Positions 1 through 64,000 of a stretch of DNA of 64,000 nt are shown here, piece by piece. The stretch's first letter is position 1. Each line of letters starts with the position of its first letter. The stretch lies in assembly GCF_001295845.1 (NCBI RefSeq), contig NZ_LJIC01000011.1, positions 1 through 64,000 on the forward strand, in the 5' to 3' direction. The position numbers and the translations under genes were made by a program. A model generated the notes under the pieces. The model was not told the origin of the DNA. It ran no database searches and was given only the letters and a program-made list of their open reading frames with translations. The DNA is from Rhodopseudomonas sp. AAP120. GTDB taxonomy: Bacteria; Pseudomonadota; Alphaproteobacteria; Rhizobiales; Xanthobacteraceae.

Positions 1-35
1 GGCGAGCACAGTGCCCGCGGCCCCCCCACCCCCGA

Positions 36-58
36 CCCCTCCCCGCAAGGGGGAGGGG
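36..58. repeat. Short GC-rich palindromic repeat
   Basis: CCCCTCCCC and GGGGAGGGG form a perfect 9-bp inverted repeat around the loop GCAAG. It resembles the dispersed intergenic palindromes common in Rhodopseudomonas and Bradyrhizobium; a related one lies at 2378-2399. The rest of bases 1-154 shows no gene I can support. Confidence 0.55.
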
Positions 59-154
59 AGTTGGCGTCGCCCGTCGCCACCTTCCGCGCGTCATGCGGGC
101 TTGCTAGCTTTGTGCGGCCGTTCGCGAACGCGCGGGGGCTCCGGATCGCTCATC

Positions 155-1156
155 ATGATGGCCTGCGCGTCTGCTTTGGTCCGCATTGCCTTCGTCGCCG
201 CGCTGGCGATTCTCGCTGGCGTCGGTGTCGCGTCCGCGCAGCAGCCGGGCGCCGGCGCCAATCCACCCGAACCGCCGCCGTCCATCCAGCCGTCCCAAAT
301 CCAGCCGTCCCGAATCCAGCCCCAGCCGATCCAGCCGCCGCCCGGCGTTACTCCCGTTCAGTTCGCCTCGTTCGATGGCGTCACCACGCTGACTGCTTAT
401 CTCGCGCGCCCCGAGGGCGATCAGAAGCGGCCGGCGGTGGTGATGCTGCATGGCTGCTCGGGGCTGATCAATCCGCGCGGGCGGTTCTTTCAGCTGTATC
501 CGGCGTGGCTGCGCACCCTCACCGAGCAGGGCTATGTGGTGCTGGTGGTCGACAGCGCGACGCCGCGCGGCTTCGGTCAGACCTGCAGCGCCGGCGAGAA
601 GCGGCGCACCATGCTGCGCGACCGGCCGAAGGACGCCTATGCGGCGCTGGCCTGGCTGCAGGCGCAGCCGTTCGTGCGCGCCGACCGTGTCGCGCTGATC
701 GGCTGGTCGCAGGGCGGCGGCATCGTGCTGCTCAGCATCAACGACCGCAGCATCGGCCGCCCCGCCGATCTGAAAACCGATTTCGCCGCTGCGGTGGCGT
801 TCTATCCCGGCTCCTGTTCGGAGAAACTGCAGAGCGCGCCCTACACCCGCGTGCCGCCGCATGGCTGGACCGCGCAGGTGCCGCTGCTGGTGCTGTTCGG
901 CGAGGCCGATGTCTGGACCGAGCTGGCGCCGTGCCGCGACTTCCTCGAGGCCGCCAAGGCGCGCGGCAACGCTATCGAGCTGATCAGCTATCCGAACGCC
1001 GTGCACGCCTTCGACGCCCCCAAGCTGCCGCGCACCGAACTGCCGCAATACCGCGCCCCCGACGGCCGCATCCCGGTCGTCGCCACCGACCAGGCCGCCC
1101 GCGCCGACGCGCTGTCCCGCGTCGCGGCGTTCCTCGGTCGCCGGCTGGCGGAGTAG
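155..1156 (+). CDS. Secreted dienelactone hydrolase-family alpha/beta hydrolase
   Basis: Predicted exported serine hydrolase of 333 residues; its substrate is unknown. The start is set at the ATG at 155 because the sequence then opens with a hydrophobic signal peptide ending around VASAQQ (about residue 28). The frame is open upstream to base 11, but that part is Pro/Arg-rich and implausible. Residues 40-63 are a low-complexity QPS/IQP linker. The alpha/beta-hydrolase core follows: oxyanion motif HGCSG (about 109-113), nucleophile elbow GWSQGG with Ser185, and likely Asp252 and His284 to complete the triad. Classical dienelactone hydrolases use Cys as nucleophile; here it is Ser. Fold and export are well supported, the reaction is not. 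Confidence 0.85.
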   Translation: MMACASALVRIAFVAALAILAGVGVASAQQPGAGANPPEPPPSIQPSQIQPSRIQPQPIQPPPGVTPVQFASFDGVTTLTAYLARPEGDQKRPAVVMLHGCSGLINPRGRFFQLYPAWLRTLTEQGYVVLVVDSATPRGFGQTCSAGEKRRTMLRDRPKDAYAALAWLQAQPFVRADRVALIGWSQGGGIVLLSINDRSIGRPADLKTDFAAAVAFYPGSCSEKLQSAPYTRVPPHGWTAQVPLLVLFGEADVWTELAPCRDFLEAAKARGNAIELISYPNAVHAFDAPKLPRTELPQYRAPDGRIPVVATDQAARADALSRVAAFLGRRLAE

Positions 1157-1272
1157 TTCGAATCCTGGATGCAGCGCAGAGCAATCCGGGACCGGCCGAT
1201 TTGCCAATATGGCTTGGGCTTCCTGACGCCTACTCTCTGTGGATTGCCCTATCTGAATTTCGAGGCTTCGCC

Positions 1273-1539
1273 GTGCCGACGATTGCCTGGTTCTACGGTA
1301 TTGCGATCAGGATGTATGTCCGCGATCACCCGCCGCCGCACGTCCATGCCATCTATGGCGAGCACGAAGCATTTGTTGCGATCGAAACAGGAGAGGTCAT
1401 CGAGGGGCGCCTTCCGGCTGCCGCGGCGAGACTCGTCAAGGACTGGGCACTGGCGCGGCGCCAGCAATTGCGTGATAATTGGGATCTTGCGCGAGCAGGC
1501 GAACAACCCGAAAGGATTGCGGGCCTCGATGCTGACTAA
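1273..1539 (+). CDS. DUF4160 domain protein
   Basis: Small protein of 88 residues matching the DUF4160 family by its N-terminal pattern FYGIAIRMYVRDHPPPHVHA. The GTG at 1273 is chosen because family members start at this point (PTI-x-x-FYG); the frame stays open upstream but without family resemblance. The last 11 bases overlap the next gene, a DUF2442 protein. DUF4160 and DUF2442 genes often sit side by side in bacteria and are suspected to be toxin-antitoxin-like pairs. That is genomic association, not a proven function. Confidence 0.75.
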   Translation: MPTIAWFYGIAIRMYVRDHPPPHVHAIYGEHEAFVAIETGEVIEGRLPAAAARLVKDWALARRQQLRDNWDLARAGEQPERIAGLDAD

Positions 1540-1798
1540 GGTCATCCATCTGGACAAACTCGGCCGCCACCGGCTGCGGGTGCGGTTCAATGACGGCAGC
1601 GAAGGCGTCCATGACTTCGCCACCGACGTTGCTGCGCCCGGAGCGCTGCTGGCGCCGCTGCGCGACGAGGCTTACTTCGCCCGAGTGTTTCTAGACTTTG
1701 GCGCCCCGACCTGGCCCAATGGTTTCGACATCGCTCCCGAATGGCTGCGCCGGGAAATGGAACGTGCCGGTGAACTCACCCGCGTTGCCGCGGAGTAA
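1529..1798 (+). CDS. DUF2442 domain protein
   Basis: Protein of 89 residues with the DUF2442 layout: LRVRFNDGSEGVHDF, then LLAPLRDEAYFARVF, then PTWPNGFDIAPEWL. The ATG at 1529 overlaps the end of the preceding DUF4160 gene by 11 bases, so the two are translationally coupled. DUF2442 proteins are small and possibly DNA-binding partners of DUF4160 proteins; no function can be read from the sequence. A degenerate second copy follows at 1837. Confidence 0.8.
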   Translation: MLTKVIHLDKLGRHRLRVRFNDGSEGVHDFATDVAAPGALLAPLRDEAYFARVFLDFGAPTWPNGFDIAPEWLRREMERAGELTRVAAE

Positions 1799-1836
1799 GA
1801 CGAGACCTAGGCTGCTTCGGAAGGCGGGCGGTCCCG

Positions 1837-2098
1837 ATGCCGACGAATGACTGGCCGATGGACGAGGTGTTGCGCCTCAAGGCACTCGACGAGCGACGTC
1901 TGGCTGCGCTTCACCGACGGCTGCGAAGGCGTGCGTGATCTGTCGGATCTGCTGAATGCCGATGGCCCGATGCTGGCGCCGCTGCGCGATCCGGCGTTCG
2001 TCGCCCGCGCCTTCGTCGAGATGGGCGCACACGTTCCCATGGCGTGGCGCAGCCCGTCCTCGATCCGTGCCGTGTCGACCGATCCGTCCTACCGGCTG
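1837..2098 (+). pseudogene. Degenerate second DUF2442 copy
   Basis: Two reading frames together give a DUF2442-like protein. The ATG at 1837 opens MPTNDWPMDEVLRLKALDERR, but this frame soon leaves the family. From about 1895 the next frame carries VWLRFTDGCEGVRDLSDLL and MLAPLRDPAFVARAFVEMG, which match the family. The expected PTWPNG region is again out of frame near 2040. At least one, probably two, small indels therefore separate the conserved pieces, and the end runs into a different small ORF. A sequencing error could explain one shift but hardly both. Confidence 0.6.
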
Positions 2099-2305
2099 AT
2101 GGCCGTTCAGCCCAACAAGTGGTTCGAGGAGTCCGACGACCATTCCGACTTCGTCAAGGCGCTCGCCGAGGTGCGGCGTCTCGGGACGCGGGAAGGTTGG
2201 TGTTATCACCACGTCCAGGCCATCCTGCTGTCGATCGACCAATACGCCGAAAGCGCGCTCGGCAACCGCGAGTACTTCTGGAACAAGCCGCACGGCATCC
2301 GATAG
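2099..2305 (+). CDS. Small conserved hypothetical protein
   Basis: Encodes 68 residues from the ATG at 2099, ending in IDQYAESALGNREYFWNKPHGIR-type sequence (residues 46-68). I recognise this C-terminal pattern from short hypothetical proteins common in Bradyrhizobium and Rhodopseudomonas, which supports a free-standing gene rather than a tail of the DUF2442 remnant upstream. The reading frame is the same as that remnant and stays open, so a fused product is formally possible. No domain or function is known to me. Confidence 0.5.
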   Translation: MAVQPNKWFEESDDHSDFVKALAEVRRLGTREGWCYHHVQAILLSIDQYAESALGNREYFWNKPHGIR

Positions 2306-2377
2306 CGCCAGCGCAGAACGGCCCTCCGCCGTGCGACCGACATCCACTCCGCGCCCACCCCAAGCCGCAGCGCGCCC

Positions 2378-2399
2378 CCTCTCCCGCTTGCGGGAGAGG
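2378..2399. repeat. Short palindromic repeat
   Basis: CCTCTCCCG and CGGGAGAGG form a perfect 9-bp inverted repeat with loop CTTG, followed by a TGGGGTGAGGG tail. It is the same kind of intergenic palindrome as at 36-58 and can form a strong hairpin in RNA, so it may also end transcription of the genes upstream. Confidence 0.6.
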
Positions 2400-2483
2400 A
2401 CTGGGGTGAGGGCGACACGAGCACGGACGCGGAAAGTCTGGACGCGGCCGCAGCGCGTATCTTCGGAGCCAGCGGCGTCGCCT

Positions 2484-2559
2484 CGTAGGGCGGGTTAGGC
2501 GAAGCCGTAACCCACCGCTCCGATCGCGGCGGATTACGCATTCGGCTAATCGCCCTACG
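2484..2559. repeat. Dispersed intergenic repeat with inverted ends
   Basis: Ends CGTAGGGCG (2484-2492) and CGCCCTACG (2551-2559) are perfect inverted repeats. Between them lie GTTAGGCGAAGCCGTAACCC and GGATTACGCATTCGGCTAAT, themselves imperfect palindromes. This matches a repeat type seen many times in Rhodopseudomonas and Bradyrhizobium chromosomes. It lies just outside the AT-rich NACHT gene that ends at 2590. Confidence 0.6.
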
Positions 2560-2589
2560 AGCTACGAGCTACGCTCGCTATACCCACAG

Positions 2590-5109
2590 CTATAGGCGGA
2601 GGTTCGTGAGAGCGTCGCCGATCAGACGGATCGGGATTAAAGGAGTCTTCCATCTCGCCTTCTTAGCTAACCGAAGAATCATCGGTTCAAAATCAGTTCC
2701 CGCTGCTTTCGCGATCACATCGGTTGCGATTTCAATCTCTTTGTTTGCACTCGAATAAGTCAGGGGAACATAGAATAAGCCGTGCGATGCGTTAGCGAGC
2801 AACTGCCCCAGCGCATTCAAGTCCAATCTGATCCGTTTCCCCGAACTTAAGCTGTAGATGGTCGAGCCGGCTATTGCGGCCCGTATGCCTTCGCTGCCAA
2901 CTTGAAAAATTTGTATTGGTGATCCAGTCTCCATGAATTGGCGCATTTTATGAATTGAGATGCTTGTAAGGCAGTTCGCGATTAGTGAGCGAGCGAGGCC
3001 TTGACTGCCGGAAGCCGACAGTTCAGCGGCTATACAATTCATAATAGCTAAGCAGGAATCGTACCTCTTTGAATCAAGTAGGCGGGCAATAAGATATTCG
3101 TCAGCAGGCACTTTGTTTTCTCTCATATAAAAGTAATGTGTGTAAATTGTGCTTGGATGCCTGCTATGTCGTCCAGGATCGCTTATTTCTTTAGCGATGT
3201 TCCTGTCAGTTGCGCAAACTTCTATTACGCGAGGGCTGATTTGTCCAAGGTCTCCTAAAAGGCCCTGCCGAAGGTGTGAAACTCCTCGTGGGGTGCCACT
3301 TTCAGAGGGTGGGCCTTCTTCTATGAAGGTCAGAATTTCACTATTTATGACTTCCATAAATTCTCTGTACGATCCTAGTTTGAATGATCCAGATTCGAAA
3401 TAGTTCGCAATCAGGAATTCTAGGTAGCTTTTGTGGGGGAAGTAGTAAAACCTCTTAGCTTTGCTGCCCAGTACACCCGATTGATTAATAGGCTCGATTA
3501 CAGAGCCAACGATTGCCTCTCGTATTGCCGTTATTGTTGTTTTTCCAGTTTTGATGGCGGACGGAATAATATCAATCGGAACTTCCTCTGCTTCGAAGCG
3601 GTTTTCCTTCTTTACGTTTAAGAGCCACCAGGCGATAGCCTGCATGAACTCTGCTCTCGGGTCATTGTCCGCTCGATCGTCTAAGAGCGGATTTGGTGGA
3701 AGCTTGCGAGCTGCTTTTCGAGACTCTCTTGAGATGAAGCCGTATATAAATCGCCGATATAACTCGTAGCGGTTGATTAGTTCGTTGGAGGACAAGCATT
3801 CGTCTATAATCTTTGTGAACATGCTGAGTTGTACGGGGCGTGCGAGTAGGCCGTCATCCCCGTCGGGAATTTTCTGTAGTAGAATGTTATAGTTCCTCTG
3901 CTCTGTAGGACTGAGTGTCGCGCCGCGCTTTCTTAGAAATGCGTCAAGATAACCAACGATTTCATCTCGCGAAAAGAAGGCGACCTCGACTTTAGCTAGC
4001 TTCTTAAGTTGCTCATTTTTGGCGTCGAACAGAGAGCCAAGTATCGCTTCCTCTTCGGAATTTGTCAGGAAGGAGTCGGGTCTACCCAGGATTATGATTT
4101 TGGCTCTGTCGCCAAATAGGGGCTTCATCTCTTCAAAAGTATAGACAAAATCGTCGATAGCCATTGCGTGGCGCATCTCATCGAAGCCATCTAAAATCAG
4201 TAGGTATTGCCCCTGCCGATTCATTTCCAGAAAATAACCAAATGAGAAATCTTTGACCGAGGCGCCTCCTTCTCCGCTGCTTAGCGCGGAGCAAATAAGC
4301 GCGGTTAAATCTTGTTTTGAATACATTCCCCCTAACGCTATGCGAATAGGTATTCTATCGAATTGCCCTTTCTGATATTCTTCGGAAAGAACGCTGGCTA
4401 AATGGAGGCTAAATGTTGTCTTCCCCAGTCCGTAACCACCGTAGATCATCAGTCCGGTCTTGTTTGACTTTATCCAATCGCGGACTTCGGCGAGCAATGT
4501 CTTGTTGCTACCTTTGACGCGGGTGTGAACATAGCTCTTCGAGACATCGTCGTGTTCGTAAACGAGAGTGTTGTTTCTCAGTAGCGCGCTGAAATTCATT
4601 AATGATGCGCAGAATTCGCCGTAAGTTGAGTATCTAACGTGCGGCAAATTATCCAATGTTGATCGCGGAGATCCTGACAACGGTTCGCGCCCCACAATCC
4701 AAAGATTGTCGATCTCTCTTGAGGCAAGGGATGGCTGGTAGAGGTTTGCGATCGAGGCAAGGTTTTGGCTTGTAAGTCGGCCAGCCCAATCCTTTGCCTC
4801 AATCGCTATCGGTCGCTCAAAGGTTGGATTGGTGTCGTCTATAAAAAATACATCGGCTGTAGTTGCCGTCAGCCGTTTCTCCACCCAAACTCTCTGATAC
4901 TTAATTCTGAGCAATGCTGCTATTCTGTCTCGAAGATCGTCTCCTGGCAGTTCCATAAGGCACCCTGTATTATTCATTTTCGTCCGTATCTGAAGCAATG
5001 CATACTGACGAATATCAAGGTGGTCGGCAATTAGTGTGCAACCATTGTCTAACGCCCATACCATTTTCTGGCGCTGTTCTCCGCGCTTCAACTTCTCCGC
5101 CGCGACCAC
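2590..5109 (-). CDS. NACHT NTPase with N-terminal PD-(D/E)XK nuclease-like domain (putative antiphage protein)
   Basis: Protein of 839 residues. Residues about 55-140 look like a restriction-endonuclease-type fold: ADVFFID (Asp86) followed by IAIEAKDW (Glu104, Lys106), the D...ExK pattern. A NACHT/STAND NTPase core follows, with Walker A GGYGLGKTT (224-232) and Walker B LLILDGFDEM (303-312, with the extra acidic pair typical of NACHT). The long C-terminal part (about 440-839) is likely helical sensor sequence with no named repeat that I recognise. Proteins of this build (Avs and bacterial NACHT defence proteins) sense phage products and then activate their effector. GC is far below the neighbours: by count, 30/60 at 2941-3000 and 24/60 at 3121-3180. 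That suggests recent transfer. The GTG at 5109 is the longest start; ATG at residue 16 is an alternative. The gene stands alone. Confidence 0.75.
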   Translation of the reverse strand: MVAAEKLKRGEQRQKMVWALDNGCTLIADHLDIRQYALLQIRTKMNNTGCLMELPGDDLRDRIAALLRIKYQRVWVEKRLTATTADVFFIDDTNPTFERPIAIEAKDWAGRLTSQNLASIANLYQPSLASREIDNLWIVGREPLSGSPRSTLDNLPHVRYSTYGEFCASLMNFSALLRNNTLVYEHDDVSKSYVHTRVKGSNKTLLAEVRDWIKSNKTGLMIYGGYGLGKTTFSLHLASVLSEEYQKGQFDRIPIRIALGGMYSKQDLTALICSALSSGEGGASVKDFSFGYFLEMNRQGQYLLILDGFDEMRHAMAIDDFVYTFEEMKPLFGDRAKIIILGRPDSFLTNSEEEAILGSLFDAKNEQLKKLAKVEVAFFSRDEIVGYLDAFLRKRGATLSPTEQRNYNILLQKIPDGDDGLLARPVQLSMFTKIIDECLSSNELINRYELYRRFIYGFISRESRKAARKLPPNPLLDDRADNDPRAEFMQAIAWWLLNVKKENRFEAEEVPIDIIPSAIKTGKTTITAIREAIVGSVIEPINQSGVLGSKAKRFYYFPHKSYLEFLIANYFESGSFKLGSYREFMEVINSEILTFIEEGPPSESGTPRGVSHLRQGLLGDLGQISPRVIEVCATDRNIAKEISDPGRHSRHPSTIYTHYFYMRENKVPADEYLIARLLDSKRYDSCLAIMNCIAAELSASGSQGLARSLIANCLTSISIHKMRQFMETGSPIQIFQVGSEGIRAAIAGSTIYSLSSGKRIRLDLNALGQLLANASHGLFYVPLTYSSANKEIEIATDVIAKAAGTDFEPMILRLAKKARWKTPLIPIRLIGDALTNLRL

Positions 5110-5849
5110 AATGATAGTTTGCTAGCGCTTCGCAAAATCCGCTACTGAGGGATCGACGGCGATCTTCTTGACAATCCTCTGCGTCGAGCTTATATTCCTA
5201 TCCATCCCGCTCCACTCCCGAGGGGCGGCTCGCGATCGTCACTTGTCGCGGGGCGGGGTGCGGTGGACGCGGCAGCGTCGGCGCGGAGGAAGGCGGCAGG
5301 GGGCCGCGAGGCAGGAGGTCCGCAGGGCCTGGCCTCGGGGTCTATGGAGCCGCCGACCAAAGCGCGGACGACGACGCTGTGCGGTGCGGGCCGGGGCGGA
5401 GATGCGCCCCATCTGCATCGCCTTTGCGCGCCGGCCCAAGTCGTGTGGTCCTGACGCCCGTCGCTGGCGTCAAGGGACGGAGCGCCTGCACGCCGACCGG
5501 CCGCAGGAGTCAAAGGTCCGGACGTCCGCGTCCGCTCCGCTCAGTCCCGACGGTGACGAACCCAAGCGTATCAATCGCCACCGGGGAGAGCACGAAGCAA
5601 GCCGGAAGCCTCACCGCGTGCGGAACGCCGGACGACCGGTGCTTTCGTAGTGACTAACTCATGCGCTTTTTGCTTTGCGCATGAGGCTGCGGACGCATCG
5701 CGCGTCCGGCGTTCCGCGCGCCCTCGGTTCGGGCGCGGCGCCAAGGGGCAGGGCCCCGCGGCAGATGGGCTAACGGCGTCCCCCGCGCCGTCCAAACAAC
5801 AGGGGCGATGACGCATGTCCGCAGGCAGCCGGAACGAGGGAGCGCCGCC
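5110..5849. other. Non-coding stretch with repeat-like sequence
   Basis: No convincing gene is present; open frames on both strands are Arg/Ala-rich GC artefacts. From about 5580 to 5760 the sequence resembles a dispersed Bradyrhizobiaceae repeat (GGGGAGAGCACGAAG..., then a hairpin CTCATGCGC 5658-5666 / GCGCATGAG 5677-5685, then GCTGCGGACGCATCG). Composition jumps from AT-rich to very GC-rich near 5200, marking the edge of the inserted NACHT gene. The end holds the leader of the downstream kinase. Confidence 0.4.
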
Positions 5850-6938
5850 ATGGCCGCGATCGCCTGTCCTTTTGGTTCCGTTTCGGCCATAACTGTCGCA
5901 GATGGGCACGAATCCGCAGAGCCTGCTTTGGCGCGTCTGAAAGTCTGGGACATCATTCACGCCACCCGGCGGCTGCGCTCGCTCGGGCTGGTCGGCGATC
6001 TCGCCGCGGTGGTGGCGACCGCGCTGGCGCTGCTGCTGCGCTTCCTGACCGATCCGGCGCTGCCGCCCGGCTTTCCCTATCTGACGTTCTTTCCGGCGGT
6101 GGTGCTCACCACCTTCTTTTTCGGCCTGCGCGCCGGCATCGTCTGCGGCGTGCTGAGCGGGCTGGCGGCCTGGTACTTCTTCATCCCGCCGTTCTTCAGC
6201 TTCAATCTGGGCGGCCCGACCACGATCGCGCTGGGGTTCTATGTGGTGATCATCGCGGTCGACATCGCGCTGATCCACATCATGCATCTGGCCGCCGCGC
6301 GGCTGCGCGAAGACGCCGAGGAAACCGCGCGGCTGTACCAGCAGCAGCGCACCATGTTCCAGGAGCTGCAGCACCGCGTCGCCAACAACATGCAGTTCGT
6401 CTCGGCGATGCTGCGGCTCTACAAGAAGCGCGCCGGCGACGATCCGGCCGCGATGCTGACCGCGCTCGACGACGCGCGGGTGCGGCTCGACACCATGTCG
6501 CGGATCCACCGCTATCTGTACGACCCGGCCAGCGTCACCCGCCCGGTCGGCGCGTTCTTCGAGGATCTGTGCGCCGATCTGCTCGAGGCGGCCGGCGCCG
6601 AGCACGTCCGCGTCACCGTCGACATGCCGCCGGTGCGGTTCGATCTGACGCGGCTGACGCCGCTGTCGCTGATCGTGGTCGAAGTGATCACCAACGCGCT
6701 GAAGCACGCCTTCCCGGACGGCCGCGGCACCATCGCGCTGCGGCTGGTGCAGGACGAAGGCCGCATGGTGCTGACCGTCGCCGACGACGGCAAGGGCATG
6801 ACGCCGGGCGCCGTGCCCGGCGAGGGCGGCAGCCTGGGGCTGAAGATCGTCAACAACCTCGCCAGCCAGATCGGCGGGACGATCAGCTACGAGACCGGGC
6901 GGGGCACCACGGCGCGGATCGCGTTCGACGCGGCCTGA
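5850..6938 (+). CDS. Membrane histidine kinase, DUF4118 + HisKA_2/HATPase
   Basis: Sensor kinase of 362 residues. Three to four membrane spans (about 44-64, 77-93, 95-112, 124-148) form a KdpD/DUF4118-like module. A short linker leads to the HisKA_2 H-box FQELQHRVANNMQ with His175 as phosphorylation site. The HATPase region follows with N-box EVITNALKHAF and G-boxes DDGKGM and GGSLGLKIV. This class is typical of alphaproteobacterial light and stress sensors, but no sensory domain besides the membrane part is present. Start: the ATG at 5850 has GGGAG eight bases upstream; ATG 5808 adds 14 residues but its purine run is too close. No response regulator gene is adjacent, so its partner is unknown. 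Confidence 0.85.
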   Translation: MAAIACPFGSVSAITVADGHESAEPALARLKVWDIIHATRRLRSLGLVGDLAAVVATALALLLRFLTDPALPPGFPYLTFFPAVVLTTFFFGLRAGIVCGVLSGLAAWYFFIPPFFSFNLGGPTTIALGFYVVIIAVDIALIHIMHLAAARLREDAEETARLYQQQRTMFQELQHRVANNMQFVSAMLRLYKKRAGDDPAAMLTALDDARVRLDTMSRIHRYLYDPASVTRPVGAFFEDLCADLLEAAGAEHVRVTVDMPPVRFDLTRLTPLSLIVVEVITNALKHAFPDGRGTIALRLVQDEGRMVLTVADDGKGMTPGAVPGEGGSLGLKIVNNLASQIGGTISYETGRGTTARIAFDAA

Positions 6939-7025
6939 TCGAAACGGCACGCCGCGGCGGGCGGCTCCGCGCTATCATCGCGGCGCTCCGATTGCTCTGA
7001 CCAACCCATTTCAAGGAGACCGCGC

Positions 7026-7406
7026 ATGCCCCAGATGCTCACGCCCGTCTCGTTCGCCGATCCCGAAGCCCCCGCCGCCGGCGGCGGCAGCGGCCCGCTG
7101 TCCGGCGGCGTCGCCCAGGTGATCAATCCGTGGCGCTGGTTCACCAGCGTGTTCGGCAATCAGGTCAGCCTGTTCCAGATCAACCTCGGCCGCTCCACGG
7201 CGCCGGACACCGAAGCCCGGATTCTCGACGAGGTCGGCTCCTACGGCCGCCAGCTCGGCCGCATCGGCGACGCGCTCGAGGTGCTGGTGAAGGAGTTTCC
7301 GCGTGAAGGCCTCAGCGACCACGCCGTCGCGGCGCTGGAAGACTTTTCGGCGCAGATGCGGGAGATCAAGCGGGTGAAGGAGAAGCAGCGGGCTTCGTCA
7401 CGCTGA
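7026..7406 (+). CDS. Conserved hypothetical protein
   Basis: Encodes 126 residues, no signal peptide and no membrane span. A Gly/Pro-rich N-terminus (about 1-30) is followed by INPWRWFTSVFGNQVSLFQINLG and a helical, charged C-terminal half ending in a Lys/Arg-rich tail. AAGGAGA lies ideally upstream of the ATG, supporting the start. I do not recognise a family. It sits 88 bases after the sensor kinase in the same direction and could be cotranscribed with it. Confidence 0.6.
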   Translation: MPQMLTPVSFADPEAPAAGGGSGPLSGGVAQVINPWRWFTSVFGNQVSLFQINLGRSTAPDTEARILDEVGSYGRQLGRIGDALEVLVKEFPREGLSDHAVAALEDFSAQMREIKRVKEKQRASSR

Positions 7407-7454
7407 GCCAGCGAGGCCGATGCCGTGCGGCGCACCGCAGCGGCCACGTCCCGG

Positions 7455-7490
7455 CCGTGCCCGGCTCCTCGTCACGACGAGCCGGCACGG
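7455..7490. terminator. Probable bidirectional terminator hairpin
   Basis: A long imperfect inverted repeat (left arm starting CCGTGCCCGGCTC, right arm ending GAGCCGGCACGG) lies between two convergent genes. There is no strong T-run on either side, so the call rests on stem stability and position. Confidence 0.55.
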
Positions 7491-7502
7491 AGCAGGCGCG
7501 GC

Positions 7503-8618
7503 TCAGCGCTTCTTCACAAATACGGTGCCGGCCGAGTAGCCGGCGCCGAACGAGCAGATCAGGCCGAGGTCGCCTTGCGTGAGGTCATCCGAGGTCTTGT
7601 GGAAGGCGATGATCGAGCCGGCCGACGAGGTGTTGGCATAATCGTCGAGGATGATCACATTCTCCTCCGGCGTCGGATCGCGACCCAGCACCTTGCGGCC
7701 GATGATCTCGTTCATATTGATATTGGCCTGGTGCAGCCACATCCGCTTCAGCCCATGCGGATCGATGCCGAGCTCGCGGGCGTGCTCGATGATCATCTCG
7801 GAGACCAGCGGCACCACTTCCTTGAACACTTTCCGCCCCTGCTGCACGAACAACTTGTCGACATTGTCGCGCCCTTCCGGCGCGGCACGGTTGAGGAAGC
7901 CGGCATTGTTGCGGATGTTGTTGGAGAACTGCGTCTTCAGCCGGGTGCCGAGAATGTCCCAGCCTTCCTGCGCATCGTCGGCGCGCTCGACGATCGCCGC
8001 GGTGGCGACGTCGCCGAAGATGAAGTGACTGTCGCGGTCGCGGAAGTTGAGATGGCCCGAGCAGATCTCCGGATTGACCATCAGCACCGCATCGACCGAG
8101 CCGCCGCCGACGAAGTCCGCCGCGGTCTTCAGTCCGAAGGTCGCCGACGAGCAGGCGACATTCATGTCGAACGCGAAGCCGCCGAGGCCGAGCGCGGCCT
8201 GCACCTCGATCGCCATCGCCGGATAGGCGCGCTGCATGTTGGAGCAGGCGCACAGCACCGCGCCGATCTTCTCGCGCGGCTTGCCCCAGCGCGCGATCGC
8301 TTGTTCAGCCGCCTTGACGGCGATCTCGGCCAGGATCGAGATTTCCTCGTTCGGCCGCTCCGGGATCACCGGGCGCATGACCGCCGGATCGATGATGCCG
8401 GGCTTGGCAACGACGTAGCGCGACTTGATGCCCGAGGCTTTCTCGATGAATTCGGACGACGACGGCGCAAGCGGCTCGACCGAGCCGGCGGCGATCGCGT
8501 CGGCATGGGCCGCGTTGAAGTTCGCCACATAGGTGTTGAAGGCCTCGACCAGCTCCGCGTTGGAAATGCTGTCGGGCGGGGTGTAGAGGCCGGTCGCGGC
8601 GATGACGGCAGGGCGCAC
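7503..8618 (-). CDS. Beta-ketoacyl-ACP synthase III family protein
   Basis: Thiolase-fold condensing enzyme of 371 residues. The KAS III triad is complete: Cys156 in NVACSSATFG, His296 in MWLHQANINM, Asn329 in DDYANTSSAG. Family enzymes join an acyl-CoA to malonyl-ACP to start fatty-acid or related chains. It is longer than housekeeping FabH (about 320 residues), with extra sequence near residues 30-90, and it is not next to plsX, so it is more likely a specialised paralogue. Transcribed away from the cupin gene at 8917. Substrate unknown. Confidence 0.85.
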   Translation of the reverse strand: MRPAVIAATGLYTPPDSISNAELVEAFNTYVANFNAAHADAIAAGSVEPLAPSSSEFIEKASGIKSRYVVAKPGIIDPAVMRPVIPERPNEEISILAEIAVKAAEQAIARWGKPREKIGAVLCACSNMQRAYPAMAIEVQAALGLGGFAFDMNVACSSATFGLKTAADFVGGGSVDAVLMVNPEICSGHLNFRDRDSHFIFGDVATAAIVERADDAQEGWDILGTRLKTQFSNNIRNNAGFLNRAAPEGRDNVDKLFVQQGRKVFKEVVPLVSEMIIEHARELGIDPHGLKRMWLHQANINMNEIIGRKVLGRDPTPEENVIILDDYANTSSAGSIIAFHKTSDDLTQGDLGLICSFGAGYSAGTVFVKKR

Positions 8619-8916
8619 GGAAAGCTCCGGTCACGAAGGCTGAGTGAGAGGACCGCCGGCCGAAAGCGATCCGTCGCGCCCCGCCGGATCCGACGCCGAA
8701 CGGCCGCCGTCTTCTTTGACGCCGGACAAAAGGCGGCAGCGGCCGGATCGTCCGTTGGTCGAGCGCGGTCGCGGGCAGGGCGCGCAGGCGTTCTGGCCGG
8801 CGCGGGCCGATGCGGTATGAAACGGCCTGCGGCGAAACACAAGCAGATTGCCCACCAAACAGGCGCTAAAATGCGCTGCAGTGCGGCCGTTCAGGGCGGG
8901 TTCAAGGAGATTGACG

Positions 8917-9258
8917 ATGCGATCCGGACATCTGCTCGACCCGCTGCCGCCGGCCGGCCCCGACGAAGCGCTCGATACCCTGCTGGCCCGCGGCGGCGTC
9001 CGCATCGAGCGCATCGTTTCGTTCGGCCAGTCGAGCCCCGAGGACTTCTGGTACGACCAGGCCGAGGACGAGTTCGTGCTGCTGGTGTCCGGCTCGGCGA
9101 CGCTGCGCTTCGACGACGGCCGCGACGTGACGCTGACCCCCGGCGTCTGGGTCGACATCCCCGCGCACTGCCGCCACCGCGTCGAGGCGACGGCGGAGGG
9201 AGAGGCGACGGTGTGGCTGGCGATGTTCTGGCCGGGCGGGACACAAGCGACGACGTAG
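8917..9258 (+). CDS. Cupin-domain protein
   Basis: Single-domain cupin of 113 residues: DEFVLLVSGSATLRFDDG (about 47-64) and LTPGVWVDIPAHCRHRVEAT (about 69-88) are the two cupin motifs. The start at 8917 is set by AGGAGA eight bases upstream; an earlier ATG at 8848 lacks a ribosome site. The first motif lacks the usual His-x-His, so metal binding may be reduced. Function unknown; small proteins like this are often binding or isomerase domains. Confidence 0.75.
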   Translation: MRSGHLLDPLPPAGPDEALDTLLARGGVRIERIVSFGQSSPEDFWYDQAEDEFVLLVSGSATLRFDDGRDVTLTPGVWVDIPAHCRHRVEATAEGEATVWLAMFWPGGTQATT

Positions 9259-9387
9259 CGTGACGGCGTGTGTAGTAATCGCTGGGTAGCGCGCGCCCGG
9301 CGATGACTACGCCTCACCGCACTCGGCGTCGAATCGCCGGGGCGAGCGCGCGCAATGACGTGGACCTGATGAGGCGCCGTCCGGCCC

Positions 9388-9405
9388 TGACAGATCGATC
9401 TGTCA
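9388..9405. promoter_or_regulatory. Perfect 18-bp palindrome, candidate operator
   Basis: TGACAGATCGATCTGTCA is perfectly self-complementary and lies about 150 bases before the PfpI-family gene. Such a site suits a dimeric repressor of the TetR or GntR type. No regulator gene adjoins it, and nothing else in the 9259-9556 gap was recognised. Confidence 0.35.
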
Positions 9406-9556
9406 CTTGGCGAAACACCGGCTGTGACGCGGTGAAACAGTCCGCCGTTCGGCGCGCGACGCGAAGCAATTCCACGTCCTCATCGCCGGAACGATCACCC
9501 GCGCAATCGATTAGGCAGGCAGGCTGGGCGATCGGATAGCAGAGGGAGATTCAATC

Positions 9557-10120
9557 ATGGCAGGCCAACTCGATGGCAAGCGCGTGCTCATTCTCGCCAC
9601 CAACGGCTTCGAGCAGGCGGAACTCGAAACGCCACGCGATCGACTCAAGGCGGCGGGTGCGCAGGTCGACATCGTCTCGCCCGAGCAGGGCGAGATCAAA
9701 GGCTGGGACGTCAAGGACTGGGGTCGGCCGGTGAAGGTCGACAAGCAACTCGGCTCGGTAAAGGCGGACGATTACGACGCCATCGTGCTGCCGGGCGGGC
9801 AGATCAATCCCGATCTGCTGCGCGTCGATCAGGACGCGCTGAAGCTGATCAAATCGTTCTTCGACGCCGGCAAGACCGTCGCGGCGATCTGCCATGCGCC
9901 GTGGCTGCTGATCGACACCGGCATCGCCAAGGGACGCAAGATGACGTCCTACAACTCGATCAAGCAGGACGTGATCAACGCCGGCGCCAAGTGGGAAGAC
10001 AGCGCGGTGGTCACCGACAACGGCGTCATCACGTCGCGCAACCCGGGCGACCTCGAGGCGTTCTCCAACAAAATCATCGAGGAAATCCGCGAAGGCCGTC
10101 ACCAGCGCAAGGCGGCGTAA
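9557..10120 (+). CDS. PfpI/DJ-1 family protein (type 1 glutamine amidotransferase-like)
   Basis: 187 residues, the usual PfpI/YhbO length. Nucleophile elbow AICHAPW has Cys112 with His113; the acidic partner is in the FEQAEL segment (about 18-23). Members act as stress proteins or deglycases/proteases; the exact reaction is disputed in the family. GAGGGAGA before the ATG supports the start. A strong terminator follows at 10153-10180, so it is probably a single-gene unit, possibly controlled through the palindrome at 9388-9405. Confidence 0.88.
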   Translation: MAGQLDGKRVLILATNGFEQAELETPRDRLKAAGAQVDIVSPEQGEIKGWDVKDWGRPVKVDKQLGSVKADDYDAIVLPGGQINPDLLRVDQDALKLIKSFFDAGKTVAAICHAPWLLIDTGIAKGRKMTSYNSIKQDVINAGAKWEDSAVVTDNGVITSRNPGDLEAFSNKIIEEIREGRHQRKAA

Positions 10121-10152
10121 CGTCGACGCTTTTCCTCAGCTCGAAGACGAAA

Positions 10153-10180
10153 AAACCGCGCCGGTTGATCGGCGCGGTTT
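10153..10180 (+). terminator. Rho-independent terminator
   Basis: AAACCGCGCC and GGCGCGGTTT form a 10-bp perfect stem with an eight-base loop. The stem's own A/T ends provide the T tract. It lies 32 bases after the PfpI-family stop codon. Confidence 0.85.
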
Positions 10181-10256
10181 TGGTATGAAGAGGAGACGGA
10201 TGGGCGCCGCGTAGGTTCGCGAGGGCCGGTCGTGCGCCGTCGACTTGCGGCGACGC

Positions 10257-10613
10257 TCAGCCCTGCAGCCGGCGATGCCGTTGCATCACCCGCGCGGTGC
10301 TTTCGGCGCGGACCGGGATCGGCTGCAGACCGAGTCCTGCGGGGATCCGCTTGCCGCGGTCGCCGCCGCGCCAGTCGGTGCCCATCGCCATGACGGCCGA
10401 GCCCATCGCGGCGCTGCCGAAGGTGATGACGAAGCCGAACAGCAGCAGGCCGAAGGCGGTGCCGGGAGAGGCGTCGGCCAGGATCAGCTCGCGCAGATGC
10501 CCGGGGTTCACCCACATCAGCCCGCCGATCAGCAGCATGGCGAGGCAGATCCCCGCCGCCAGATTGATCGCCAGCAGCCGAAACAACGGTTGTCGCAGAA
10601 GCGTGCGGGACAT
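10257..10613 (-). CDS. Small inner-membrane protein, unknown function
   Basis: 118 residues from the ATG at 10613, which has GAGGA upstream. Two membrane spans are evident: about residues 12-33 (LLAINLAAGICLAMLLIGGL) and about 55-77 (AFGLLLFGFVITFGSAAMG). A polar C-terminal tail of about 40 residues is Arg-rich. No family recognised. It is divergent from the lytic transglycosylase gene at 10883. Confidence 0.65.
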   Translation of the reverse strand: MSRTLLRQPLFRLLAINLAAGICLAMLLIGGLMWVNPGHLRELILADASPGTAFGLLLFGFVITFGSAAMGSAVMAMGTDWRGGDRGKRIPAGLGLQPIPVRAESTARVMQRHRRLQG

Positions 10614-10882
10614 GATGCGGTCCTCATTTGTCGGCCAGTCTGCCGAGCAGGCTCGTGTCAGGCAGTCAGTCAAGGCAGTCGGACGACCGGCGATGATCAA
10701 TCTCGGGAGGCGTTCATCCGCCGATCATGTTGTCTGCCGTCATGATAGCGTTCCGCGAATATGGGACTCCGGGGCGCGCCTCGCAACGGCGATCCGGAAA
10801 TGCTAGATTCGCCTTATTGTCATAGCAATCCGCATCAATACGCATCCTGAATAATCCCCTTCCGCTCGGAGAACAGCGTCAG

Positions 10883-11701
10883 ATGGTCAACCTGCGTCCC
10901 GCCCTCGCCACCTGCGCCGCCATTGCCGCGCTTCTTGCCGCCGCCCCTGCGCAGGCCGCGCGCTGCGGCGGCGATTTCAACACCTTCGTCTCCAGCATCT
11001 CGGCCGAAGCCGCGCAGGCGGGAATTTCGCAGGACGTGATCTCGCAGGCGCTCGGCGGCGTGACGCCCGATCCGGCGGTGCTGGCGTTCGATCGCCGCCA
11101 GCGCGGCACGTTCAACAAGACCTTCGAACAGTATGTCTCGACCCGGGTCGGAGCTGGCCGGATCAAGACCGGCAAGGCGATGATGCTGCGCCACGCCTCG
11201 CTGCTGTCGCGGATCGAGCAGCGCTTCGGCGTGCCGCCGCAGATCCTGGTGGCGATCTGGGGGCTGGAGTCTGATTTCGGCAAGGGCGACATGGGCAAGC
11301 TGCCGGTGTTCCGCGTCCTCGCCACGATGGCGCACGACTGCCGTCGCACCGAGCTGTTCCAGGGCGAATTGCTGGCGGCGCTGAAGATCGTCGATCGCGG
11401 CGACCTGCCGCTGCGCGACATGATCGGCGCCTACGCGGGCGAACTCGGACAGACCCAGTTCCTGCCGTCGTCCTACATCAAATACGGCGTGGACTTCGAC
11501 GGCAACGGCCATGTCGACCTGCGCCACAGCGTGCCGGACGTACTGGCCTCGACCGCCAATCTGCTGAAGACCAACGGCTGGAAGGCCGGCGGCTCCTACG
11601 AAGAGGGCACGCCGAATTTCGAAGCGATGCGTGAATGGAATCGCGCGCTGGTCTATCGCAAGACGATCGCTTACTTCGCCGATCAACTCGCCGGGCAATA
11701 G
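10883..11701 (+). CDS. Lytic murein transglycosylase, MltB-like (SLT_2)
   Basis: Periplasmic peptidoglycan-cleaving enzyme of 272 residues with a signal peptide (cleavage near AQAARC, residue 26). The SLT_2 signature is clear: ILVAIWGLESDFG with catalytic Glu129, then AYAGELGQTQFLPSSY and the metal-loop-like DFDGNGHVDLRHS. Members make 1,6-anhydromuramyl products. It lacks the C-terminal peptidoglycan-binding domain found in longer homologues. The gene converges on flgD, with a GNRA-loop hairpin between. Confidence 0.9.
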   Translation: MVNLRPALATCAAIAALLAAAPAQAARCGGDFNTFVSSISAEAAQAGISQDVISQALGGVTPDPAVLAFDRRQRGTFNKTFEQYVSTRVGAGRIKTGKAMMLRHASLLSRIEQRFGVPPQILVAIWGLESDFGKGDMGKLPVFRVLATMAHDCRRTELFQGELLAALKIVDRGDLPLRDMIGAYAGELGQTQFLPSSYIKYGVDFDGNGHVDLRHSVPDVLASTANLLKTNGWKAGGSYEEGTPNFEAMREWNRALVYRKTIAYFADQLAGQ

Positions 11702-11705
11702 CCGG

Positions 11706-11725
11706 CGCCGGCCGCGAGGCCGGCG
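11706..11725. terminator. Hairpin between convergent genes
   Basis: CGCCGGCC and GGCCGGCG pair perfectly around the stable tetraloop GCGA, five bases after the transglycosylase stop and just beyond the flgD stop on the other strand. It probably serves as a shared terminator; no T-run is visible. Confidence 0.55.
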
Positions 11726-11731
11726 TGACGC

Positions 11732-12430
11732 TTACTTGCCGGCCTGGACCACGCGCTTGATCTGATCGAGCGTGAAGGTCTGGGCACCGATCGACAGCAG
11801 CGGCGGCGATTTCGACAGATCGACCGAGCTGATAGTGCCCTGGATCTGGGTCGAAACCGTCGCGGTCTGGCCTGCCGCGTCGGTCGCGACGATCGACAGC
11901 GAGTAATCGCCCTCCGGCCATTTGGTGCCGTCGTTGCCGCGGCCGTCCCAGGTGAAGCCCTGATTGTTGCCGGCATTGAGGGTGAACTTGCCGGTGTACA
12001 CCGTCTGCCCGGTCGAGCTCTGGATCGCCACCTGGGCGCTCACGGGCTTCTCGGTCGATAGCGACCAGCCGGCGGTCTTGCCGTCGAAATGCGATTTGCT
12101 GCCGTCCACCACCGCATTGGCACCGACGAAATTGATCGCCTGCGACGCCTGCGCCGTGGTCTGCAATTTCAGCAGCGACGCCAGCGTCTCGTTGCCCTTG
12201 AGCTGCTGTTCGACACCGGCGAACTGCACCAGTTGCTGGGTGAACTGATTGGTATCGAGCGGGTCCATCGGGTTCTGGTTCTTCAGCTGCGTGGTCAGCA
12301 GCGTCAGGAACGTCTGGAAATTGTCCGCAATGCCCGGGCTCGACTTTCCCGACGAGCCCGAACTGCTCGGGGTGTAGTTGGCGTTGGGTGCCGAATACGG
12401 CGTCGTCGCATTGGTTGCATCGACCGACAT
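11732..12430 (-). CDS. flgD: Flagellar hook assembly protein FlgD
   Basis: 232 residues. The conserved FlgD N-terminal motif is present (FLTLLTTQLKNQNPMDPLD, about residues 40-58, then TNQFTQQLVQFAGVEQQL). A Tudor/Ig-like C-terminal part follows. FlgD is a scaffold that caps the hook during assembly and is exported by the flagellar type III system. TGAGGAGG before the ATG fixes the start at 12430. It lies 13 bases downstream of fliK, so the two are one transcription unit. Confidence 0.93.
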   Translation of the reverse strand: MSVDATNATTPYSAPNANYTPSSSGSSGKSSPGIADNFQTFLTLLTTQLKNQNPMDPLDTNQFTQQLVQFAGVEQQLKGNETLASLLKLQTTAQASQAINFVGANAVVDGSKSHFDGKTAGWSLSTEKPVSAQVAIQSSTGQTVYTGKFTLNAGNNQGFTWDGRGNDGTKWPEGDYSLSIVATDAAGQTATVSTQIQGTISSVDLSKSPPLLSIGAQTFTLDQIKRVVQAGK

Positions 12431-12443
12431 GATGGCGACCTCC

Positions 12444-13961
12444 TCAGATCTTGATATCGACGCCGCCGCTCGCACCGAGCATGCGACCGTAGCTGCGCCC
12501 GGCGGGTATCGCGGGGGGCAGGTCCTCGTCCTTGATGACCAGCCGCTGCGCGTGCCGGCCGCTGTCCTGCTGCTGGCCCTGCTGACCTGACGACGACTGG
12601 TCGCGCAGGCTGAATTGCAGGCCACTGTCGCCGGTCTTGAGGCCGGCATTGTCGAGCGCGCGCTGCAGCTGGGTCTGGTCCTGGCGCAGCATCGCCAGCG
12701 TTTCGGGTTTCTCGACGGTGAGATGCGAGGTGACCTGGCCGTGGCGGTCGACTTCGATGCGGACGTCGATGCGACCGAGTTCGGCGGGGTCGAGCCGGAT
12801 GTCGAACCGGCTGGCACCGGCATTGGCGCGCGCCGCAATCGTGACGGCGAGATCCTGCACCGCGACCGGAACGTTGGTGGCGAGCGCGGCGGTGAGCTGC
12901 GGCGCCGCGGCGGTCTGCTGTGTGAGGGTAGAGGCCTGCAGCGGCTGCGCCGCCTGCACAGGCGGCTGCAGCGCGCTCGGATCCGGTGCGGCCAGCGCCG
13001 TGGCGTCGGCATGGTGCTGATGGGGGGCGGGCTTCGGCTGCGCGTTGAGCTGATCGACGGCGTTTCCGGTCGCCGTAGTGGCGCTCGCCTGGTCGTCCTG
13101 CGGCTTCGCGGCAGCGGTCTGCGTCTGGCCCTGCGGCGCGCCGGTGGCGGGCGTGGCGTCCGTGGTCACCGGCGTCTTGATGGTCGCAGCCGGATCGGTC
13201 TTGGTCGTCGCCTCTGCGGTCTTGCCGGCGTTCGGCTGAGCCGCCAGCAACGCGAGCTTGGGATCGGTGGTGACGCCGGTGGCCGTCGCTGCGGCGGCCG
13301 TGGACGTTGTGCCGGCTTCGGCTGGCTGTGCGCTTGCCGCGAGGTCGGCGATCGTGGCCTGCGCCTTCAGCGCGGCGGCCGCGGCGATGGTGAGCGGTCC
13401 GGCACTGGCGGCCGCGTCGGCGGTGCCTTCCGTCGGGGTGCCCGTCGCTGTCGCAGGCGTCGTCGGCACAACGGTCGGGACGACCACGGCCGGCACCACC
13501 GGCTGGGTGGCGGCAGCGGTGCCGTCGGCCGGCTGGGTCTGGTCCGCCGTCTTGGTGTCCGAGCCGTCCTTGCTGTCGGCCGCTTTAGCGCCATCGGCCG
13601 GCTTGCTGTCGTCGCCCTTGGCGGCCTTGCCGTCCTTGCCGGGTTTCGTCGGCGCAGCCGAATTGGATTGAGGCGCATCGTTCCGGCTCGGCTGCGGAGC
13701 CGAGTTGTCGGTGCTGCTGTCGCGCGGGCGGCTCTGGTCGGCTGAGTCGCTGCGCCGCGGGCGGGCGGTGCGATCGTCCGCTGCGTTGGCCGTGCGGGTG
13801 TCGGGCGCCGGGGCGGGTTGAGAGCTGGCGGCATTGGCGGTGTTGCTGTCGACCAGCGACGCAAAGCTTTCGGTCGGCGCCGCCCGATCCTGGCGGGGCG
13901 CGCTCCGCTGGGCCGGGGGTGCGGTCGCGGCGATGTCCGAAGATGCGTTCAACACAGGCAT
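12444..13961 (-). CDS. fliK: Flagellar hook-length control protein FliK
   Basis: 505 residues. The first roughly 370 are low-complexity Ala/Thr/Pro/Gln/Lys sequence, as expected for the disordered molecular-ruler part. The C-terminal Flg_hook domain (about 385-480) contains RFDIRLDPAELGRIDVRIEV and VEKPETLAMLRQDQTQLQRAL. FliK switches export specificity from hook to filament. The start is set at ATG 13961 (MPVLNASS); the open frame upstream to 14039 has no family resemblance. Cotranscribed with flgD. Confidence 0.88.
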   Translation of the reverse strand: MPVLNASSDIAATAPPAQRSAPRQDRAAPTESFASLVDSNTANAASSQPAPAPDTRTANAADDRTARPRRSDSADQSRPRDSSTDNSAPQPSRNDAPQSNSAAPTKPGKDGKAAKGDDSKPADGAKAADSKDGSDTKTADQTQPADGTAAATQPVVPAVVVPTVVPTTPATATGTPTEGTADAAASAGPLTIAAAAALKAQATIADLAASAQPAEAGTTSTAAAATATGVTTDPKLALLAAQPNAGKTAEATTKTDPAATIKTPVTTDATPATGAPQGQTQTAAAKPQDDQASATTATGNAVDQLNAQPKPAPHQHHADATALAAPDPSALQPPVQAAQPLQASTLTQQTAAAPQLTAALATNVPVAVQDLAVTIAARANAGASRFDIRLDPAELGRIDVRIEVDRHGQVTSHLTVEKPETLAMLRQDQTQLQRALDNAGLKTGDSGLQFSLRDQSSSGQQGQQQDSGRHAQRLVIKDEDLPPAIPAGRSYGRMLGASGGVDIKI

Positions 13962-14270
13962 GCTCTCACAACTGTTCCGCGGCTTTCTCAGCAAGGAGCG
14001 GGCCACCTGCGAGAAGGCAAAATAGCTGAACAATATCAATGCGGCTGGCGCCAGAGCGGGGCGAGCCTGAACGCCGGTCGCGGCGCGCTTTCTGCCCGCC
14101 CGGCAAGAATTGCCCGAGCCTTCCGGGAAACCCGGAGCCCGCGCATTGCGCCCCCGAAACGCCGCCTATATTAAAGAACCAGCACCATCGAAGTTTGCGG
14201 AAACTGGTTTTGCGGCTTCCGGAACAGGCGGAAGGAATGGTCGCGTCGGCACTCCCCGCGACCGCAGCGT
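13962..14270. other. Intergenic region between divergent fliK and mnmA
   Basis: About 310 bases without a gene I can support. It must hold the promoters of both fliK-flgD and mnmA, but I see no confident -35/-10 or operator sequence. Confidence 0.3.
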
Positions 14271-15479
14271 ATGACTGACACCATGCTCAACAGCCTGGAT
14301 CTGGAAGGCCGCCCGCAGGACACCCGCGTGGTGGTGGCGATGTCGGGCGGCGTCGATTCGTCGGCGACGGCGGCGCTGCTGAAGTCGCAGGGCTACGACG
14401 TCGTCGGCATCACGCTGCAACTCTACGACCATGGCGCTGCGATGCACCGCAAGGGCGCCTGCTGCGCCGGCCAGGACATCCACGACGCCCGCATGGTGGC
14501 CGAACGTATCGGCATTCCGCATTACGTGCTCGACTACGAAAGCAAGTTCCGCGAGTCGGTGATCGACAGCTTCGCCGACAGCTACGCGTCCGGCGAGACT
14601 CCGGTGCCGTGCATCGAATGCAATCGCTCGGTCAAATTCCGTGATCTGCTGGCGACCGCGCGCGAACTGGGCGCGTCGGCGCTCGCCACCGGGCATTACG
14701 TCTCGTCGCGCCGCCTGCCGGACGGATCGCGCGCACTGGTCTGCGCCGCCGATCGCGACCGCGACCAGAGCTACTTCCTGTTCGCCACCACGCGCGAACA
14801 GCTCGATTTCCTGCGCTTCCCGCTCGGCGACATGACCAAGCCGCAGACCCGCGAACTGGCGCGGCAGTTCGGCCTCTCGGTCGCCGACAAGCACGACAGC
14901 CAGGACATCTGCTTCGTCCCGACCGGCCGCTACACGGATATCGTCGAGCGGCTGAAGCCGAACGCGATGGAGCCGGGCGATATCGTCGATCTGGGCGGCC
15001 GCGTGCTCGGCAGCCATCCGGGCATCGTACATTTCACCGTCGGCCAGCGCCGCGGCCTCGGCATTGCGTCGCGCGCGCCGCTGTATGTGCTGCGCCTCGA
15101 CGCCGCGACGCGGCGCGTGGTGGTCGGTCCGCGCGAGGCGCTGCGGATGGAGCGTATCGTGCTGCGCGACGTCAACTGGATCGGTGACGGCGCGCTCCAT
15201 CAGGCGGTCGGTGACGGTCTTGAACTGTTCGTGCGCGTGCGCTCGACGCGCGCGCCGCAGCCGGCGTGGCTGCGCGCGGCCAATGGCGGCTACGAAGTCG
15301 AACTCGTCGCCGGCGAGGAGGGAGTTTCGCCCGGGCAGGCCTGCGTGTTCTACGACGCGGCCGAAGGTCAGGCGCGCGTGCTCGGCGGCGGCTTCATCAA
15401 GAGCGCCGCGCCGCGATCGATCGGAGATGCCGCGCGCGAGTCCGTGGAGTCGCCCGCGCTCGCGGCGATGCGCGGTTAG
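14271..15479 (+). CDS. mnmA: tRNA-specific 2-thiouridylase MnmA
   Basis: Uses ATP to place sulfur on U34 of Lys, Glu and Gln tRNAs, with sulfur delivered as a persulfide. 402 residues. PP-loop SGGVDSS (25-31) binds ATP; catalytic cysteines are Cys117 in [11 protein letters not shown] and Cys214 in DICFVPTGR, matching the two essential cysteines of E. coli MnmA. The central and C-terminal beta domains are complete ([24 protein letters not shown]). ATG 14283 (MLNSLDLEG) is an equally plausible start, as homologues often begin there. Followed after 17 bases by a methyltransferase gene. Confidence 0.93.
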
Positions 15480-15496
15480 GAATTTCGGGGCAGGTT

Positions 15497-16135
15497 ATGG
15501 GGAATGATATCGACCGCGCAGGCGTCGCGAAGGCGTATGCGCGCTGGGCGCCGATCTACGACATGGTGTTCGGCAAGGTGTTCGACAGCGGCCGGCAGTC
15601 GACCATCGCGGTGGCGGATGCGATCGGCGGCCGCGTGCTCGACGTCGGCGTCGGCACCGGACTATCGCTGTCGGACTATTCGCCGACCACGAAACTATGC
15701 GGCGTCGATATTTCCGAGCCGATGCTCCGCCGGGCACACGAGCGCGTCCGCACGCTGAACCTCACCAACGTCGAAACGCTGGCGGTGATGGACGCCAAGA
15801 ACCTCGCCTTCCCGGACGGCTTCTTCGACGCGGTCGTGGCGCAATACGTCATCACCGCGGTGCCGGATCCGGAAGCGACGCTCGACGATTTCGTCCGCGT
15901 GCTGAAGCCGGGCGGCGAACTGATCCTCGTCAACCACATCGGCGCCGAGAGCGGCCCCCGCAAAGTGTTCGAACTGGCATTCGCGCCGCTGGCGCGGCGG
16001 CTGGGCTGGCGCCCGGAGTTTCCGTGGGCGCGATTGGTGAACTGGGCTAAGCGCCACGGCGGCGTGGAACTGGCCGAACGGCGTCCGATGCCGCCGATGG
16101 GGCATTTTTCGCTGATCCGCTACCGAAAGCTCTGA
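15497..16135 (+). CDS. SAM-dependent methyltransferase, phospholipid N-methyltransferase-like
   Basis: 212 residues, class I Rossmann methyltransferase. The N-terminus VAKAYARWAPIYDMVFGKVFD is characteristic of the Rhodobacter-type PmtA/UbiE-like phosphatidylethanolamine methyltransferases. SAM-binding motif I is VLDVGVGTGL (about 47-56), followed by GVDISEPML and VLKPGGELILVNH. PmtA makes phosphatidylcholine from phosphatidylethanolamine at the membrane; a ubiquinone-type C-methyltransferase is the alternative. The ATG at 15497 gives the family N-terminus. It lies 17 bases after mnmA. Confidence 0.75.
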   Translation: MGNDIDRAGVAKAYARWAPIYDMVFGKVFDSGRQSTIAVADAIGGRVLDVGVGTGLSLSDYSPTTKLCGVDISEPMLRRAHERVRTLNLTNVETLAVMDAKNLAFPDGFFDAVVAQYVITAVPDPEATLDDFVRVLKPGGELILVNHIGAESGPRKVFELAFAPLARRLGWRPEFPWARLVNWAKRHGGVELAERRPMPPMGHFSLIRYRKL

Positions 16136-16176
16136 GCCGATTTCGGAACTGCGCGGCGGCCCGTCCGTTGTCGCGC

Positions 16177-16521
16177 ATGACCCGGACAATCGCACTCGCA
16201 TACGCCTGTCTGATGCTGGCTTCGGCGCCCGCCCTGGCGCAGGCGCCGCCGAAGACGCCCGCCAACCCGGCTCAGACGCCGGCGACGCAATGCCCGCCGG
16301 GCGCCGCCCGGATCAATCCTCCAGGAACGACAGCGCCCGGCGGGACCACCGGCCAGACGCAGGAGCCGCTCGGCGACAAGCTGGCCCGAACCGATGGGGT
16401 GCTGTGTCCGCCGGCTGGCGTCGACCCCGAGATGCACACGCCGGCGCCCGACTCGGGCACAATGCGCGTCATTCCTCCGCCGGGCTCGCCGGGTGGGGAC
16501 CAGAGCGTGCAGCCGAAGTAG
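16177..16521 (+). CDS. Small secreted Pro-rich hypothetical protein
   Basis: 114 residues. Signal peptide to about ALAQA (residue 22), then a Pro/Gly/Thr-rich sequence without predicted fold and two cysteines (CPPGAARINPP and CPPAGVDPEMH) that could form a disulfide. A TTG at 16168 could add three residues. No family recognised; likely a periplasmic or surface-exposed protein. Confidence 0.6.
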   Translation: MTRTIALAYACLMLASAPALAQAPPKTPANPAQTPATQCPPGAARINPPGTTAPGGTTGQTQEPLGDKLARTDGVLCPPAGVDPEMHTPAPDSGTMRVIPPPGSPGGDQSVQPK

Positions 16522-16629
16522 GCCACGACCAATTTGAGGTGGGCTGCGATTGCTTGACAGCGCGCCGCGCGCCTCCTTATATGCCGCGCGTTCGCATCGG
16601 TGCCCACAACGGCACTGCCGAACCGCCGT

Positions 16630-16706
16630 GGCGGGGTAGCTCAGCTGGTTAGAGCACGGGAATCATAATCCTGGGGTCGGGGGTTCAAGTCCCTCTCCCG
16701 CTACCA
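16630..16706 (+). tRNA. tRNA-Met (CAT), elongator type
   Basis: 77 bases fold as a cloverleaf: D-arm GCTC...GAGC, anticodon stem CGGGA/TCCTG around loop ATCATAA (anticodon CAT), T-arm with loop TTCAAGT, and an encoded CCA end. The GAATCATAATC anticodon region matches alphaproteobacterial elongator tRNA-Met; initiator tRNA would have GGG/CCC pairs at the base of the anticodon stem. A tRNA-Ile2 reading (CAT modified to lysidine) is less likely. The TTTT just after it may act in termination. Confidence 0.9.
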
Positions 16707-17061
16707 TTTTTCCCAGCAAGTTCCTGAAATTGCAGTCCTTCGGCGATTTTTGCTGCGCCAAAGGAATGTATCAGCGATGCATTGGCGCGGGTTTTCTGCA
16801 ACGAGCGGAGGGCCGCCAGCTGGTTCGTGCCTGTTCACGTCCCTAGAGCCCGGCTTCGTTGACGGCCTCTCGATCCCGACGCCAAACGGTCGCGACCTTT
16901 CGTGTGTCATGGGACTGACACCCGGAGCTAGTAGCTATTCGGCGCTAGGTTTGGCGACGGCTTGGCCGCAGCTCATGGCGGGGCGTCGCGTTCGTCGCTG
17001 CCGCATCTGATGCGTGCAGAAGATGTGCCGGGCACGTCCATGCGCGATTGGCCGGTCGGCG
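16707..17061. other. Intergenic region before the STN/ECF/FecR operon
   Basis: About 355 bases. Nothing coding is supported: short frames have no ribosome site or family resemblance. It should contain the promoter of the STN-sigma-FecR operon; I found no pair matching ECF-type -35/-10 elements that I would defend. Confidence 0.3.
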
Positions 17062-17730
17062 ATGAGAGTGTTGCGGCTGCTCTATGTGGTCATTGTGGCG
17101 TTGTGGTCTTTCGGCCCGGCGAGCGCCGAGCCCTTTATCCGGTTTGATATTCCGGCAGCGCCCCTGGACGTCGCGCTCGCAGCCTTCGGCCGCGTCACCA
17201 AGGAACAGTTGCTGGTCGATGCCGCTGGCCTCGACGGGCGGCGTTCCAGTCCGGTGATCGGCCGCTTCACGCCGGAGGCGGCGCTGCGGCAGATGCTGGT
17301 GGGGACCGGCCTCGGCGTACAAGCGATCGAAGGGCAGGGGTTTGCTGTTGCCGCTGCGGGGAGCCAGGCTGCCGACGAGGTGATCCGCAACGCAGGAGCC
17401 GCTTCGCGTTTCACCGCGTTTTCGGCGCTGATCCAAGCGGCGTCGGCCAAAGCGCTCTGCGTTTCGCCCGACACCGCGCCCGGCAGCTACCGGGTGATGG
17501 CGCGGCTGTGGATCGGCGGGTCGGGCGTTGTCGAACGAGCCGAGTTGCTGACATCGTCCGGCGACCTCGGCCGCGACGCGCGGTTGACCGACACGTTCCG
17601 TCACCTTGGTGTCGGTATCGTCCCGGCCGGATTGCCACAGCCGGTGACCTTGCTGATTACTTCGGAGCGGGCGACGCCCGACTATTGTGCGAAACTGATC
17701 GCGTCCGACAAGACGTTGCCGGCACGATGA
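17062..17730 (+). CDS. Secreted STN-domain protein with TonB-C-like tail
   Basis: 222 residues from ATG 17062, which starts a clear signal peptide (RVLRLLYVVIVALWSFGPASA). Residues about 26-95 form an STN domain (FDIPAAPLDVALAAFGRVTKEQLLVD ... LRQMLVGTGLGVQAI), the short domain by which TonB-dependent receptors and secretins touch regulators. The C-terminal part (about 130-215: YRVMARLWIGGSGVVERAEL then DTFRHLGVGIVPAGLPQPVTLLI) resembles a TonB C-terminal domain. The stop overlaps the sigma factor start (ATGA), so synthesis is coupled. Inference: a periplasmic signal input to the FecR protein that replaces the usual receptor. Confidence 0.72.
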   Translation: MRVLRLLYVVIVALWSFGPASAEPFIRFDIPAAPLDVALAAFGRVTKEQLLVDAAGLDGRRSSPVIGRFTPEAALRQMLVGTGLGVQAIEGQGFAVAAAGSQAADEVIRNAGAASRFTAFSALIQAASAKALCVSPDTAPGSYRVMARLWIGGSGVVERAELLTSSGDLGRDARLTDTFRHLGVGIVPAGLPQPVTLLITSERATPDYCAKLIASDKTLPAR

Positions 17731-18284
17731 CCGAGAACCCGCTTTCGGCACTGCGCCGCCTCCTGGTCGACGACTATCACGCTCTGCGCGAGCGTCTGGC
17801 GCGCCGCTACGGTTCGGCGGATTTCGCCAGCGAACTCCTCCACGATATCTGGCTCAAGCTCGGCCGGGCGCCTGCAGAAGGGGCGGCCGTCGCGGTGCGC
17901 AATCCGCGCGCCTATCTGTACCGCGTCGCCATCAATCTCGCCGCCGATCGCGGCCGCTCGGAGCGTGCGCGGCTGTCGACCGCCGAGCTCGACGCGCTGC
18001 ATCGGCGCGCCTATGAGGATCTCGATCCGGAACGCATCGCCGAGGCGCGGATGGATATGCGGGCGCTGGCGGACGCCATCAACCGGCTGCCGCCGCTGCG
18101 TCGCGCCGTCTTCATTGCGGCGCGGCTCGAAGAACGTCCCTATAAGGAAATCGCGGCGCGTCATGGCATATCCGTGCGCGTGGTCGACCGTGAATTGAGC
18201 CTCGCACTGGACGATCTCTCCCGGGCGATCGAAAAAGATCGCCACGGCGGTGGGAACGCCGTGCGAAAAACGTCATCGTCATGA
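17727..18284 (+). CDS. ECF-family RNA polymerase sigma factor (FecI-like)
   Basis: 185 residues with the two ECF domains. Sigma-2 is at about 8-75 (ASELLHDIWLKLGR and NPRAYLYRVAINLAADRGR) and sigma-4 at about 110-165 (LPPLRRAVFIAARLEERPYKEIAARHGISVRVVDREL). It directs RNA polymerase to a small set of promoters and should be held or activated by the FecR protein encoded next. ATGA overlaps couple it to both neighbours. The likely target is the giant adhesin gene downstream; there is no TonB receptor target nearby. Confidence 0.88.
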   Translation: MTENPLSALRRLLVDDYHALRERLARRYGSADFASELLHDIWLKLGRAPAEGAAVAVRNPRAYLYRVAINLAADRGRSERARLSTAELDALHRRAYEDLDPERIAEARMDMRALADAINRLPPLRRAVFIAARLEERPYKEIAARHGISVRVVDRELSLALDDLSRAIEKDRHGGGNAVRKTSSS

Positions 18285-19282
18285 TGGAACAGATGGACAC
18301 TCCAGGCGCCGCCTCGACCGCGGAGGCCGCGACGCAGTCGGCGCGAGGCGAAGCGCGAGGCTGGCTGCGGCGCCTGCACGGCGGCGAGGCGACAAGCGAC
18401 GATGTTGCGGCCCTCGAGCATTGGCGCGCGCAGAGCCCGGCTCACGCCCGCGCCTTTGCCGAAGAGTCCTTGTTCTGGAGCGTGCTCGGCGATGCGGCGC
18501 GCCAGGCCGAGCGCGAGCGCGCCGCGCAGCCCGTACGCGCGCGGCTGCCCGCGTCGCGTCGCGACTTTCTGATTGGCGGCACCGCCTTGGCGGCCTCGGC
18601 CGCCGCCATCGCGGTTATAAGTCCGCCGCTCGGGCTGTGGCCCTCGGCCGCCGAATGGAGCGCCGATTATCGCACCGCGACTGGCGAACGCCGCCAACTC
18701 GATTTGCTGCCGGAATTGTCGCTGGAGCTCAACACCCGCACCAGTCTGGATATCCGCCAGCGCGGCGAAACCGGCGCGGTGCTCGAACTGGTGTCCGGCG
18801 AGGCCGCCATCGTTAATCGCGGCGGATCGACGGCCAACGTCACCGTCGTCGCCGGCGCGGGCCGTATCAACGGCCGCGATGCAGCCTTCAATGTCCGCAA
18901 GACAGGCGCGGATGTGCGCGTCACCTGCACCAGCGGGCGCGTCGACGTCGATTGTCACCAGCGCACGCGATCGCTCGCGGCCGGCCAGCAATTCGCCTAT
19001 GGGGCAAGCGATAGTGGAGACATCGTCGCCGCCGATGCGGAGATCGTCACGGCCTGGCAGCGCGGCATGCTGATGTTCCGCCGCGCGCCTCTGTCGGAGG
19101 TCATCGAGGAGGTCAACCGCTATCGATCAGGGCGGGTGGTGCTGGTGGATTCGACGCTCGCTCAGCGCCAGATCATGGCCAACTTCCGGCTGGACCGCAT
19201 CGACGACGTCATCGATTTCATCGCCAAGGGCATGAATTTGCGGGTGCGCACGCTGCCCGGCGGCGTCGTTCTGGTCGGTTGA
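18281..19282 (+). CDS. FecR-type transmembrane sigma regulator
   Basis: 333 residues. The cytoplasmic DUF4880 segment (about 23-65: EARGWLRRLHGGEATSDDVAALEHWRAQSP) binds the sigma factor. One membrane span lies at about 94-114 (preceded by SRRDF). The periplasmic FecR domain (about 128-235) is followed by a DUF4974/STN-like end (about 265-333: LSEVIEEVNRY...QIMANFRLDRIDDVIDFIAKG). Family members both restrain and activate their ECF sigma on a signal from an STN domain. Coupled by ATGA to the sigma gene. Confidence 0.87.
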   Translation: MMEQMDTPGAASTAEAATQSARGEARGWLRRLHGGEATSDDVAALEHWRAQSPAHARAFAEESLFWSVLGDAARQAERERAAQPVRARLPASRRDFLIGGTALAASAAAIAVISPPLGLWPSAAEWSADYRTATGERRQLDLLPELSLELNTRTSLDIRQRGETGAVLELVSGEAAIVNRGGSTANVTVVAGAGRINGRDAAFNVRKTGADVRVTCTSGRVDVDCHQRTRSLAAGQQFAYGASDSGDIVAADAEIVTAWQRGMLMFRRAPLSEVIEEVNRYRSGRVVLVDSTLAQRQIMANFRLDRIDDVIDFIAKGMNLRVRTLPGGVVLVG

Positions 19283-19333
19283 GCGCGCCTCGCGCTGCGT
19301 CGCCGATTTTTAGATTTTTTGTCTGGTCGCGGT

Positions 19334-19358
19334 GGAAACCGGATTCGGCATCCGTCTT
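19334..19358 (+). promoter_or_regulatory. Candidate ECF-type promoter before the giant adhesin gene
   Basis: GGAAAC (19334-19339) and CGTCTT (19353-19358) resemble ECF -35 and -10 elements. The 13-base spacer is shorter than the usual 16-17, so this is only a candidate; a second GGAAC occurs at 19365. It lies 40 bases before the adhesin start. Confidence 0.25.
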
Positions 19359-19396
19359 CGCTTCGGAACGTGTGTGACTTCCGCGAAAGGACGACG

Positions 19397-22300
19397 ATGC
19401 CGACCCAGCTCCGCCGACGCTTGAAATCTCCGTCGCAGCCGACTGCCCGGCGGTGGGCGAATGTCCGTCAGCCCGGTGAAGCGCCGCTGTCGCGTCGGCT
19501 TCTGCTGACCAGTGTCAGCGTCCTGACCGTGATGCTTGCGGCGCCCCAGGTTTCGGCGCGCTCGCTCGGCGTCGCGGCGCCAGTGTCGGCGCCGGCGATC
19601 GCGGCCGACGCGGCGGCGCAGGCTGCAGCTCAGGCAGCAGCAGCCGCGGCGCAGGGCTCGGCGTCGTTGAACCGGGCGACCGCGGCGATCCAGGCGATGC
19701 AGGCAGCGCAGGCTGCGGCGCGGGCGGCGGCTGCTGGTGCCGGCGGTGTAGCCAACGGTTTGGCCAGTGGTGGCCTTGTGCCGGATTCGGGCCTGGCGGC
19801 GCAGGGCGTCGCCAAGCCGGTGTTGAGCTGGACCAATGCGCGCACGCCCGTCCAAAGCGGACCGGCGGATGCTCCGACCGTGACCGTGCAGCAGACCGGC
19901 GCGCAGGCGATTCTGAACTGGTCGAGCTTCAATGTCGGCGCGAACACCAGTCTGGTGTTCGATCAGCAGGGCAATTCGAACTGGGTCGCGCTCAACCGCG
20001 TCGGTGCGTCCGCATCGCCGAGCCGCATCCTCGGCAGCATCCGCGCCGACGGGTCGGTCTATGTCATCAACCAGAGCGGCATCATCTTCGGCGGCGGCAG
20101 CCAGATCAATGTCGGCAGCTTGATTGCGTCGACGGCGGCGATCACCGACAGTCAGTTCCTGACCTATGGTATCTATTCGAACGTCATCAACACGTTCTAC
20201 ACGCCGTCGTTCACGGCGGCCGGCGGCAAAGTTGTCGTCGAAGCCGGCGCGCTGATTACCACGGCGGCGCCCAAGACCGTCACCAGCGGCGGCGGCTCGG
20301 TGATTCTGCTCGGCACCGAGGTGTCGAATGCAGGCAGCATCACCACGCCCAAGGGCCAAACCGTGCTGGCGGCCGGCGACAGCTTCATTCTGCGCGCCGG
20401 TTACGGCACCGACAGTAACGCCGTCTCGACGACGCGCGGCATCGAAGTCGCGCCGGTTCGCGCCAGCAACAGCGCCAGCGGCGCGGTCAGCAACAGCGGC
20501 CTGATCTTCGCCCAGCAGGGCGACGTCACGCTCGCCGGTCACAGCATCGCGCAAAGCGGCATCGCGATCTCGACCAGCTCGGTCGATCAGCGCGGCACCG
20601 TGCATCTGCTGAACTCCGCTTCTGACGCCACCAGCAGCGTAACTTTGGGCGAGGACGCCATTACGGCGATTCTGCCCGAAATGGACAGCAAGGCGACCGC
20701 GCTCGACAGCCAGCGCGACGCTTTGATCGCCGACTCGGCGAAGCAGAACGCCAATCGCTGGACCGCCGTGAACGGCGTGCCGCAGTTCGACAACCTCTCT
20801 CTCATCGCCGACCGCCAGGATCAGTCGCGCGTCGAGATCGTGTCGGGCGGTACCGTTACCTTCAAGCGGAATTCGTTGACGCTGGCGCAGGGCGGTCAGA
20901 TTGCGGCCTCGGCGCTCGGCGAGATGCGGATCGAAACGCAGGCGACCCTCGATGTGTCCGGCACCACCGGCACGTTGCTGCCGGCGTCGGCCAACAATCT
21001 CAAGGTCAACGTCCAGCCCAACGAGATGCGCGACGCTCCGGTCAATCGCGACAGCGGCGTGCTGGTCAACAAGGATGTCTGGATCGACATTCGTGATCTT
21101 GTGTTGGTGCCGGCCGGCACCGGCGGCTACGCGTCCGATCGCACCTACACCAAAGGCGGCCTGCTCGAAGTTGCAGGCTATCTGGCCAACACTGGCCACA
21201 CCATCGGCGAATGGACCGCAGTCGGCGGCACCGTGACGCTCGCGTCCGCGACCAAGGTGACGGCGGAGCGCGGCGCGCTGATCGATCTGTCGGGCGGCAT
21301 GGTGAACTATGCGGCGGGCGATATCCTGTCCACCATGGTGATCGGCGCGGACGGTCGCATCTACAGCATCGGCAACGCTCCCGTCGACATGCCGATCATC
21401 GGCTACGGCAGCAGCTTCACGCGCGATCATGCCCGTTGGGGACAAAGGGAGACCTGGACCGGTCCGGCGCATGGCGCCGTGCGCAGCGTGCACCAGGAAG
21501 CCTACAGCATCGGCCGCGACGCGGGATTGTTGCAGCTGCTCGCGCCGACGTCGGATTTCAAGGCCGATATCGACGCCGCCGTTTATACGTCAGACCGTCA
21601 GACGTCGGCGCGGCCCTCGACCAAGACCGACGGCTACAAGCTTGGTCAGACGCAACCCGGTCTGCCCGGACAACTCTTCGTCGGTTTCATGGATCTCGGG
21701 CGCAGCGCGGCCCCGCCGCCTGCGAACAACGCGGTCCTGTTCGCCGGGCCAGGAACCGCGCAAGTCACCTCGCCGAGCCATGTCTTCGATGCGGCGGCGA
21801 TCAGCGCCATGGGCCTTGGCGGACTAAGCGTATCCGGGGCCGCCGACGTCGAGGGCGACCTGACCTTCGCGCCTGGCGCGATCGTGTCGCTCAGCGTCAG
21901 CCGTCTGGCAGGCAACATCACCGCGCGCGGCGGCAGCGTCAACCTCGTCGTCTATTCGATCGAACCCGGCGTGACGATCGACACGCGTGGCCTGTGGACC
22001 AACGCGCTGATCGATCAGACCAACGTTTCCGGGCTGGCTTACCGCAACGGCGGCTCGATCAGCGCCTCAGCCTTTGATGCCGGTCTGGTGATCCCGGCCG
22101 GCGTGCGGCTCGACGCATCGGCGGGCGGTGCCATCCTGTCGAACGGCAAGTTCTCCGGCGGCAATGGCGGCGACATCACTTTGTCGGGCACGTCGGTGGT
22201 GTTGAACGGCGACGTGGTCTCGAACGGCTTCGGCAAGGGCGGCAAGCTGACGCTGAGTTCGTCGGGCGCGGTGGTGATCGGCTCCTCGCCGCTGTCCGGC

Positions 22301-25300
22301 ACGACGCTGGCGGCGGGCGAGGCGGCGCCTGTCCTGCTGGTGCTCAACTCGGCCGTGACGTTGCCCAAGGGCACGGTCGCGCCGTTCTCGATCTCCATGA
22401 CGATCAAATCGGTGGCGCCCGGCCAGTTAGTTCCGGCGGGCGCCTCGCCGGTGGTCTCGTTCGCCAGCCCGATCACCGTTGGCAGCGCCGGCTGGACGGT
22501 CCCGAGCGGCATTTACTACGCCATCGACATGAACGGCAACTATTACTATCCCGGTAACACCGTGCCGGCGGATCGCTCTCTTCAATACATCTACGGCAGC
22601 TTCGCGGGCGGCTACGTATTGCCGCTGAACTCCTTCACGACCGAGCTGAAGATCAACCCGACCAACCTGACCTTCGCGGCCGGAAGCGTGCTGGCGTACG
22701 ATGCGGTTCTGTCCAAGGGCTACGTCCTGCCGGCCGGAGCGGTTCTGCCGCAGTCGGTTGAGGTGGCGCCGGTGACGGTGCTGGACCCGGCGCTGTTCCA
22801 GAAGGGCTTTTCCTCCTACACCATCAATGGCGGGCTCGGGACGACGGTGCAGCCCGGGGTACGGCTCGACGTCGTCGAACCGACCTATCAATTCTCGCCG
22901 GCGCTGGTCGGTCTGCCGACCGGCGGCAGGGTCGACACGGTGGCATCGCTGGCGCTGGCGCCGCTATTCAGCGAGGACGCGCTACGCCGGACATTGACCC
23001 AGCGGCCCGGCGCCGATCTCGTTTTGAACGGGTATGCGCAGTACGCGGTGGGGACCTCCTCCGGAGAACACGCCGAGGCTCCCATCACGGTCGGCCGCGG
23101 AGCCTCGATCACCGTCGATCCGGGCTACAAAGTCAGTATCACCACTCAGGACCAGATCACGATCGACGGCCGCATCACCGCGCATGGCGGCGCCATCACC
23201 GCCTTCAACACCCGGCCGAACGCTCCGATCCAGGGCGGCTCCGTGTTCGGACGCTCGATCTGGATCGGCGGCAGCGCGGTGCTCGACGTCTCCGGCGTCG
23301 GCTATGCGGCGACCGACATACGCGGCCGCCGCTACGGCGTGGTGACGGATGGCGGCTCGATCATGCTGGGCACCAGCGAGACGCCCAGCACCGACGGCCT
23401 GGATTCAGGCAACGCTTTCGTGGTGGTTCGCCCCGGCGCGCTGATCGATGCATCGGGAGCGAGCGCGGTGCTTGACGTGATCGGCGAAGGCCCTGCGCTG
23501 GTCGCCGGCAACGGCGGATCGATCAGCCTGACCAGCCTGTGGGGATTTGCCATCGATGGTATGCTGCGCGCCGCGGCGGGCGGCGCCGGCGCCAGCGGCG
23601 GATCGCTGTCGCTGATGCTCGAATCGCCGATCGTCGCGATCGGCAGCGGCGTCTCGTCCGATCTCCTCGCCGCCGCCACGGCCGGCCGCGTCATCACGGT
23701 CAGTCAGGACGCCCGGTCGAGCGGCCTTGCGGCCGGTCTGGCGCCCGGCGCCGCGGACCCCGCGCTGGTGCTGGGCAGCGGTCGCATCAGCGTCGCGCAG
23801 ATCGATGCCGGCGGCTTCGACTCCCTGTCGCTGTGGGCACGCAGCGCCATCGCCTTCGACGGCAATGTCGATCTGTCGCTCGGCCGCAGCCTGGTGCTGC
23901 AGCAGGGCAAGATCGTCAATTCCAGCGCGACCGGACAAGTCACGCTCGCTGCGCCCTACGTGTTGATGGACGGTTACACCCTTCAGGCCAATACCAAGCA
24001 TCCGGAATGGACGACCGCGTTTGCGGATCGGCTCCCGGCCTATCCGAAGGGATCGTCTTTCTCCATTTCGTCCGATCTCGTCGACGTCCGCAACGTCGTC
24101 TCCATCGCCTACGGCAAGGTCGGTGTTTCCAGCACCGGCGACATCCGCTTCCTGAAGGCGACGGCCAGCGCCAGCGCCGGCCTCGGCTACGTCACCATTC
24201 TGGGCGCGGGCGGCGATCTCGACCTTACTGCGGCGCAGATCTATCCGGCCTCCGGCACCGACGCGATCGCCGCGGCCGGCGGGGTCGAGTCGGCGGGCAG
24301 TTCGTTCGGCTACACGCGGTTCAGCGACGCCGGTTCGCGGCTGACCGTGCACGGCACGGGAACGGTGCCCGGCATGCCCTATTCGGTGTTCGGCAATCTG
24401 ACCCTGCTGGCCGAGACGATCGAGCAAGGCGGCGTCGTTCGCGCCCCGATGGGGCAGATCAAGCTCGGCGCCGTCGGCTCGGCCTTCGGCCAAGCGATCA
24501 ATACCACCAGCCTCATCGAACTCCTGCCCGGCAGCATCACGTCGATCAGCGCCAACGGACTGGTCGTCCCCTATGGCGGCACCGTCGACGGCATCACCTA
24601 CACGGTGGATGGCTTTGCCCCTGTGACCCCGTCCCTGCTCAACGGCCGCTACCAACAGGTGCAGCAGCTATCGACCTATTTCAACGTCGGCGTCGTCTTC
24701 ACCGGCTCCTCCGTTCAGACCGATTCCGGATCGTTGATCGACCTGTCGGGCGGTGGCACCCTCGCCGGCGCCGCCTTCGTCTCCGGCCGCGGCGGGTCGG
24801 TCGATCCGCTGCTAACGCCGCTCGCCAACGCCGGCATCCACAGCTTCAGCAGCGCTTCGAACAAAGTCTATGCCATCGTGCCGGGCGTGGTCACCGCGCC
24901 GGTGGCCGGCGGATACAACACGATCTGGACCGGCGGCGCCCCGTCGATCGGCAAGCAGATCAAGATCCCGGCCGGCGTGCCGGGTCTGCCGGCCGGCACC
25001 TACACGTTGCTGCCGGCCAACTACGCGCTGCTGCCGGGCGCCTACCGGGTCGAACTCGGCGCGCGGACCGATCAGGCCATGAGCCCGGCGCTCGCCGGCG
25101 GCTCCTATGTGCTGACCGGCCATCAGGGCGTCGCCAACACCGCCATTCAGGATGCGCTGGCGACCCGCCTGGTCATCACGCCCGGCGCTGCGGTGCGCAG
25201 CTACGCTCAGTTCAACGAACAGAGCTATGGTGACTTCATCGTAAGTTCGGCCGCGCAGTTCGGCACGCGGCGCACGCTGACCGAAGCCGACGGCAAATTC

Positions 25301-28300
25301 CTCACCTTCGATCTGACGCCCGACGCCAATCGGGCCGCGAACAGCGCCCTCAAGATCAACGGCGCGATCAATTTCGCCGGCGCTGCCGGCGGCCTCGACG
25401 GCACGCTGTTTCTGACCACCGGCGCCAACCTTGTCGGCGCCGACCTGGTGATCACCGGGCCAGGCAGCACGACCACCAACACGGCGAGCCGGACCACGGT
25501 GAGCGCGGATACGCTGGCCGCCATCGGTGCGCCCAACCTCGTGCTCGGCGGCCGGCCCTATGATAACGGCACGATCGCGAGCGTCGATCGCGGCAATCTC
25601 GATCTGGTCAGTTCGCTGACGATCGAGTCCGGCGCCCGCATCGTCGGCTCGCAAGTCATGGCCTTCTCCGCCACCAACATCACGCTGCAAGCCGGCGCCG
25701 AGATCAACACGCTCGGGCGCGGTTTCCGGGGCCTCGATTCGAGCTCGGGTCTGGCGTTCGGCTCCGCGCCGTCACGCGATCCCGTCTACTACACGTTCCT
25801 CGCCGTCTCGAACGGCTCGATCATCCTCAACGCCAGTTCGGGCGTCGGCAGCGGCAGCATCGTCATGAACGACGGCGCCGCGCTGTATTCGGAAGGCACC
25901 ATCGGCTTCTACTCGCCGACCGGGCTGCAGACCAACGGCAGCGTCAAGCTCGGCACCCGCAATTTGGCGCTCAGCGTGGCCTCGTTCAACATCGGGTCGG
26001 CGGAGGCGCTCGCCGCGGTGCCGAACCTTCCGGTCGGGCTGCGGTTCGACCAAAATTTCCTCGAGACGCTGCTGTCGGGCGGCGGCGCTGCCGGCGCGCC
26101 GGCGGTCGAGCATCTGATCATGACGGCGAGCCAGTCGATCAACTTCTTCGGCTCGGTCGATCTGTCGACCTTCGATCCGGTGACCGGCCGCTCGCGGCTG
26201 GAAGAACTGGTGCTGGCGAGCCCAGCCATCTACGGCTATGGCTCCAGCTCCGACCGCGTGCATCTCGCCACCAGCCGGCTGGTCTGGACCGGCGGCCGGG
26301 TGTACGACCCGGTCGTCACTGGGGTCAACAGTACCCCGCAATTCAAAAGCGCGACGCCGCCCGAGCGGCTCGGCGGTCTCGGCGACAGCGGAAGCTTCGT
26401 CGTCGATGCCCGCGAGGTCGTGTTCGGCTATTCGGCCTCCGCGCAGCCCGACGCCAATCTGGTGTTCAACCGCCTGATGCTCGGCTTCGGCAGCGCCGTG
26501 TTCAACGCGGCCGAGCGAGTGACGGCGAACAACAAGGGCACCGTCTCAGTCTATGCGAGTGGTCCTGCGATCGGCAGCAGCTTCGATCCGGCCAGCTATC
26601 AGGGTGTCGGCGGCAATCTCCTTTTCAACACGCCGCTGATCACCGGCGATGCTGCGGCCAATCTCGCCATCTACGGCAACGTGGTGACCTTCGCGTCGAC
26701 CGGTGTAACTCCGGGCAACGCCGGCGGGCTCGGCGCGACGCTGGCCGTCACCGCTGACACGCTGCGGGTCGACACCTCGGTGCTGCTGCCCGGCGGCGCG
26801 CTGACGCTGACGGCGCGGCAGGATTTGCTGATCGACTCCGGCGCAAGGCTCGATCTGTCCGGCCACGCCGTCGCCATCGGCCGAGCCGTGCGCCAAGCTT
26901 GGGCCGGCGATGTGACGCTGACGAGCCTGAACGGCAATGTCACCCTGGCGGCGGGCTCGGTTGTCGATCTGTCGTCCGACGGCAGCGATGCCGGCACCCT
27001 CAAGCTGCGGGCCGCCGGGACGGCGCGACTCGCCGGCACGCTGATGGGCAGCGGCGGCGGCCACGGCGCCCGCGACGGCGCTTTCGATCTCACCACAGCA
27101 TCGCTGGGCGGCGATCTGAGCGCCGACTTCGCCGTACTCAACCAGAAGCTCAATGCCAGCGGCTTCGCCTACAGCCGCAGCTTCGCGTTCAGCAGCGGCG
27201 ATCTCGTCGTCGGTAGCGACGTCAAGGCCCGCAACGTGGCGATTACTGCCGATGGCGGCGGCCTGATCGTCGATGGCCGCATCGACGCCTCGGGTCTGCG
27301 CACCGGCGCGATCCGGCTTGCCGCGCGCGACGATGTGGTGCTGACCGGCAGTGCGGTGCTGGACGTGCATGGCACGCAACTGGTGATCGACAGTTATGGC
27401 CAACCGATCGAAGCCTCCAACCGCAACTCCATCGAACTTGGTACCAGGCAGGGCTGGATTCGGATCGGCGGCGGCGCCACGATGGACACGTCGTCGCCGG
27501 ACGGCATCGCCCGCGGCCGGGTCGACATCAATGCGCGCCGCAGCAGTGAGACGGGTGGCGACGTGGATATCGACGCGCCGGCGCCGCTGAATTTGCGCGG
27601 CATCGCCAGCCTCGCCGTCAATGCCTATTGGACCTACAGCCCGACCGATGCCGCCGGCACCATCGTGCAGGACAACACGGCGACCGGCATTGTATCCGGT
27701 GCGGTCGGGTTGGCGCAGATCGATGCGACGAACCAGATATTCTACGCCAACGCGCTCGCCAACAGCGCGCTCCAGGATCGGCTGGCCGGCCTGAAGAGCA
27801 TCGGCGCCGCCTATCATTTCCGCCCAGGTGTCGAGATCGTCTCGAGCGCGGCGTCGGGCGGCAAGCTGACGGTGGTGGGCGATCTCGATCTGGCGGGCTA
27901 TCGCTACGGGTCGAACGCCGACCGCGATCCGGCGTCCGCGACCTACGGCTCCGGCGAGCCGCTTGCGCTGATGATTCGCGCCAGCGGCGACCTCACCATC
28001 AAGGGCAGCATCACCGACGGATTCGGCCAGCCCAAATCGAGTCCCGACGAGGTCAATTTCCGCGACCGGCCGCAGAACGGCGCTGTCACGGTGATTCCGG
28101 CCTATGCTCCCCCTTACGATGATTACACGCCGACGGAAGATATGACTCTCGGGGAGGATTGGGTCGTCCCTTATTATTATTACGATGGCACAACCAGATT
28201 ATATGTCAGTACCGACCGCGGTTACTTCTATTCGGGTGATTTAATTCCCGCCGGCACGAAAATTCTGTGGACCGGTGACACCTATTTTTTCTTCGGCGGG

Positions 28301-31300
28301 GATCAGCTCGTGCCGGCGGCCGCCAACATCGTCCGTCTGTCGCAGGGCAAGATCTATGCGATCGCGCCGATGCTGGCGCCGGGCGCCATGTCGGCGTCGA
28401 TCCGCCTGGTCGGCGGCGCCGATCTCGCCTCGGGCGACAGCCGCGCTTTGCTGCCCGCCGACAGGCTCGGCGGCGCCGGTAATCTCGTGCTGGACGACTA
28501 CCACACCCATTCGCCGACCAAGATGGGCGCCGACACTCGCCAGACTGAAATCGCCAGCGTGATCCGCACCGGCACCGGCGACCTCGATCTTCTGGCCGGT
28601 GGCTCGCTGAGCCAGCGCTCGCTGTTCGCGGTCTATACGGCCGGCACGCAGCAGGACCTGCCGAGCGGCAACAGCGCCTACATCATCAAGCAGCCGGCGA
28701 TTCAATTGCCGATCGGCACAGGGCTGGAATCCACCTACAACGACCGCGCCAACTACTTCCCCGATCACGGCGGCGATCTGCGGGTGTCGGTGCAGGGCAA
28801 CCTGTCGGGCTACAACGCCAATCTGAGCCTGATGGGTGACGGCGGCGACTGGCTGATGCTGCAGGGGGCGCCCGACCTCGGACTGCCGGCCGCCTGGTCG
28901 GTCAATTTCGGCAACTACAAAGGCCAGGTCTACGTCAGCGGACCGCTCGGCTTCGGCACCTATGGCGGCGGCAACGCCACCGTGCTGGTCGGCGGCAACG
29001 CCGGCGGGATCGGTATGACCAACATCTATGCGCCCAATCGGGTGACCACCGGACTGTCGGTCGCGGTCGGATCCACTGGCCGCGTGCTGGCGGACGGCAC
29101 GCTGGTTGAAACCGGCGGCGGCGATCTCACCGTGCGGATCGGCGGCCGCCTGAACCCGCTCAGCGCGGGCGGCCAGGTCACCAATCTGCGCGGCAGCGTC
29201 TCGCTGCAGGCGGCCGAGATCGGCAGCATCGGCAAAGCCTATGCAACGGCGCTGCCCGGCGATCCTCGCCCGGCGGATTTCACCAGTGCCGCCAACATCG
29301 CTTTCTCGGTTCTGGGGCCGTCGCTCCGCCTCGGCGACGCCGCCGCGGCCATCCGCTCGCAGGGCAGCGCTCTGCTTGGCACATTGGGCGAAATCGGCAT
29401 CAGCCAGGCGCAGAACGTCAGCTCCTATGGCGACGTAGCCGGTCCGGGGAACACGTCGATCGTGACCTGGTTCTCGCTCTACCAACCCTCGACGGCGGTC
29501 GATGTGGCGTCGCTCGGCGGCGACCTGTTTCCGTTCATGGTGGGTGACGGGCTCTACGCGCCGCCGCAGTTCAGAGCCGCCGCGCTGAGTGGCAGCATCT
29601 ATGCGACCGCCTCGCAGGTGCCGTCGGCCCGGGCCAGTTTCGAATTGCTGGCGCAGGGCTCGATCTATGGCAGCGGCGGCGTCGTGATGTCGGCGGCCGA
29701 TCCTGCGCTGGTGCCGACGCCGTTCCACCCTGCATTTGCGCAAGTGCGCACCGGCTCCGTGTTTCTGACCAACGCGATATCCACCACGAGAGGAGCTTTG
29801 GTCGCTTTCGGCCCCGATGCGCCGACCTTCGACCTTCACGCCGGCGATCCGGAGCCGGTGCGGATCTACGCGGCCAACGGCGACATCGTCGGTCTCACGC
29901 TGTCGACCGCGAAGCGGCTCGACATGGAGGCCGGCGGCGACATCGTGATGACCACGACGGATACCAACAACTCGACCAGCGTGACGATCCTGCATGCGAA
30001 CGCCACCGATGTCTCGACGGTGACGGCCGGCGGCAAGATCATCTATCCGCGCATCACCGTGAAGGGACCCGGCGAGCTCGCGATCACCGCCGGCAGCGAC
30101 ATCTATCTTGGCAACCTCGGATCCATCACCAGCAGCGGCCCGGCTTATGCGGCGGACCTGCGGCCCGGCGCGTCGATCGCGCTGCTCGCCGGCGCCGGTA
30201 CGGCGGGGCCGAACTACGCGGCGATCGCGGCGCTCTATCTCGATCCCGCCAATCTTGCAGTCGCCGGCACGCCGCTCGCCGACCAGCCCGGCAAGATCGC
30301 CAAGACCTACGAGGTCGAGCTGAAGAGTTGGCTGGCGCAGCGCTTTGGCTACGGCGCGACCAACGACGCCGATGCGCGTGCTTATTTCGGCAAGCTCGCG
30401 CCTGAGCAGCAGAACATCTTCCTGCGCCAGGTATATTTCGCCGAGTTGAAGGCCGGCGGCCGCGAGTACAACGACTCGTCGTCGACCCGCTACGGCTCCT
30501 ACCTGCGCGGCCGGCAGATGATCGCGGCGCTGTTCCCGGATCGCGATGCGGGCGGCAAGCCGATCGCCTATGACGGCGACTTCGTGATGTTCGGCGATAA
30601 CGGCGTCCGGACCATTGCCGGCGGGGACATCAGCATCCTGACGCCCGGCGGCCGTCAGGTGCTTGGCGTCGAGGGCAAGGTGCCGCCGGGCACTGCGGGT
30701 GTGATCACGCAGGGGCAGGGCGACATCTCGCTGTACTCGCAAGGCTCGATCCTGCTCGGGCTCTCCCGCATCATGACGACATTCGGCGGCAATATCCTGG
30801 CGTGGTCGGCGCAAGGCGACATCAACGCCGGCCGCGGCTCCAAGACCACGTTGGTCTACACGCCGCCGAAGCGCATCTACGATCGCTACGGCAACGTCAG
30901 GCTGTCGCCGCAGGTGCCGTCGACCGGCGCCGGCATCGCCACCCTCAACCCGGTGCCCGGCACCACCGCCGGCGATATCGACCTGATCGCGCCGCTCGGC
31001 ACCATCGACGCCGGCGAGGCCGGCATCCGTGTCTCCGGCAACATCAACCTGGCAGCGCTGCAGATCGTCAACGCCGCCAATATTCAGGTTCAGGGCGCCT
31101 CGACCGGTCTGCCGACCGTGCAGGGTCCGCCCGTTGCCGCCCTCACCAATGCCAACAATGTTGCCGGCGCTGCCACGCCGGCCGCCGCGGCGCCCGCCCA
31201 GAATAACGATCGTCCGTCGATCATTCTGGTCGAATTCCTCGGCTTCGGCGGGGGCGACGGCGAAGGCGACAATCGGCCCGCCAACAAACCAGCAAGTGGG

Positions 31301-31414
31301 CAGAAGCAAAGCTACGATCCAAACGCACCGATCAAAGTCGTCGGCTACGGACCAATCAAGCCGTCGGAGACCAGCGACCTCACCGAAGAGGAAAAGCGCG
31401 CACTGGCGCGATGA
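19397..31414 (+). CDS. Giant filamentous haemagglutinin-like exoprotein (TpsA type)
   Basis: About 4005 residues. A long arginine-rich signal peptide (about 1-55, RRLLLTSVSVLTVMLAAPQVSA) precedes an Ala-rich stretch. The TPS secretion domain follows (about 140-260: QAILNWSSFNVGANTSLVF and NQSGIIFGGGSQINVGSLIAS). The rest is a repetitive Gly/Ser/Ala beta-helix-type filament with patterns like VTVSGGAIDLSGG. A DUF3739-like region lies near the end (about 3535-3870: AYFGKLAPEQQNIFLRQVYF). The C-terminus is short and acidic. Such proteins are secreted through a TpsB porin and mediate adhesion or biofilm; no tpsB gene is in the window. AAAGGA supports ATG 19397. Local AT-rich inserts (28140-28260) look like variable modules. 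Confidence 0.85.
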   Translation: MPTQLRRRLKSPSQPTARRWANVRQPGEAPLSRRLLLTSVSVLTVMLAAPQVSARSLGVAAPVSAPAIAADAAAQAAAQAAAAAAQGSASLNRATAAIQAMQAAQAAARAAAAGAGGVANGLASGGLVPDSGLAAQGVAKPVLSWTNARTPVQSGPADAPTVTVQQTGAQAILNWSSFNVGANTSLVFDQQGNSNWVALNRVGASASPSRILGSIRADGSVYVINQSGIIFGGGSQINVGSLIASTAAITDSQFLTYGIYSNVINTFYTPSFTAAGGKVVVEAGALITTAAPKTVTSGGGSVILLGTEVSNAGSITTPKGQTVLAAGDSFILRAGYGTDSNAVSTTRGIEVAPVRASNSASGAVSNSGLIFAQQGDVTLAGHSIAQSGIAISTSSVDQRGTVHLLNSASDATSSVTLGEDAITAILPEMDSKATALDSQRDALIADSAKQNANRWTAVNGVPQFDNLSLIADRQDQSRVEIVSGGTVTFKRNSLTLAQGGQIAASALGEMRIETQATLDVSGTTGTLLPASANNLKVNVQPNEMRDAPVNRDSGVLVNKDVWIDIRDLVLVPAGTGGYASDRTYTKGGLLEVAGYLANTGHTIGEWTAVGGTVTLASATKVTAERGALIDLSGGMVNYAAGDILSTMVIGADGRIYSIGNAPVDMPIIGYGSSFTRDHARWGQRETWTGPAHGAVRSVHQEAYSIGRDAGLLQLLAPTSDFKADIDAAVYTSDRQTSARPSTKTDGYKLGQTQPGLPGQLFVGFMDLGRSAAPPPANNAVLFAGPGTAQVTSPSHVFDAAAISAMGLGGLSVSGAADVEGDLTFAPGAIVSLSVSRLAGNITARGGSVNLVVYSIEPGVTIDTRGLWTNALIDQTNVSGLAYRNGGSISASAFDAGLVIPAGVRLDASAGGAILSNGKFSGGNGGDITLSGTSVVLNGDVVSNGFGKGGKLTLSSSGAVVIGSSPLSGTTLAAGEAAPVLLVLNSAVTLPKGTVAPFSISMTIKSVAPGQLVPAGASPVVSFASPITVGSAGWTVPSGIYYAIDMNGNYYYPGNTVPADRSLQYIYGSFAGGYVLPLNSFTTELKINPTNLTFAAGSVLAYDAVLSKGYVLPAGAVLPQSVEVAPVTVLDPALFQKGFSSYTINGGLGTTVQPGVRLDVVEPTYQFSPALVGLPTGGRVDTVASLALAPLFSEDALRRTLTQRPGADLVLNGYAQYAVGTSSGEHAEAPITVGRGASITVDPGYKVSITTQDQITIDGRITAHGGAITAFNTRPNAPIQGGSVFGRSIWIGGSAVLDVSGVGYAATDIRGRRYGVVTDGGSIMLGTSETPSTDGLDSGNAFVVVRPGALIDASGASAVLDVIGEGPALVAGNGGSISLTSLWGFAIDGMLRAAAGGAGASGGSLSLMLESPIVAIGSGVSSDLLAAATAGRVITVSQDARSSGLAAGLAPGAADPALVLGSGRISVAQIDAGGFDSLSLWARSAIAFDGNVDLSLGRSLVLQQGKIVNSSATGQVTLAAPYVLMDGYTLQANTKHPEWTTAFADRLPAYPKGSSFSISSDLVDVRNVVSIAYGKVGVSSTGDIRFLKATASASAGLGYVTILGAGGDLDLTAAQIYPASGTDAIAAAGGVESAGSSFGYTRFSDAGSRLTVHGTGTVPGMPYSVFGNLTLLAETIEQGGVVRAPMGQIKLGAVGSAFGQAINTTSLIELLPGSITSISANGLVVPYGGTVDGITYTVDGFAPVTPSLLNGRYQQVQQLSTYFNVGVVFTGSSVQTDSGSLIDLSGGGTLAGAAFVSGRGGSVDPLLTPLANAGIHSFSSASNKVYAIVPGVVTAPVAGGYNTIWTGGAPSIGKQIKIPAGVPGLPAGTYTLLPANYALLPGAYRVELGARTDQAMSPALAGGSYVLTGHQGVANTAIQDALATRLVITPGAAVRSYAQFNEQSYGDFIVSSAAQFGTRRTLTEADGKFLTFDLTPDANRAANSALKINGAINFAGAAGGLDGTLFLTTGANLVGADLVITGPGSTTTNTASRTTVSADTLAAIGAPNLVLGGRPYDNGTIASVDRGNLDLVSSLTIESGARIVGSQVMAFSATNITLQAGAEINTLGRGFRGLDSSSGLAFGSAPSRDPVYYTFLAVSNGSIILNASSGVGSGSIVMNDGAALYSEGTIGFYSPTGLQTNGSVKLGTRNLALSVASFNIGSAEALAAVPNLPVGLRFDQNFLETLLSGGGAAGAPAVEHLIMTASQSINFFGSVDLSTFDPVTGRSRLEELVLASPAIYGYGSSSDRVHLATSRLVWTGGRVYDPVVTGVNSTPQFKSATPPERLGGLGDSGSFVVDAREVVFGYSASAQPDANLVFNRLMLGFGSAVFNAAERVTANNKGTVSVYASGPAIGSSFDPASYQGVGGNLLFNTPLITGDAAANLAIYGNVVTFASTGVTPGNAGGLGATLAVTADTLRVDTSVLLPGGALTLTARQDLLIDSGARLDLSGHAVAIGRAVRQAWAGDVTLTSLNGNVTLAAGSVVDLSSDGSDAGTLKLRAAGTARLAGTLMGSGGGHGARDGAFDLTTASLGGDLSADFAVLNQKLNASGFAYSRSFAFSSGDLVVGSDVKARNVAITADGGGLIVDGRIDASGLRTGAIRLAARDDVVLTGSAVLDVHGTQLVIDSYGQPIEASNRNSIELGTRQGWIRIGGGATMDTSSPDGIARGRVDINARRSSETGGDVDIDAPAPLNLRGIASLAVNAYWTYSPTDAAGTIVQDNTATGIVSGAVGLAQIDATNQIFYANALANSALQDRLAGLKSIGAAYHFRPGVEIVSSAASGGKLTVVGDLDLAGYRYGSNADRDPASATYGSGEPLALMIRASGDLTIKGSITDGFGQPKSSPDEVNFRDRPQNGAVTVIPAYAPPYDDYTPTEDMTLGEDWVVPYYYYDGTTRLYVSTDRGYFYSGDLIPAGTKILWTGDTYFFFGGDQLVPAAANIVRLSQGKIYAIAPMLAPGAMSASIRLVGGADLASGDSRALLPADRLGGAGNLVLDDYHTHSPTKMGADTRQTEIASVIRTGTGDLDLLAGGSLSQRSLFAVYTAGTQQDLPSGNSAYIIKQPAIQLPIGTGLESTYNDRANYFPDHGGDLRVSVQGNLSGYNANLSLMGDGGDWLMLQGAPDLGLPAAWSVNFGNYKGQVYVSGPLGFGTYGGGNATVLVGGNAGGIGMTNIYAPNRVTTGLSVAVGSTGRVLADGTLVETGGGDLTVRIGGRLNPLSAGGQVTNLRGSVSLQAAEIGSIGKAYATALPGDPRPADFTSAANIAFSVLGPSLRLGDAAAAIRSQGSALLGTLGEIGISQAQNVSSYGDVAGPGNTSIVTWFSLYQPSTAVDVASLGGDLFPFMVGDGLYAPPQFRAAALSGSIYATASQVPSARASFELLAQGSIYGSGGVVMSAADPALVPTPFHPAFAQVRTGSVFLTNAISTTRGALVAFGPDAPTFDLHAGDPEPVRIYAANGDIVGLTLSTAKRLDMEAGGDIVMTTTDTNNSTSVTILHANATDVSTVTAGGKIIYPRITVKGPGELAITAGSDIYLGNLGSITSSGPAYAADLRPGASIALLAGAGTAGPNYAAIAALYLDPANLAVAGTPLADQPGKIAKTYEVELKSWLAQRFGYGATNDADARAYFGKLAPEQQNIFLRQVYFAELKAGGREYNDSSSTRYGSYLRGRQMIAALFPDRDAGGKPIAYDGDFVMFGDNGVRTIAGGDISILTPGGRQVLGVEGKVPPGTAGVITQGQGDISLYSQGSILLGLSRIMTTFGGNILAWSAQGDINAGRGSKTTLVYTPPKRIYDRYGNVRLSPQVPSTGAGIATLNPVPGTTAGDIDLIAPLGTIDAGEAGIRVSGNINLAALQIVNAANIQVQGASTGLPTVQGPPVAALTNANNVAGAATPAAAAPAQNNDRPSIILVEFLGFGGGDGEGDNRPANKPASGQKQSYDPNAPIKVVGYGPIKPSETSDLTEEEKRALAR

Positions 31415-31892
31415 TCGAGGCGGGATGTCTCCGGCGGAGGGAGAAGGGCGGCAGGCGTATGACCCGATCGCGCTGCCGTTCCTCCAGATGCCGTGGAGAG
31501 CTGCTGCTGCGTTACTTCGATGGATTTTGATCGCCGGAGCAGGCCGACAAAGGTGCGGTGTGCCGGGATGCCTTTGCCCGAAGTAACTGCCATGAGCGTG
31601 CCGCTGCCGATCGCTTTCTGTAAGCCTCTGCTTCATAGGCCTTAAGGCCCATAGCGGTCGCAGTGATTGCTGATGCTTCGGCAATCACGGCAAGTGCATA
31701 CCGCTCGATTGATCTGACAGCATGATCATCTTTGATCAGGACGGCACGCGAAAAAGACGGCGTGTCTCAGCCTGCACTATGAAAGCCAATCCTCGAAAAG
31801 ATGAGCTACGAACCTCGGTGCCGGCGTATTTGCTTGCGACGCGCTCGTTGAGCGACGTTGCGAACGGTTACAAGGTTCTGATGAAGTAGCAC
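31415..31892. promoter_or_regulatory. Upstream region of the mar operon with three inverted repeats
   Basis: No gene is supported in these 478 bases. Three dyads are seen: GGCCTTAAGGCC at 31638-31649; GTGATTGC/GCAATCAC stem at 31663-31670 and 31681-31688; and TGATCA-N4-TGATCA at 31723-31738. In Rhodospirillum rubrum the mar genes respond to sulfur supply, so operators are expected here, but no regulator gene lies nearby and I cannot assign a protein to any site. Confidence 0.35.
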
Positions 31893-32854
31893 ATGGATAG
31901 CAGGCTGAACTCGATCGATGATGAAGCTGGCACGGCGAACGCCTGTCCGGCGCAGGCGATGCGCATGGCTGCGTCAACGCCGGCCTTCCCGGCGCTCGAA
32001 GGCCGGCATCCCTGCTTCAGCACCACGGCCGAGGGACATTCGCGTAGCGCGCGGTTACACCTGCCGGTCAGCCCGGGCTGCAACATTGATTGCGCGTTCT
32101 GCATTCGCGATTTCAACCGGCGCGACCAGCGTCCCGGCGTCGCCACACGGTTGCTGACGCCGGAGCAGGCGGTCGACATCGTCGAGCGGGCGCTGGAGTT
32201 GTGTCCCACGATCAATGTGGTCGGCATCGCCGGCCCCGGCGATCCTCTGGCGACGCCGCACGCGCTCCGCACATTTGCCTTGGTGCACGAGCGCTGGCCG
32301 GAGCTGGTGCTGTGCCTGTCGACGAACGGCCTGATGCTGCCCGAGCGCATCGAGGAGATTGCAGCGGTCGGCGTCACGACGCTGACGGTGACGGTCAATT
32401 CCGTCGATCCGCTGATCCAGGCGCAGATCACCCCGAAGATCGCGTGGCAGCGCAAGCGCGTCGACGGCGTCGCGGCCGCCGAGCGACTGATCGCCAATCA
32501 GCTCGAGGGCATCGCCCGCGCGGCTGCGCTCGGGCTGACCATCAAGATCAACACCGTGCTGATTCCGACTGTCAATGACCATCATATCGGCGCCGTCGCC
32601 GAACGCGCCAGCGCGGCGGGCGCGCATCTCATCAACATCATACCGCTGATTCCGCAGCACGGATTCGCGCATCTGCCGGCGCCCGGCATGATCGCGCGCC
32701 ATGCCGCACGGACGGCAGCCGCGCAGCATCTGCGCGTGTTCACGCATTGCCAGCGCTGCCGCGCCGACGCTGCGGCATTCCCGGCGTCAGCGACTATGCG
32801 GCGCAGCTCTACGGCGACGGCCTCAGCGCCGAATCGACTTTTTCCCACGGCTGA
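31893..32854 (+). pseudogene. marB: MarB-type radical SAM protein, frameshifted near its end
   Basis: NifB-like radical SAM protein needed for cofactor maturation of methylthio-alkane reductase. CX3CX2C cluster motif CNIDCAFC is at residues 63-70; the following sequence matches the second copy at 39339-40265 throughout. The reading frame breaks at about 32769: after HCQRCRADA the +1 frame instead continues to 33101. The correct ending (CGIPGVSDY...ESTFSHG, stop at 32852-32854) is found in another frame, consistent with loss of one base in GCC-TGC. As written, the product lacks the conserved CG and last 25 or so residues and gains a junk tail running into marH. Either a sequencing error or a true mutation complemented by the second copy. 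Confidence 0.8.
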
Positions 32855-32880
32855 GGCCGATCACAACTGGAGAAGCCGAC

Positions 32881-33756
32881 ATGGCGAGACAACTCAAACA
32901 GATCGCGATCTACGGCAAAGGCGGAATCGGCAAGTCGACGACCACTTCGAACATCAGCGCCGCGCTGGCCGAGGCCGGCTACAAAGTGATGCAGTTCGGC
33001 GCCGATCCCAAGGCCGACTCCACCAACACCCTGCGCGGCGGCGAGTACATCCCGTCCGTGCTCGACCTGCTGGCAGAGAGGCGGCGGGTCGATGCCTATG
33101 AGGCGATCTTCGAAGGCTTTGGCGGCATCTATTGCGTCGAGGCCGGCGGCCCGCAGCCCGGCGTCGGCTGCGCCGGTCGCGGCATCATCACTGCGGTGGA
33201 GCTTTTGAAGCAGCAACGCGTGTTCGAGGAATTGAATATCGACATCGTGATCTATGACGTGCTCGGCGACGTGGTGTGCGGCGGCTTCGCCGTGCCGGTG
33301 CGCGAAGGCATCGCCGAGCACGTCTTCACCGTATCGTCGTCGGATTTCATGGCGATCTACGCCGCCAACAATCTGTTCCGCGGCATCGAACGGTTCTCCA
33401 ATTCCGGCGGCGCGCTGCTCGGCGGGATCATCGCCAACTCGATCAACACCGATTTCCAGCGCGAAATCATCGACGATTTCGCGGCGCGCACCGACACCCC
33501 CATCGTGCAGTACGTGCCGCGGTCGCTCACCGTGACGCAAGCCGAACTGAGCGGCCGGACGACCATCGAAGCCGCGCCGGACTCGGCGCAGGCTGACGTC
33601 TATCGCCAACTCGCCAAGCGCATCGCCGAGCACACCGACTCCAAGGTGCCGACGCCGCTCAATCCGCAGCAACTGCGCGAATGGTCGGCGCGCTGGGCGG
33701 ATCATCTCGTTGCGGCGGAGCGCGCCGAGGCCGAACGAAGCCGCGAGCCCGCGTAA
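32881..33756 (+). CDS. marH: Methylthio-alkane reductase iron protein MarH (NifH-like)
   Basis: 291 residues. The electron-donating ATPase of the nitrogenase-like complex: it feeds single electrons to the MarDK core. P-loop GKGGIGKST (12-20); cluster ligands Cys97 (GVGCAGRG) and Cys133 (DVVCGGF) bridge a 4Fe-4S cluster between two subunits. Arg100, the ADP-ribosylation site in NifH, is present. The DPKADSTNTLRGG region is closer to nitrogenase than to BchL. It is the only iron-protein gene in the window and must serve both MarDK pairs if both are active. Lies 26 bases after the marB stop and 61 bases before marD. Confidence 0.88.
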   Translation: MARQLKQIAIYGKGGIGKSTTTSNISAALAEAGYKVMQFGADPKADSTNTLRGGEYIPSVLDLLAERRRVDAYEAIFEGFGGIYCVEAGGPQPGVGCAGRGIITAVELLKQQRVFEELNIDIVIYDVLGDVVCGGFAVPVREGIAEHVFTVSSSDFMAIYAANNLFRGIERFSNSGGALLGGIIANSINTDFQREIIDDFAARTDTPIVQYVPRSLTVTQAELSGRTTIEAAPDSAQADVYRQLAKRIAEHTDSKVPTPLNPQQLREWSARWADHLVAAERAEAERSREPA

Positions 33757-33817
33757 TCGCGTCGATCATGCCGGCGCGCGGGAAACGATCCGGACCTGTT
33801 CGAGTGGAGCATCTGCG

Positions 33818-35329
33818 ATGACCCTCAATCTCAAGACCTCGACCGTCGAGACCCGCGAACAGCGGCTCGGCACGATTATCGGCTGGGACGGCACGGCCTC
33901 GAAGCTCGCCGACGAATCCGCGTTCTCGCGCGGCGAGTGCGGCGGCTGCGGATCCAAGGCGCGGCGGGTGTGCGAACTGGAAGGGCCGTTCACCCAGGGC
34001 TCGGTGTGCAGCGAGCAGATGGTGGAATGCCAGGCCGGCAACATCCGCGACGCGGTGCTGATCCAGCATTCGCCGATCGGCTGCGGGGCCGGGCAGGTGA
34101 TCTACAACTCGATCTATCGCAACGGCTTGGCGATGCGCGGCCTGCCGGTGCAGAATATCCGCTTCATCTCGACCAATTTGCGCGAGCGCGACATGGTCTA
34201 TGGCGGCGCCGACAAGCTCGCCGTGGCCATTCGGGCGGCGGTGGAGCGCCACGCGCCGAAAGCGGTGTTCATCGCCACGTCCTGCGCCAGCGGCATCATC
34301 GGCGACGACGTCGAAAGCGTCGCGCGCGCCGCCGAGGCGGAGTTCGGCATCCCGATCATCCCACTACACTGCGAGGGCTTCAAGTCAAAGCACTGGTCGA
34401 CCGGCTTCGACGCCACCCAGCACGGCATCCTGCGCCAGATCGTGCGTAAGAATCCGGAGAAGCGACAGGACGACCTGATCAACGTCATCAATCTGTGGGG
34501 CACCGATGTCTTTACCCCGATGCTGGCCGAACTTGGCCTGCGGGTGAACTACGTCGTCGACATGGCGACCGTGGAGCAATTGGCGCAGATGTCGGAGGCA
34601 AGGGCGACCGTGAGCTTTTGCTACACGCTCGGAACCTACCTCGCGACGGCCTTGGAGCAGGAATTCGGCGTCGAGCAGATCAAGGCGCCGCAGCCTTACG
34701 GCTTTCCCGGCACCGACGCCTGGCTGCGCGAACTCGCCCGCGTCACCGGGCGCGAGTCGCAAGCCGAGGATTATATCGCCCGCGAACACGCACGGGTGAA
34801 GCCGTTGCTCGACGAACTGCGTCCGAAGCTGAGGGGCCTCAAGGGCTACGTCGCGACCGGCTCGGCCTATTCGCACGGACTGATCGGCGTTTTGCGCGAG
34901 ATCGGCGTCGAGGTCGACGGTTCGCTCGTGTTCCACCACGACCCGGTCTACGACAGCGAGGATCCCCGACAGGACTCGCTCGGTCATCTGGTCGAGCACT
35001 ACGGCGACGTCAGACATTTCACCGTCGGCAATCGCCAGCAGTATCAGTTCTACAATCTGCTGCAGCGGGTGAAGCCGGACTTCATCATCATCCGCCACAA
35101 CGGTCTCGCGCCACTGGCGGCCCGCCTCGGCATTCCGGCGATCCCACTCGGGGACGAGCATCATGCGCTGGGTTATCAGGGCATGGTCAATCTCGGCGAG
35201 TCGATCCTGGCAGCGCTGCAGCATCGCAAATTCCATCAGGACATCGCGCGCCGCGTGAGCCTTCCCTACAAACAGTCGTGGCTGTCGCAGCAGGATCCGT
35301 TCGCGCTGTCCCGCGCCGCCGTCGCGTAA
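33818..35329 (+). CDS. marD: Methylthio-alkane reductase subunit MarD (NifD-like)
   Basis: 503 residues. Catalytic alpha subunit of the nitrogenase-like enzyme known from R. rubrum to reduce volatile thioethers, such as dimethyl sulfide and 2-(methylthio)ethanol, to methanethiol plus methane or ethylene. All three alpha P-cluster-type cysteines align: Cys64 (GSVCSEQ), Cys89 (HSPIGCG), Cys146 (ATSCASG). Cys248 (TVSFCYTLG) matches the cofactor cysteine. His428-His429 (DEHHALGYQG) lie where nitrogenase has its cofactor histidine. The NifD Gln191/His195 segment is replaced by FKSKHWSTGFD, as expected for an enzyme that does not fix N2. Confidence 0.87.
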   Translation: MTLNLKTSTVETREQRLGTIIGWDGTASKLADESAFSRGECGGCGSKARRVCELEGPFTQGSVCSEQMVECQAGNIRDAVLIQHSPIGCGAGQVIYNSIYRNGLAMRGLPVQNIRFISTNLRERDMVYGGADKLAVAIRAAVERHAPKAVFIATSCASGIIGDDVESVARAAEAEFGIPIIPLHCEGFKSKHWSTGFDATQHGILRQIVRKNPEKRQDDLINVINLWGTDVFTPMLAELGLRVNYVVDMATVEQLAQMSEARATVSFCYTLGTYLATALEQEFGVEQIKAPQPYGFPGTDAWLRELARVTGRESQAEDYIAREHARVKPLLDELRPKLRGLKGYVATGSAYSHGLIGVLREIGVEVDGSLVFHHDPVYDSEDPRQDSLGHLVEHYGDVRHFTVGNRQQYQFYNLLQRVKPDFIIIRHNGLAPLAARLGIPAIPLGDEHHALGYQGMVNLGESILAALQHRKFHQDIARRVSLPYKQSWLSQQDPFALSRAAVA

Positions 35330-35342
35330 AGGTTCTTTCCGA

Positions 35343-36725
35343 ATGGCTATCCTTGCCCTCAAGTCGCGTCCGACCGAAGTCACGCCGGAGGCCGATACGT
35401 CCGGCCCCATCGAACTGGTGCGCTACGTCTGCGCAATCGGCGCGATGCAGAGCGCGGCGGCGATCCCGCGGGTGGTGCCGATCACCCATTGCGGCCCCGG
35501 CTGCGCCGACAAGCAGTACATGAACCTCGCATTCTACAACGGCTTTCAGGGCAGCGGCTATGGCGGCGGACCGGTGGTGCCGAGCACCAACGCGTCGCAG
35601 CGCGAGGTGATCTTCGGCGGTGTCGACCGACTGCGCGAACTGATCGAGTCGGCCCAGCTCGTGCTCGACGCCGATCTGTTCGTGGTGCTGACCGGCTGCA
35701 TCCCCGATCTCGTTGGCGACGACGTGGGCTCGGTCGTGCGCGACTTTCAGAAGAAGGGCGTGCCGATCGTCTATGCGGAGACGGGGGGATTCCGCGGCAA
35801 CAATTTCACCGGCCACGAGGCGGTGACCCGGGCAATCATCGAGCAATATCTCGGTCCGTGGAACGGCGTGCGCGAGCAGGGGCTCGTCAACCTGTGGTCA
35901 CTGCTGCCGTATCAAAACACATTCTGGCGCGGCGATCTCGAAGAGATCAAGCGGCTGCTGGAAAGCATAGGTCTGAAGGTCAATGTGCTGTTCGGTCCGG
36001 ATTCGGCGGGACTTGGCGAGTGGCGGAACATCCCCCGCGCGCAATTCAATCTCGTGCCGTCGCCGTGGCTCGGGCTGGCGACCGCGAAGCTACTGGAAGA
36101 GCGTTACGACCAGCCGTTCTTGCACATTCCGGTGTTGCCCATCGGCGCGCGGCAAAGCGGCGAGTTCCTGCGCCAGGTCGCCGACTTCGCCGGCCTTGCG
36201 CCGGAGCCGGTCGAAGCGGTCATCGCCGCAGAGGAGACGCGCTACTACAACTACATCGACGGCTTCACCGATTTCTATTCAGAATATTGGTGGGGGCTGC
36301 CGGCGCGGTTCGCGGTGGTCGGCGACAGCGCCTACAATCTGGCGCTGACAAAATTTCTCGTCACCCAGCTTGGGCTGATCCCGGCCAAGCAGATCGTCAC
36401 CGAGGATCCGCCGGTCGAGCATCGGGACGCGATCCGGGAGCAGTTCCGCACGATCGACCACGACGTCTCGGTCGAGGTCGAATTCGCCGAGGACAGCTAT
36501 CTGATTCACGAGGCGATCCGGAAGGCTGATTTCGGTCACAAGCCGCCGATCATCTTCGGCACCACATGGGAGCGCGACCTGGTCAAGGAGATGAAGGGCT
36601 CGCTGATCGAAGTGGGGTTTCCGTCGTCCTACGAGGTCGTGCTGTCCCGCAGCTACGTGGGTTATCGCGGCGCGCTGTCGCTGCTCGAGCGGATCTACAG
36701 CACGGTGGTCAGCCACAGCGCCTGA
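35343..36725 (+). CDS. marK: Methylthio-alkane reductase subunit MarK (NifK-like)
   Basis: 460 residues. Beta subunit pairing with MarD. Three beta-side P-cluster cysteines are kept: YVCAIGA, HCGPGCADK and VLTGCIPDLVGDD. The gene follows marD by 13 bases. C-terminal SRSYVGYRGALSLLERIYS matches the end of nitrogenase beta subunits (YxGxxGxxxLxExI). It shares its whole layout with the second copy at 48528-49907 but is clearly diverged. Closes the marBHDK operon; a GGGGG-AGT-CCCCC hairpin lies 27 bases downstream. Confidence 0.87.
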   Translation: MAILALKSRPTEVTPEADTSGPIELVRYVCAIGAMQSAAAIPRVVPITHCGPGCADKQYMNLAFYNGFQGSGYGGGPVVPSTNASQREVIFGGVDRLRELIESAQLVLDADLFVVLTGCIPDLVGDDVGSVVRDFQKKGVPIVYAETGGFRGNNFTGHEAVTRAIIEQYLGPWNGVREQGLVNLWSLLPYQNTFWRGDLEEIKRLLESIGLKVNVLFGPDSAGLGEWRNIPRAQFNLVPSPWLGLATAKLLEERYDQPFLHIPVLPIGARQSGEFLRQVADFAGLAPEPVEAVIAAEETRYYNYIDGFTDFYSEYWWGLPARFAVVGDSAYNLALTKFLVTQLGLIPAKQIVTEDPPVEHRDAIREQFRTIDHDVSVEVEFAEDSYLIHEAIRKADFGHKPPIIFGTTWERDLVKEMKGSLIEVGFPSSYEVVLSRSYVGYRGALSLLERIYSTVVSHSA

Positions 36726-36751
36726 GCCGTGGGTCGCGTGACGATGCGGCT

Positions 36752-36764
36752 GGGGGAGTCCCCC
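36752..36764. terminator. Possible terminator hairpin after marK
   Basis: GGGGG-AGT-CCCCC, extended by GC/GC pairs outside, lies between the convergent marK and the DMSP-lyase-like gene. The stem is strong but there is no T-run, so termination is inferred from position. Confidence 0.35.
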
Positions 36765-36830
36765 GCAATCGAACCGCTAAGGTCGGTCAGTGACATGTCG
36801 GCGGGTCGCCGAGACCGCGTTCATCCCATG

Positions 36831-37451
36831 TCAGGCCCAGGCCGATGGCGTGTCGACGTCGCCGGTCCAGGAATAGATCGCGAGCAGGGGCTCGCTCTCG
36901 GTGCGCATCGCGTGCACCACGTTGCTGTCGTGCAGGGTCGCCTCGCCCGGCGTGCGCGACGAGGTCGTCGAGCCCATGGTCCAATGCGGATGCCCGACAA
37001 GAATGCGGTAGAGCTCGACGGCCGGATGGCGGTGCGGCAGGTAGTGCGTGTGCGGCCCGATCAACGTCAGGCCGAAGCAGACCTCGCGGCTGACGATTGG
37101 GGCCAGCGGGCCGATCAGTTCGGTCCATCCCATCGCTGCATCGAGCCCAGGCGCATCGTCGCGCGGCGCATAACCGTAGCGCCAGGGCAGGTGAGCCGCG
37201 ACCGGCCGCAGCGCCGCAGCAATGTCCGGTGCCTGACGAGACGCGAGGTCGAGGACTGCGGGAAGCTGCTTCGTCAGAGGATGATGCGTCGGTCGGGCCG
37301 GATTCGGCACCGCGGTGGCGGCGGCGAGCAGCGCCTCGACGCGCCCGATCTCGTCGTGCGCTGCGGCGTCGGCGCCGGCCGGATCGGCGAACGCTCGACG
37401 TAACGCTGACACGAGGTCGAGCAGGCGTATACTTTCGTCGTCAGCGTTCAT
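36831..37451 (-). CDS. DMSP-lyase-like cupin (DddL/DddQ family)
   Basis: 206 residues, the length of DddQ. The N-terminal half is helical; the cupin half carries VCFGLTLIGPHTHYLPHRH (about 124-142) with Tyr137, His140, His142, then Glu146 and Tyr148 (VELY), and the second motif LHDSNVVHAMRT with His174 and His180. That Y-x-x-H-x-H...E-x-Y...H set is the metal site of DddL/DddQ lyases, which split dimethylsulfoniopropionate into dimethyl sulfide and acrylate. ATG 37451 is used; the open frame above it is not part of the family. The link to mar genes fits, since DMS is a Mar substrate, but true DMSP activity is unproven. Confidence 0.68.
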   Translation of the reverse strand: MNADDESIRLLDLVSALRRAFADPAGADAAAHDEIGRVEALLAAATAVPNPARPTHHPLTKQLPAVLDLASRQAPDIAAALRPVAAHLPWRYGYAPRDDAPGLDAAMGWTELIGPLAPIVSREVCFGLTLIGPHTHYLPHRHPAVELYRILVGHPHWTMGSTTSSRTPGEATLHDSNVVHAMRTESEPLLAIYSWTGDVDTPSAWA

Positions 37452-37928
37452 TGCGTCGGGCTCGATTGCTGCACCACATAAGTCTGGCCGATCCACGCAC
37501 CGCTTCGACGCGCCTCCCATGCCGCGATCACGCCGACTTCTTTCCTGCGAAATTGCGATTGGAGTGACTAATCGATTCGCGAGCGCCTGAGAGAAGCGCG
37601 CTCTAATAGGGTGGTCTGATTGCTCCCAAGAACGCTGCCAGACGCCGGATTCGATGCCTTCAATGTACTTGGCTGCAATGTTGTTGGATAGGCGAAAGTC
37701 GTAGCCGCCGTTGTGTTGATAGTGAGCTGGTACCAATTGCCGAAGCGTGTAGTGAAAATCTGCTGTATCTCGCCGGCAAACGAAAATCGGGCTCTGGCTT
37801 CTGCCTCGATTTGGAATTGGTCCCGGAGTTCCGCCAACTTACTATCACATTCCATTAACAACTTGTTTGCTGACGGCACGATCAACGGTGAGGCGCAGCG
37901 GACGATTGGGTATGTCTTGGGGGACAGC
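37452..37928. other. Divergent intergenic region with a coding-like remnant
   Basis: 477 bases between the cupin gene and the outer-membrane protein gene. On the minus strand two frames carry protein-like sequence that would join across a shift near 37735: KLAELRDQFQIEAEARARF above, then NGGYDFRLSNNIAAKYIEG below. GC is lower than in the neighbours. This may be a decayed small gene; I cannot name its family. Promoters for both flanking genes must also lie here. Confidence 0.3.
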
Positions 37929-38870
37929 ATGTCGAATTGGGACTTCATTATCAAACCTGCCCGCGGTCTTGCGCGGGCCGCGATCGCCGGCGTGGCGTTG
38001 CTCGCAGCGGGCGGTGCGGCGTCCGCCGACCCGGTCAGCCCTGCGGGGTGGACAGCCGGTATCGCACTCGGCGCGCCGTTGCCGGAAGGCGTGTACTTCA
38101 TCAATACCGCGACCTATTTCGAGCGTTCGCCGAAGTCGGGCACCGGTGCGCCGACGATCGATGCGGGCGTGAACATCCCGGTGGTGGCGTGGGCGACGCC
38201 GCTCACGATCCTCGGCGGCCGCGTCGAGGTGCTCGGCATCGTGCCGGAGTTGGCGGTCGGGGTGAACCCCAATGCCGGCGTCGGCAGCAGCTCCTGGCGC
38301 GACTTCTACAATCCCGCAGGCCTCGTCGGCGTCGCCTGGGATCTCGGTGGCGGTTTCGGCTTCGCCAACTATATCGGCGCCTTTGCGCCGGTGAACACGG
38401 CGCTCGGCAATACACTGAACCTCGGCGGCAACTACTGGACCTTCCTCGAACTCGCCACGCTCGCCTACAATCGCGATACCTGGAGCGCCACGGCCAACTT
38501 CACCTATTCGAGCAGCGGCAACGATCGCAGTACTGGCATCCACATTCAGCCGGACACCGCGCAGATCGACTTCACGATCACCAAACACTTCAATAAATGG
38601 GAAGTTGGTCTGGTCGGCTACGGTTCGACCGACCTCGGCGATCCGTGGCCCCTGCGCACCGCCGGTGGTCTCTATGGTCGCAAGCAGAGCCAGTTCGCAC
38701 TCGGCGGTCTCGTCGGCTACAATTTCGGCCCGGTGATCACGCAGTTCTATCTGACCCGCGACGTCGCCGAGAGCAACTATTCGGGCTACGATACGCGGTT
38801 CTGGTCCCGCGTGATCGTGCCGCTGTGGAATCCGGATGCGCCGGCGAAGAAACCGCTGATCGTAAAGTAA
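37929..38870 (+). CDS. Outer-membrane beta-barrel protein, Phenol_MetA_deg family
   Basis: 313 residues. Signal peptide ending near GAASADP (residue 35), then alternating amphipathic strands rich in Tyr/Trp/Gly/Asn and ending with an aromatic-rich strand, as in the PF13557 transporter family (SphA/MetA-pathway porin-like proteins). Members sit in degradation gene clusters and are thought to pass hydrophobic substrates over the outer membrane. Here it could import organosulfur substrates for the Mar enzymes; that is inference from position. ATG 37929 has GGGGGA upstream. Confidence 0.75.
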   Translation: MSNWDFIIKPARGLARAAIAGVALLAAGGAASADPVSPAGWTAGIALGAPLPEGVYFINTATYFERSPKSGTGAPTIDAGVNIPVVAWATPLTILGGRVEVLGIVPELAVGVNPNAGVGSSSWRDFYNPAGLVGVAWDLGGGFGFANYIGAFAPVNTALGNTLNLGGNYWTFLELATLAYNRDTWSATANFTYSSSGNDRSTGIHIQPDTAQIDFTITKHFNKWEVGLVGYGSTDLGDPWPLRTAGGLYGRKQSQFALGGLVGYNFGPVITQFYLTRDVAESNYSGYDTRFWSRVIVPLWNPDAPAKKPLIVK

Positions 38871-39338
38871 CCCGGACGGGAGTCGATCCATCCCACGCGT
38901 TGCGCTCGGCGGCCGGTCCCAAGGCATCGTGCCGCCGACGCCATTTCGTCGGCGGTCGGATCGAGTCAGGCGACGCGGCTGAGAACAAGGCCGGACGGTC
39001 GGCGGAATGATCGTCGCTTTCGGTCGAGCCACACGATGTGCGGCGAAGCCGCCGCGGCCGGCGCAGCCAACGCCCGGCGGCGGGCCGCCGAGCTCGACGC
39101 AGAAGATGCTGCCGAAGCCTGAAAGATCGCCTCAGAGGTATCGGCCCAGTGACGCTCCGCGCGGAGGTCGAGCACTGAAGGGTGAGAGGCTGCCGCGCAG
39201 TGTGTTGCTGGAGTCGGCTGTGTGTTGAAACCGAACAGCATCGTTTCTGTGGCAGGCTTAACCGCCTCTTCCATGGGGGCGGTCTACGCCAGCGTCGTGG
39301 CTGTGTCGGCGTTCCAGCCGAGCGATGCGGGGGGACGT
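38871..39338. other. Intergenic region after the porin-like gene
   Basis: 468 bases. I see no ribosome-site-supported gene. A minus-strand frame of 102 codons (38966-39274) exists but lacks a Shine-Dalgarno sequence and family resemblance. The region is GC-rich with short dyads only. Confidence 0.3.
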
Positions 39339-40265
39339 TCAGCCGTGCGAGAAGGTCGGCTCGGCTTCGAGCGCGTTGCCGTCGAGTTCGGGGACGTAGT
39401 CGCTGAGGCCTCGGACGCCGCAGGCGTCGGCGCGGCACTGTGTGCAATCGTGGAACACACGCAAATGGCGCTCGGCCTCAGCGCGCGCCACGTAGCGCTT
39501 CATCAGCCCCGGTGACGGCAGATGCGCGAAGCGGTGCTGGGGGATCAACGGGACGATCGTGATCAGCTGCGCTCCGGCGGCAGCCACCTCCGCGGCGACG
39601 TCGCCGATGTGATCCTCGTTGACGGTCGGGATCAGCATTGTGTTGACCTTAATGGTCAGCCCAAGGGCGGCTGCCCGGGCGATGCCGTCGAGCTGATTGG
39701 CGATGAGGCGCTCGCCTGCTGCCACGCCGTCGAGCCGGTGGCGCTGCCAAGTGATCTTCGGGGTGATCTGCGCCTGGATCGTCGGTTCGATGGCGTTGAC
39801 CGTCACGGTCAGGGTCTCGACTCCGAGTTCGGCGAGCTGGTCGACACGCTCGGGCAGCATCAGCCCGTTGGTGGAAAGGCACAAGGAGAGCTGCGGCCAG
39901 CGCGCCCGCACCGCCGCGAAGGTGTCGAGCGCGTGGTTGGTCGCCAGCGGATCGCCGGGGCCGGCGATCCCGATCACCGAGAGCGTCGGGAAATGCTGCA
40001 ACGCGCGCTCGACAATGCCGAGGGCCTGATCCGTCGTGAGCACCCGGTATGCGCTGCCGGGCTGCTGGTTACTGCAATTTAAGTCCCGCATACAGAACGA
40101 GCAGTCGATGTTGCAGTCCGGACTGACCGGCAGATGCAGCCGGCCCGGCTGGATGTCGCCTTCAAAAGTGCTGCTGAAGCAGGGTTGGCGTCCCCGCAGC
40201 GCCGGGAACGCTGGCGTCGGCGCGGCCTGGACGTCGCTGGTGATCGCCTTGAGTTGGATCGTCAT
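39339..40265 (-). CDS. Second MarB-type radical SAM protein (NifB-like), intact
   Basis: 308 residues. Cluster motif CNIDCSFC (Cys51, Cys55, Cys58), then the radical SAM barrel with GIAGPGDPLAT and CLSTNGLMLPE, and the conserved tail CTQCRADACG...PTFSHG that the first copy has lost by frameshift. NifB-like enzymes fuse iron-sulfur clusters and insert carbide to make the precursor of nitrogenase cofactors; the same role is proposed for MarB. Translationally coupled to the NifX/NafY-like gene (ATGA overlap at 40262-40265). Probably supplies cofactor for both MarDK pairs. Confidence 0.87.
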   Translation of the reverse strand: MTIQLKAITSDVQAAPTPAFPALRGRQPCFSSTFEGDIQPGRLHLPVSPDCNIDCSFCMRDLNCSNQQPGSAYRVLTTDQALGIVERALQHFPTLSVIGIAGPGDPLATNHALDTFAAVRARWPQLSLCLSTNGLMLPERVDQLAELGVETLTVTVNAIEPTIQAQITPKITWQRHRLDGVAAGERLIANQLDGIARAAALGLTIKVNTMLIPTVNEDHIGDVAAEVAAAGAQLITIVPLIPQHRFAHLPSPGLMKRYVARAEAERHLRVFHDCTQCRADACGVRGLSDYVPELDGNALEAEPTFSHG

Positions 40266-40642
40266 GCGGCGTTCCGCGCCCGCAACAGATCACTGCCGGC
40301 AAGCTCACGAACCGCCGTCGCGACGCTGTCGTCGGTTTCGAATACAAGAATGCCGAGCGCGTTCAGGCGATTGACGCCGCATTCGCCGATCTTCGCCACG
40401 ATCACCGCCTTGCAATCGGCCACAAGATCGACCGACAGGTCGAGCGGATCGGGGCCTTCGCCGCCGCGTGCGGCGCCGCAGCCGGGCGTATTGCGCCGCG
40501 TCTCCAACAGCCGCGGCTCGTCCGAGGAAAAATCCCAGATCTGGAATTGCAGCGCGTAGCCGAAATGATCCGTGATGCCGACACCATTCCCGGTCGCAAT
40601 TGCGACCTTAATGGGTCCGGTATCAGTAAGCGGCAAAGCCAT
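40262..40642 (-). CDS. NifX/NafY-like dinitrogenase cofactor-binding protein
   Basis: 126 residues forming one dinitrogenase iron-molybdenum cofactor-binding domain (PF02579): VAIATGNGVGITDHFGYALQFQIWDF at the start and ADCKAVIVAKIGECGVNRLNALGI in the middle. Such proteins carry or hold the cofactor precursor between NifB and the apo-enzyme. First gene of a two-gene unit with the intact marB copy. The pairing suggests a dedicated cofactor route for the Mar enzymes. Confidence 0.85.
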   Translation of the reverse strand: MALPLTDTGPIKVAIATGNGVGITDHFGYALQFQIWDFSSDEPRLLETRRNTPGCGAARGGEGPDPLDLSVDLVADCKAVIVAKIGECGVNRLNALGILVFETDDSVATAVRELAGSDLLRARNAA

Positions 40643-41088
40643 CGGAACCGCAACGGCTGCGAGCCGGCGATGTCGGCTCAGTCGACCGCGGAAATTGCGG
40701 ACAATGATTAGTTAACGCATTCTGCGGAGGAATGGCTGTTGTTGTCGCCGCGTTTGGATGATGCGTGTTCTTTCGATCGAGGGCCCGTCATCAAATCGAT
40801 GCTACGCTGTCGCTAACTGGTATCAGTCTGCCGCCGTGTTCCTGGGGCGAGCGCAGCCAGGCAAGTGTCACCAAAGCCGCGCCTGAAGCGCGCCGTGGCT
40901 CCGGCGACTGCTGGACGGAGTTCCCGAACGGAGAACTGGATGTCGTGCAACGCCCGGCGGCGATGCATTTGTTCTGTGCCGCGGCGCGCGAAGCTGCGTT
41001 CTTTCTGAACTGACGGCAGTGTATTGACGACGTGCCGCCACAGGATCAGTTAGCTGGTGAGACGTGGCCGCTTCGGCCATCACGCGAT
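40643..41088. other. Divergent intergenic region, cofactor genes versus CBS
   Basis: 446 bases with no supported gene. A perfect hairpin TGGCCG-CTT-CGGCCA (41065-41079) sits 9 bases before the proposed ATG of the CBS gene, where it would cover the ribosome entry region. The promoters for both directions should be here; none could be assigned. Confidence 0.35.
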
Positions 41089-42501
41089 ATGGTGAGACGC
41101 GCCGTGAGCCTTGCAGAATTCGCCAAATGGAAAACGGACGCGCCGAAAGGCGTGCTCGATCTGATCGGCAACACGCCGCTGGTTGAATTGACGCGGCTCG
41201 ACGTCGGACGATGCCGGCTGTTTGCCAAGCTCGAAGGCCAGAACCCCGGCGGCTCGATCAAGGATCGCCCGGCGCTGGCAATGATCGAGGCATTCGAGCG
41301 CAGCGGCGAGCTCCGACCCGGCGGGACGCTGGTGGAAGCGACCGCAGGCAACACCGGGCTCGGCCTGGCGCTGATCGCCGCGCTCAAGGGCTATCGCCTG
41401 ATCCTGGTCATACCCGACAAGATGAGCCGCGAGAAGGTGCTGCACCTCAAGGCCATGGGCGCCGAGGTGGTGATGACGCGATCGGACGTCGGCAAGGGGC
41501 ATCCGGCCTACTACCAGGATCTCGCCGACAAAATCACGCGCGAGACGCCGGGCGCCGTGTTCGTCAATCAGTTCGCCAATCCGGCCAACCCGCTGGCGCA
41601 CGAATTCGGCACTGGGCCGGAGATCTGGGAGCAGATGGATCACCGCGTCGACGCGATCGTGTGCGGCATCGGCTCGGGCGGCACACTCAGCGGCATCGGC
41701 CGATTCTTCCAGCGCGCGTCGCCCGCCACCGAGATGGTGCTGGCCGACCCGAAAGGCTCGGTCCTGGTCGACGTCGTCGAAGGGCGTCAGCCCGGCGAGG
41801 TCGGCAGTTGGCTGGTCGAGGGCATCGGCGAAGACTTCGTGCCGGACAATGCCGATCTCAAGCTGGTTGCGCGCGGCTACACGATCAGCGACGCCGAATC
41901 GTTCCATGCGGCGCGTGATCTGCTGCGGCACGAAGGCATCCTCGCCGGGTCGTCATCGGGCACCCTGCTGGCGGCAGCGCTGCGCTACTGCCGCGAACAG
42001 GACCGGCCGAAGCGCGTGGTGACGCTGCTGCCGGACGGCGGCAACAAATATCTGTCGAAGATGTTCAATGACACCTGGATGGCCGACCAGGGATTCGTCG
42101 AGCGCCGTCACGACGGCGATCTACGCGACCTGATCGTGCGACGCCACGACGAGGGCGCGTCGATCACAGTGGCGCCGGGCGACACGTTGAATTTCGCCTA
42201 TTCGCGGATGAAGCTCTACGAGGTGTCGCAACTGCCCGTGCTGGACGGCGATCGCGTCGTCGGCATCATCGACGAGTCCGACCTGCTGATCGCCACGATC
42301 GGCGATCCGTCGAAATTCACCGAGCCGGTGCATCTGGCGATGAGCAAACGAGTCGAGACGGTGCCGCCGTCGGCATCGGTCGAGTCGCTGATGCCGGTGT
42401 TCAATCGCGGTCATGTGGTCATGGTGGTGGATGGTACGCGCTTTCTCGGCCTGATCACCCGGATCGACCTGATCAATCATCTGCGCAGCAAGGTTCACTG
42501 A
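41089..42501 (+). CDS. cbs: Cystathionine beta-synthase (PLP domain + CBS pair)
   Basis: 470 residues. PLP domain with Lys58 in NPGGSIKDRPAL and phosphate loop GSGGTLSGIG. Two C-terminal CBS domains (about 345-470: ITVAPGDTLNFAYSRM..., VETVPPSASVESLMPVF) are typical of cystathionine beta-synthase and allow nucleotide or SAM-type control. It condenses serine (or O-acetylserine) with homocysteine to cystathionine. Followed after 14 bases by a gamma-lyase gene, so the pair forms a methionine-to-cysteine route. Start uncertain: ATG 41089 or GTG 41104, and the frame is open to 41032. Confidence 0.88.
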   Translation: MVRRAVSLAEFAKWKTDAPKGVLDLIGNTPLVELTRLDVGRCRLFAKLEGQNPGGSIKDRPALAMIEAFERSGELRPGGTLVEATAGNTGLGLALIAALKGYRLILVIPDKMSREKVLHLKAMGAEVVMTRSDVGKGHPAYYQDLADKITRETPGAVFVNQFANPANPLAHEFGTGPEIWEQMDHRVDAIVCGIGSGGTLSGIGRFFQRASPATEMVLADPKGSVLVDVVEGRQPGEVGSWLVEGIGEDFVPDNADLKLVARGYTISDAESFHAARDLLRHEGILAGSSSGTLLAAALRYCREQDRPKRVVTLLPDGGNKYLSKMFNDTWMADQGFVERRHDGDLRDLIVRRHDEGASITVAPGDTLNFAYSRMKLYEVSQLPVLDGDRVVGIIDESDLLIATIGDPSKFTEPVHLAMSKRVETVPPSASVESLMPVFNRGHVVMVVDGTRFLGLITRIDLINHLRSKVH

Positions 42502-42515
42502 CGAGGTTCACTCAT

Positions 42516-43688
42516 ATGGATAAGTCGACCAATCTGCGCCCGCGCGGCGCCAACACCCGCGCGGTGCACGGCGGCCAGAACTATGATCCGGCGACAGGCG
42601 CGGTGACGACGCCGATCTATGCGACCTCGACGTTCGTGCAGTCGGCGCCCGGCGTGCACAAGGGCTACGAATATGCGCGCTCGCAGAACCCCACGCGAGC
42701 CGCCTTCGAGGCTGCGATCGCCGACGCCGAGCGCGGCGACGCCGGCTTCGCGTTCGCATCAGGTCTTGCCGCGGAGGCGGCGCTGCTGGAAATCGCCGGG
42801 CAGGGCAGCCATATCGTTGCGTCCGACGATCTCTATGGCGGCAGTTGGCGACTGTTCCACCGCGTCCGTAGCCATTCGGCAGGGCTCACGATCGATCATG
42901 TCGACGCCGCCAATCTCGACGCCGTGCGCGCCGCGTTGAAGCCAAACACCGCCTTCATCTGGATCGAGACGCCGAGCAATCCCACCTTGCGGCTCGCCGA
43001 TCTCGAGGCCATCGCGGCGATCGGGCGCGAGCACAAGGTGCTCACTGTGGTCGACAACACCTTCGCGTCGCCCGCGATCCAGCGGCCGCTCGACCATGGC
43101 ATCGACATCGTGGTGCACTCGGTGACGAAGTACATCGGCGGTCATTCCGATATCGTCGGCGGCGCCATCGTGGTGCGCGACCCGGCACTTGCCGAGAAGC
43201 TGGCCTTTCTTCAGAACGCTACTGGCGGCATCCTCGATCCGTTCTCCAGCTTCCTGGCGCTGCGCGGTATCAAGACGCTGCCGCTCCGGGTGCAGCGCCA
43301 CAGCAGCAACGCGCTCGCGGTGGCGCGATGGCTGGATGCACATCCCAAGATCGAGCGGGTGGTGTATCCCGGGCTGAACAGCCATCCGCAGCACGCGCTG
43401 GCGGCTCGGCAGATGCACGGCGGCGGCGGCATGGTCGCCGTCTACCTAAAGGCAGACGAGCAACAGGTGGTCGACGTGCTGAGTCGATTTCGGCTGTTTG
43501 CGCTCGCCGAAAGCCTCGGCGCGGTGGAGAGCCTGGTCGGTCAGCCGTGGACCATGAGCCACGGCTCTCTGCCGGAGGCCGACCGGCTGTCACGCGACAT
43601 CCGGCCGAACCTGATCCGGCTGTCGATCGGCATCGAGGATGTCGAAGACCTCACCGACGATCTGGAGCAGGCGCTGTCGATCCTCTGA
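42516..43688 (+). CDS. Cystathionine gamma-lyase/gamma-synthase family PLP enzyme
   Basis: 390 residues. Cys/Met metabolism fold with PLP Lys205 in HSVTKYIGGHSD, YEYARSQNPTR near the N-terminus, and GAVESLVGQPWTMSHG near the end. Next to CBS the natural job is gamma-lyase (cystathionine to cysteine, 2-oxobutyrate and ammonia); gamma-synthase or methionine gamma-lyase cannot be excluded, and the latter would release methanethiol. Same operon as CBS. Confidence 0.85.
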   Translation: MDKSTNLRPRGANTRAVHGGQNYDPATGAVTTPIYATSTFVQSAPGVHKGYEYARSQNPTRAAFEAAIADAERGDAGFAFASGLAAEAALLEIAGQGSHIVASDDLYGGSWRLFHRVRSHSAGLTIDHVDAANLDAVRAALKPNTAFIWIETPSNPTLRLADLEAIAAIGREHKVLTVVDNTFASPAIQRPLDHGIDIVVHSVTKYIGGHSDIVGGAIVVRDPALAEKLAFLQNATGGILDPFSSFLALRGIKTLPLRVQRHSSNALAVARWLDAHPKIERVVYPGLNSHPQHALAARQMHGGGGMVAVYLKADEQQVVDVLSRFRLFALAESLGAVESLVGQPWTMSHGSLPEADRLSRDIRPNLIRLSIGIEDVEDLTDDLEQALSIL

Positions 43689-43708
43689 ACGCGGGCTGGC
43701 CTTCGCCG

Positions 43709-44755
43709 TCAATAGGCGGCAGCCAGGCTCGGCTTGATCGCGTACTCCGCCAGCAGATCGGCGTGATGCCGCTGCGCCACATCGCGATGCGAGCGCAGGC
43801 GGCCTTTCAGATAGTTGCGGCCGACTTCGCGGAATAGCGGGTTGTTCGGGTCCTGGGTCACCCCGCGGGCGTAGGGGGCCAGCTCCGGCGGCAGCGTCAG
43901 CAGCGGCACGGTGGCATCGAGCCGGGCGCCGAGGAAGAACGCGACCGACAGCCGATCGACATCCGCCGGCGGCGACACCACGCGATGGACGTTGGCGCGT
44001 AGCACGCCGTTCGATGCGAGTTCCAGGATCTCGCCGATGTTGACGACGAACGAGCCGGGCAGCGGCGGCGCGTCGATCCAGCCATCGTCGGTCTCGACCT
44101 GGAGGCCCGCCTCGGTGTCCTGCAGCAGGATAGTGACGAAGCCGGAGTCCTTGTGGGCGCCGACGCCCTGGTCGCTTTCATCGGAGGCGCGGCCCGGATA
44201 GCGGATCAGCTTGATGAGCTGGTTCGGCGACGGCGCATGGATCGGCTCGAACACGTCCTCGCGTTGACCGAGCGCCGCGGCAAAGACGCGCAGCACCTTG
44301 ATCGCCAGGTCGGTGACCTGCTGCTGATAGCGGAGCAGCAACGGCTTGAGCTCGGGTATCGCGTCGGGCCATTGGTTCGGCCCCTGCAGCCGCGTCCAGG
44401 GCGGCGCGGATCCACTGAACGAAAAGGCTTCGCGCTCGGCGCCGACGTCGAGCTGTTCGCGCCAGTCGGGCCGGCCGCGTGTGAACTCGCGGCCGGCCCG
44501 GGTGTAGCCACGAAAGTGCGGCGAGTTGATCATTTCGATCGCCAGCTTGTCCCGCTCGGGAAGCGAGAAGAAATTACGCGAAGTCATCAGCACGTCGCGG
44601 ATCAGCCGGTCCGGGATGCCATGGCCGGTCAGATAAAAGAATCCCGGTCCGAACGCCGCGGCCCGAACCTCCTGCAGAAATGCAGCCCGCTGGGCGACCT
44701 CTCCGGAAAAACGGGTGAGATCCAGGACAGGAAGAGAAGGGCTCGTGTCAGCCAT
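43709..44755 (-). CDS. Isopenicillin N synthase-like Fe(II)/2-oxoglutarate oxygenase
   Basis: 348 residues. Non-haem iron triad His201, Asp203 (GAHKDSG) and His257 (NVHRVVS), with the co-substrate motif Arg268-x-Ser270 (RLS). The N-terminal segment GFFYLTGHGIPD is the DIOX_N domain. The family includes hydroxylases, ring-forming oxidases and ethylene-forming enzymes; the substrate here is unknown. It lies inside the sulfur block on the opposite strand, between the gamma-lyase and metY, so a sulfur-containing substrate is plausible. GGAG precedes ATG 44755. It converges on the gamma-lyase gene with 20 bases between. Confidence 0.82.
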   Translation of the reverse strand: MADTSPSLPVLDLTRFSGEVAQRAAFLQEVRAAAFGPGFFYLTGHGIPDRLIRDVLMTSRNFFSLPERDKLAIEMINSPHFRGYTRAGREFTRGRPDWREQLDVGAEREAFSFSGSAPPWTRLQGPNQWPDAIPELKPLLLRYQQQVTDLAIKVLRVFAAALGQREDVFEPIHAPSPNQLIKLIRYPGRASDESDQGVGAHKDSGFVTILLQDTEAGLQVETDDGWIDAPPLPGSFVVNIGEILELASNGVLRANVHRVVSPPADVDRLSVAFFLGARLDATVPLLTLPPELAPYARGVTQDPNNPLFREVGRNYLKGRLRSHRDVAQRHHADLLAEYAIKPSLAAAY

Positions 44756-45529
44756 CGAACCAACTCCAATTGATTGACCCGTGCGAGCATGGGGATGCCT
44801 CACACCGCTGTCGAGGCTCCTAATGAAAAAGCACTGCCTGTGCTGTCGCGATGCCAATGTGGGCATGATTTGTTGCGATCAAGTGTAGCAAGGGCGAATG
44901 ATCGTGCCGTCTGACAGAGGGCCTGCGCAGCCGAGGCAGGTCAATGTACTGCAGGTTCGCATCGATGTGTTGGTGAGGTCTGTGAAGAGCGCGGGCATTA
45001 TGATGGTACCAAGCCGCGTCCCGCGCTTCGCGACCAAAATCTTTCGAACGTCATTCCCTCGATGCGCGCGAATATAGATAGCTGTTCTCGCGCTGCTGAT
45101 TGAAAAGGGTCCGGGCGCTCTCTAGCATCGGGAAATAGCTCTGGATCATTGCTGTATGGTTGATAGCAGAAGCGGGGTGGTGGCGAAGCGTGTGGTGCTC
45201 CGTGGCCCCCAGGTCGTGGCGGCCACGCTCCGTCGGCCTATGATGATGGGTGCCACAAACATGAGATGTCCCGACAAGGCGTGAGAAGTCCGCCCATGAG
45301 TTGTTTTCTATTCCCCTCGTCGTCGCCGTCCCGATCTCCGGGGTATCCTCTTATCGACGCTTCTTGCCGGAAGTGATGATCGTGGTGGTCGTTGTGCTTG
45401 TTCCATCATCCAGCGCGTTCAGTTGCTTGGTGGCGTCGCGGTGCGCGCCGTCAATCACCGCGTCGCGCGCGGCAAGCGATCGTGGTGACGCGCATAGTTC
45501 AGGCCGCTGATTCATTCCGGGGAAACATT
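44756..45529. promoter_or_regulatory. Long divergent leader region before metY-marD2-marK2
   Basis: 774 bases with lower GC than the neighbours in its first half and no supported gene. One dyad, CGTGGCC/GGCCACG, is at 45201-45207 and 45221-45227. I searched for the SAM-II aptamer common before alphaproteobacterial met genes and did not find its conserved elements. The length suggests control elements for both the oxygenase and the metY operon. Confidence 0.35.
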
Positions 45530-46843
45530 ATGTCGCTGCAGACCGTCCAACCGCTTTATCCCGCCAATCTCGACACGCTCGCACTGCACGGCGGCTCGTT
45601 CCGCGCCGATCCGGCCACCGGCGCGACGCAGGTGCCGATCTATCAGAGCACCTCGTTCGATTTGCAGACCACCGAACGCGCCGACCGGCTGGTGAATTTC
45701 GAGGAGTTCGGCTTCGTCTATTCGCGGATCGGCAACCCGACCGCGCACGTGCTGGAGGAGCGGCTGGCGGCACTCGAAGGCGGTGCCGCCGCGCTGGCGC
45801 TGGCGTCCGGGCAGGCGGCTGTGGCGCTGTCGGTGCTGACGCTGGTGCAGGCTGGCGACAACATCGTCACCGGCACCGACCTCTACGGCGGCACCTGGAA
45901 TTTTTTCGCCAATCGGCTGAAGCAGTTCGGCATCGAGGCGCGCTTCGTCGACCCGGCCGATCCCGAGGCGTTCCGCGCCGCCACCGACGACCGCACGCGT
46001 TTGTACTTCGGCGAGACCCTGCCCAATCCGAAGCTCAACGTGTTTCCGATCCGCGAAGTCGCCGACATCGGCCGCAGCTTCGGCATTCCGCTGATCATCG
46101 ACAACACCGCGGCGCCGCTGCTGGCACGGCCGATCGACCACGGCGCGGCGATCGTGGTGCATTCGGCGACGAAGTATATCGGCGGCCATGGCACGACGAT
46201 TGGCGGCGTCATCATCGACAGCGGCCAGTTCCCGTGGGAGGAGTTCGCCGACCGTCACCGGCTGATCACGGGTCCCGATCCATCCTACAACGGCCGCACC
46301 TGGCCGGATATCGCGCGGCCGTTCGGCCCGGTGGCCTATGCTTTCGCGGCGCGGGCTGGGCTGCTCCGCGATCTCGGGCCAGCGCTATCGCCGCAGAACG
46401 CGTTCCAACTGATCCAGGGCGTCGAAACGCTGCCGCTGCGCATCCGCCAGCAGACCGCTAACGCGGCGCGGATCGCCGATTATCTGGCGCAGCATCCCAA
46501 GGTCGAAAGCGTAATCTATCCCGGTCTGCAGAGCGGCGAGGCACGGCGGCGCGCCGACACGTATCTGAAAGGCGGCTACGGTGCGCTGGTCGGCTTCGAA
46601 TTGCCGGGCGGCTTCGCGGCGGGGCGACGCTTCATCGATCAGCTCAAGCTGCTGTTCCACGTCGCCAATATCGGCGACGCCCACAGCCTCGCGATCCATC
46701 CGTCGTCGACCACGCACGCCCAGCTCGCGCCAGACAAGCAGCTCGCCGCCGGCGTCACGCCCGGCTATGTGCGGCTGTCGATCGGTATCGAGAGCGTCGA
46801 CGACATCATCGCCGACATTGCCCAGGCGCTCGACGCGACCTGA
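45530..46843 (+). CDS. metY: O-acetylhomoserine sulfhydrylase (MetY)
   Basis: 437 residues, the longer size typical of MetY. PLP Lys215 in HSATKYIGGHGT; FVYSRIGNPT and the insert GGVIIDSGQFPWEEF...PSYNGRTW are characteristic of O-acetylhomoserine sulfhydrylases. It joins methanethiol to O-acetylhomoserine to give methionine (or sulfide to give homocysteine). In R. rubrum an enzyme of this class uses the methanethiol released by Mar. Here it is the first gene of an operon with the second MarDK pair (28 bases to marD2), strong support for that role. Confidence 0.9.
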   Translation: MSLQTVQPLYPANLDTLALHGGSFRADPATGATQVPIYQSTSFDLQTTERADRLVNFEEFGFVYSRIGNPTAHVLEERLAALEGGAAALALASGQAAVALSVLTLVQAGDNIVTGTDLYGGTWNFFANRLKQFGIEARFVDPADPEAFRAATDDRTRLYFGETLPNPKLNVFPIREVADIGRSFGIPLIIDNTAAPLLARPIDHGAAIVVHSATKYIGGHGTTIGGVIIDSGQFPWEEFADRHRLITGPDPSYNGRTWPDIARPFGPVAYAFAARAGLLRDLGPALSPQNAFQLIQGVETLPLRIRQQTANAARIADYLAQHPKVESVIYPGLQSGEARRRADTYLKGGYGALVGFELPGGFAAGRRFIDQLKLLFHVANIGDAHSLAIHPSSTTHAQLAPDKQLAAGVTPGYVRLSIGIESVDDIIADIAQALDAT

Positions 46844-46871
46844 TAACTGCCAGCGAACCGAGAGGCGCGCC

Positions 46872-48377
46872 ATGGCGCTCAATTTGAAGAATCCCCAAGT
46901 CGAAACCCGCGATCAGCGGCTCGGCACCATCACCCAATGGGACGGCCGCGCCGGGCAGCTCGTCAAGGACTCGGCCTTCACCTATGGCTGCGCCAAGGGC
47001 TGCGATAACGGCGGGCGTCGCCTGTGCGAACAGTCGACGCCGTTCGCCCAGGCGTCGATGTGTGCCGAGCACATCGCCGTCACCAACGCCACCATCATTC
47101 AGGACTCAGTGGTGGTGCAGCATTCGCCGATCGGCTGCGCTGCCAGCCAGTCGTTCACTGCGCGCTACTATCGCGACCTGGCCGCGCGGCGCGGCTGGAA
47201 GCTCGAAGACCCGAAGTCGATCTGCACCAATTTGGGCGAGCAGGACATGGTGTTCGGCGGTGTGACGCGGCTGGAGGACACCATCCGCGACGCCTATGAG
47301 CGGCACAAGCCTCGGGTGATCTTCGTCGCGACCTCCTGCGCCACCGGCATCATCGGCGACGACGTCGACGGCGCCGCCAAGCGGGTTGAGGACGAGATCG
47401 GCATTCCCGTCGTCACTTTGCATTGCGAGGGCTTCAAGTCGAAGCACTGGTCGAGCGGCTGGGACGTGATCGAGCACGGCATCTTGCGCCGGCTGGTGCC
47501 GCAGTCGCCGAACAAGCAGCCCGACCTGATCAACGTCATCCATCTCGGCGGGCCCGACGTGTTCTCGCCGCTGCTAAGCCCGCTCGGCCTGCGGGTCAAT
47601 CTGGTGATGGGCGGCAATACGTTGGAGCGGCTGGCGCAGATGTCGGAAGCCGCGGCGACGGTGACGATGTGCTTCGTGCTGTCGTATCTCGCCACCGGGC
47701 TCGAACAGGAGTTCGGCGTGCCGGAGGTGAGGGCGCCGTTGCCCTATGGGCTGGACGCCACAGACAACTGGCTGCGCGACATCGCGCGGTTGACAGGCAC
47801 GTCCGGCAAAGTCGACGCGGTGATTGAAAGCGAGCGGGCGCGCATCGCCCCGGAGCTGGCGCGGCTGCGCAGGGCGCTGACCGGCAAGCGCGGCTTCGTC
47901 GCCGCTGGCGCCGCTTTTGCGCACGGGCTGATCACCGACTTGCGCGAGCTCGGCGTTACGGTCGACGACGCGTTCTCGTTCCACCACGATCCGGCCACCG
48001 ACTCCGGCGATCCTCAGCAGGACTCGCTCGGCCATCTGGTCGAAACGTGGGGTGACATCCCGAACTACACGGTGAGTCCCGATCAGCACTTCCAGGCCCA
48101 CGCGGCGCTGCTGCGCGCCAGGCCGGACTTCGTGATCTGCCGCCACACCGGCACGCTGGCGGTGCTGGCCGGGCGGATGGGCATCCCGGTGCTGCCGATT
48201 TTCTATTCCAACGACGGCCTCGGTTACGAAGGCCTGCTGACGATCGGCCGCGCCATCCTGCGTGTGCTGCCTCGCAAGCGCTTCTACGCCGACATCGCCG
48301 CGCACAGCTCGTTTCCGTATCAGCCGTGGTGGCTGGCGGAAACCGATCCCTATGCGCCGATTGGCGAGCCGGCGTGA
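46872..48377 (+). CDS. Second MarD-like nitrogenase alpha-type subunit
   Basis: 501 residues, collinear with MarD over the full length. P-cluster-type cysteines Cys64 (ASMCAEH), Cys89 (HSPIGCA) and Cys146 (ATSCATG) and the cofactor cysteine Cys247 (TVTMCFVLS) are kept. At the position of MarD His428-His429 it has Asn427-Asp428 in FYSNDGLGYEG, so no histidine is available there. Two further cysteines near the N-terminus (YGCAKGCD) are only partly shared. Encoded between metY and marK2, with no iron-protein gene of its own. Predicted to be a Mar-family reductase with altered cofactor binding or a different thioether range. Confidence 0.82.
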   Translation: MALNLKNPQVETRDQRLGTITQWDGRAGQLVKDSAFTYGCAKGCDNGGRRLCEQSTPFAQASMCAEHIAVTNATIIQDSVVVQHSPIGCAASQSFTARYYRDLAARRGWKLEDPKSICTNLGEQDMVFGGVTRLEDTIRDAYERHKPRVIFVATSCATGIIGDDVDGAAKRVEDEIGIPVVTLHCEGFKSKHWSSGWDVIEHGILRRLVPQSPNKQPDLINVIHLGGPDVFSPLLSPLGLRVNLVMGGNTLERLAQMSEAAATVTMCFVLSYLATGLEQEFGVPEVRAPLPYGLDATDNWLRDIARLTGTSGKVDAVIESERARIAPELARLRRALTGKRGFVAAGAAFAHGLITDLRELGVTVDDAFSFHHDPATDSGDPQQDSLGHLVETWGDIPNYTVSPDQHFQAHAALLRARPDFVICRHTGTLAVLAGRMGIPVLPIFYSNDGLGYEGLLTIGRAILRVLPRKRFYADIAAHSSFPYQPWWLAETDPYAPIGEPA

Positions 48378-48410
48378 CTGCGCAATGTTGATAAGTAACA
48401 AACCTTTCCC

Positions 48411-48490
48411 CGTCATTGCGAGGAGCGAAGCGACGAAGCAATCCAGCGCCGTGCACTGGTCTGGATTGCTTCGCTTCGCTCGCAATGACG
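48411..48490. repeat. 80-bp palindromic repeat between marD2 and marK2
   Basis: CGTCATTGCG (48411-48420) and CGCAATGACG (48481-48490) are perfect inverted ends; inside them GAAGCAATCCAG and CTGGATTGCTTC also pair. The element (GTCATTGCGAGGAGCGAAGC type) is a well-known dispersed repeat of many bacteria. In RNA it would form a long hairpin inside the operon, which may uncouple the levels of the two subunits. Confidence 0.85.
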
Positions 48491-48527
48491 AGGAGAAGGC
48501 GATGAACATATCCTGAGAAGTGAAGCT

Positions 48528-49907
48528 ATGCTGTCTCCCGTCACCAACACCCAGGATCCCACCGGTGCGTTCTGTGCTTCGCCGGGCGCCATCGAGCAGG
48601 TGCGCTATGGCTGCAGCCTCGGTGCGCTGGCCAGCGTCATCGCCATTCCCGGCGCGATCCCGATCACGCATTGCGGACCGGGCTGCGCCACCAAGCAGTT
48701 TCACGCGCTGTCCGGCATCAACGCCTATCAGGGCGGGGAATTCCATGTGCCGAGCACCAATCTCGGCAATCAGGAAGTGATCTTCGGTGGCGCCGACCGC
48801 CTCGACGAGTTGGTCGCGTCGACGCTGAACGTGATGGAGGCTGACCTTTTCGTCGTGCAGACCGGCTGCATCCCAGGGCTGGTCGGCGACGACGTCGGCA
48901 GCGTCGTCCGCAAATATCAGAAGCGCGGCGTGCCGATCGTGGTGGCCGAGACCAGCGGCTATCGCGGCAACAATTTCACCGGCCACGAAACGGTGATCCG
49001 CGCCATTATCGATCAGTTCGTCGATCTCCGCGATGCGCCGCTACAGCGCGGTCTCGTCAATGTCTGGTCGCTGCTGCCGTATCAGAACCCGTTCTGGCGC
49101 GGCGACCTTGCCGAGATCCGTCGGCTGCTCGAGGGCATCGGTCTGCAGGTCAATATTCTGTTCGGGCCGGCCTCCGCCGGGGTCTCCGAGTGGCGTGCCA
49201 TCCCGCAGGCCCAGTTCAACCTCGTGCTGTCGCCGTGGCTCGGACTCTCGACCGCGGCGCATCTCGAGGAGCTTTACGGTCAGCCCTTCCTGCACGAGCC
49301 CACGATCCCGATCGGCGCCAAGGCGACCAGTGCGTTCCTGCGCCGTGTGGTCGAATTCGCCGATCTCGACCGCGTCCAAGCCGAAGCCTTCATCGCACGC
49401 GAGGAAAAGGAGCACTACATCTATCTGCGCGACTTCGCCTGCTTCTATGCCGGCTCGACCAGCCAGTATCGGCTGCCGTCGCAGGCGATCGTGGTCAGCG
49501 AGAGCGCTTACAATCTCGCCGTGGCGAGCTTCCTGGTCGAGCAGCTCGGCCTCAATCCGGGGCCGTTCGTGATCAGCGAGAACCCACCGGAAGAATTGCG
49601 CGAGACCATCCAGAAGCAGTACCGCGCGCTCGCCGACCATGCCGGCGCCGAAGCGATGTTCGAGCAGGACGGCAAGCGCATCCACCAGATCGTGCGGGCC
49701 ACCGACTTCACCGGCGAATTGCCGATCGTGTTCGGCTCGACCTGGGAGGCGGCGCTCGCCGACGAGATCGGTGCGCCGCTGGTCGAGATCGGCTATCCGT
49801 GCACCGACGAGGTCGTGCTGTCGCGAGCCTATGTGGGCTATCGCGGCGCGCTGCAACTGATCGAGCGGACCTACACCACGGTGGTGCGCGCCAGCACCAT
49901 GGGCTGA
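48528..49907 (+). CDS. Second MarK-like nitrogenase beta-type subunit
   Basis: 459 residues, aligned end to end with MarK. Beta-side cluster cysteines are kept: YGCSLGA, HCGPGCATK, VQTGCIPGLVGDD. LVNVWSLLPYQNPFWRGDL and SRAYVGYRGALQLIERTY are near-identical to the first copy, while the middle (about 290-400) differs. It must pair with the MarD-like protein upstream despite the 150-base gap with the repeat. Its last 37 bases overlap the end of the opposing threonine aldolase gene. Confidence 0.83.
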   Translation: MLSPVTNTQDPTGAFCASPGAIEQVRYGCSLGALASVIAIPGAIPITHCGPGCATKQFHALSGINAYQGGEFHVPSTNLGNQEVIFGGADRLDELVASTLNVMEADLFVVQTGCIPGLVGDDVGSVVRKYQKRGVPIVVAETSGYRGNNFTGHETVIRAIIDQFVDLRDAPLQRGLVNVWSLLPYQNPFWRGDLAEIRRLLEGIGLQVNILFGPASAGVSEWRAIPQAQFNLVLSPWLGLSTAAHLEELYGQPFLHEPTIPIGAKATSAFLRRVVEFADLDRVQAEAFIAREEKEHYIYLRDFACFYAGSTSQYRLPSQAIVVSESAYNLAVASFLVEQLGLNPGPFVISENPPEELRETIQKQYRALADHAGAEAMFEQDGKRIHQIVRATDFTGELPIVFGSTWEAALADEIGAPLVEIGYPCTDEVVLSRAYVGYRGALQLIERTYTTVVRASTMG

Positions 49908-51016
49908 GCGGGCACCGACGAACGCGGCTCGGCTCGAGGCCTGCTGCGTTGCGCGGTGCGCACGACCTCGCCGACGATATCCACCGTTTCGATGATCATC
50001 GCAGGAGTAACATCGAGATGAGTGCAGGCGCGAAGCCGCCCGCCAAGGGTCGAGATCAGGATGCCGTGGCTGCGCAGCGCGGCGACGAAGGCGTCGTCGG
50101 CCAGTCCCGTGCCCGTGATATCGAAATAGACGAGGTTGGTCTCCGGGAACTGCACGGTGACGCCGTCGATCGCCGCCAGCCGTGACGCCAGCAGCGCCGC
50201 ATTGGCGTGATCGCCGGCGAGGCGATGCACATTGTGGTCGAGTGCAAAGATGCAGGCTGCAGCGCAGATCCCGGCCTGGCGCAGCGAGCCGCCGAGCCGC
50301 TGCTTCCAGCGCCAGACTTCGTCGATGAAGTCGCGCGATCCCGCCAGCACGGCGCCGAGCGGCGCGCCGAGGCCCTTGCTGAAGTCGATCCACACCGAGT
50401 CCCACCCCTCGGCGAGCTGCCGCGGCGAGGTTGCACTGGCGACGCAAGCGTTGAGCAGCCGCGCGCCATCCATGTGCGTGGCGAGGCCGGCGGCGTGGGC
50501 AACGGCGACGACTTCGTCGAGCACGGGCTTGGACCACACCGTGCCGCCGCCGAGATTGGTGGTCTGCTCGACGCTGACCAGCGTCTGCTTGGCCTGATGG
50601 CGATCCGGCGGCCGCAACGCCGCGCGCAGCGTGTCGGCCGAGAACTGTCCGCGTGCACCAGCTAGGGGCTTGATCTGGAAGCCGCCGAGCGCCGCATGCG
50701 TGCAGCCTTCCAGCGAGACGATGTGCGAGCTCTCGTGCGCGAGGATCTCGTCTCCGGCCCGGCAATGCGCCAGCGTCGCGGCGATGTTGCAGATTGTGCC
50801 GGTCGCCATGAAGACTGCGGCCTCCTTGCCGAGCAGATCGGCGACGCGCTCGCACAGCCGGTTGACGGTCGGGTCCGCTCCGATCTGTTCGTCGCCGACG
50901 GCAGCCTCCGCCATCGCCGCCCGCATGGCGCGGCTCGGCGTGGTTTGGGTGTCCGACAACAGGTTGATGCGGACCGGCGGCAGCAGCGGATCGTCGGGAG
51001 CAGGGGCGTAGACCAC
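49871..51016 (-). CDS. Low-specificity threonine aldolase family PLP enzyme
   Basis: 381 residues. Beta-eliminating lyase fold: NLLSDTQTTPS, MATGTICNIAATLAHCRAGDEIL, QTTNLGGGTVW, HMDGARL and PLP Lys214 in WIDFSKGLGAPLG. Threonine aldolases cleave threonine to glycine and acetaldehyde; relatives act on other beta-hydroxy amino acids. GTG 51016 is the first start and lies 4 bases after the soxZ stop, so it is the last gene of the sox-fcc operon. The last 37 bases overlap the 3-prime end of marK2. What it does in a sulfur operon is not clear. Confidence 0.8.
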   Translation of the reverse strand: MVYAPAPDDPLLPPVRINLLSDTQTTPSRAMRAAMAEAAVGDEQIGADPTVNRLCERVADLLGKEAAVFMATGTICNIAATLAHCRAGDEILAHESSHIVSLEGCTHAALGGFQIKPLAGARGQFSADTLRAALRPPDRHQAKQTLVSVEQTTNLGGGTVWSKPVLDEVVAVAHAAGLATHMDGARLLNACVASATSPRQLAEGWDSVWIDFSKGLGAPLGAVLAGSRDFIDEVWRWKQRLGGSLRQAGICAAACIFALDHNVHRLAGDHANAALLASRLAAIDGVTVQFPETNLVYFDITGTGLADDAFVAALRSHGILISTLGGRLRACTHLDVTPAMIIETVDIVGEVVRTAQRSRPRAEPRSSVPAQPMVLARTTVV

Positions 51017-51020
51017 GGTG

Positions 51021-51356
51021 CTACTTCACTTCGACACGCGCCGCTGCATCGATGCTGCGGCCGTCCTCATGGGTCCAGACGAACCGGAAGTCGGTTGGAC
51101 CTGAAATTCGGGCGTGAAAGACGAGGTAGGGATTCGCCGACGTCGCGTTGCGGAAGTCGACGTTCAGCAGAGGAGAGCCGTTGGCCTCGACCTTGAAGCT
51201 GGCCAGGATGTCGCGTTCAATCTGCCGCCCATCCGGCGTTTTGCGCAGGCCGGTCTCCATTGGATGCTCCAGCAAGGTGCGGATCTCGATCACGTCGCCA
51301 ACCGCAGCGGTGGAGGGTAGCTTGAGACGCGGACGGCCCGTCAGTGGCACGGTCAT
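51021..51356 (-). CDS. soxZ: Sulfur carrier complex protein SoxZ
   Basis: 111 residues. Ig-like SoxZ fold: PRLKLPSTAAVGDVIEIRTLLEHPMETG at the start and VWTHEDGRSIDAAARVEV at the end. It forms the SoxYZ heterodimer that carries the sulfur substrate in the periplasm; it has no signal peptide and rides out with Tat-exported SoxY. ATG overlaps the soxY stop (ATGA). The longer open frame upstream in this register is soxY in another frame. Confidence 0.9.
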   Translation of the reverse strand: MTVPLTGRPRLKLPSTAAVGDVIEIRTLLEHPMETGLRKTPDGRQIERDILASFKVEANGSPLLNVDFRNATSANPYLVFHARISGPTDFRFVWTHEDGRSIDAAARVEVK

Positions 51357-51823
51357 GTCAGGCAGCCTCCCACGCTCACTTTGATCTCGGCGGCGGCGCG
51401 GTTGACGGCGCCGTCGCTGTGCTCGGCGAACACCAGCAGCGTCTGCTTCTCGGCGAGCCGGATGCGCATCGACACCCGGGCTTTTCCCGACGCAGGTGTG
51501 AGCCTGAAGCTGGCGATGCCGGGTGTGGGATTTTTTGTCGCCACCAAATGGATGGCGCAAACGTGCTGTTCCGCCGTCATCGGGCTGTCGACGACGACGG
51601 TGACCGGCACCACAGCGCCGTTCTCTGCCGTCTCCGGCACCTGCAGCGCGATGCCGCCGTCGCGTGGCGTGGCGGTGCCGATCAGTTCGCGGATCGCGGC
51701 ATCGACCTCATCCGTGGTCGCAGCCCGAGCGAAGGGTATGATCGATGCGACGAGGCCGACCGATCCGGCGATCAGCATCTGCCGGCGGTCGACCTCTAAG
51801 GGGACATCATCGAGGCGCGGCAT
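51353..51823 (-). CDS. soxY: Sulfur carrier protein SoxY
   Basis: 156 residues with a Tat-type signal (DRRQMLIAGSVG, cleavage near ARAATT). The carrier arm ends in VGGCLT with Cys154, which should hold the sulfur substrate. Canonical SoxY ends GGCGG; here the last two residues are Leu-Thr, a departure from the usual swinging arm. Coupled to soxZ downstream and overlapping the fccB stop by one base. soxXA, soxB and soxCD are not in the window. Confidence 0.88.
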   Translation of the reverse strand: MPRLDDVPLEVDRRQMLIAGSVGLVASIIPFARAATTDEVDAAIRELIGTATPRDGGIALQVPETAENGAVVPVTVVVDSPMTAEQHVCAIHLVATKNPTPGIASFRLTPASGKARVSMRIRLAEKQTLLVFAEHSDGAVNRAAAEIKVSVGGCLT

Positions 51824-53115
51824 CAGCTGAACGCGTCCTTGGTGATGCTTGCGTACCAGGAGTCCGCGTATTGAGCTTCGAGCTTGCGCTGCAGCTTCGT
51901 TTCCGCGAGCGGTCCGCGCGGCGACACCCCGCCGGAATTCGGCGTTTCAATGAAGCCCTTGTCGCTCGGCCGGAACACGCCGACCACCGAGATGCCGTAG
52001 TCGTCGCCGACATGGCTGTAGCAAGTGTTGAAGTAGACCGGATCTTTGGGCGGCTCGCGCCCTTCGAGCAGGGCGACGGCGGACGCCACCGCCTGCTTTG
52101 AGGTCGAGTTGGCGATGAAGCCGGACTTCGGCAGCGGACCTCCGATATTGGCATCGCCGATGACGTGGATGTCTTTCGCCTTGACGGCCTCGAAGGTGAA
52201 GGGATTGACCGGGACGAAGCCGGTCTCATTGACGAGGCCGGCATCGACGGCGATCTTCGCGGCGGACTGCGGCGGGATGACGTTGCCGACATCGACCTTG
52301 TGGCGCGTGCCGAATTCGGTCTGAAACACCTTCTCCTTGATATCCACGGAGACGACCTTGCCGTCCTTGCTGCCCGGCACCCACTCGATCAATCCGGGAT
52401 AGAGCTCATTCCAGGCGTCCTGGAACAGGCCCTGCTTGGAGAACGCGTCCTTGGCGTCGAGCGCCAGAATCTTGGCCCGGGGCTTGTGCTTCTTCAGGTA
52501 GCTGGCGACCAGGCTGATGCGCTCGTAGGGGCCGGGCGGGCAACGGAACGGGTTGGCGGGAATGGAGAAGCCGACGACGCCGCCCTCTGGAAGCGCCTCC
52601 AGCTGCTTGCGCAGCAGCAGCACCTGCTCGCCACGCTCCGGCACCCAGGCGTGCGGAAAAATCTGCGCCGCGTCCTGATCGTAGCCGGGCAGGGCGCCCC
52701 ACTTGATGCCGATGCCCGGCGACACGATCAGTTTGTCGTAGGCGACGCTCTTGCCGCTGCGCAGCTTTACCAGCTTCTTGTCCGGATCGATCGCATCGGC
52801 CCAATCGTGGATGAAATTGATGCCGCGCTTCTTCAGCGCGACGTATTGATGCGTGATGTCAGACAGCGTGCGAGTGCCACCGAGCAGAAGGTTGCCGTAG
52901 GGGCAGGTGACGAAGTGCTTCTGCGGCTCGATCACCGTGACGTCGATCTGCGGGAAATTGATCCGCGCGAATCGTGCGGCTGATGCGCCGCCAAAGCCAC
53001 CGCCGATGATCACCAAGCGAGCGGCGTCTTTGGCGTGAAGCAGGGAAGGTGTCGCGAAGGTGGCGAGGCCTGCGGCCGCGAGCTTGCCGAAAGAGCGACG
53101 GGAGATGCTGGTCAT
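51823..53115 (-). CDS. fccB: Flavocytochrome c sulfide dehydrogenase, flavoprotein subunit
   Basis: 430 residues. Tat signal SRRSFGKLAAAG. FAD-binding LVIIGGGFGGASAARFA (about 34-50); Cys71 in FVTCPYGN is the covalent FAD attachment residue; Cys192 (NPFRCPPGP) and Cys365 (FNTCYSHVG) correspond to the redox disulfide. The enzyme oxidises sulfide and passes electrons to the cytochrome subunit encoded 10 bases upstream. The same pair is also called SoxF/SoxE. ATG 53115 is preceded by GAAGAGGA. Confidence 0.9.
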   Translation of the reverse strand: MTSISRRSFGKLAAAGLATFATPSLLHAKDAARLVIIGGGFGGASAARFARINFPQIDVTVIEPQKHFVTCPYGNLLLGGTRTLSDITHQYVALKKRGINFIHDWADAIDPDKKLVKLRSGKSVAYDKLIVSPGIGIKWGALPGYDQDAAQIFPHAWVPERGEQVLLLRKQLEALPEGGVVGFSIPANPFRCPPGPYERISLVASYLKKHKPRAKILALDAKDAFSKQGLFQDAWNELYPGLIEWVPGSKDGKVVSVDIKEKVFQTEFGTRHKVDVGNVIPPQSAAKIAVDAGLVNETGFVPVNPFTFEAVKAKDIHVIGDANIGGPLPKSGFIANSTSKQAVASAVALLEGREPPKDPVYFNTCYSHVGDDYGISVVGVFRPSDKGFIETPNSGGVSPRGPLAETKLQRKLEAQYADSWYASITKDAFS

Positions 53116-53125
53116 GGTGTCCTCT

Positions 53126-53464
53126 TCAGCGCTGCAGCGATGAGAAATAGTCGGCCAAGGCCGCGACTTCGGCTTCCGAGTAGCCGCGCGCGATGCGCGG
53201 CATGATGGTCGCCGCCGGTCGCTGGTTGCTGCGGAATTCGTCCCAGACCAGGACGAAGGCATCCTTCTTGTAGCCGGCGAGTTCGGGAGTGCCGCCCTGA
53301 CCCTTGCCGAGCTGACCGTGACAGCCGGAGCAAGCCTGAGCGATCAACGGTGCCGCGACGGCACCCTTCTTCTTGTGCGGCTCGGCGGCAGATGGAGACG
53401 CGGCGGCCGCCAGCGCGGCGGCAGCGAGAAGCGTTGCAAAACTTGATGAACGTGTGACTGACAT
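53126..53464 (-). CDS. fccA: Small c-type cytochrome, flavocytochrome c haem subunit
   Basis: 112 residues with signal peptide (to about SAAEP, residue 28). One haem site CSGCH (45-49) and probable axial Met89 in TIMPRIARG. It accepts electrons from the FccB flavoprotein in the periplasm. Single-haem, hence the shorter form of FccA. Start at ATG 53464; an earlier ATG at 53485 is possible. Confidence 0.85.
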   Translation of the reverse strand: MSVTRSSSFATLLAAAALAAAASPSAAEPHKKKGAVAAPLIAQACSGCHGQLGKGQGGTPELAGYKKDAFVLVWDEFRSNQRPAATIMPRIARGYSEAEVAALADYFSSLQR

Positions 53465-53481
53465 AAATCCCCCTCGGATAA

Positions 53482-54681
53482 TCAAACGGAATGTCCGATA
53501 GCTTGGCGTCGGCCTCGTATCTCATCGAGCCCGAACAGCGGGCGCAGTTGGACGCCGAGCCAATTGCCGGGCAGCGCCGCCGCAATCCAGAGCCAGCCGT
53601 GCAGGCTTCCCGAAGCGATGCCCGAAAACATCGCGCTGATATTGCAGCCGGTCGCGATGATGGCGCCTGCTCCGAGCAGCAGTCCGCCGATCACGGAGGC
53701 GAGCAGATGCGACGGGGTGGTCCGCCATTGTGGAGAGAACCTGCCCGCGAGACCGGCGGCGAGCAGCGCGCCGACCACAACGGCGACATCCATCACCGAG
53801 GTGGTGTCGACCCACAGCGGTCGATGCAATGCTTCAGCACGCGTCGGCTGCTCCCAGAACGCCCAGAACACCGGATCGGCGAGACCGGTGAGGTCCAGGG
53901 TTTTGGAGCCCCACAGCGCGAAAGCCTGCGTAATGCCCCAAGGGCGACCGGCGATCAGCAGCGTCGCAAAGTTCAGCGCGGCGAGCGCCAACGCCCCCCA
54001 CGCGAACGACCACTCCAGCGTCGAGGCGCGCTGCCAGATCGAGACCGCAGATCCGTGCCGGCGCCGCTCGTGGCCGAGTGCGAAGTGCCACAGAAGCGCG
54101 AACACCGCGGCGTAGAGCGCGAGCAAAGGGAGCAGCCCAAGCGCGGACAGCAACGATACGCTCGGCAATGTCGGCAGATCGAGCCACAGCTCGGCATGTT
54201 GCGCGGCACTTGTCGCACCGACGACGATGAACAGCAGGGTGATCAACATTCGCGTCGATCCGCCTCCGACCGTGTACAGCGTGCCGGACGCACAACCGCC
54301 GCCGAGCTGCATGCCGACGCCGAACATGAAGGCGCCTGCGCCCAATGCGACTCCGGCAGGAAATACGAAAGCGCGGACCGGCTGGCCGAACACCGTGCCA
54401 GCTTCGAGCGTCGGCAGAAACGCTAGGGTAGCCGTGGCGAGCATCAGGCATTGGGCGCGGACATGCGCAGTCCGCCCGTCGCGGAGCAGCGCGCGAAACC
54501 CAGCGCTGAATCCGAACGTCGCCTGATAGAGTGCGTAGCCGAGTGCAATGCCGACGGCCCATAGTGCGACGCTCCGCCAACCTTGCAGCAGGACCGCACC
54601 GCCGGTCACAGCAAGTGCAGTCGCGGCGCTGACGACACCCCACCGAATGCGAGGAGGTAATGAGATGAGACGCTCAGTCAT
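53482..54681 (-). CDS. YeeE/YedE (TsuA-type) thiosulfate transporter
   Basis: 399 residues, about ten membrane segments in two related halves, each with the family motif: GMQLGGGCASGTLYTVGGG (Cys130) and GAIIATGCNISAMFSG (Cys346). In TsuA such cysteines pass thiosulfate across the membrane. It is the first gene of the operon yeeE-fccA-fccB-soxY-soxZ-aldolase and may import thiosulfate or return it for assimilation. ATG 54681 has GAGAG upstream. Confidence 0.85.
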   Translation of the reverse strand: MTERLISLPPRIRWGVVSAATALAVTGGAVLLQGWRSVALWAVGIALGYALYQATFGFSAGFRALLRDGRTAHVRAQCLMLATATLAFLPTLEAGTVFGQPVRAFVFPAGVALGAGAFMFGVGMQLGGGCASGTLYTVGGGSTRMLITLLFIVVGATSAAQHAELWLDLPTLPSVSLLSALGLLPLLALYAAVFALLWHFALGHERRRHGSAVSIWQRASTLEWSFAWGALALAALNFATLLIAGRPWGITQAFALWGSKTLDLTGLADPVFWAFWEQPTRAEALHRPLWVDTTSVMDVAVVVGALLAAGLAGRFSPQWRTTPSHLLASVIGGLLLGAGAIIATGCNISAMFSGIASGSLHGWLWIAAALPGNWLGVQLRPLFGLDEIRGRRQAIGHSV

Positions 54682-55102
54682 TCTCTCAAACGAAGCTCAC
54701 GGATTCGTCATATCGAAGCCGTACGCAATTCGAATCTCAAGCGACTGAAGTCGGTTTCGTCAAATAAGTATCGATGACTTTGCGAGCGATGCCTGTGAGT
54801 ATGACATTCTCTAACTTTGCAAGAAGGCGCTCACATCGTTCTCATGCCGCACCTGCTGCATACGGCGCCGGAGCAGAGTCGCTTTCGATCGGGCGAAGGT
54901 GAAGCGGAAACCACCGCTAGCAAGAGTTTCCAAGTCTTCGCTGAGATACAGAATATTGAAGTCGTCAAATTCAATGAACGCCTCTGGATCGTTCGTTCTG
55001 AGCAAAATGCGGATGCGATTTGATCTGAGATAAAGTCGTTCGGTACAAGCCACACCAATAACGTCTCTCTGGCAGCAATCCTGTTTGGAGGAGAGAGGCG
55101 GG
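54682..55102. other. Divergent intergenic region, sox-fcc versus sulfoacetate operon
   Basis: 421 bases of lower GC. Short frames exist on both strands (54817-55023 plus, 54811-55158 minus), but neither has a ribosome site, and the minus one would overlap the start of sauS. Both operon promoters should be here. GGAGGAGAGAGG just before 55103 is the sauS ribosome site. Confidence 0.35.
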
Positions 55103-56572
55103 ATGACGAGTGCCGTCGCCGAGGAAAGAGCGTTCGATGCGCGGGAGTTCGACAGCATCGATAGCGTGGTGCAGCGCGCGCGGAAGGCTCAGGCCGCATT
55201 CGCGGACGTGACGCAAGAGGCCGCCGACTCTGCCGTTCGCGCGTTGGCGTGGGCTATCTACCGGGCGGACCATGCCCGTGAACTCGCAACGCTGGCGGTG
55301 GCGGATACGTCGCTCGGCAATGTGCCGGACAAGATCATCAAGAAGCGGCGCAAGACGTTCGGAACTTTGCGCGATCTGCTGCGGGTGAAATCCGTCGGCG
55401 TGATCGATGAGGATGCAGAGCGCGGCATCGTCAAATATGCCAAGCCGATCGGAGTCGTGGCTGCGTTGACGCCGTCGACCAATCCAGGCGCCACGCCGGT
55501 CAACAAGGCGATGATGGCGCTGAAGGGCCGCAACGCAATCATCGTCGCGCCGTCGCCGCTCGGCTATTGCACGACCGCACGCGCGGTCGATCTGATGCGG
55601 GCCGAATTGGCTGCCGTCGGACTCGATCCCGATCTGGTGCAGGTGCTGCCGGCCCCGGTCACCAAGGATGCTACTGATCTCTTGATGCGGGCTGTCGATC
55701 TCGTGATTGTCACCGGGTCGCAGGACAATGTCCGGCGCGCTTCTGCCAGCGGTACGCCGGCAATCGGCGTCGGCGTCGGCAATGTCCCGGTGATCATCGA
55801 CGAGACGACGGATCTCGCCGACGCCGCAGCCAAGATCGCGGCGTCGAAGACCTTCGACAACGCGACGTCGTGCTCCTCCGAGAACGCATTGGTCATCGTC
55901 GACGCGATCTACGATCGGGCGATCGAGGCGCTGCGTTCTGCCGGAGCCTATCTATGCAGTGCCGACGAGACGCGGCGGATCGAGCGTACGCTGTGGCAAC
56001 GTGGCAAGCTCAACCGTGACTTGATCGCACGCGACGCAAAGGTGCTGGCGGCGGCATTCGATTTGCCAGCTGAGGCGGCATCCGCACGGTTTTTCCTGGC
56101 CGAGGAGAGCGGCATCGGCAAGGCGCATCCGCTGTCGGGCGAGAAGCTGGCGCTGGTGCTGACCGTGTATCGCGCTAGCGACTTCGCCGCCGCCAAGGCG
56201 ATCGTGCGCGACATTCTAGTCTATCAGGGACGGGGCCATTCGGTTGGACTGCACACGCGCATACCGGCTCGCGGCGATGAATTGGCAGCCGAGCTGGATG
56301 TCGCCCGCGTGCTGGTCAATTTCGCCCATACGTTCGGCAATGGCGGCGGGTTCGATTCCGGATTGAACTTCACGCTGTCGATGGGCTGCGGATCCTGGCA
56401 GAAAAATTCGATTTCCGAGAATCTGAACTATCGGCACTTCCTGAACATCACACATCTCGTCCGCGTGATCCCCGAGGATCGTCCGAGCGAGGAGGAACTG
56501 TTCGGATCGCATTGGCGGAAGATCGGTTACGCGCCGGATACCGACGCAGCGCTGGCCGAGTGTCGTCCATGA
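55103..56572 (+). CDS. sauS: Acylating sulfoacetaldehyde dehydrogenase (SauS-like)
   Basis: 489 residues, CoA-acylating aldehyde dehydrogenase fold. Catalytic Cys257 in NATSCSSENAL; conserved SLGNVPDKIIKKRRKT near residues 70-85 and GGGFDSGLNFTLSMGCGSW near the end. SauS reduces sulfoacetyl-CoA to sulfoacetaldehyde with NADPH. The call is made by context: a CoA ligase pair and xsc follow in the same operon. Alone, it could be an acetaldehyde or succinate-semialdehyde acylating enzyme. GGAGGAGAG lies upstream of ATG 55103. Confidence 0.78.
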   Translation: MTSAVAEERAFDAREFDSIDSVVQRARKAQAAFADVTQEAADSAVRALAWAIYRADHARELATLAVADTSLGNVPDKIIKKRRKTFGTLRDLLRVKSVGVIDEDAERGIVKYAKPIGVVAALTPSTNPGATPVNKAMMALKGRNAIIVAPSPLGYCTTARAVDLMRAELAAVGLDPDLVQVLPAPVTKDATDLLMRAVDLVIVTGSQDNVRRASASGTPAIGVGVGNVPVIIDETTDLADAAAKIAASKTFDNATSCSSENALVIVDAIYDRAIEALRSAGAYLCSADETRRIERTLWQRGKLNRDLIARDAKVLAAAFDLPAEAASARFFLAEESGIGKAHPLSGEKLALVLTVYRASDFAAAKAIVRDILVYQGRGHSVGLHTRIPARGDELAAELDVARVLVNFAHTFGNGGGFDSGLNFTLSMGCGSWQKNSISENLNYRHFLNITHLVRVIPEDRPSEEELFGSHWRKIGYAPDTDAALAECRP

Positions 56573-57696
56573 ACTTGCTCGAACATGCCGCCAAGAGCCT
56601 GGTTCTGACACCGGCCGGGATCGCGACGCTCAAGTCTCGCCTCTGCACCACCGCCGAGGAAGCAGCGGCGGGCGTCGCAGCGCTCGGCCCCGCCATGATC
56701 AAGGCACAGGTGCCGGCCGGCAAGCGCGGCAAGGCCGGTGGAATCCGGCCGGCCAATACCAGCGAGGATGCAGAGTCGGTGGTACGGGATATCCTCTCGA
56801 TGAGCATCGACGGTCATCGCGTGGGCAGCGTCCTTGTCGAGCAGCGTGCGGCGATCGCCCGCGAGTTCTATGCCGCGGTCTTGTGCGACCCCGTCCGGCG
56901 GGGACCGGTCGTGCTGTTCTCGCCAGAGGGCGGCGTGGAGATCGAAGCCACGGCCGCGCACAGCCCCGCTCGATTGCGTCGCCACGAGGTCGACGTGCTG
57001 CACGGCTTTGCGCGCGACGACGCCGAACAACTCGTTGGAGGCATCGATCTTGGCAACGTCCATGATGCTGTCATCGACGCTTTGCTGCGACTGTATGATG
57101 CGTTCATCGGCAACGATGCTGAACTCATCGAGATCAATCCGCTGGCGGAGTTGGCCGACGGGAGGATCGTTGCGCTCGATGCCAAGTTCACCCTCGACGA
57201 CGCGGCGGCGTTTCGTCAGCCGGCGCCCGCCGCCGCGGCGGCGACTGAGCCTGCGACCGAACTGGAGCAGCGCGGCTCAGCGGCGGGTCTGAAATTCCTG
57301 CAGTTCGACGGCAATGTCGGCGTGCTCGCCAACGGGGCGGGGCTGACGATGACGACGATGGACGTCATCCGGCATTTCGGCGGCCGGCCCGCGAATTTTC
57401 TGGAGATCGGCGGCGAAGCCTACACCAAGGCGGAAGCCGCGCTGGCTCTGGTGCTCGACAACCCCGGCGTGAAGAGCCTCGTGGTGAACTTCTGCGGCGC
57501 CTTCGCCCGCACCGACGTGATGGCAGCCGGGGTGGTCCGGGCCTGGCAGCAACTGAGGCCCAAGGTGCCTGTCTTCTTCTCGATCCATGGCACCGGTGAA
57601 GACGAGGCGATCCGTCTGGTCCGCGATCAGCTCGGCATCGAGCCGTTCGATCTGATGGAAGACGCGATCCAAGCCGCGGTCGAGGCAGCCTCATGA
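56569..57696 (+). CDS. Succinyl-CoA synthetase beta-like subunit (probable sulfoacetate-CoA ligase)
   Basis: 375 residues. ATP-grasp domain (about 1-225: AMIKAQVPAGKRGKAGGI; ELIEINPLAELADGRIVALDAKFTLDD) followed by a CoA-ligase domain (GNVGVLANGAGLTMTTMDVIRHFGG, NFLEIGG). It is shorter and diverged from housekeeping SucC. With the next gene it should form an ADP-forming acid-CoA ligase; a two-subunit sulfoacetate-CoA ligase (SauPQ type) is known from anaerobes. ATGA couples it to sauS and to the alpha gene. Confidence 0.75.
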   Translation: MNLLEHAAKSLVLTPAGIATLKSRLCTTAEEAAAGVAALGPAMIKAQVPAGKRGKAGGIRPANTSEDAESVVRDILSMSIDGHRVGSVLVEQRAAIAREFYAAVLCDPVRRGPVVLFSPEGGVEIEATAAHSPARLRRHEVDVLHGFARDDAEQLVGGIDLGNVHDAVIDALLRLYDAFIGNDAELIEINPLAELADGRIVALDAKFTLDDAAAFRQPAPAAAAATEPATELEQRGSAAGLKFLQFDGNVGVLANGAGLTMTTMDVIRHFGGRPANFLEIGGEAYTKAEAALALVLDNPGVKSLVVNFCGAFARTDVMAAGVVRAWQQLRPKVPVFFSIHGTGEDEAIRLVRDQLGIEPFDLMEDAIQAAVEAAS

Positions 57697-58592
57697 TCAT
57701 CTTCCGCAAACAGCACCGCGTGCTGGTCCAGGGGATCACCGGGAAGCAGGGTTCATTCTGGGCCGAGAAGATGATCGGTGCCGGCACGCGCGTCGTTGCG
57801 GGCGTCAATCCGAAGCGGGCCGGAGACATCGCTGTCGGCGTCCCTGTGTTTGGGACGGCGCAGCGCGCCATGGCCGAGACGCCGTTCGACGTCGCGGTGA
57901 TGTTCATTTCGCCGGCGCTCGCTAAACACGCCGCGCTCGATGCGATCGAGGCGGGCGCGAAGCTGCTTGTGATCCTCACCGAACATATTCCGCTCCACGA
58001 CGTCATGATGATTCACGCGGTTGCGCGGCTGAACGGCACCCGTGTCCTCGGTCCCAACACCGCCGGGCTGGTGACGCCCGGCGAGGGTTTTGTCGGCATC
58101 ATGCCGGGACACAACGATCGGATCTTCCAGCCGGGCGCGATCGGCGTGATTTCGCGGAGCGGCAGTCTCGGGACGCTGGTGTCGCTCAATCTGACGCGGG
58201 CTGGCCTCGGCCAATCGGCCTTCATCGGGATCGGCGGCGACCCGATGCTCGGCACTACGAGCCGGGATGCGCTCGAAGCTCTCGACCGTGATCCTCGGAC
58301 GGAAGCAATCGTGCTGGTCGGCGAAATCGGCGGCGCGATGGAGGAAGATGCGGCGCTGCACGCGGCGGGGATGTCGAAGCCGGTCGTTGCGTTCATCGCT
58401 GGCCGCGCATCGCCGCCCGGCCGGAAGATGGGCCATGCCGGCGCGATCGTCGGCGCATCGGGGGGCAGCTACGCCGGCAAGCGCGAGGCGCTCGAGCGCG
58501 CTGGCGTGACGGTCGTCGATACGCCGGCGCAGATCCCGGACGCGGTTCGGCAGCGATGGACCCGGCGAATGCTCCAAGCCGCAAGCCACTGA
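57693..58592 (+). CDS. Succinyl-CoA synthetase alpha-like subunit (probable sulfoacetate-CoA ligase)
   Basis: 299 residues, close to SucD in length. CoA-binding domain LVQGITGKQGSFWAEKM (11-27), GVNPKRAG and GPNTAGLVTPGE; active-site phosphohistidine His248 in RKMGHAGAIVGA. Together with the preceding beta-like protein it would make sulfoacetyl-CoA, ADP and phosphate. Substrate is inferred from its position between sauS and xsc. It starts at an ATGA overlap. Confidence 0.77.
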   Translation: MIIFRKQHRVLVQGITGKQGSFWAEKMIGAGTRVVAGVNPKRAGDIAVGVPVFGTAQRAMAETPFDVAVMFISPALAKHAALDAIEAGAKLLVILTEHIPLHDVMMIHAVARLNGTRVLGPNTAGLVTPGEGFVGIMPGHNDRIFQPGAIGVISRSGSLGTLVSLNLTRAGLGQSAFIGIGGDPMLGTTSRDALEALDRDPRTEAIVLVGEIGGAMEEDAALHAAGMSKPVVAFIAGRASPPGRKMGHAGAIVGASGGSYAGKREALERAGVTVVDTPAQIPDAVRQRWTRRMLQAASH

Positions 58593-58664
58593 TCACAATC
58601 CACGTCAAATCGTCCAAAGCCGAGCGGCTATTGCGCCGCGGTTGAACCACGACAGGATACGACC

Positions 58665-60434
58665 ATGAAGATGACTACCGAAGAGGCCTTCGTTAAAGTG
58701 CTGCAGCGCCATGGCATCGCGCATGCGTTCGGCATCATCGGCTCGGCCTTCATGCCGATTTCGGATCTGTTTCCGAAGGCCGGGATCACGTTCTGGGATT
58801 GCGCCCATGAAGGCAACGCGGCGCTCATCTGCGACGGCTTCACCCGTTCGACCGGCCACATCGCGATGCTGGTGGCGCAGAACGGTCCGGGCATCACGAA
58901 TTTCGTCACCTCGGTGAAGACTGCTTACTGGAATCATACGCCGATGCTGCTGGTGACGCCGCAGGCCGCGAACAAGACGATCGGGCAGGGCGGCTTTCAG
59001 GAAGTCGAGCAGATGGCGCTGTTCCGCGACATGGTCTGCTACCAGGAAGAGGTGCGCGACCCGTCACGGATCGCCGAGGTGCTGAACCGCGTGATCGGCA
59101 AGGCGATCCGCGGCTCGGCGCCGGCGCAGATCAACGTGCCGCGAGACTTCTGGACGCAGGTGATCGACATCGAGCTGCCGCAGCTGGTTTCGTTCGAGCG
59201 ATCACGCGGCGGGCCGGCTGCCATTGCCGAGGCGGCGCGCTTGCTGTCGGGTGCCAGATTTCCGGTGATTTTGTCCGGAGCCGGGGTGGTGATCGGCGGT
59301 GCGATCGCCGACACCGTTGCGCTCGCCGAGCGGCTCGATGCGCCGGTCTGCTCCGGCTATCAGCACAACGACAGCTTTCCCGGTAGCCACCGGCTGGCGT
59401 TGGGGCCGCTCGGCTACAACGGCTCGAAGGCAGCCATGGAGGTCATCGCGCAAGCAGACGTCGTGCTGGCGCTCGGCACCCGCCTCAATCCATTCTCGAC
59501 GCTGCCGGCCTACGGCATCGACTACTGGCCGAAAGCCGCGAAGCTGATCCAGGTCGACCTCAATCCGGACCGGATCGGCCTCACGCGTCCCGTGACCGTG
59601 GCGATCGCGGGTGATGCCGCCGCGGTCGCGCAACAGATCCTCGCCGAACTCGCACCGCATGCCGGCGATACCGGCCGTGAAGCCCGCAAGGCGATCGTGC
59701 ACCAGGCACGATCGGCTTGGCTGCAAGCGCTTTCAGGCATCGACCACGAGGACGATGACGAGGGCACCGACTGGAACGAGCGCGCGCGCGTGCGAGAACC
59801 GGAACGGATGTCGCCGCGGCAGGCCTGGCGGGCGATCCAGGCGGGTTTGCCGAAGCAGGCGATCATCTCGTCGGACATCGGCAACAATTGCGCGATCGGC
59901 AACGCCTATCCGAGCTTCGACGAGGGGCGCCAATATCTCGCGCCCGGCCTGTTCGGCCCGTGCGGCTACGGCTTTCCGGCGATCATCGGCGCCAAGATCG
60001 GCCGGCCGGACCTGCCGGTGGTCGGCTTCGCCGGCGATGGCGCGTTCGGTATCTCGATGAGCGAGATGGGATCGATCGGGCGCAAGCCGTGGCCTGCCAT
60101 CACGATGGTGATCTTCCGCAATTACCAATGGGGCGCGGAGAAGCGCAACACGACGTTGTGGTACGACGATAATTTCGTCGGCACGGAGCTCAATCCGAAT
60201 CTCAGCTACGCGCGCGTTGCGGAGGCCTGCGGCCTGAAGGGTGTAGTGGCGCGAACACCCGCGGAGTTGACCACTGCGATCATCATGGCTTGCTCGGCGC
60301 AGGCGGACGGCATCACCACGTTCATCGAGGCGATCCTCAACCAGGAACTCGGTGAGCCGTTCCGCCGCGACGCGATGAAGAAGCCGGTGGTGGTGGCGGG
60401 AATTGATCCGGCCGACATGCGCCCTCAGCACTGA
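58665..60434 (+). CDS. xsc: Sulfoacetaldehyde acetyltransferase
   Basis: 589 residues, standard Xsc length. Thiamine diphosphate enzyme: catalytic-Glu region CAHEGNAAL near residue 49, TPP-binding GFAGDGAFGISMSEMGS...RNYQWG (about 449-487). The Xsc signatures IGSAFMPISDLFPKAGI and GACGLKG-type C-terminus distinguish it from acetolactate synthase. It converts sulfoacetaldehyde and phosphate to acetyl phosphate and sulfite. Last gene of the operon; no pta gene follows in the window, so acetyl phosphate must be handled elsewhere. Confidence 0.9.
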   Translation: MKMTTEEAFVKVLQRHGIAHAFGIIGSAFMPISDLFPKAGITFWDCAHEGNAALICDGFTRSTGHIAMLVAQNGPGITNFVTSVKTAYWNHTPMLLVTPQAANKTIGQGGFQEVEQMALFRDMVCYQEEVRDPSRIAEVLNRVIGKAIRGSAPAQINVPRDFWTQVIDIELPQLVSFERSRGGPAAIAEAARLLSGARFPVILSGAGVVIGGAIADTVALAERLDAPVCSGYQHNDSFPGSHRLALGPLGYNGSKAAMEVIAQADVVLALGTRLNPFSTLPAYGIDYWPKAAKLIQVDLNPDRIGLTRPVTVAIAGDAAAVAQQILAELAPHAGDTGREARKAIVHQARSAWLQALSGIDHEDDDEGTDWNERARVREPERMSPRQAWRAIQAGLPKQAIISSDIGNNCAIGNAYPSFDEGRQYLAPGLFGPCGYGFPAIIGAKIGRPDLPVVGFAGDGAFGISMSEMGSIGRKPWPAITMVIFRNYQWGAEKRNTTLWYDDNFVGTELNPNLSYARVAEACGLKGVVARTPAELTTAIIMACSAQADGITTFIEAILNQELGEPFRRDAMKKPVVVAGIDPADMRPQH

Positions 60435-60736
60435 GGCCGGTTCGTCGACGACAAGGCTTTCGCTCGCCAATGATTATCATCAGAGCTGATCCGGTTGAAT
60501 TAGTCCACCACGGCGCTTGTTGCGGGTGGATTGTGCCAGGTGAAATGATAATTACGAAATTGACCGTGCCGGAGCAGTTAATTGATACTAGGTCGACTGC
60601 TGATTAGTTCTGATGGCCGATCATCAGGTATCGCAGTGAAAACTTCACCGACCTGATTGCATCGGCCGAAAGGGTGGCAGTGCACCCGCGTGCGGGGGAC
60701 GCACGCGAATGTTGCAATTAATCAAGGAGATTGTTC
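60435..60736. promoter_or_regulatory. puc operon upstream region
   Basis: 302 bases, AT-richer than average, with no gene. It should hold the puc promoter. I looked for TGT-N12-ACA (PpsR/CrtJ) and TTGAT-N4-ATCAA (Fnr) sites and found no convincing match. AAGGAGA before 60737 is the pucB ribosome site. Confidence 0.45.
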
Positions 60737-60892
60737 ATGGCAGATGATCCGAACCGGGTCTGGCCGACCGGACTGACGATCGCGGAATCGGAAGAAATCC
60801 ACAAGCATGTGATCGGCGGCGCGCGCATTTTTGGCGCGATCGCGATCGTCGCTCATTTTCTCGCCTTCGTCTATTCGCCCTGGCTGAAGTAA
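60737..60892 (+). CDS. pucB: LH2 light-harvesting beta chain PucB
   Basis: 51 residues, too short for most gene finders. [17 protein letters not shown] is the usual cytoplasmic start of LH2 beta chains; the single membrane helix (about 24-46) carries His40, ligand of B850 bacteriochlorophyll, in [14 protein letters not shown]. The chain forms, with PucA, the ring of the peripheral antenna in photosynthetic membranes. AAGGAGA supports the start; pucA follows after 12 bases. Confidence 0.95.
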
Positions 60893-60904
60893 GGAGATCG
60901 ACCG

Positions 60905-61087
60905 ATGTCCAATCAGGCAAGAATCTGGACCGTCGTCAAGCCGACCGTGGGATTGCCGCTGTTTCTCGGCAGCGTCGCGGTGATCGCCATTCTGGTGCAC
61001 TTCGCGGTGCTGACCCACACGACCTGGGTTTCGAAATACTGGAACGGCAAGGCAGCCGCGATCGAGAGCTCCGTCAAGACGGGGTGA
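60905..61087 (+). CDS. pucA: LH2 light-harvesting alpha chain PucA
   Basis: 60 residues. [19 protein letters not shown] start, one membrane helix with His32 (B850 ligand) in AILVHFAVL. Tyr45-Trp46 (SKYW) match the residues that hydrogen-bond the B850 acetyl groups in high-light LH2, so this is predicted to be a B800-850 type rather than a B800-820 low-light form. TAAGGAG, overlapping the pucB stop, is its ribosome site. Confidence 0.95.
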
Positions 61088-61113
61088 CCACGCTTCAGCG
61101 ACCTTGAAGCGCG

Positions 61114-61140
61114 GGCCGGGATCCACGGGTCCCGGCCTTT
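61114..61140 (+). terminator. Rho-independent terminator after pucA
   Basis: GGCCGGGA and TCCCGGCC pair perfectly with an 8-base loop, followed by TTT. It lies 26 bases after the pucA stop and closes the pucBA operon. Confidence 0.85.
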
Positions 61141-61186
61141 GTACATCCTGCGATCGGATCGACGATCTCGCGCTGCGGTGACGGCG

Positions 61187-62212
61187 CTACCGATCGCGCA
61201 GCACTTCGGCGACAGCCTGCCGTGCGAACTCGTTGTGCCGCGCAATGCCGATCGAGATGCGGACCCAATTGTCGAGCGGGGGGTGAGCACGGCCGACATC
61301 AATACCGCGGCTCGCGAGCCTGGATGCGACAACCTGGTGGGGACGCCCAGCATCGAAAAACACGAAGTGCGCCTGCGAGTCGGTGTAACGGACGCCGAGA
61401 CGTTCAAACAGCGCATGCCAGGCGTCACGTTCGGCTCTGATGCTGCCCCGCATGGTATCAAGAAAGGCGCGATCGTTCAGACTGGCATTCGCCGCGACCA
61501 GGCCGAGCCGGTTGAGCGTGAAGAATTCACCGACGCCAATCTCCCTCATCGCCTTGCTGAGATCGGGCGGAGCCAGTGCATAGCCGAGGCCAAGCCCGGC
61601 CAGCCCATGCAGTTTGGCGAAGGTCCGAAACACGACGACGCGCGCACCTTCCCGCAACAGCCGCGCGGTGGAGCGCTCGCGGGCGTCGGGCAGGAAATCC
61701 AGATAGGCCTCGTCGACGAGCACGAGGGTCCGCTGCGAGAGTTCGGCCACCACGTCGAGAAAGTACTCGCTGTCTTCGACGATCCCGGTCGGATTGTGTG
61801 GGTTGACGAGATACACCGCGCGAGTTTCCGCCGTGGTGCGTCGCAGGAAGGCCCGGAGGTCGTTGCCGAGGCTGTCGTCGAGCGGGATTGCGATCGCCTT
61901 GCCCCCGGCCGGCCGCACGGCGTCGACCAAGGCCGTATAGCCGGGCGCGGAATACAGAAACTCGCGTCCTGGGCCGTCCTGCGCCGCCAAGTAAAGACCG
62001 AACGTATTCAGCACTTCGCCAAGCACGATTTGCTCCGGCGCAATTTCGTGCTCGGCGGAGAGAGCGGCCTTCAGGCGCGCCACATCCTCGCCGGCGTAGC
62101 GGCTGAGATCCATCAGGCTGCTGCTGATCGCTTCCAGCACGCGCGGCGATGGGCCGAACGGGTTCTCGTTCAATGACAGCCGAACGTGCTCGGTCGCTGG
62201 CGGCGTGCTCAT
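61187..62212 (-). CDS. HisC-like class I/II aminotransferase
   Basis: 341 residues. RLSLNENPFGPSPRV at the start, NPHNPTG (about 137-143), DEAYLDF and PLP Lys200 in FRTFAKLHGLAGLGLGYA, with RISIG near the end: the histidinol-phosphate aminotransferase subfamily. Whether it makes histidinol phosphate or acts on another amino acid is open; no his genes adjoin. ATG 62212 is preferred to the GTG one codon upstream. Confidence 0.82.
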   Translation of the reverse strand: MSTPPATEHVRLSLNENPFGPSPRVLEAISSSLMDLSRYAGEDVARLKAALSAEHEIAPEQIVLGEVLNTFGLYLAAQDGPGREFLYSAPGYTALVDAVRPAGGKAIAIPLDDSLGNDLRAFLRRTTAETRAVYLVNPHNPTGIVEDSEYFLDVVAELSQRTLVLVDEAYLDFLPDARERSTARLLREGARVVVFRTFAKLHGLAGLGLGYALAPPDLSKAMREIGVGEFFTLNRLGLVAANASLNDRAFLDTMRGSIRAERDAWHALFERLGVRYTDSQAHFVFFDAGRPHQVVASRLASRGIDVGRAHPPLDNWVRISIGIARHNEFARQAVAEVLRDR

Positions 62213-62412
62213 CACGATTTCGGGTCCTTGCTCAGCTCGCCATCATCGTCCACCAAGTGCGGTGTGCAAGGTCTTCCTTTGGCGGCGAATTGACCGCCGG
62301 GTGATATGTGCGCCGGTTCGCATCGGCGAAGGCGACGTGCTTGAGCATGCCTCCGATCACCTCGTGGCGGAGGCGATGCAGCCTCGAGGTGGCGCGCTGG
62401 TGCGGCGTTGAT

Positions 62413-63588
62413 TCAGCACTTCGATTGTGGAAGCGCGCGCTCCACCAACCGCGTCCAATACGAGATCCCATACGGGATCGCCGCATCGTTGAAGTCGTAG
62501 CGCGGGTGATGCAGGCCCGCGCTGTCGCCGTTGCCGAGGAAGATGATCGAGCCGGGGCGCTCCTGCAGCATGTAGGCGAAGTCTTCGGCTCCCATCATCG
62601 GCGCCAGTTCGCGATCGACCTTGTCGTCGCCGATCAGCGACGCGGCCGTATCCGCCGCGAACGTGGTTTGCTCGGCGTGATTGACAGTGACGGGATAGCC
62701 GCGTCCGTAAGTGACGCGCGCCGTTGCGCCGTGCGCCTTCGCGATATGGGTGGCGAGTTCTTCGATCTGCCGTTCGAGCTGATCGCGGACATCGGGGGAA
62801 AGGGCGCGCGCGGTACCGATGAGGCGGGCGGTCTGCGGAATGACGTTGAAGGCCGATCCGGCGTTGAACGTCGTGATCGACACGACCGCGGAGTCCAGCG
62901 GATCGAGCCGGCGCGACACGATGGTTTGCAGAGCCGTGATGATCTGCGCGCCGACAACGACGGGATCAATGGCGAAGTGCGGCCGCGCGGCGTGGCCGCC
63001 GACGCCGTCGATTTCGATTTCGATCCGATCCATCGACGCCATCACGGCGCCCGAGCGGATGGTGAACTCACCGACCGCGAGCCCCGGCTTGTTGTGCATG
63101 CCGTAGACCTCGTCGATCGGAAACCGCGTGAACAGCCCATCGTCGATCATCGCCTTGGCGCCGGCGCCGCCTTCTTCGGCCGGCTGGAAGATGAAAGCGA
63201 CCGAGCCGTTGAAGGCGCGGTTGGCGGCGAGATGCTTCGCCGCGCCGAGCAACATCGCGGTGTGGCCGTCATGGCCGCAGGCATGCATACGGCCCGGCGT
63301 GCGCGACGCGTAGGCCGCGCCGGTCGCTTCCTCGATCGGCAGCGCGTCCATATCGGCGCGAAGTCCGATCGCGCGATTTGCCGTTCGGTTGGCGCCGTGC
63401 ACCAGCCCGACCACGCCGGTGCGACCGAGGCCGGTAACGACTTCGTCGCAGCCGAACTGGCGTAGCAGATCAGCGACCCGCGCGGAGGTCCTGTCGAGAT
63501 CGTAGAGCAGTTCGGGATGGGCGTGGAAGTCGTGCCGCCATTCGGTGGCTTCTTCGGCGATGGCGCTGATGCGGGGATCGATCGTCAT
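62413..63588 (-). CDS. M20 family amidohydrolase (hippurate/N-acyl amino acid hydrolase type)
   Basis: 391 residues. Metal-site motifs in order: GLRADMDALPIEE, MHACGHDGHTAML, FQPAEEGGAGA, and a lid domain with GGHAARPHFAIDP. Members hydrolyse N-acyl amino acids or small peptides with two divalent metals. It lies 29 bases downstream of a glyoxalase-like gene, so it is probably one unit with it. Substrate not predictable. Confidence 0.88.
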   Translation of the reverse strand: MTIDPRISAIAEEATEWRHDFHAHPELLYDLDRTSARVADLLRQFGCDEVVTGLGRTGVVGLVHGANRTANRAIGLRADMDALPIEEATGAAYASRTPGRMHACGHDGHTAMLLGAAKHLAANRAFNGSVAFIFQPAEEGGAGAKAMIDDGLFTRFPIDEVYGMHNKPGLAVGEFTIRSGAVMASMDRIEIEIDGVGGHAARPHFAIDPVVVGAQIITALQTIVSRRLDPLDSAVVSITTFNAGSAFNVIPQTARLIGTARALSPDVRDQLERQIEELATHIAKAHGATARVTYGRGYPVTVNHAEQTTFAADTAASLIGDDKVDRELAPMMGAEDFAYMLQERPGSIIFLGNGDSAGLHHPRYDFNDAAIPYGISYWTRLVERALPQSKC

Positions 63589-63617
63589 GGGTTCTTTCAG
63601 CTTGTGGATTGCAACAA

Positions 63618-64000
63618 TCAGGACTTCGCCTGACCGACGAAGTCGAGCCGGGCGCCGTGCGACAGGGCTCGGTCGAGCGGGCCGGCAGGTCCGCCGCTGA
63701 GCCCGACCGCAAACGGTCCTTCTCCACGGCTGGCGAGATGAGCGGCGAGCGCGTCGCCGGCTTCGCCTTTGCCCGACGGAGTCGCCAAGGTAATCGATCC
63801 GTGGCCCGCATCAAGATGCGCCACGCGCAGGCCCAATCCGGGGAGCGCGTAAGCCCGGGCCGGCGGCTCGTCGAACAAGGCGGCGTAGCGCGCGATGCTG
63901 CGGTCGAGATCGGATACTGCAACGACGACCGAGGCGATGCCTTGTACGTTGTTGGCATGCTGGCGGACCGCTCCCTCCGGCACCCGCAGCGCGCGCGGCG
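63618..64000 (-). CDS. Glyoxalase-like (VOC) domain protein, cut by window end
   Basis: The C-terminal 121 codons or more are visible. GIASVVVAVSDLDRSIARYAALF is the start of a VOC module, followed by LPGLGLRVAHLDAGHGSITLATP. The reading frame continues through base 64000; the GTG at 63983 is probably internal, as family members of the glyoxalase-3 type have a preceding module (sequence like VPEGAVRQHANNVQGI joins the two). Cotranscribed with the M20 gene. Function unknown. Confidence 0.65.
   Translation of the reverse strand, partial: PRALRVPEGAVRQHANNVQGIASVVVAVSDLDRSIARYAALFDEPPARAYALPGLGLRVAHLDAGHGSITLATPSGKGEAGDALAAHLASRGEGPFAVGLSGGPAGPLDRALSHGARLDFVGQAKS

Follow-up and report, generated by a model that had tools for sequence, protein, structure and literature searches.

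The window, i.e. the whole 64,000-nucleotide stretch of Rhodopseudomonas sp. AAP120 DNA that was analysed, carries at 36831-37451 a gene for a cupin resembling dimethylsulfoniopropionate (DMSP) lyases, with genes of a methylthio-alkane reductase (Mar) on one side and the remnant of a methyltransferase gene on the other. The features concerned are the following.

31893..33101, plus strand: NifB-like radical SAM protein, marB by position (TIGR01290, E 3.4e-73, below cut-off)
32881..33756, plus strand: NifH-like reductase component, marH by position (Pfam, NCBIfam)
33818..35329, plus strand: methylthio-alkane reductase subunit MarD (9fmg 7.8e-274, 9d9u 4.6e-273; next match 2.2e-35)
35343..36725, plus strand: methylthio-alkane reductase subunit MarK (9d9u chain C, 7.9e-222; next match 1e-22)
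36831..37451, minus strand: DMSP-lyase-like cupin of PF16867, an ORF of 206 aa (Pfam, fold, motif)
37448..37536, minus strand: fossil of an MmtN-like methyltransferase gene, last ~28 codons (delimited by the start of the blastn match and the cupin start codon)
37929..38870, plus strand: PF13557 protein (Pfam)
39339..40265, minus strand: second NifB-like radical SAM protein (Pfam, NCBIfam)
40262..40642, minus strand: PF02579 cofactor protein, like NifX or the NifB C-terminus (Pfam, NCBIfam)
45527..46843, plus strand: MetY, O-acetylhomoserine sulfhydrylase (TIGR01326, 542 bits against a cut-off of 495)
46872..49907, plus strand: second MarD/MarK pair, behind MetY (its MarD 53% identical to the first MarD)

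The cupin gene is confirmed as genuine: the minus strand at 36831-37451 is an open frame, and the plus strand in the same frame carries stops. It is convergent with marK, the two gene ends (36725 and 36831) being 105 bp apart. Judged by sequence, this neighbour is a true marBHDK operon, in which the marB entry is a mechanical ORF whose 3′ part overlaps marH. Both the mar genes and the metY gene named in the initial annotation are thus borne out, MarD and MarK by their matches to 9fmg and 9d9u (labelled 'Nitrogenase' in the table of solved structures, and taken by us to be R. rubrum MarDK) and MetY by a score above the family cut-off. A nitrogenase proper was rejected for the neighbour, as MarD and MarK are far closer to solved MarDK, though MarH scrapes past the cut-off of the nifH equivalog TIGR01287 (395.3 bits against 394.35). 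By the same matches the operon would encode the enzyme described as R. rubrum MarBHDK (PMC12552129), and the accessible text of that paper was found to contain neither a cupin nor DMSP.

Elsewhere in the window, a sulfur island at 51353-60434 encodes SoxY, a flavocytochrome c sulfide dehydrogenase flavoprotein, a sulfur transporter (PF04143), an aldehyde dehydrogenase, a CoA ligase and the sulfoacetaldehyde acetyltransferase Xsc (above cut-off), and a repetitive ORF of 4031 residues at 19319-31414 on the plus strand resembles, by eye, a large secreted haemagglutinin-type exoprotein.

The cupin is DddQ-like in predicted fold and active site and belongs to a probable subfamily of its own

The initial annotation assigned the cupin to the DMSP-lyase-like family, and this assignment holds: the protein scores 85.3 bits in PF16867 against a cut-off of 27 (Pfam, E 5.1e-24), and its predicted fold is closest to that of DddQ. 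A search of NCBIfam with the cupin gave no result. In a single-protein search of solved sequences, all five matches at E <= 0.001 are DMSP lyases (4b29, 2e-11; 5cu1, 3.4e-11; 4la2, 1.7e-6; 5jso, 1.8e-6; 4la3, 3.2e-5). The AlphaFold2 model (mean pLDDT 95.6) finds DddQ as its best Foldseek match (9.5e-17), with DMSP lyases in the first six rows, and again as its top VIA match (Z 24.1, rmsd 2.2, 190 residues), followed lower down by DddY at Z 15.9 and by the first non-lyase at Z 12.3.

To place the protein among its relatives, species genomes were scanned by pattern, which returned 79 matching stretches and among them 23 loci of the clade to which the window cupin belongs. These loci lie in the Alphaproteobacteria (Rhodopseudomonas, two; Magnetospirillum fulvum, two; Rhodomicrobium, Siculibacillus and a Methylobacteriaceae MAG), in the Betaproteobacteria (Pseudothauera and thirteen more records, most of them Azoarcus and Zoogloeaceae MAGs), and in one Spartobacteria and one Opitutia MAG. 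In this count the two M. fulvum strains stand separately and R. udaipurense, Siculibacillus and JSC-3b once each; it includes close relatives, which are not independent of each other.

The predicted active site of the cupin consists of Y137, H140, H142, E146, Y148 and H180, the first five within the motif Y137-L-P-H140-R-H142-P-A-V-E146-L-Y148. According to the portion of the literature available to us, motif 1 of DddQ, DddW and DddL comprises two His, one Glu and two Tyr and motif 2 one His (PMC5395565), a set that every one of the 23 clade rows possesses, and the metal ligands and catalytic tyrosine of DddK correspond to the cupin motif residues (PMC10686828). The alignment comprised 56 rows: 23 of the clade, 30 of other PF16867 proteins and three of DddQ. 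The six residues are invariant in the clade (23/23) and, with the exception of one cell, also present in all 30 other PF16867 rows, which come from loci L011-L040 and are high-scoring search matches, not a random sample. Thus, the residues of the DddL/DddQ motif reported in the initial annotation are all there, but the motif is common to PF16867 and so marks the family without singling out DddL/DddQ or DMSP as substrate; as proof of function it was rejected on the same ground.

What sets the clade apart are R97, D99, C125, W157 and Y193, which are invariant across its 23 rows and which none of the three DddQ rows has; among the 30 other PF16867 rows, a few carry one or another of them, but never the whole set. 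In the tree, the clade and the three DddQ rows stand apart (100/98), a tentative separation given that the DddQ rows are partial and that long branches meet here. Compared with DddQ (4b29, 5cu1, 4la2), the window cupin shares the fold (Z 22.9-24.1), the metal ligands and both motif-1 tyrosines, but is only 21-23% identical in the structural alignment, differs at the five clade positions, and belongs to a clade paired with a methyltransferase gene, for which the role of DMSP lyase is putative. Taken together, sequence and model predict a DddQ-like C-S lyase that forms a subfamily of its own. The DMSP-lyase-like family reportedly includes members of unknown function, as the title of a 2018 study has it, and the window clade may be one of them.

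Relatives of the cupin are paired with an MmtN-like methyltransferase

At 20 of the 23 loci outside the window, the next gene upstream of the cupin, on the same strand, encodes a methyltransferase-like protein of ~320-350 aa. Of the remaining three, L067 offers no more than 271 bases of upstream sequence, and at L069 and L071 the gene is absent. The two genes are closely spaced, with gaps of -4 to +17 nt in 18 of the 19 loci measured (L068 left out) and 852 nt at the nineteenth, L061. Each of the 22 cupin genomes searched (L071 lay outside the search) contains the methyltransferase gene, and in the order it occurs in four of 297 genomes (E <= 1e-30) and is invariably adjacent to the cupin gene. 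As a control, the 30 other PF16867 loci L011-L040 were searched over ~1.5 kb per side (two were shorter on one side), and none has it (tblastn, E 0.01). It was not found in plasmid records either, where the cupin search gave ten distant cupins, six of which are annotated as members of the lyase family.

The nature of this partner is suggested by its modelled fold. Searches of Pfam gave no family above cut-off, only weak PrmA and Methyltransf_12 matches, and NCBIfam gave no result. With the model (pLDDT 86.8, with values <50 at 172-181) as query, MmtN takes the first nine Foldseek rows (9.8e-13 to 1.5e-10), ahead of Asc-Orf2 (1.7e-10), and the first three VIA rows (Z 20.2-20.5), ahead of N6AMT1 (17.8), so that the MmtN fold ranks above other methyltransferases by both methods. 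In sequence searches against solved proteins the order is reversed, with PrmA at 0.00078 and MmtN at 0.0074 for the single protein and at 0.0022 and 0.43 for a 19-row profile, and a 4-row profile found no MmtN at E <= 1. The proposed relation to MmtN therefore comes from fold, and by sequence it is weak and behind that to PrmA. A resemblance of the partner to the plant methionine methyltransferase served as a lead only.

MmtN (7vvv, 7vvw, 7vvx), the best structural match, has a glycine-rich loop and a ribose-binding Asp whose position (D115) is retained in the partner, but identity is ~22%, and the positions of Arg132 and Cys121 are not conserved in the weak sequence alignment. The Arg132 column, judged by eye in this weak alignment and with a model whose pLDDT is <50 at 172-181, has Arg in just two of 19 methyltransferase rows, hence the acceptor may not be methionine, which MmtN itself converts to S-methylmethionine (PMC9135737, as far as its accessible text goes). 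MmtN moreover works in bacterial DMSP synthesis, whereas the partner gene here precedes a lyase-like gene.

In the window, this gene is reduced to a fossil. A protein-level match of 35 residues remains at 37463-37567 (tblastn, E 2.3e-5), and there is a 4-nt overlap between the fossil stop and the cupin start, an arrangement shared with six of the 19 loci whose gaps were measured. A stretch of ~700 nt that takes in the methyltransferase end and the cupin is 74-75% identical to the DNA of two other Rhodopseudomonas genomes, G300 and G302 (blastn). No close copy of the methyltransferase was found elsewhere in the window genome, only a distant paralogue (E 3.1e-22). With the gene reduced to a fossil, the cupin must use a sulfonium made elsewhere or imported, or else be a recent relic.

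The cupin is recurrently linked to mar in Alphaproteobacteria and often lies near MetY

The neighbourhood of cupin and mar genes that the initial annotation noted in the window recurs, and a recurrent link is supported for the Alphaproteobacteria. MarH, MarD or MarK is encoded <=10 kb from the cupin at five of the 23 loci, all alphaproteobacterial (tblastn, E <= 1e-25), L052 and L059 having MarH alone within this distance; beyond the 23 loci, the same holds for G139, G300 and G302. In G300 and G302, metY, marD, marK, one gene with no family match, the methyltransferase gene and the cupin gene follow each other on one strand. Among 16 Rhodopseudomonas genomes, four have the cupin (E <= 1e-20) and seven have MarD (E <= 1e-100); all four cupin genomes also have MarD, G299 just the 53% type, and such a cupin is missing from three of the seven MarD genomes. 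In the order as a whole, MarD occurs in six of 297 genomes. Against a fixed role of Mar with the cupin speak the 17 of 22 cupin genomes in which MarD was not found, among them R. udaipurense, in which one end of a contig carries marB and marH, and G030 and Siculibacillus, in which cupin and mar lie unlinked on different contigs. In the 17 genomes, MetY would need methanethiol from elsewhere.

Two side observations concern the mar genes themselves. Two or three MarD copies occur in six of the 16 Rhodopseudomonas genomes, and three Rhodopseudomonas genomes carry a further nitrogenase-like set (L101:13480-16157, L102:13766-16712, L103:1-794) with MarH-like (64-66%) and MarD/MarK-like (28-32%) proteins, too distant for Mar.

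A MetY-type gene lies <=2 kb from the cupin at 14 of the 23 loci (tblastn, E <= 1e-25; a partial metY piece at L072 was left out). Enoyl-CoA hydratase genes occur near the cupin at three of 23 loci (R. rhenobacensis, M. fulvum), two of which also have a PaaK-like CoA ligase, and such neighbours would fit an unsaturated acid as product. In Siculibacillus, MetQ and MetI homologues adjoin the methyltransferase-cupin pair, a possible sign of an amino acid substrate. At the Spartobacteria locus L055, URO-D-type methyltransferases, a corrinoid activator and a corrinoid protein surround metY, methyltransferase and cupin. In this it is like the non-selenium type I mlp clusters, in which mar genes stand alongside corrinoid clusters and marHDK-like genes and MetY lie near corrinoid methyltransferases; the accessible text of the paper describing them was found to contain neither cupin, DMSP nor 'SAM-dependent' (PMC10418091). 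A DUF1847 (PF08901) gene occurs <=10 kb from the cupin at five of the 23 loci (genes at L041:13093-13794, L053:8125-8784, L056:5830-6492 and L071:7216-7863), often with SsuABC-like transport genes.

Discussion

Based on these findings, we propose that the cupin is a DddQ-like lyase in a sulfur-salvage module, together with an MmtN-like methyltransferase and often MetY, in which a thioether is methylated first and eliminated afterwards; we put the probability of this reading at about 0.5. First, the methyltransferase would S-methylate a thioether carboxylic acid with SAM to yield a sulfonium. Upon binding of its carboxylate to the His/His/Glu/His metal of the cupin, a tyrosine would remove the alpha proton, and the beta carbon would lose a methyl sulfide, most simply dimethyl sulfide (DMS). 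Mar, in purple bacteria, would then reduce DMS to methanethiol, from which MetY, with O-acetylhomoserine, would form methionine, while in the Spartobacteria MAG the corrinoid methyltransferase set near the module might take the place of Mar. That a SAM-spending MmtN-like enzyme, a DddQ-like cupin and either a nitrogenase-like reductase or a corrinoid system together return thioether sulfur to methionine is a more far-reaching statement, and we make it tentatively, at less than even odds.

The chemistry narrows the choice of substrate. Beta-elimination requires the sulfonium beta to the carboxylate, so the likely acceptors are 3-methylthiopropionate, which would give DMSP, or S-methylcysteine. 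S-methylmethionine, which carries its sulfonium in the gamma position, ranks lower as cupin substrate. What the DNA and its models show is the family, the fold, the residues of the active site, the pairing of the genes and the fossil; the acceptor, the sulfonium, the release of DMS and the direction of flow we infer. With the MmtN-like gene directly upstream in relatives, the cell may itself produce the sulfonium.

The path suggested in the initial annotation, from DMSP through DMS and methanethiol to methionine, agrees with our proposal in the lyase family, Mar and MetY, while DMSP as the substrate is weakened by the family-wide motif, the clade residues absent from DddQ and the MmtN-like gene upstream. 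In that version, the cupin is a plain DMSP lyase that splits imported DMSP into DMS and acrylate, the sulfur of which Mar and MetY salvage. It is in keeping with PF16867, the DddQ fold, the full catalytic set and the presence of Mar and MetY both within the window, and the loss of the methyltransferase here calls for a sulfonium from another source. However, a methyltransferase gene beside the cupin at 20/23 loci would be needless with imported DMSP, and R97, D99, C125, W157 and Y193 differ in all three DddQ rows. Nor did the genome, searched for carriers of the BCCT type, yield the DMSP importer that had been looked for, and nothing was found tying the PF13557 protein at 37929, presumably a barrel and proposed earlier as an uptake route, to the uptake of sulfonium compounds. 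We consider the import of DMSP unlikely, and weaker than methylation followed by elimination.

Alternatively, the methyltransferase could methylate a thiol acid, from which the cupin eliminates methanethiol directly for MetY, with Mar as a parallel supply. MetY, the commonest further partner of the pair (14/23 within 2 kb), is found also in genomes where MarD was not, which suits this route. But methanethiolate is a worse leaving group than DMS, and the solved proteins closest in fold, MmtN and DddQ, form or split sulfonium compounds; we judge this route improbable, a shade more so than DMSP import. Lower again we rate the idea that the cupin of the window strain is a relic, left substrate-less by the loss of the methyltransferase, with decay just starting. 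The 3′ fossil and the lack of a close copy elsewhere in the genome would agree with it, but the cupin frame is intact, no column otherwise invariant deviates, and dN/dS against four relatives (0.21-0.31) lies within the range of other pairs (0.13-0.45), a pairwise measure that is blind to recent loss. Finally, we find it barely credible that the cupin is the methylthioxylulose-5-phosphate methylsulfurylase of the MTA-isoprenoid shunt, an enzyme known from R. rubrum and R. palustris: the shunt exists in R. palustris and delivers methanethiol to O-acetylhomoserine sulfhydrylase (PMC5893883, in its accessible passages), but the cupin's solved-sequence matches at E <= 0.001 and its first six Foldseek rows are DMSP lyases, and the methylsulfurylase is not named among its sequence or fold matches, the enzyme's own sequence lying outside this comparison.

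The family relation of the cupin was known already; we found no description of a module of methyltransferase, cupin and MetY, nor of a link between this module and mar. The earlier impression that no pairing of a DMSP lyase with mar had been described agrees with our literature search, which covered few subscription papers and found methylthio-alkane reductase together with neither cupin nor dimethylsulfoniopropionate; a wider search, of titles and of passages from PMC6302742 and PMC5893883, found none treating the pair. The DMSP-lyase papers cited here concern marine life. If the proposal is true, purple bacteria, Azoarcus-like Betaproteobacteria and Verrucomicrobiota-type MAGs would possess a source of DMS independent of imported DMSP, which would account for one source of the DMS that the nitrogenase-like Mar can consume. 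The combination of a DddQ-like enzyme with an S-methyltransferase and MetY, with or without Mar, would further give a role to lyase-like cupins of unknown function, and would show how cells might cleave a stable C-S bond via prior methylation, hinting at an undescribed form of sulfur recycling in which a compound is methylated and then split.

Two further gene pairs were seen beside relatives of the methyltransferase. In the window genome, the distant paralogue (L074:460-2469, contig C95) lies beside a D-cysteine desulfhydrase/CuyA-like PLP enzyme, and in G309 (L111:8672-10690) a relative adjoins a cystathionine beta-synthase-like PLP enzyme; these two cases are possibly further pairs that methylate and then cleave.
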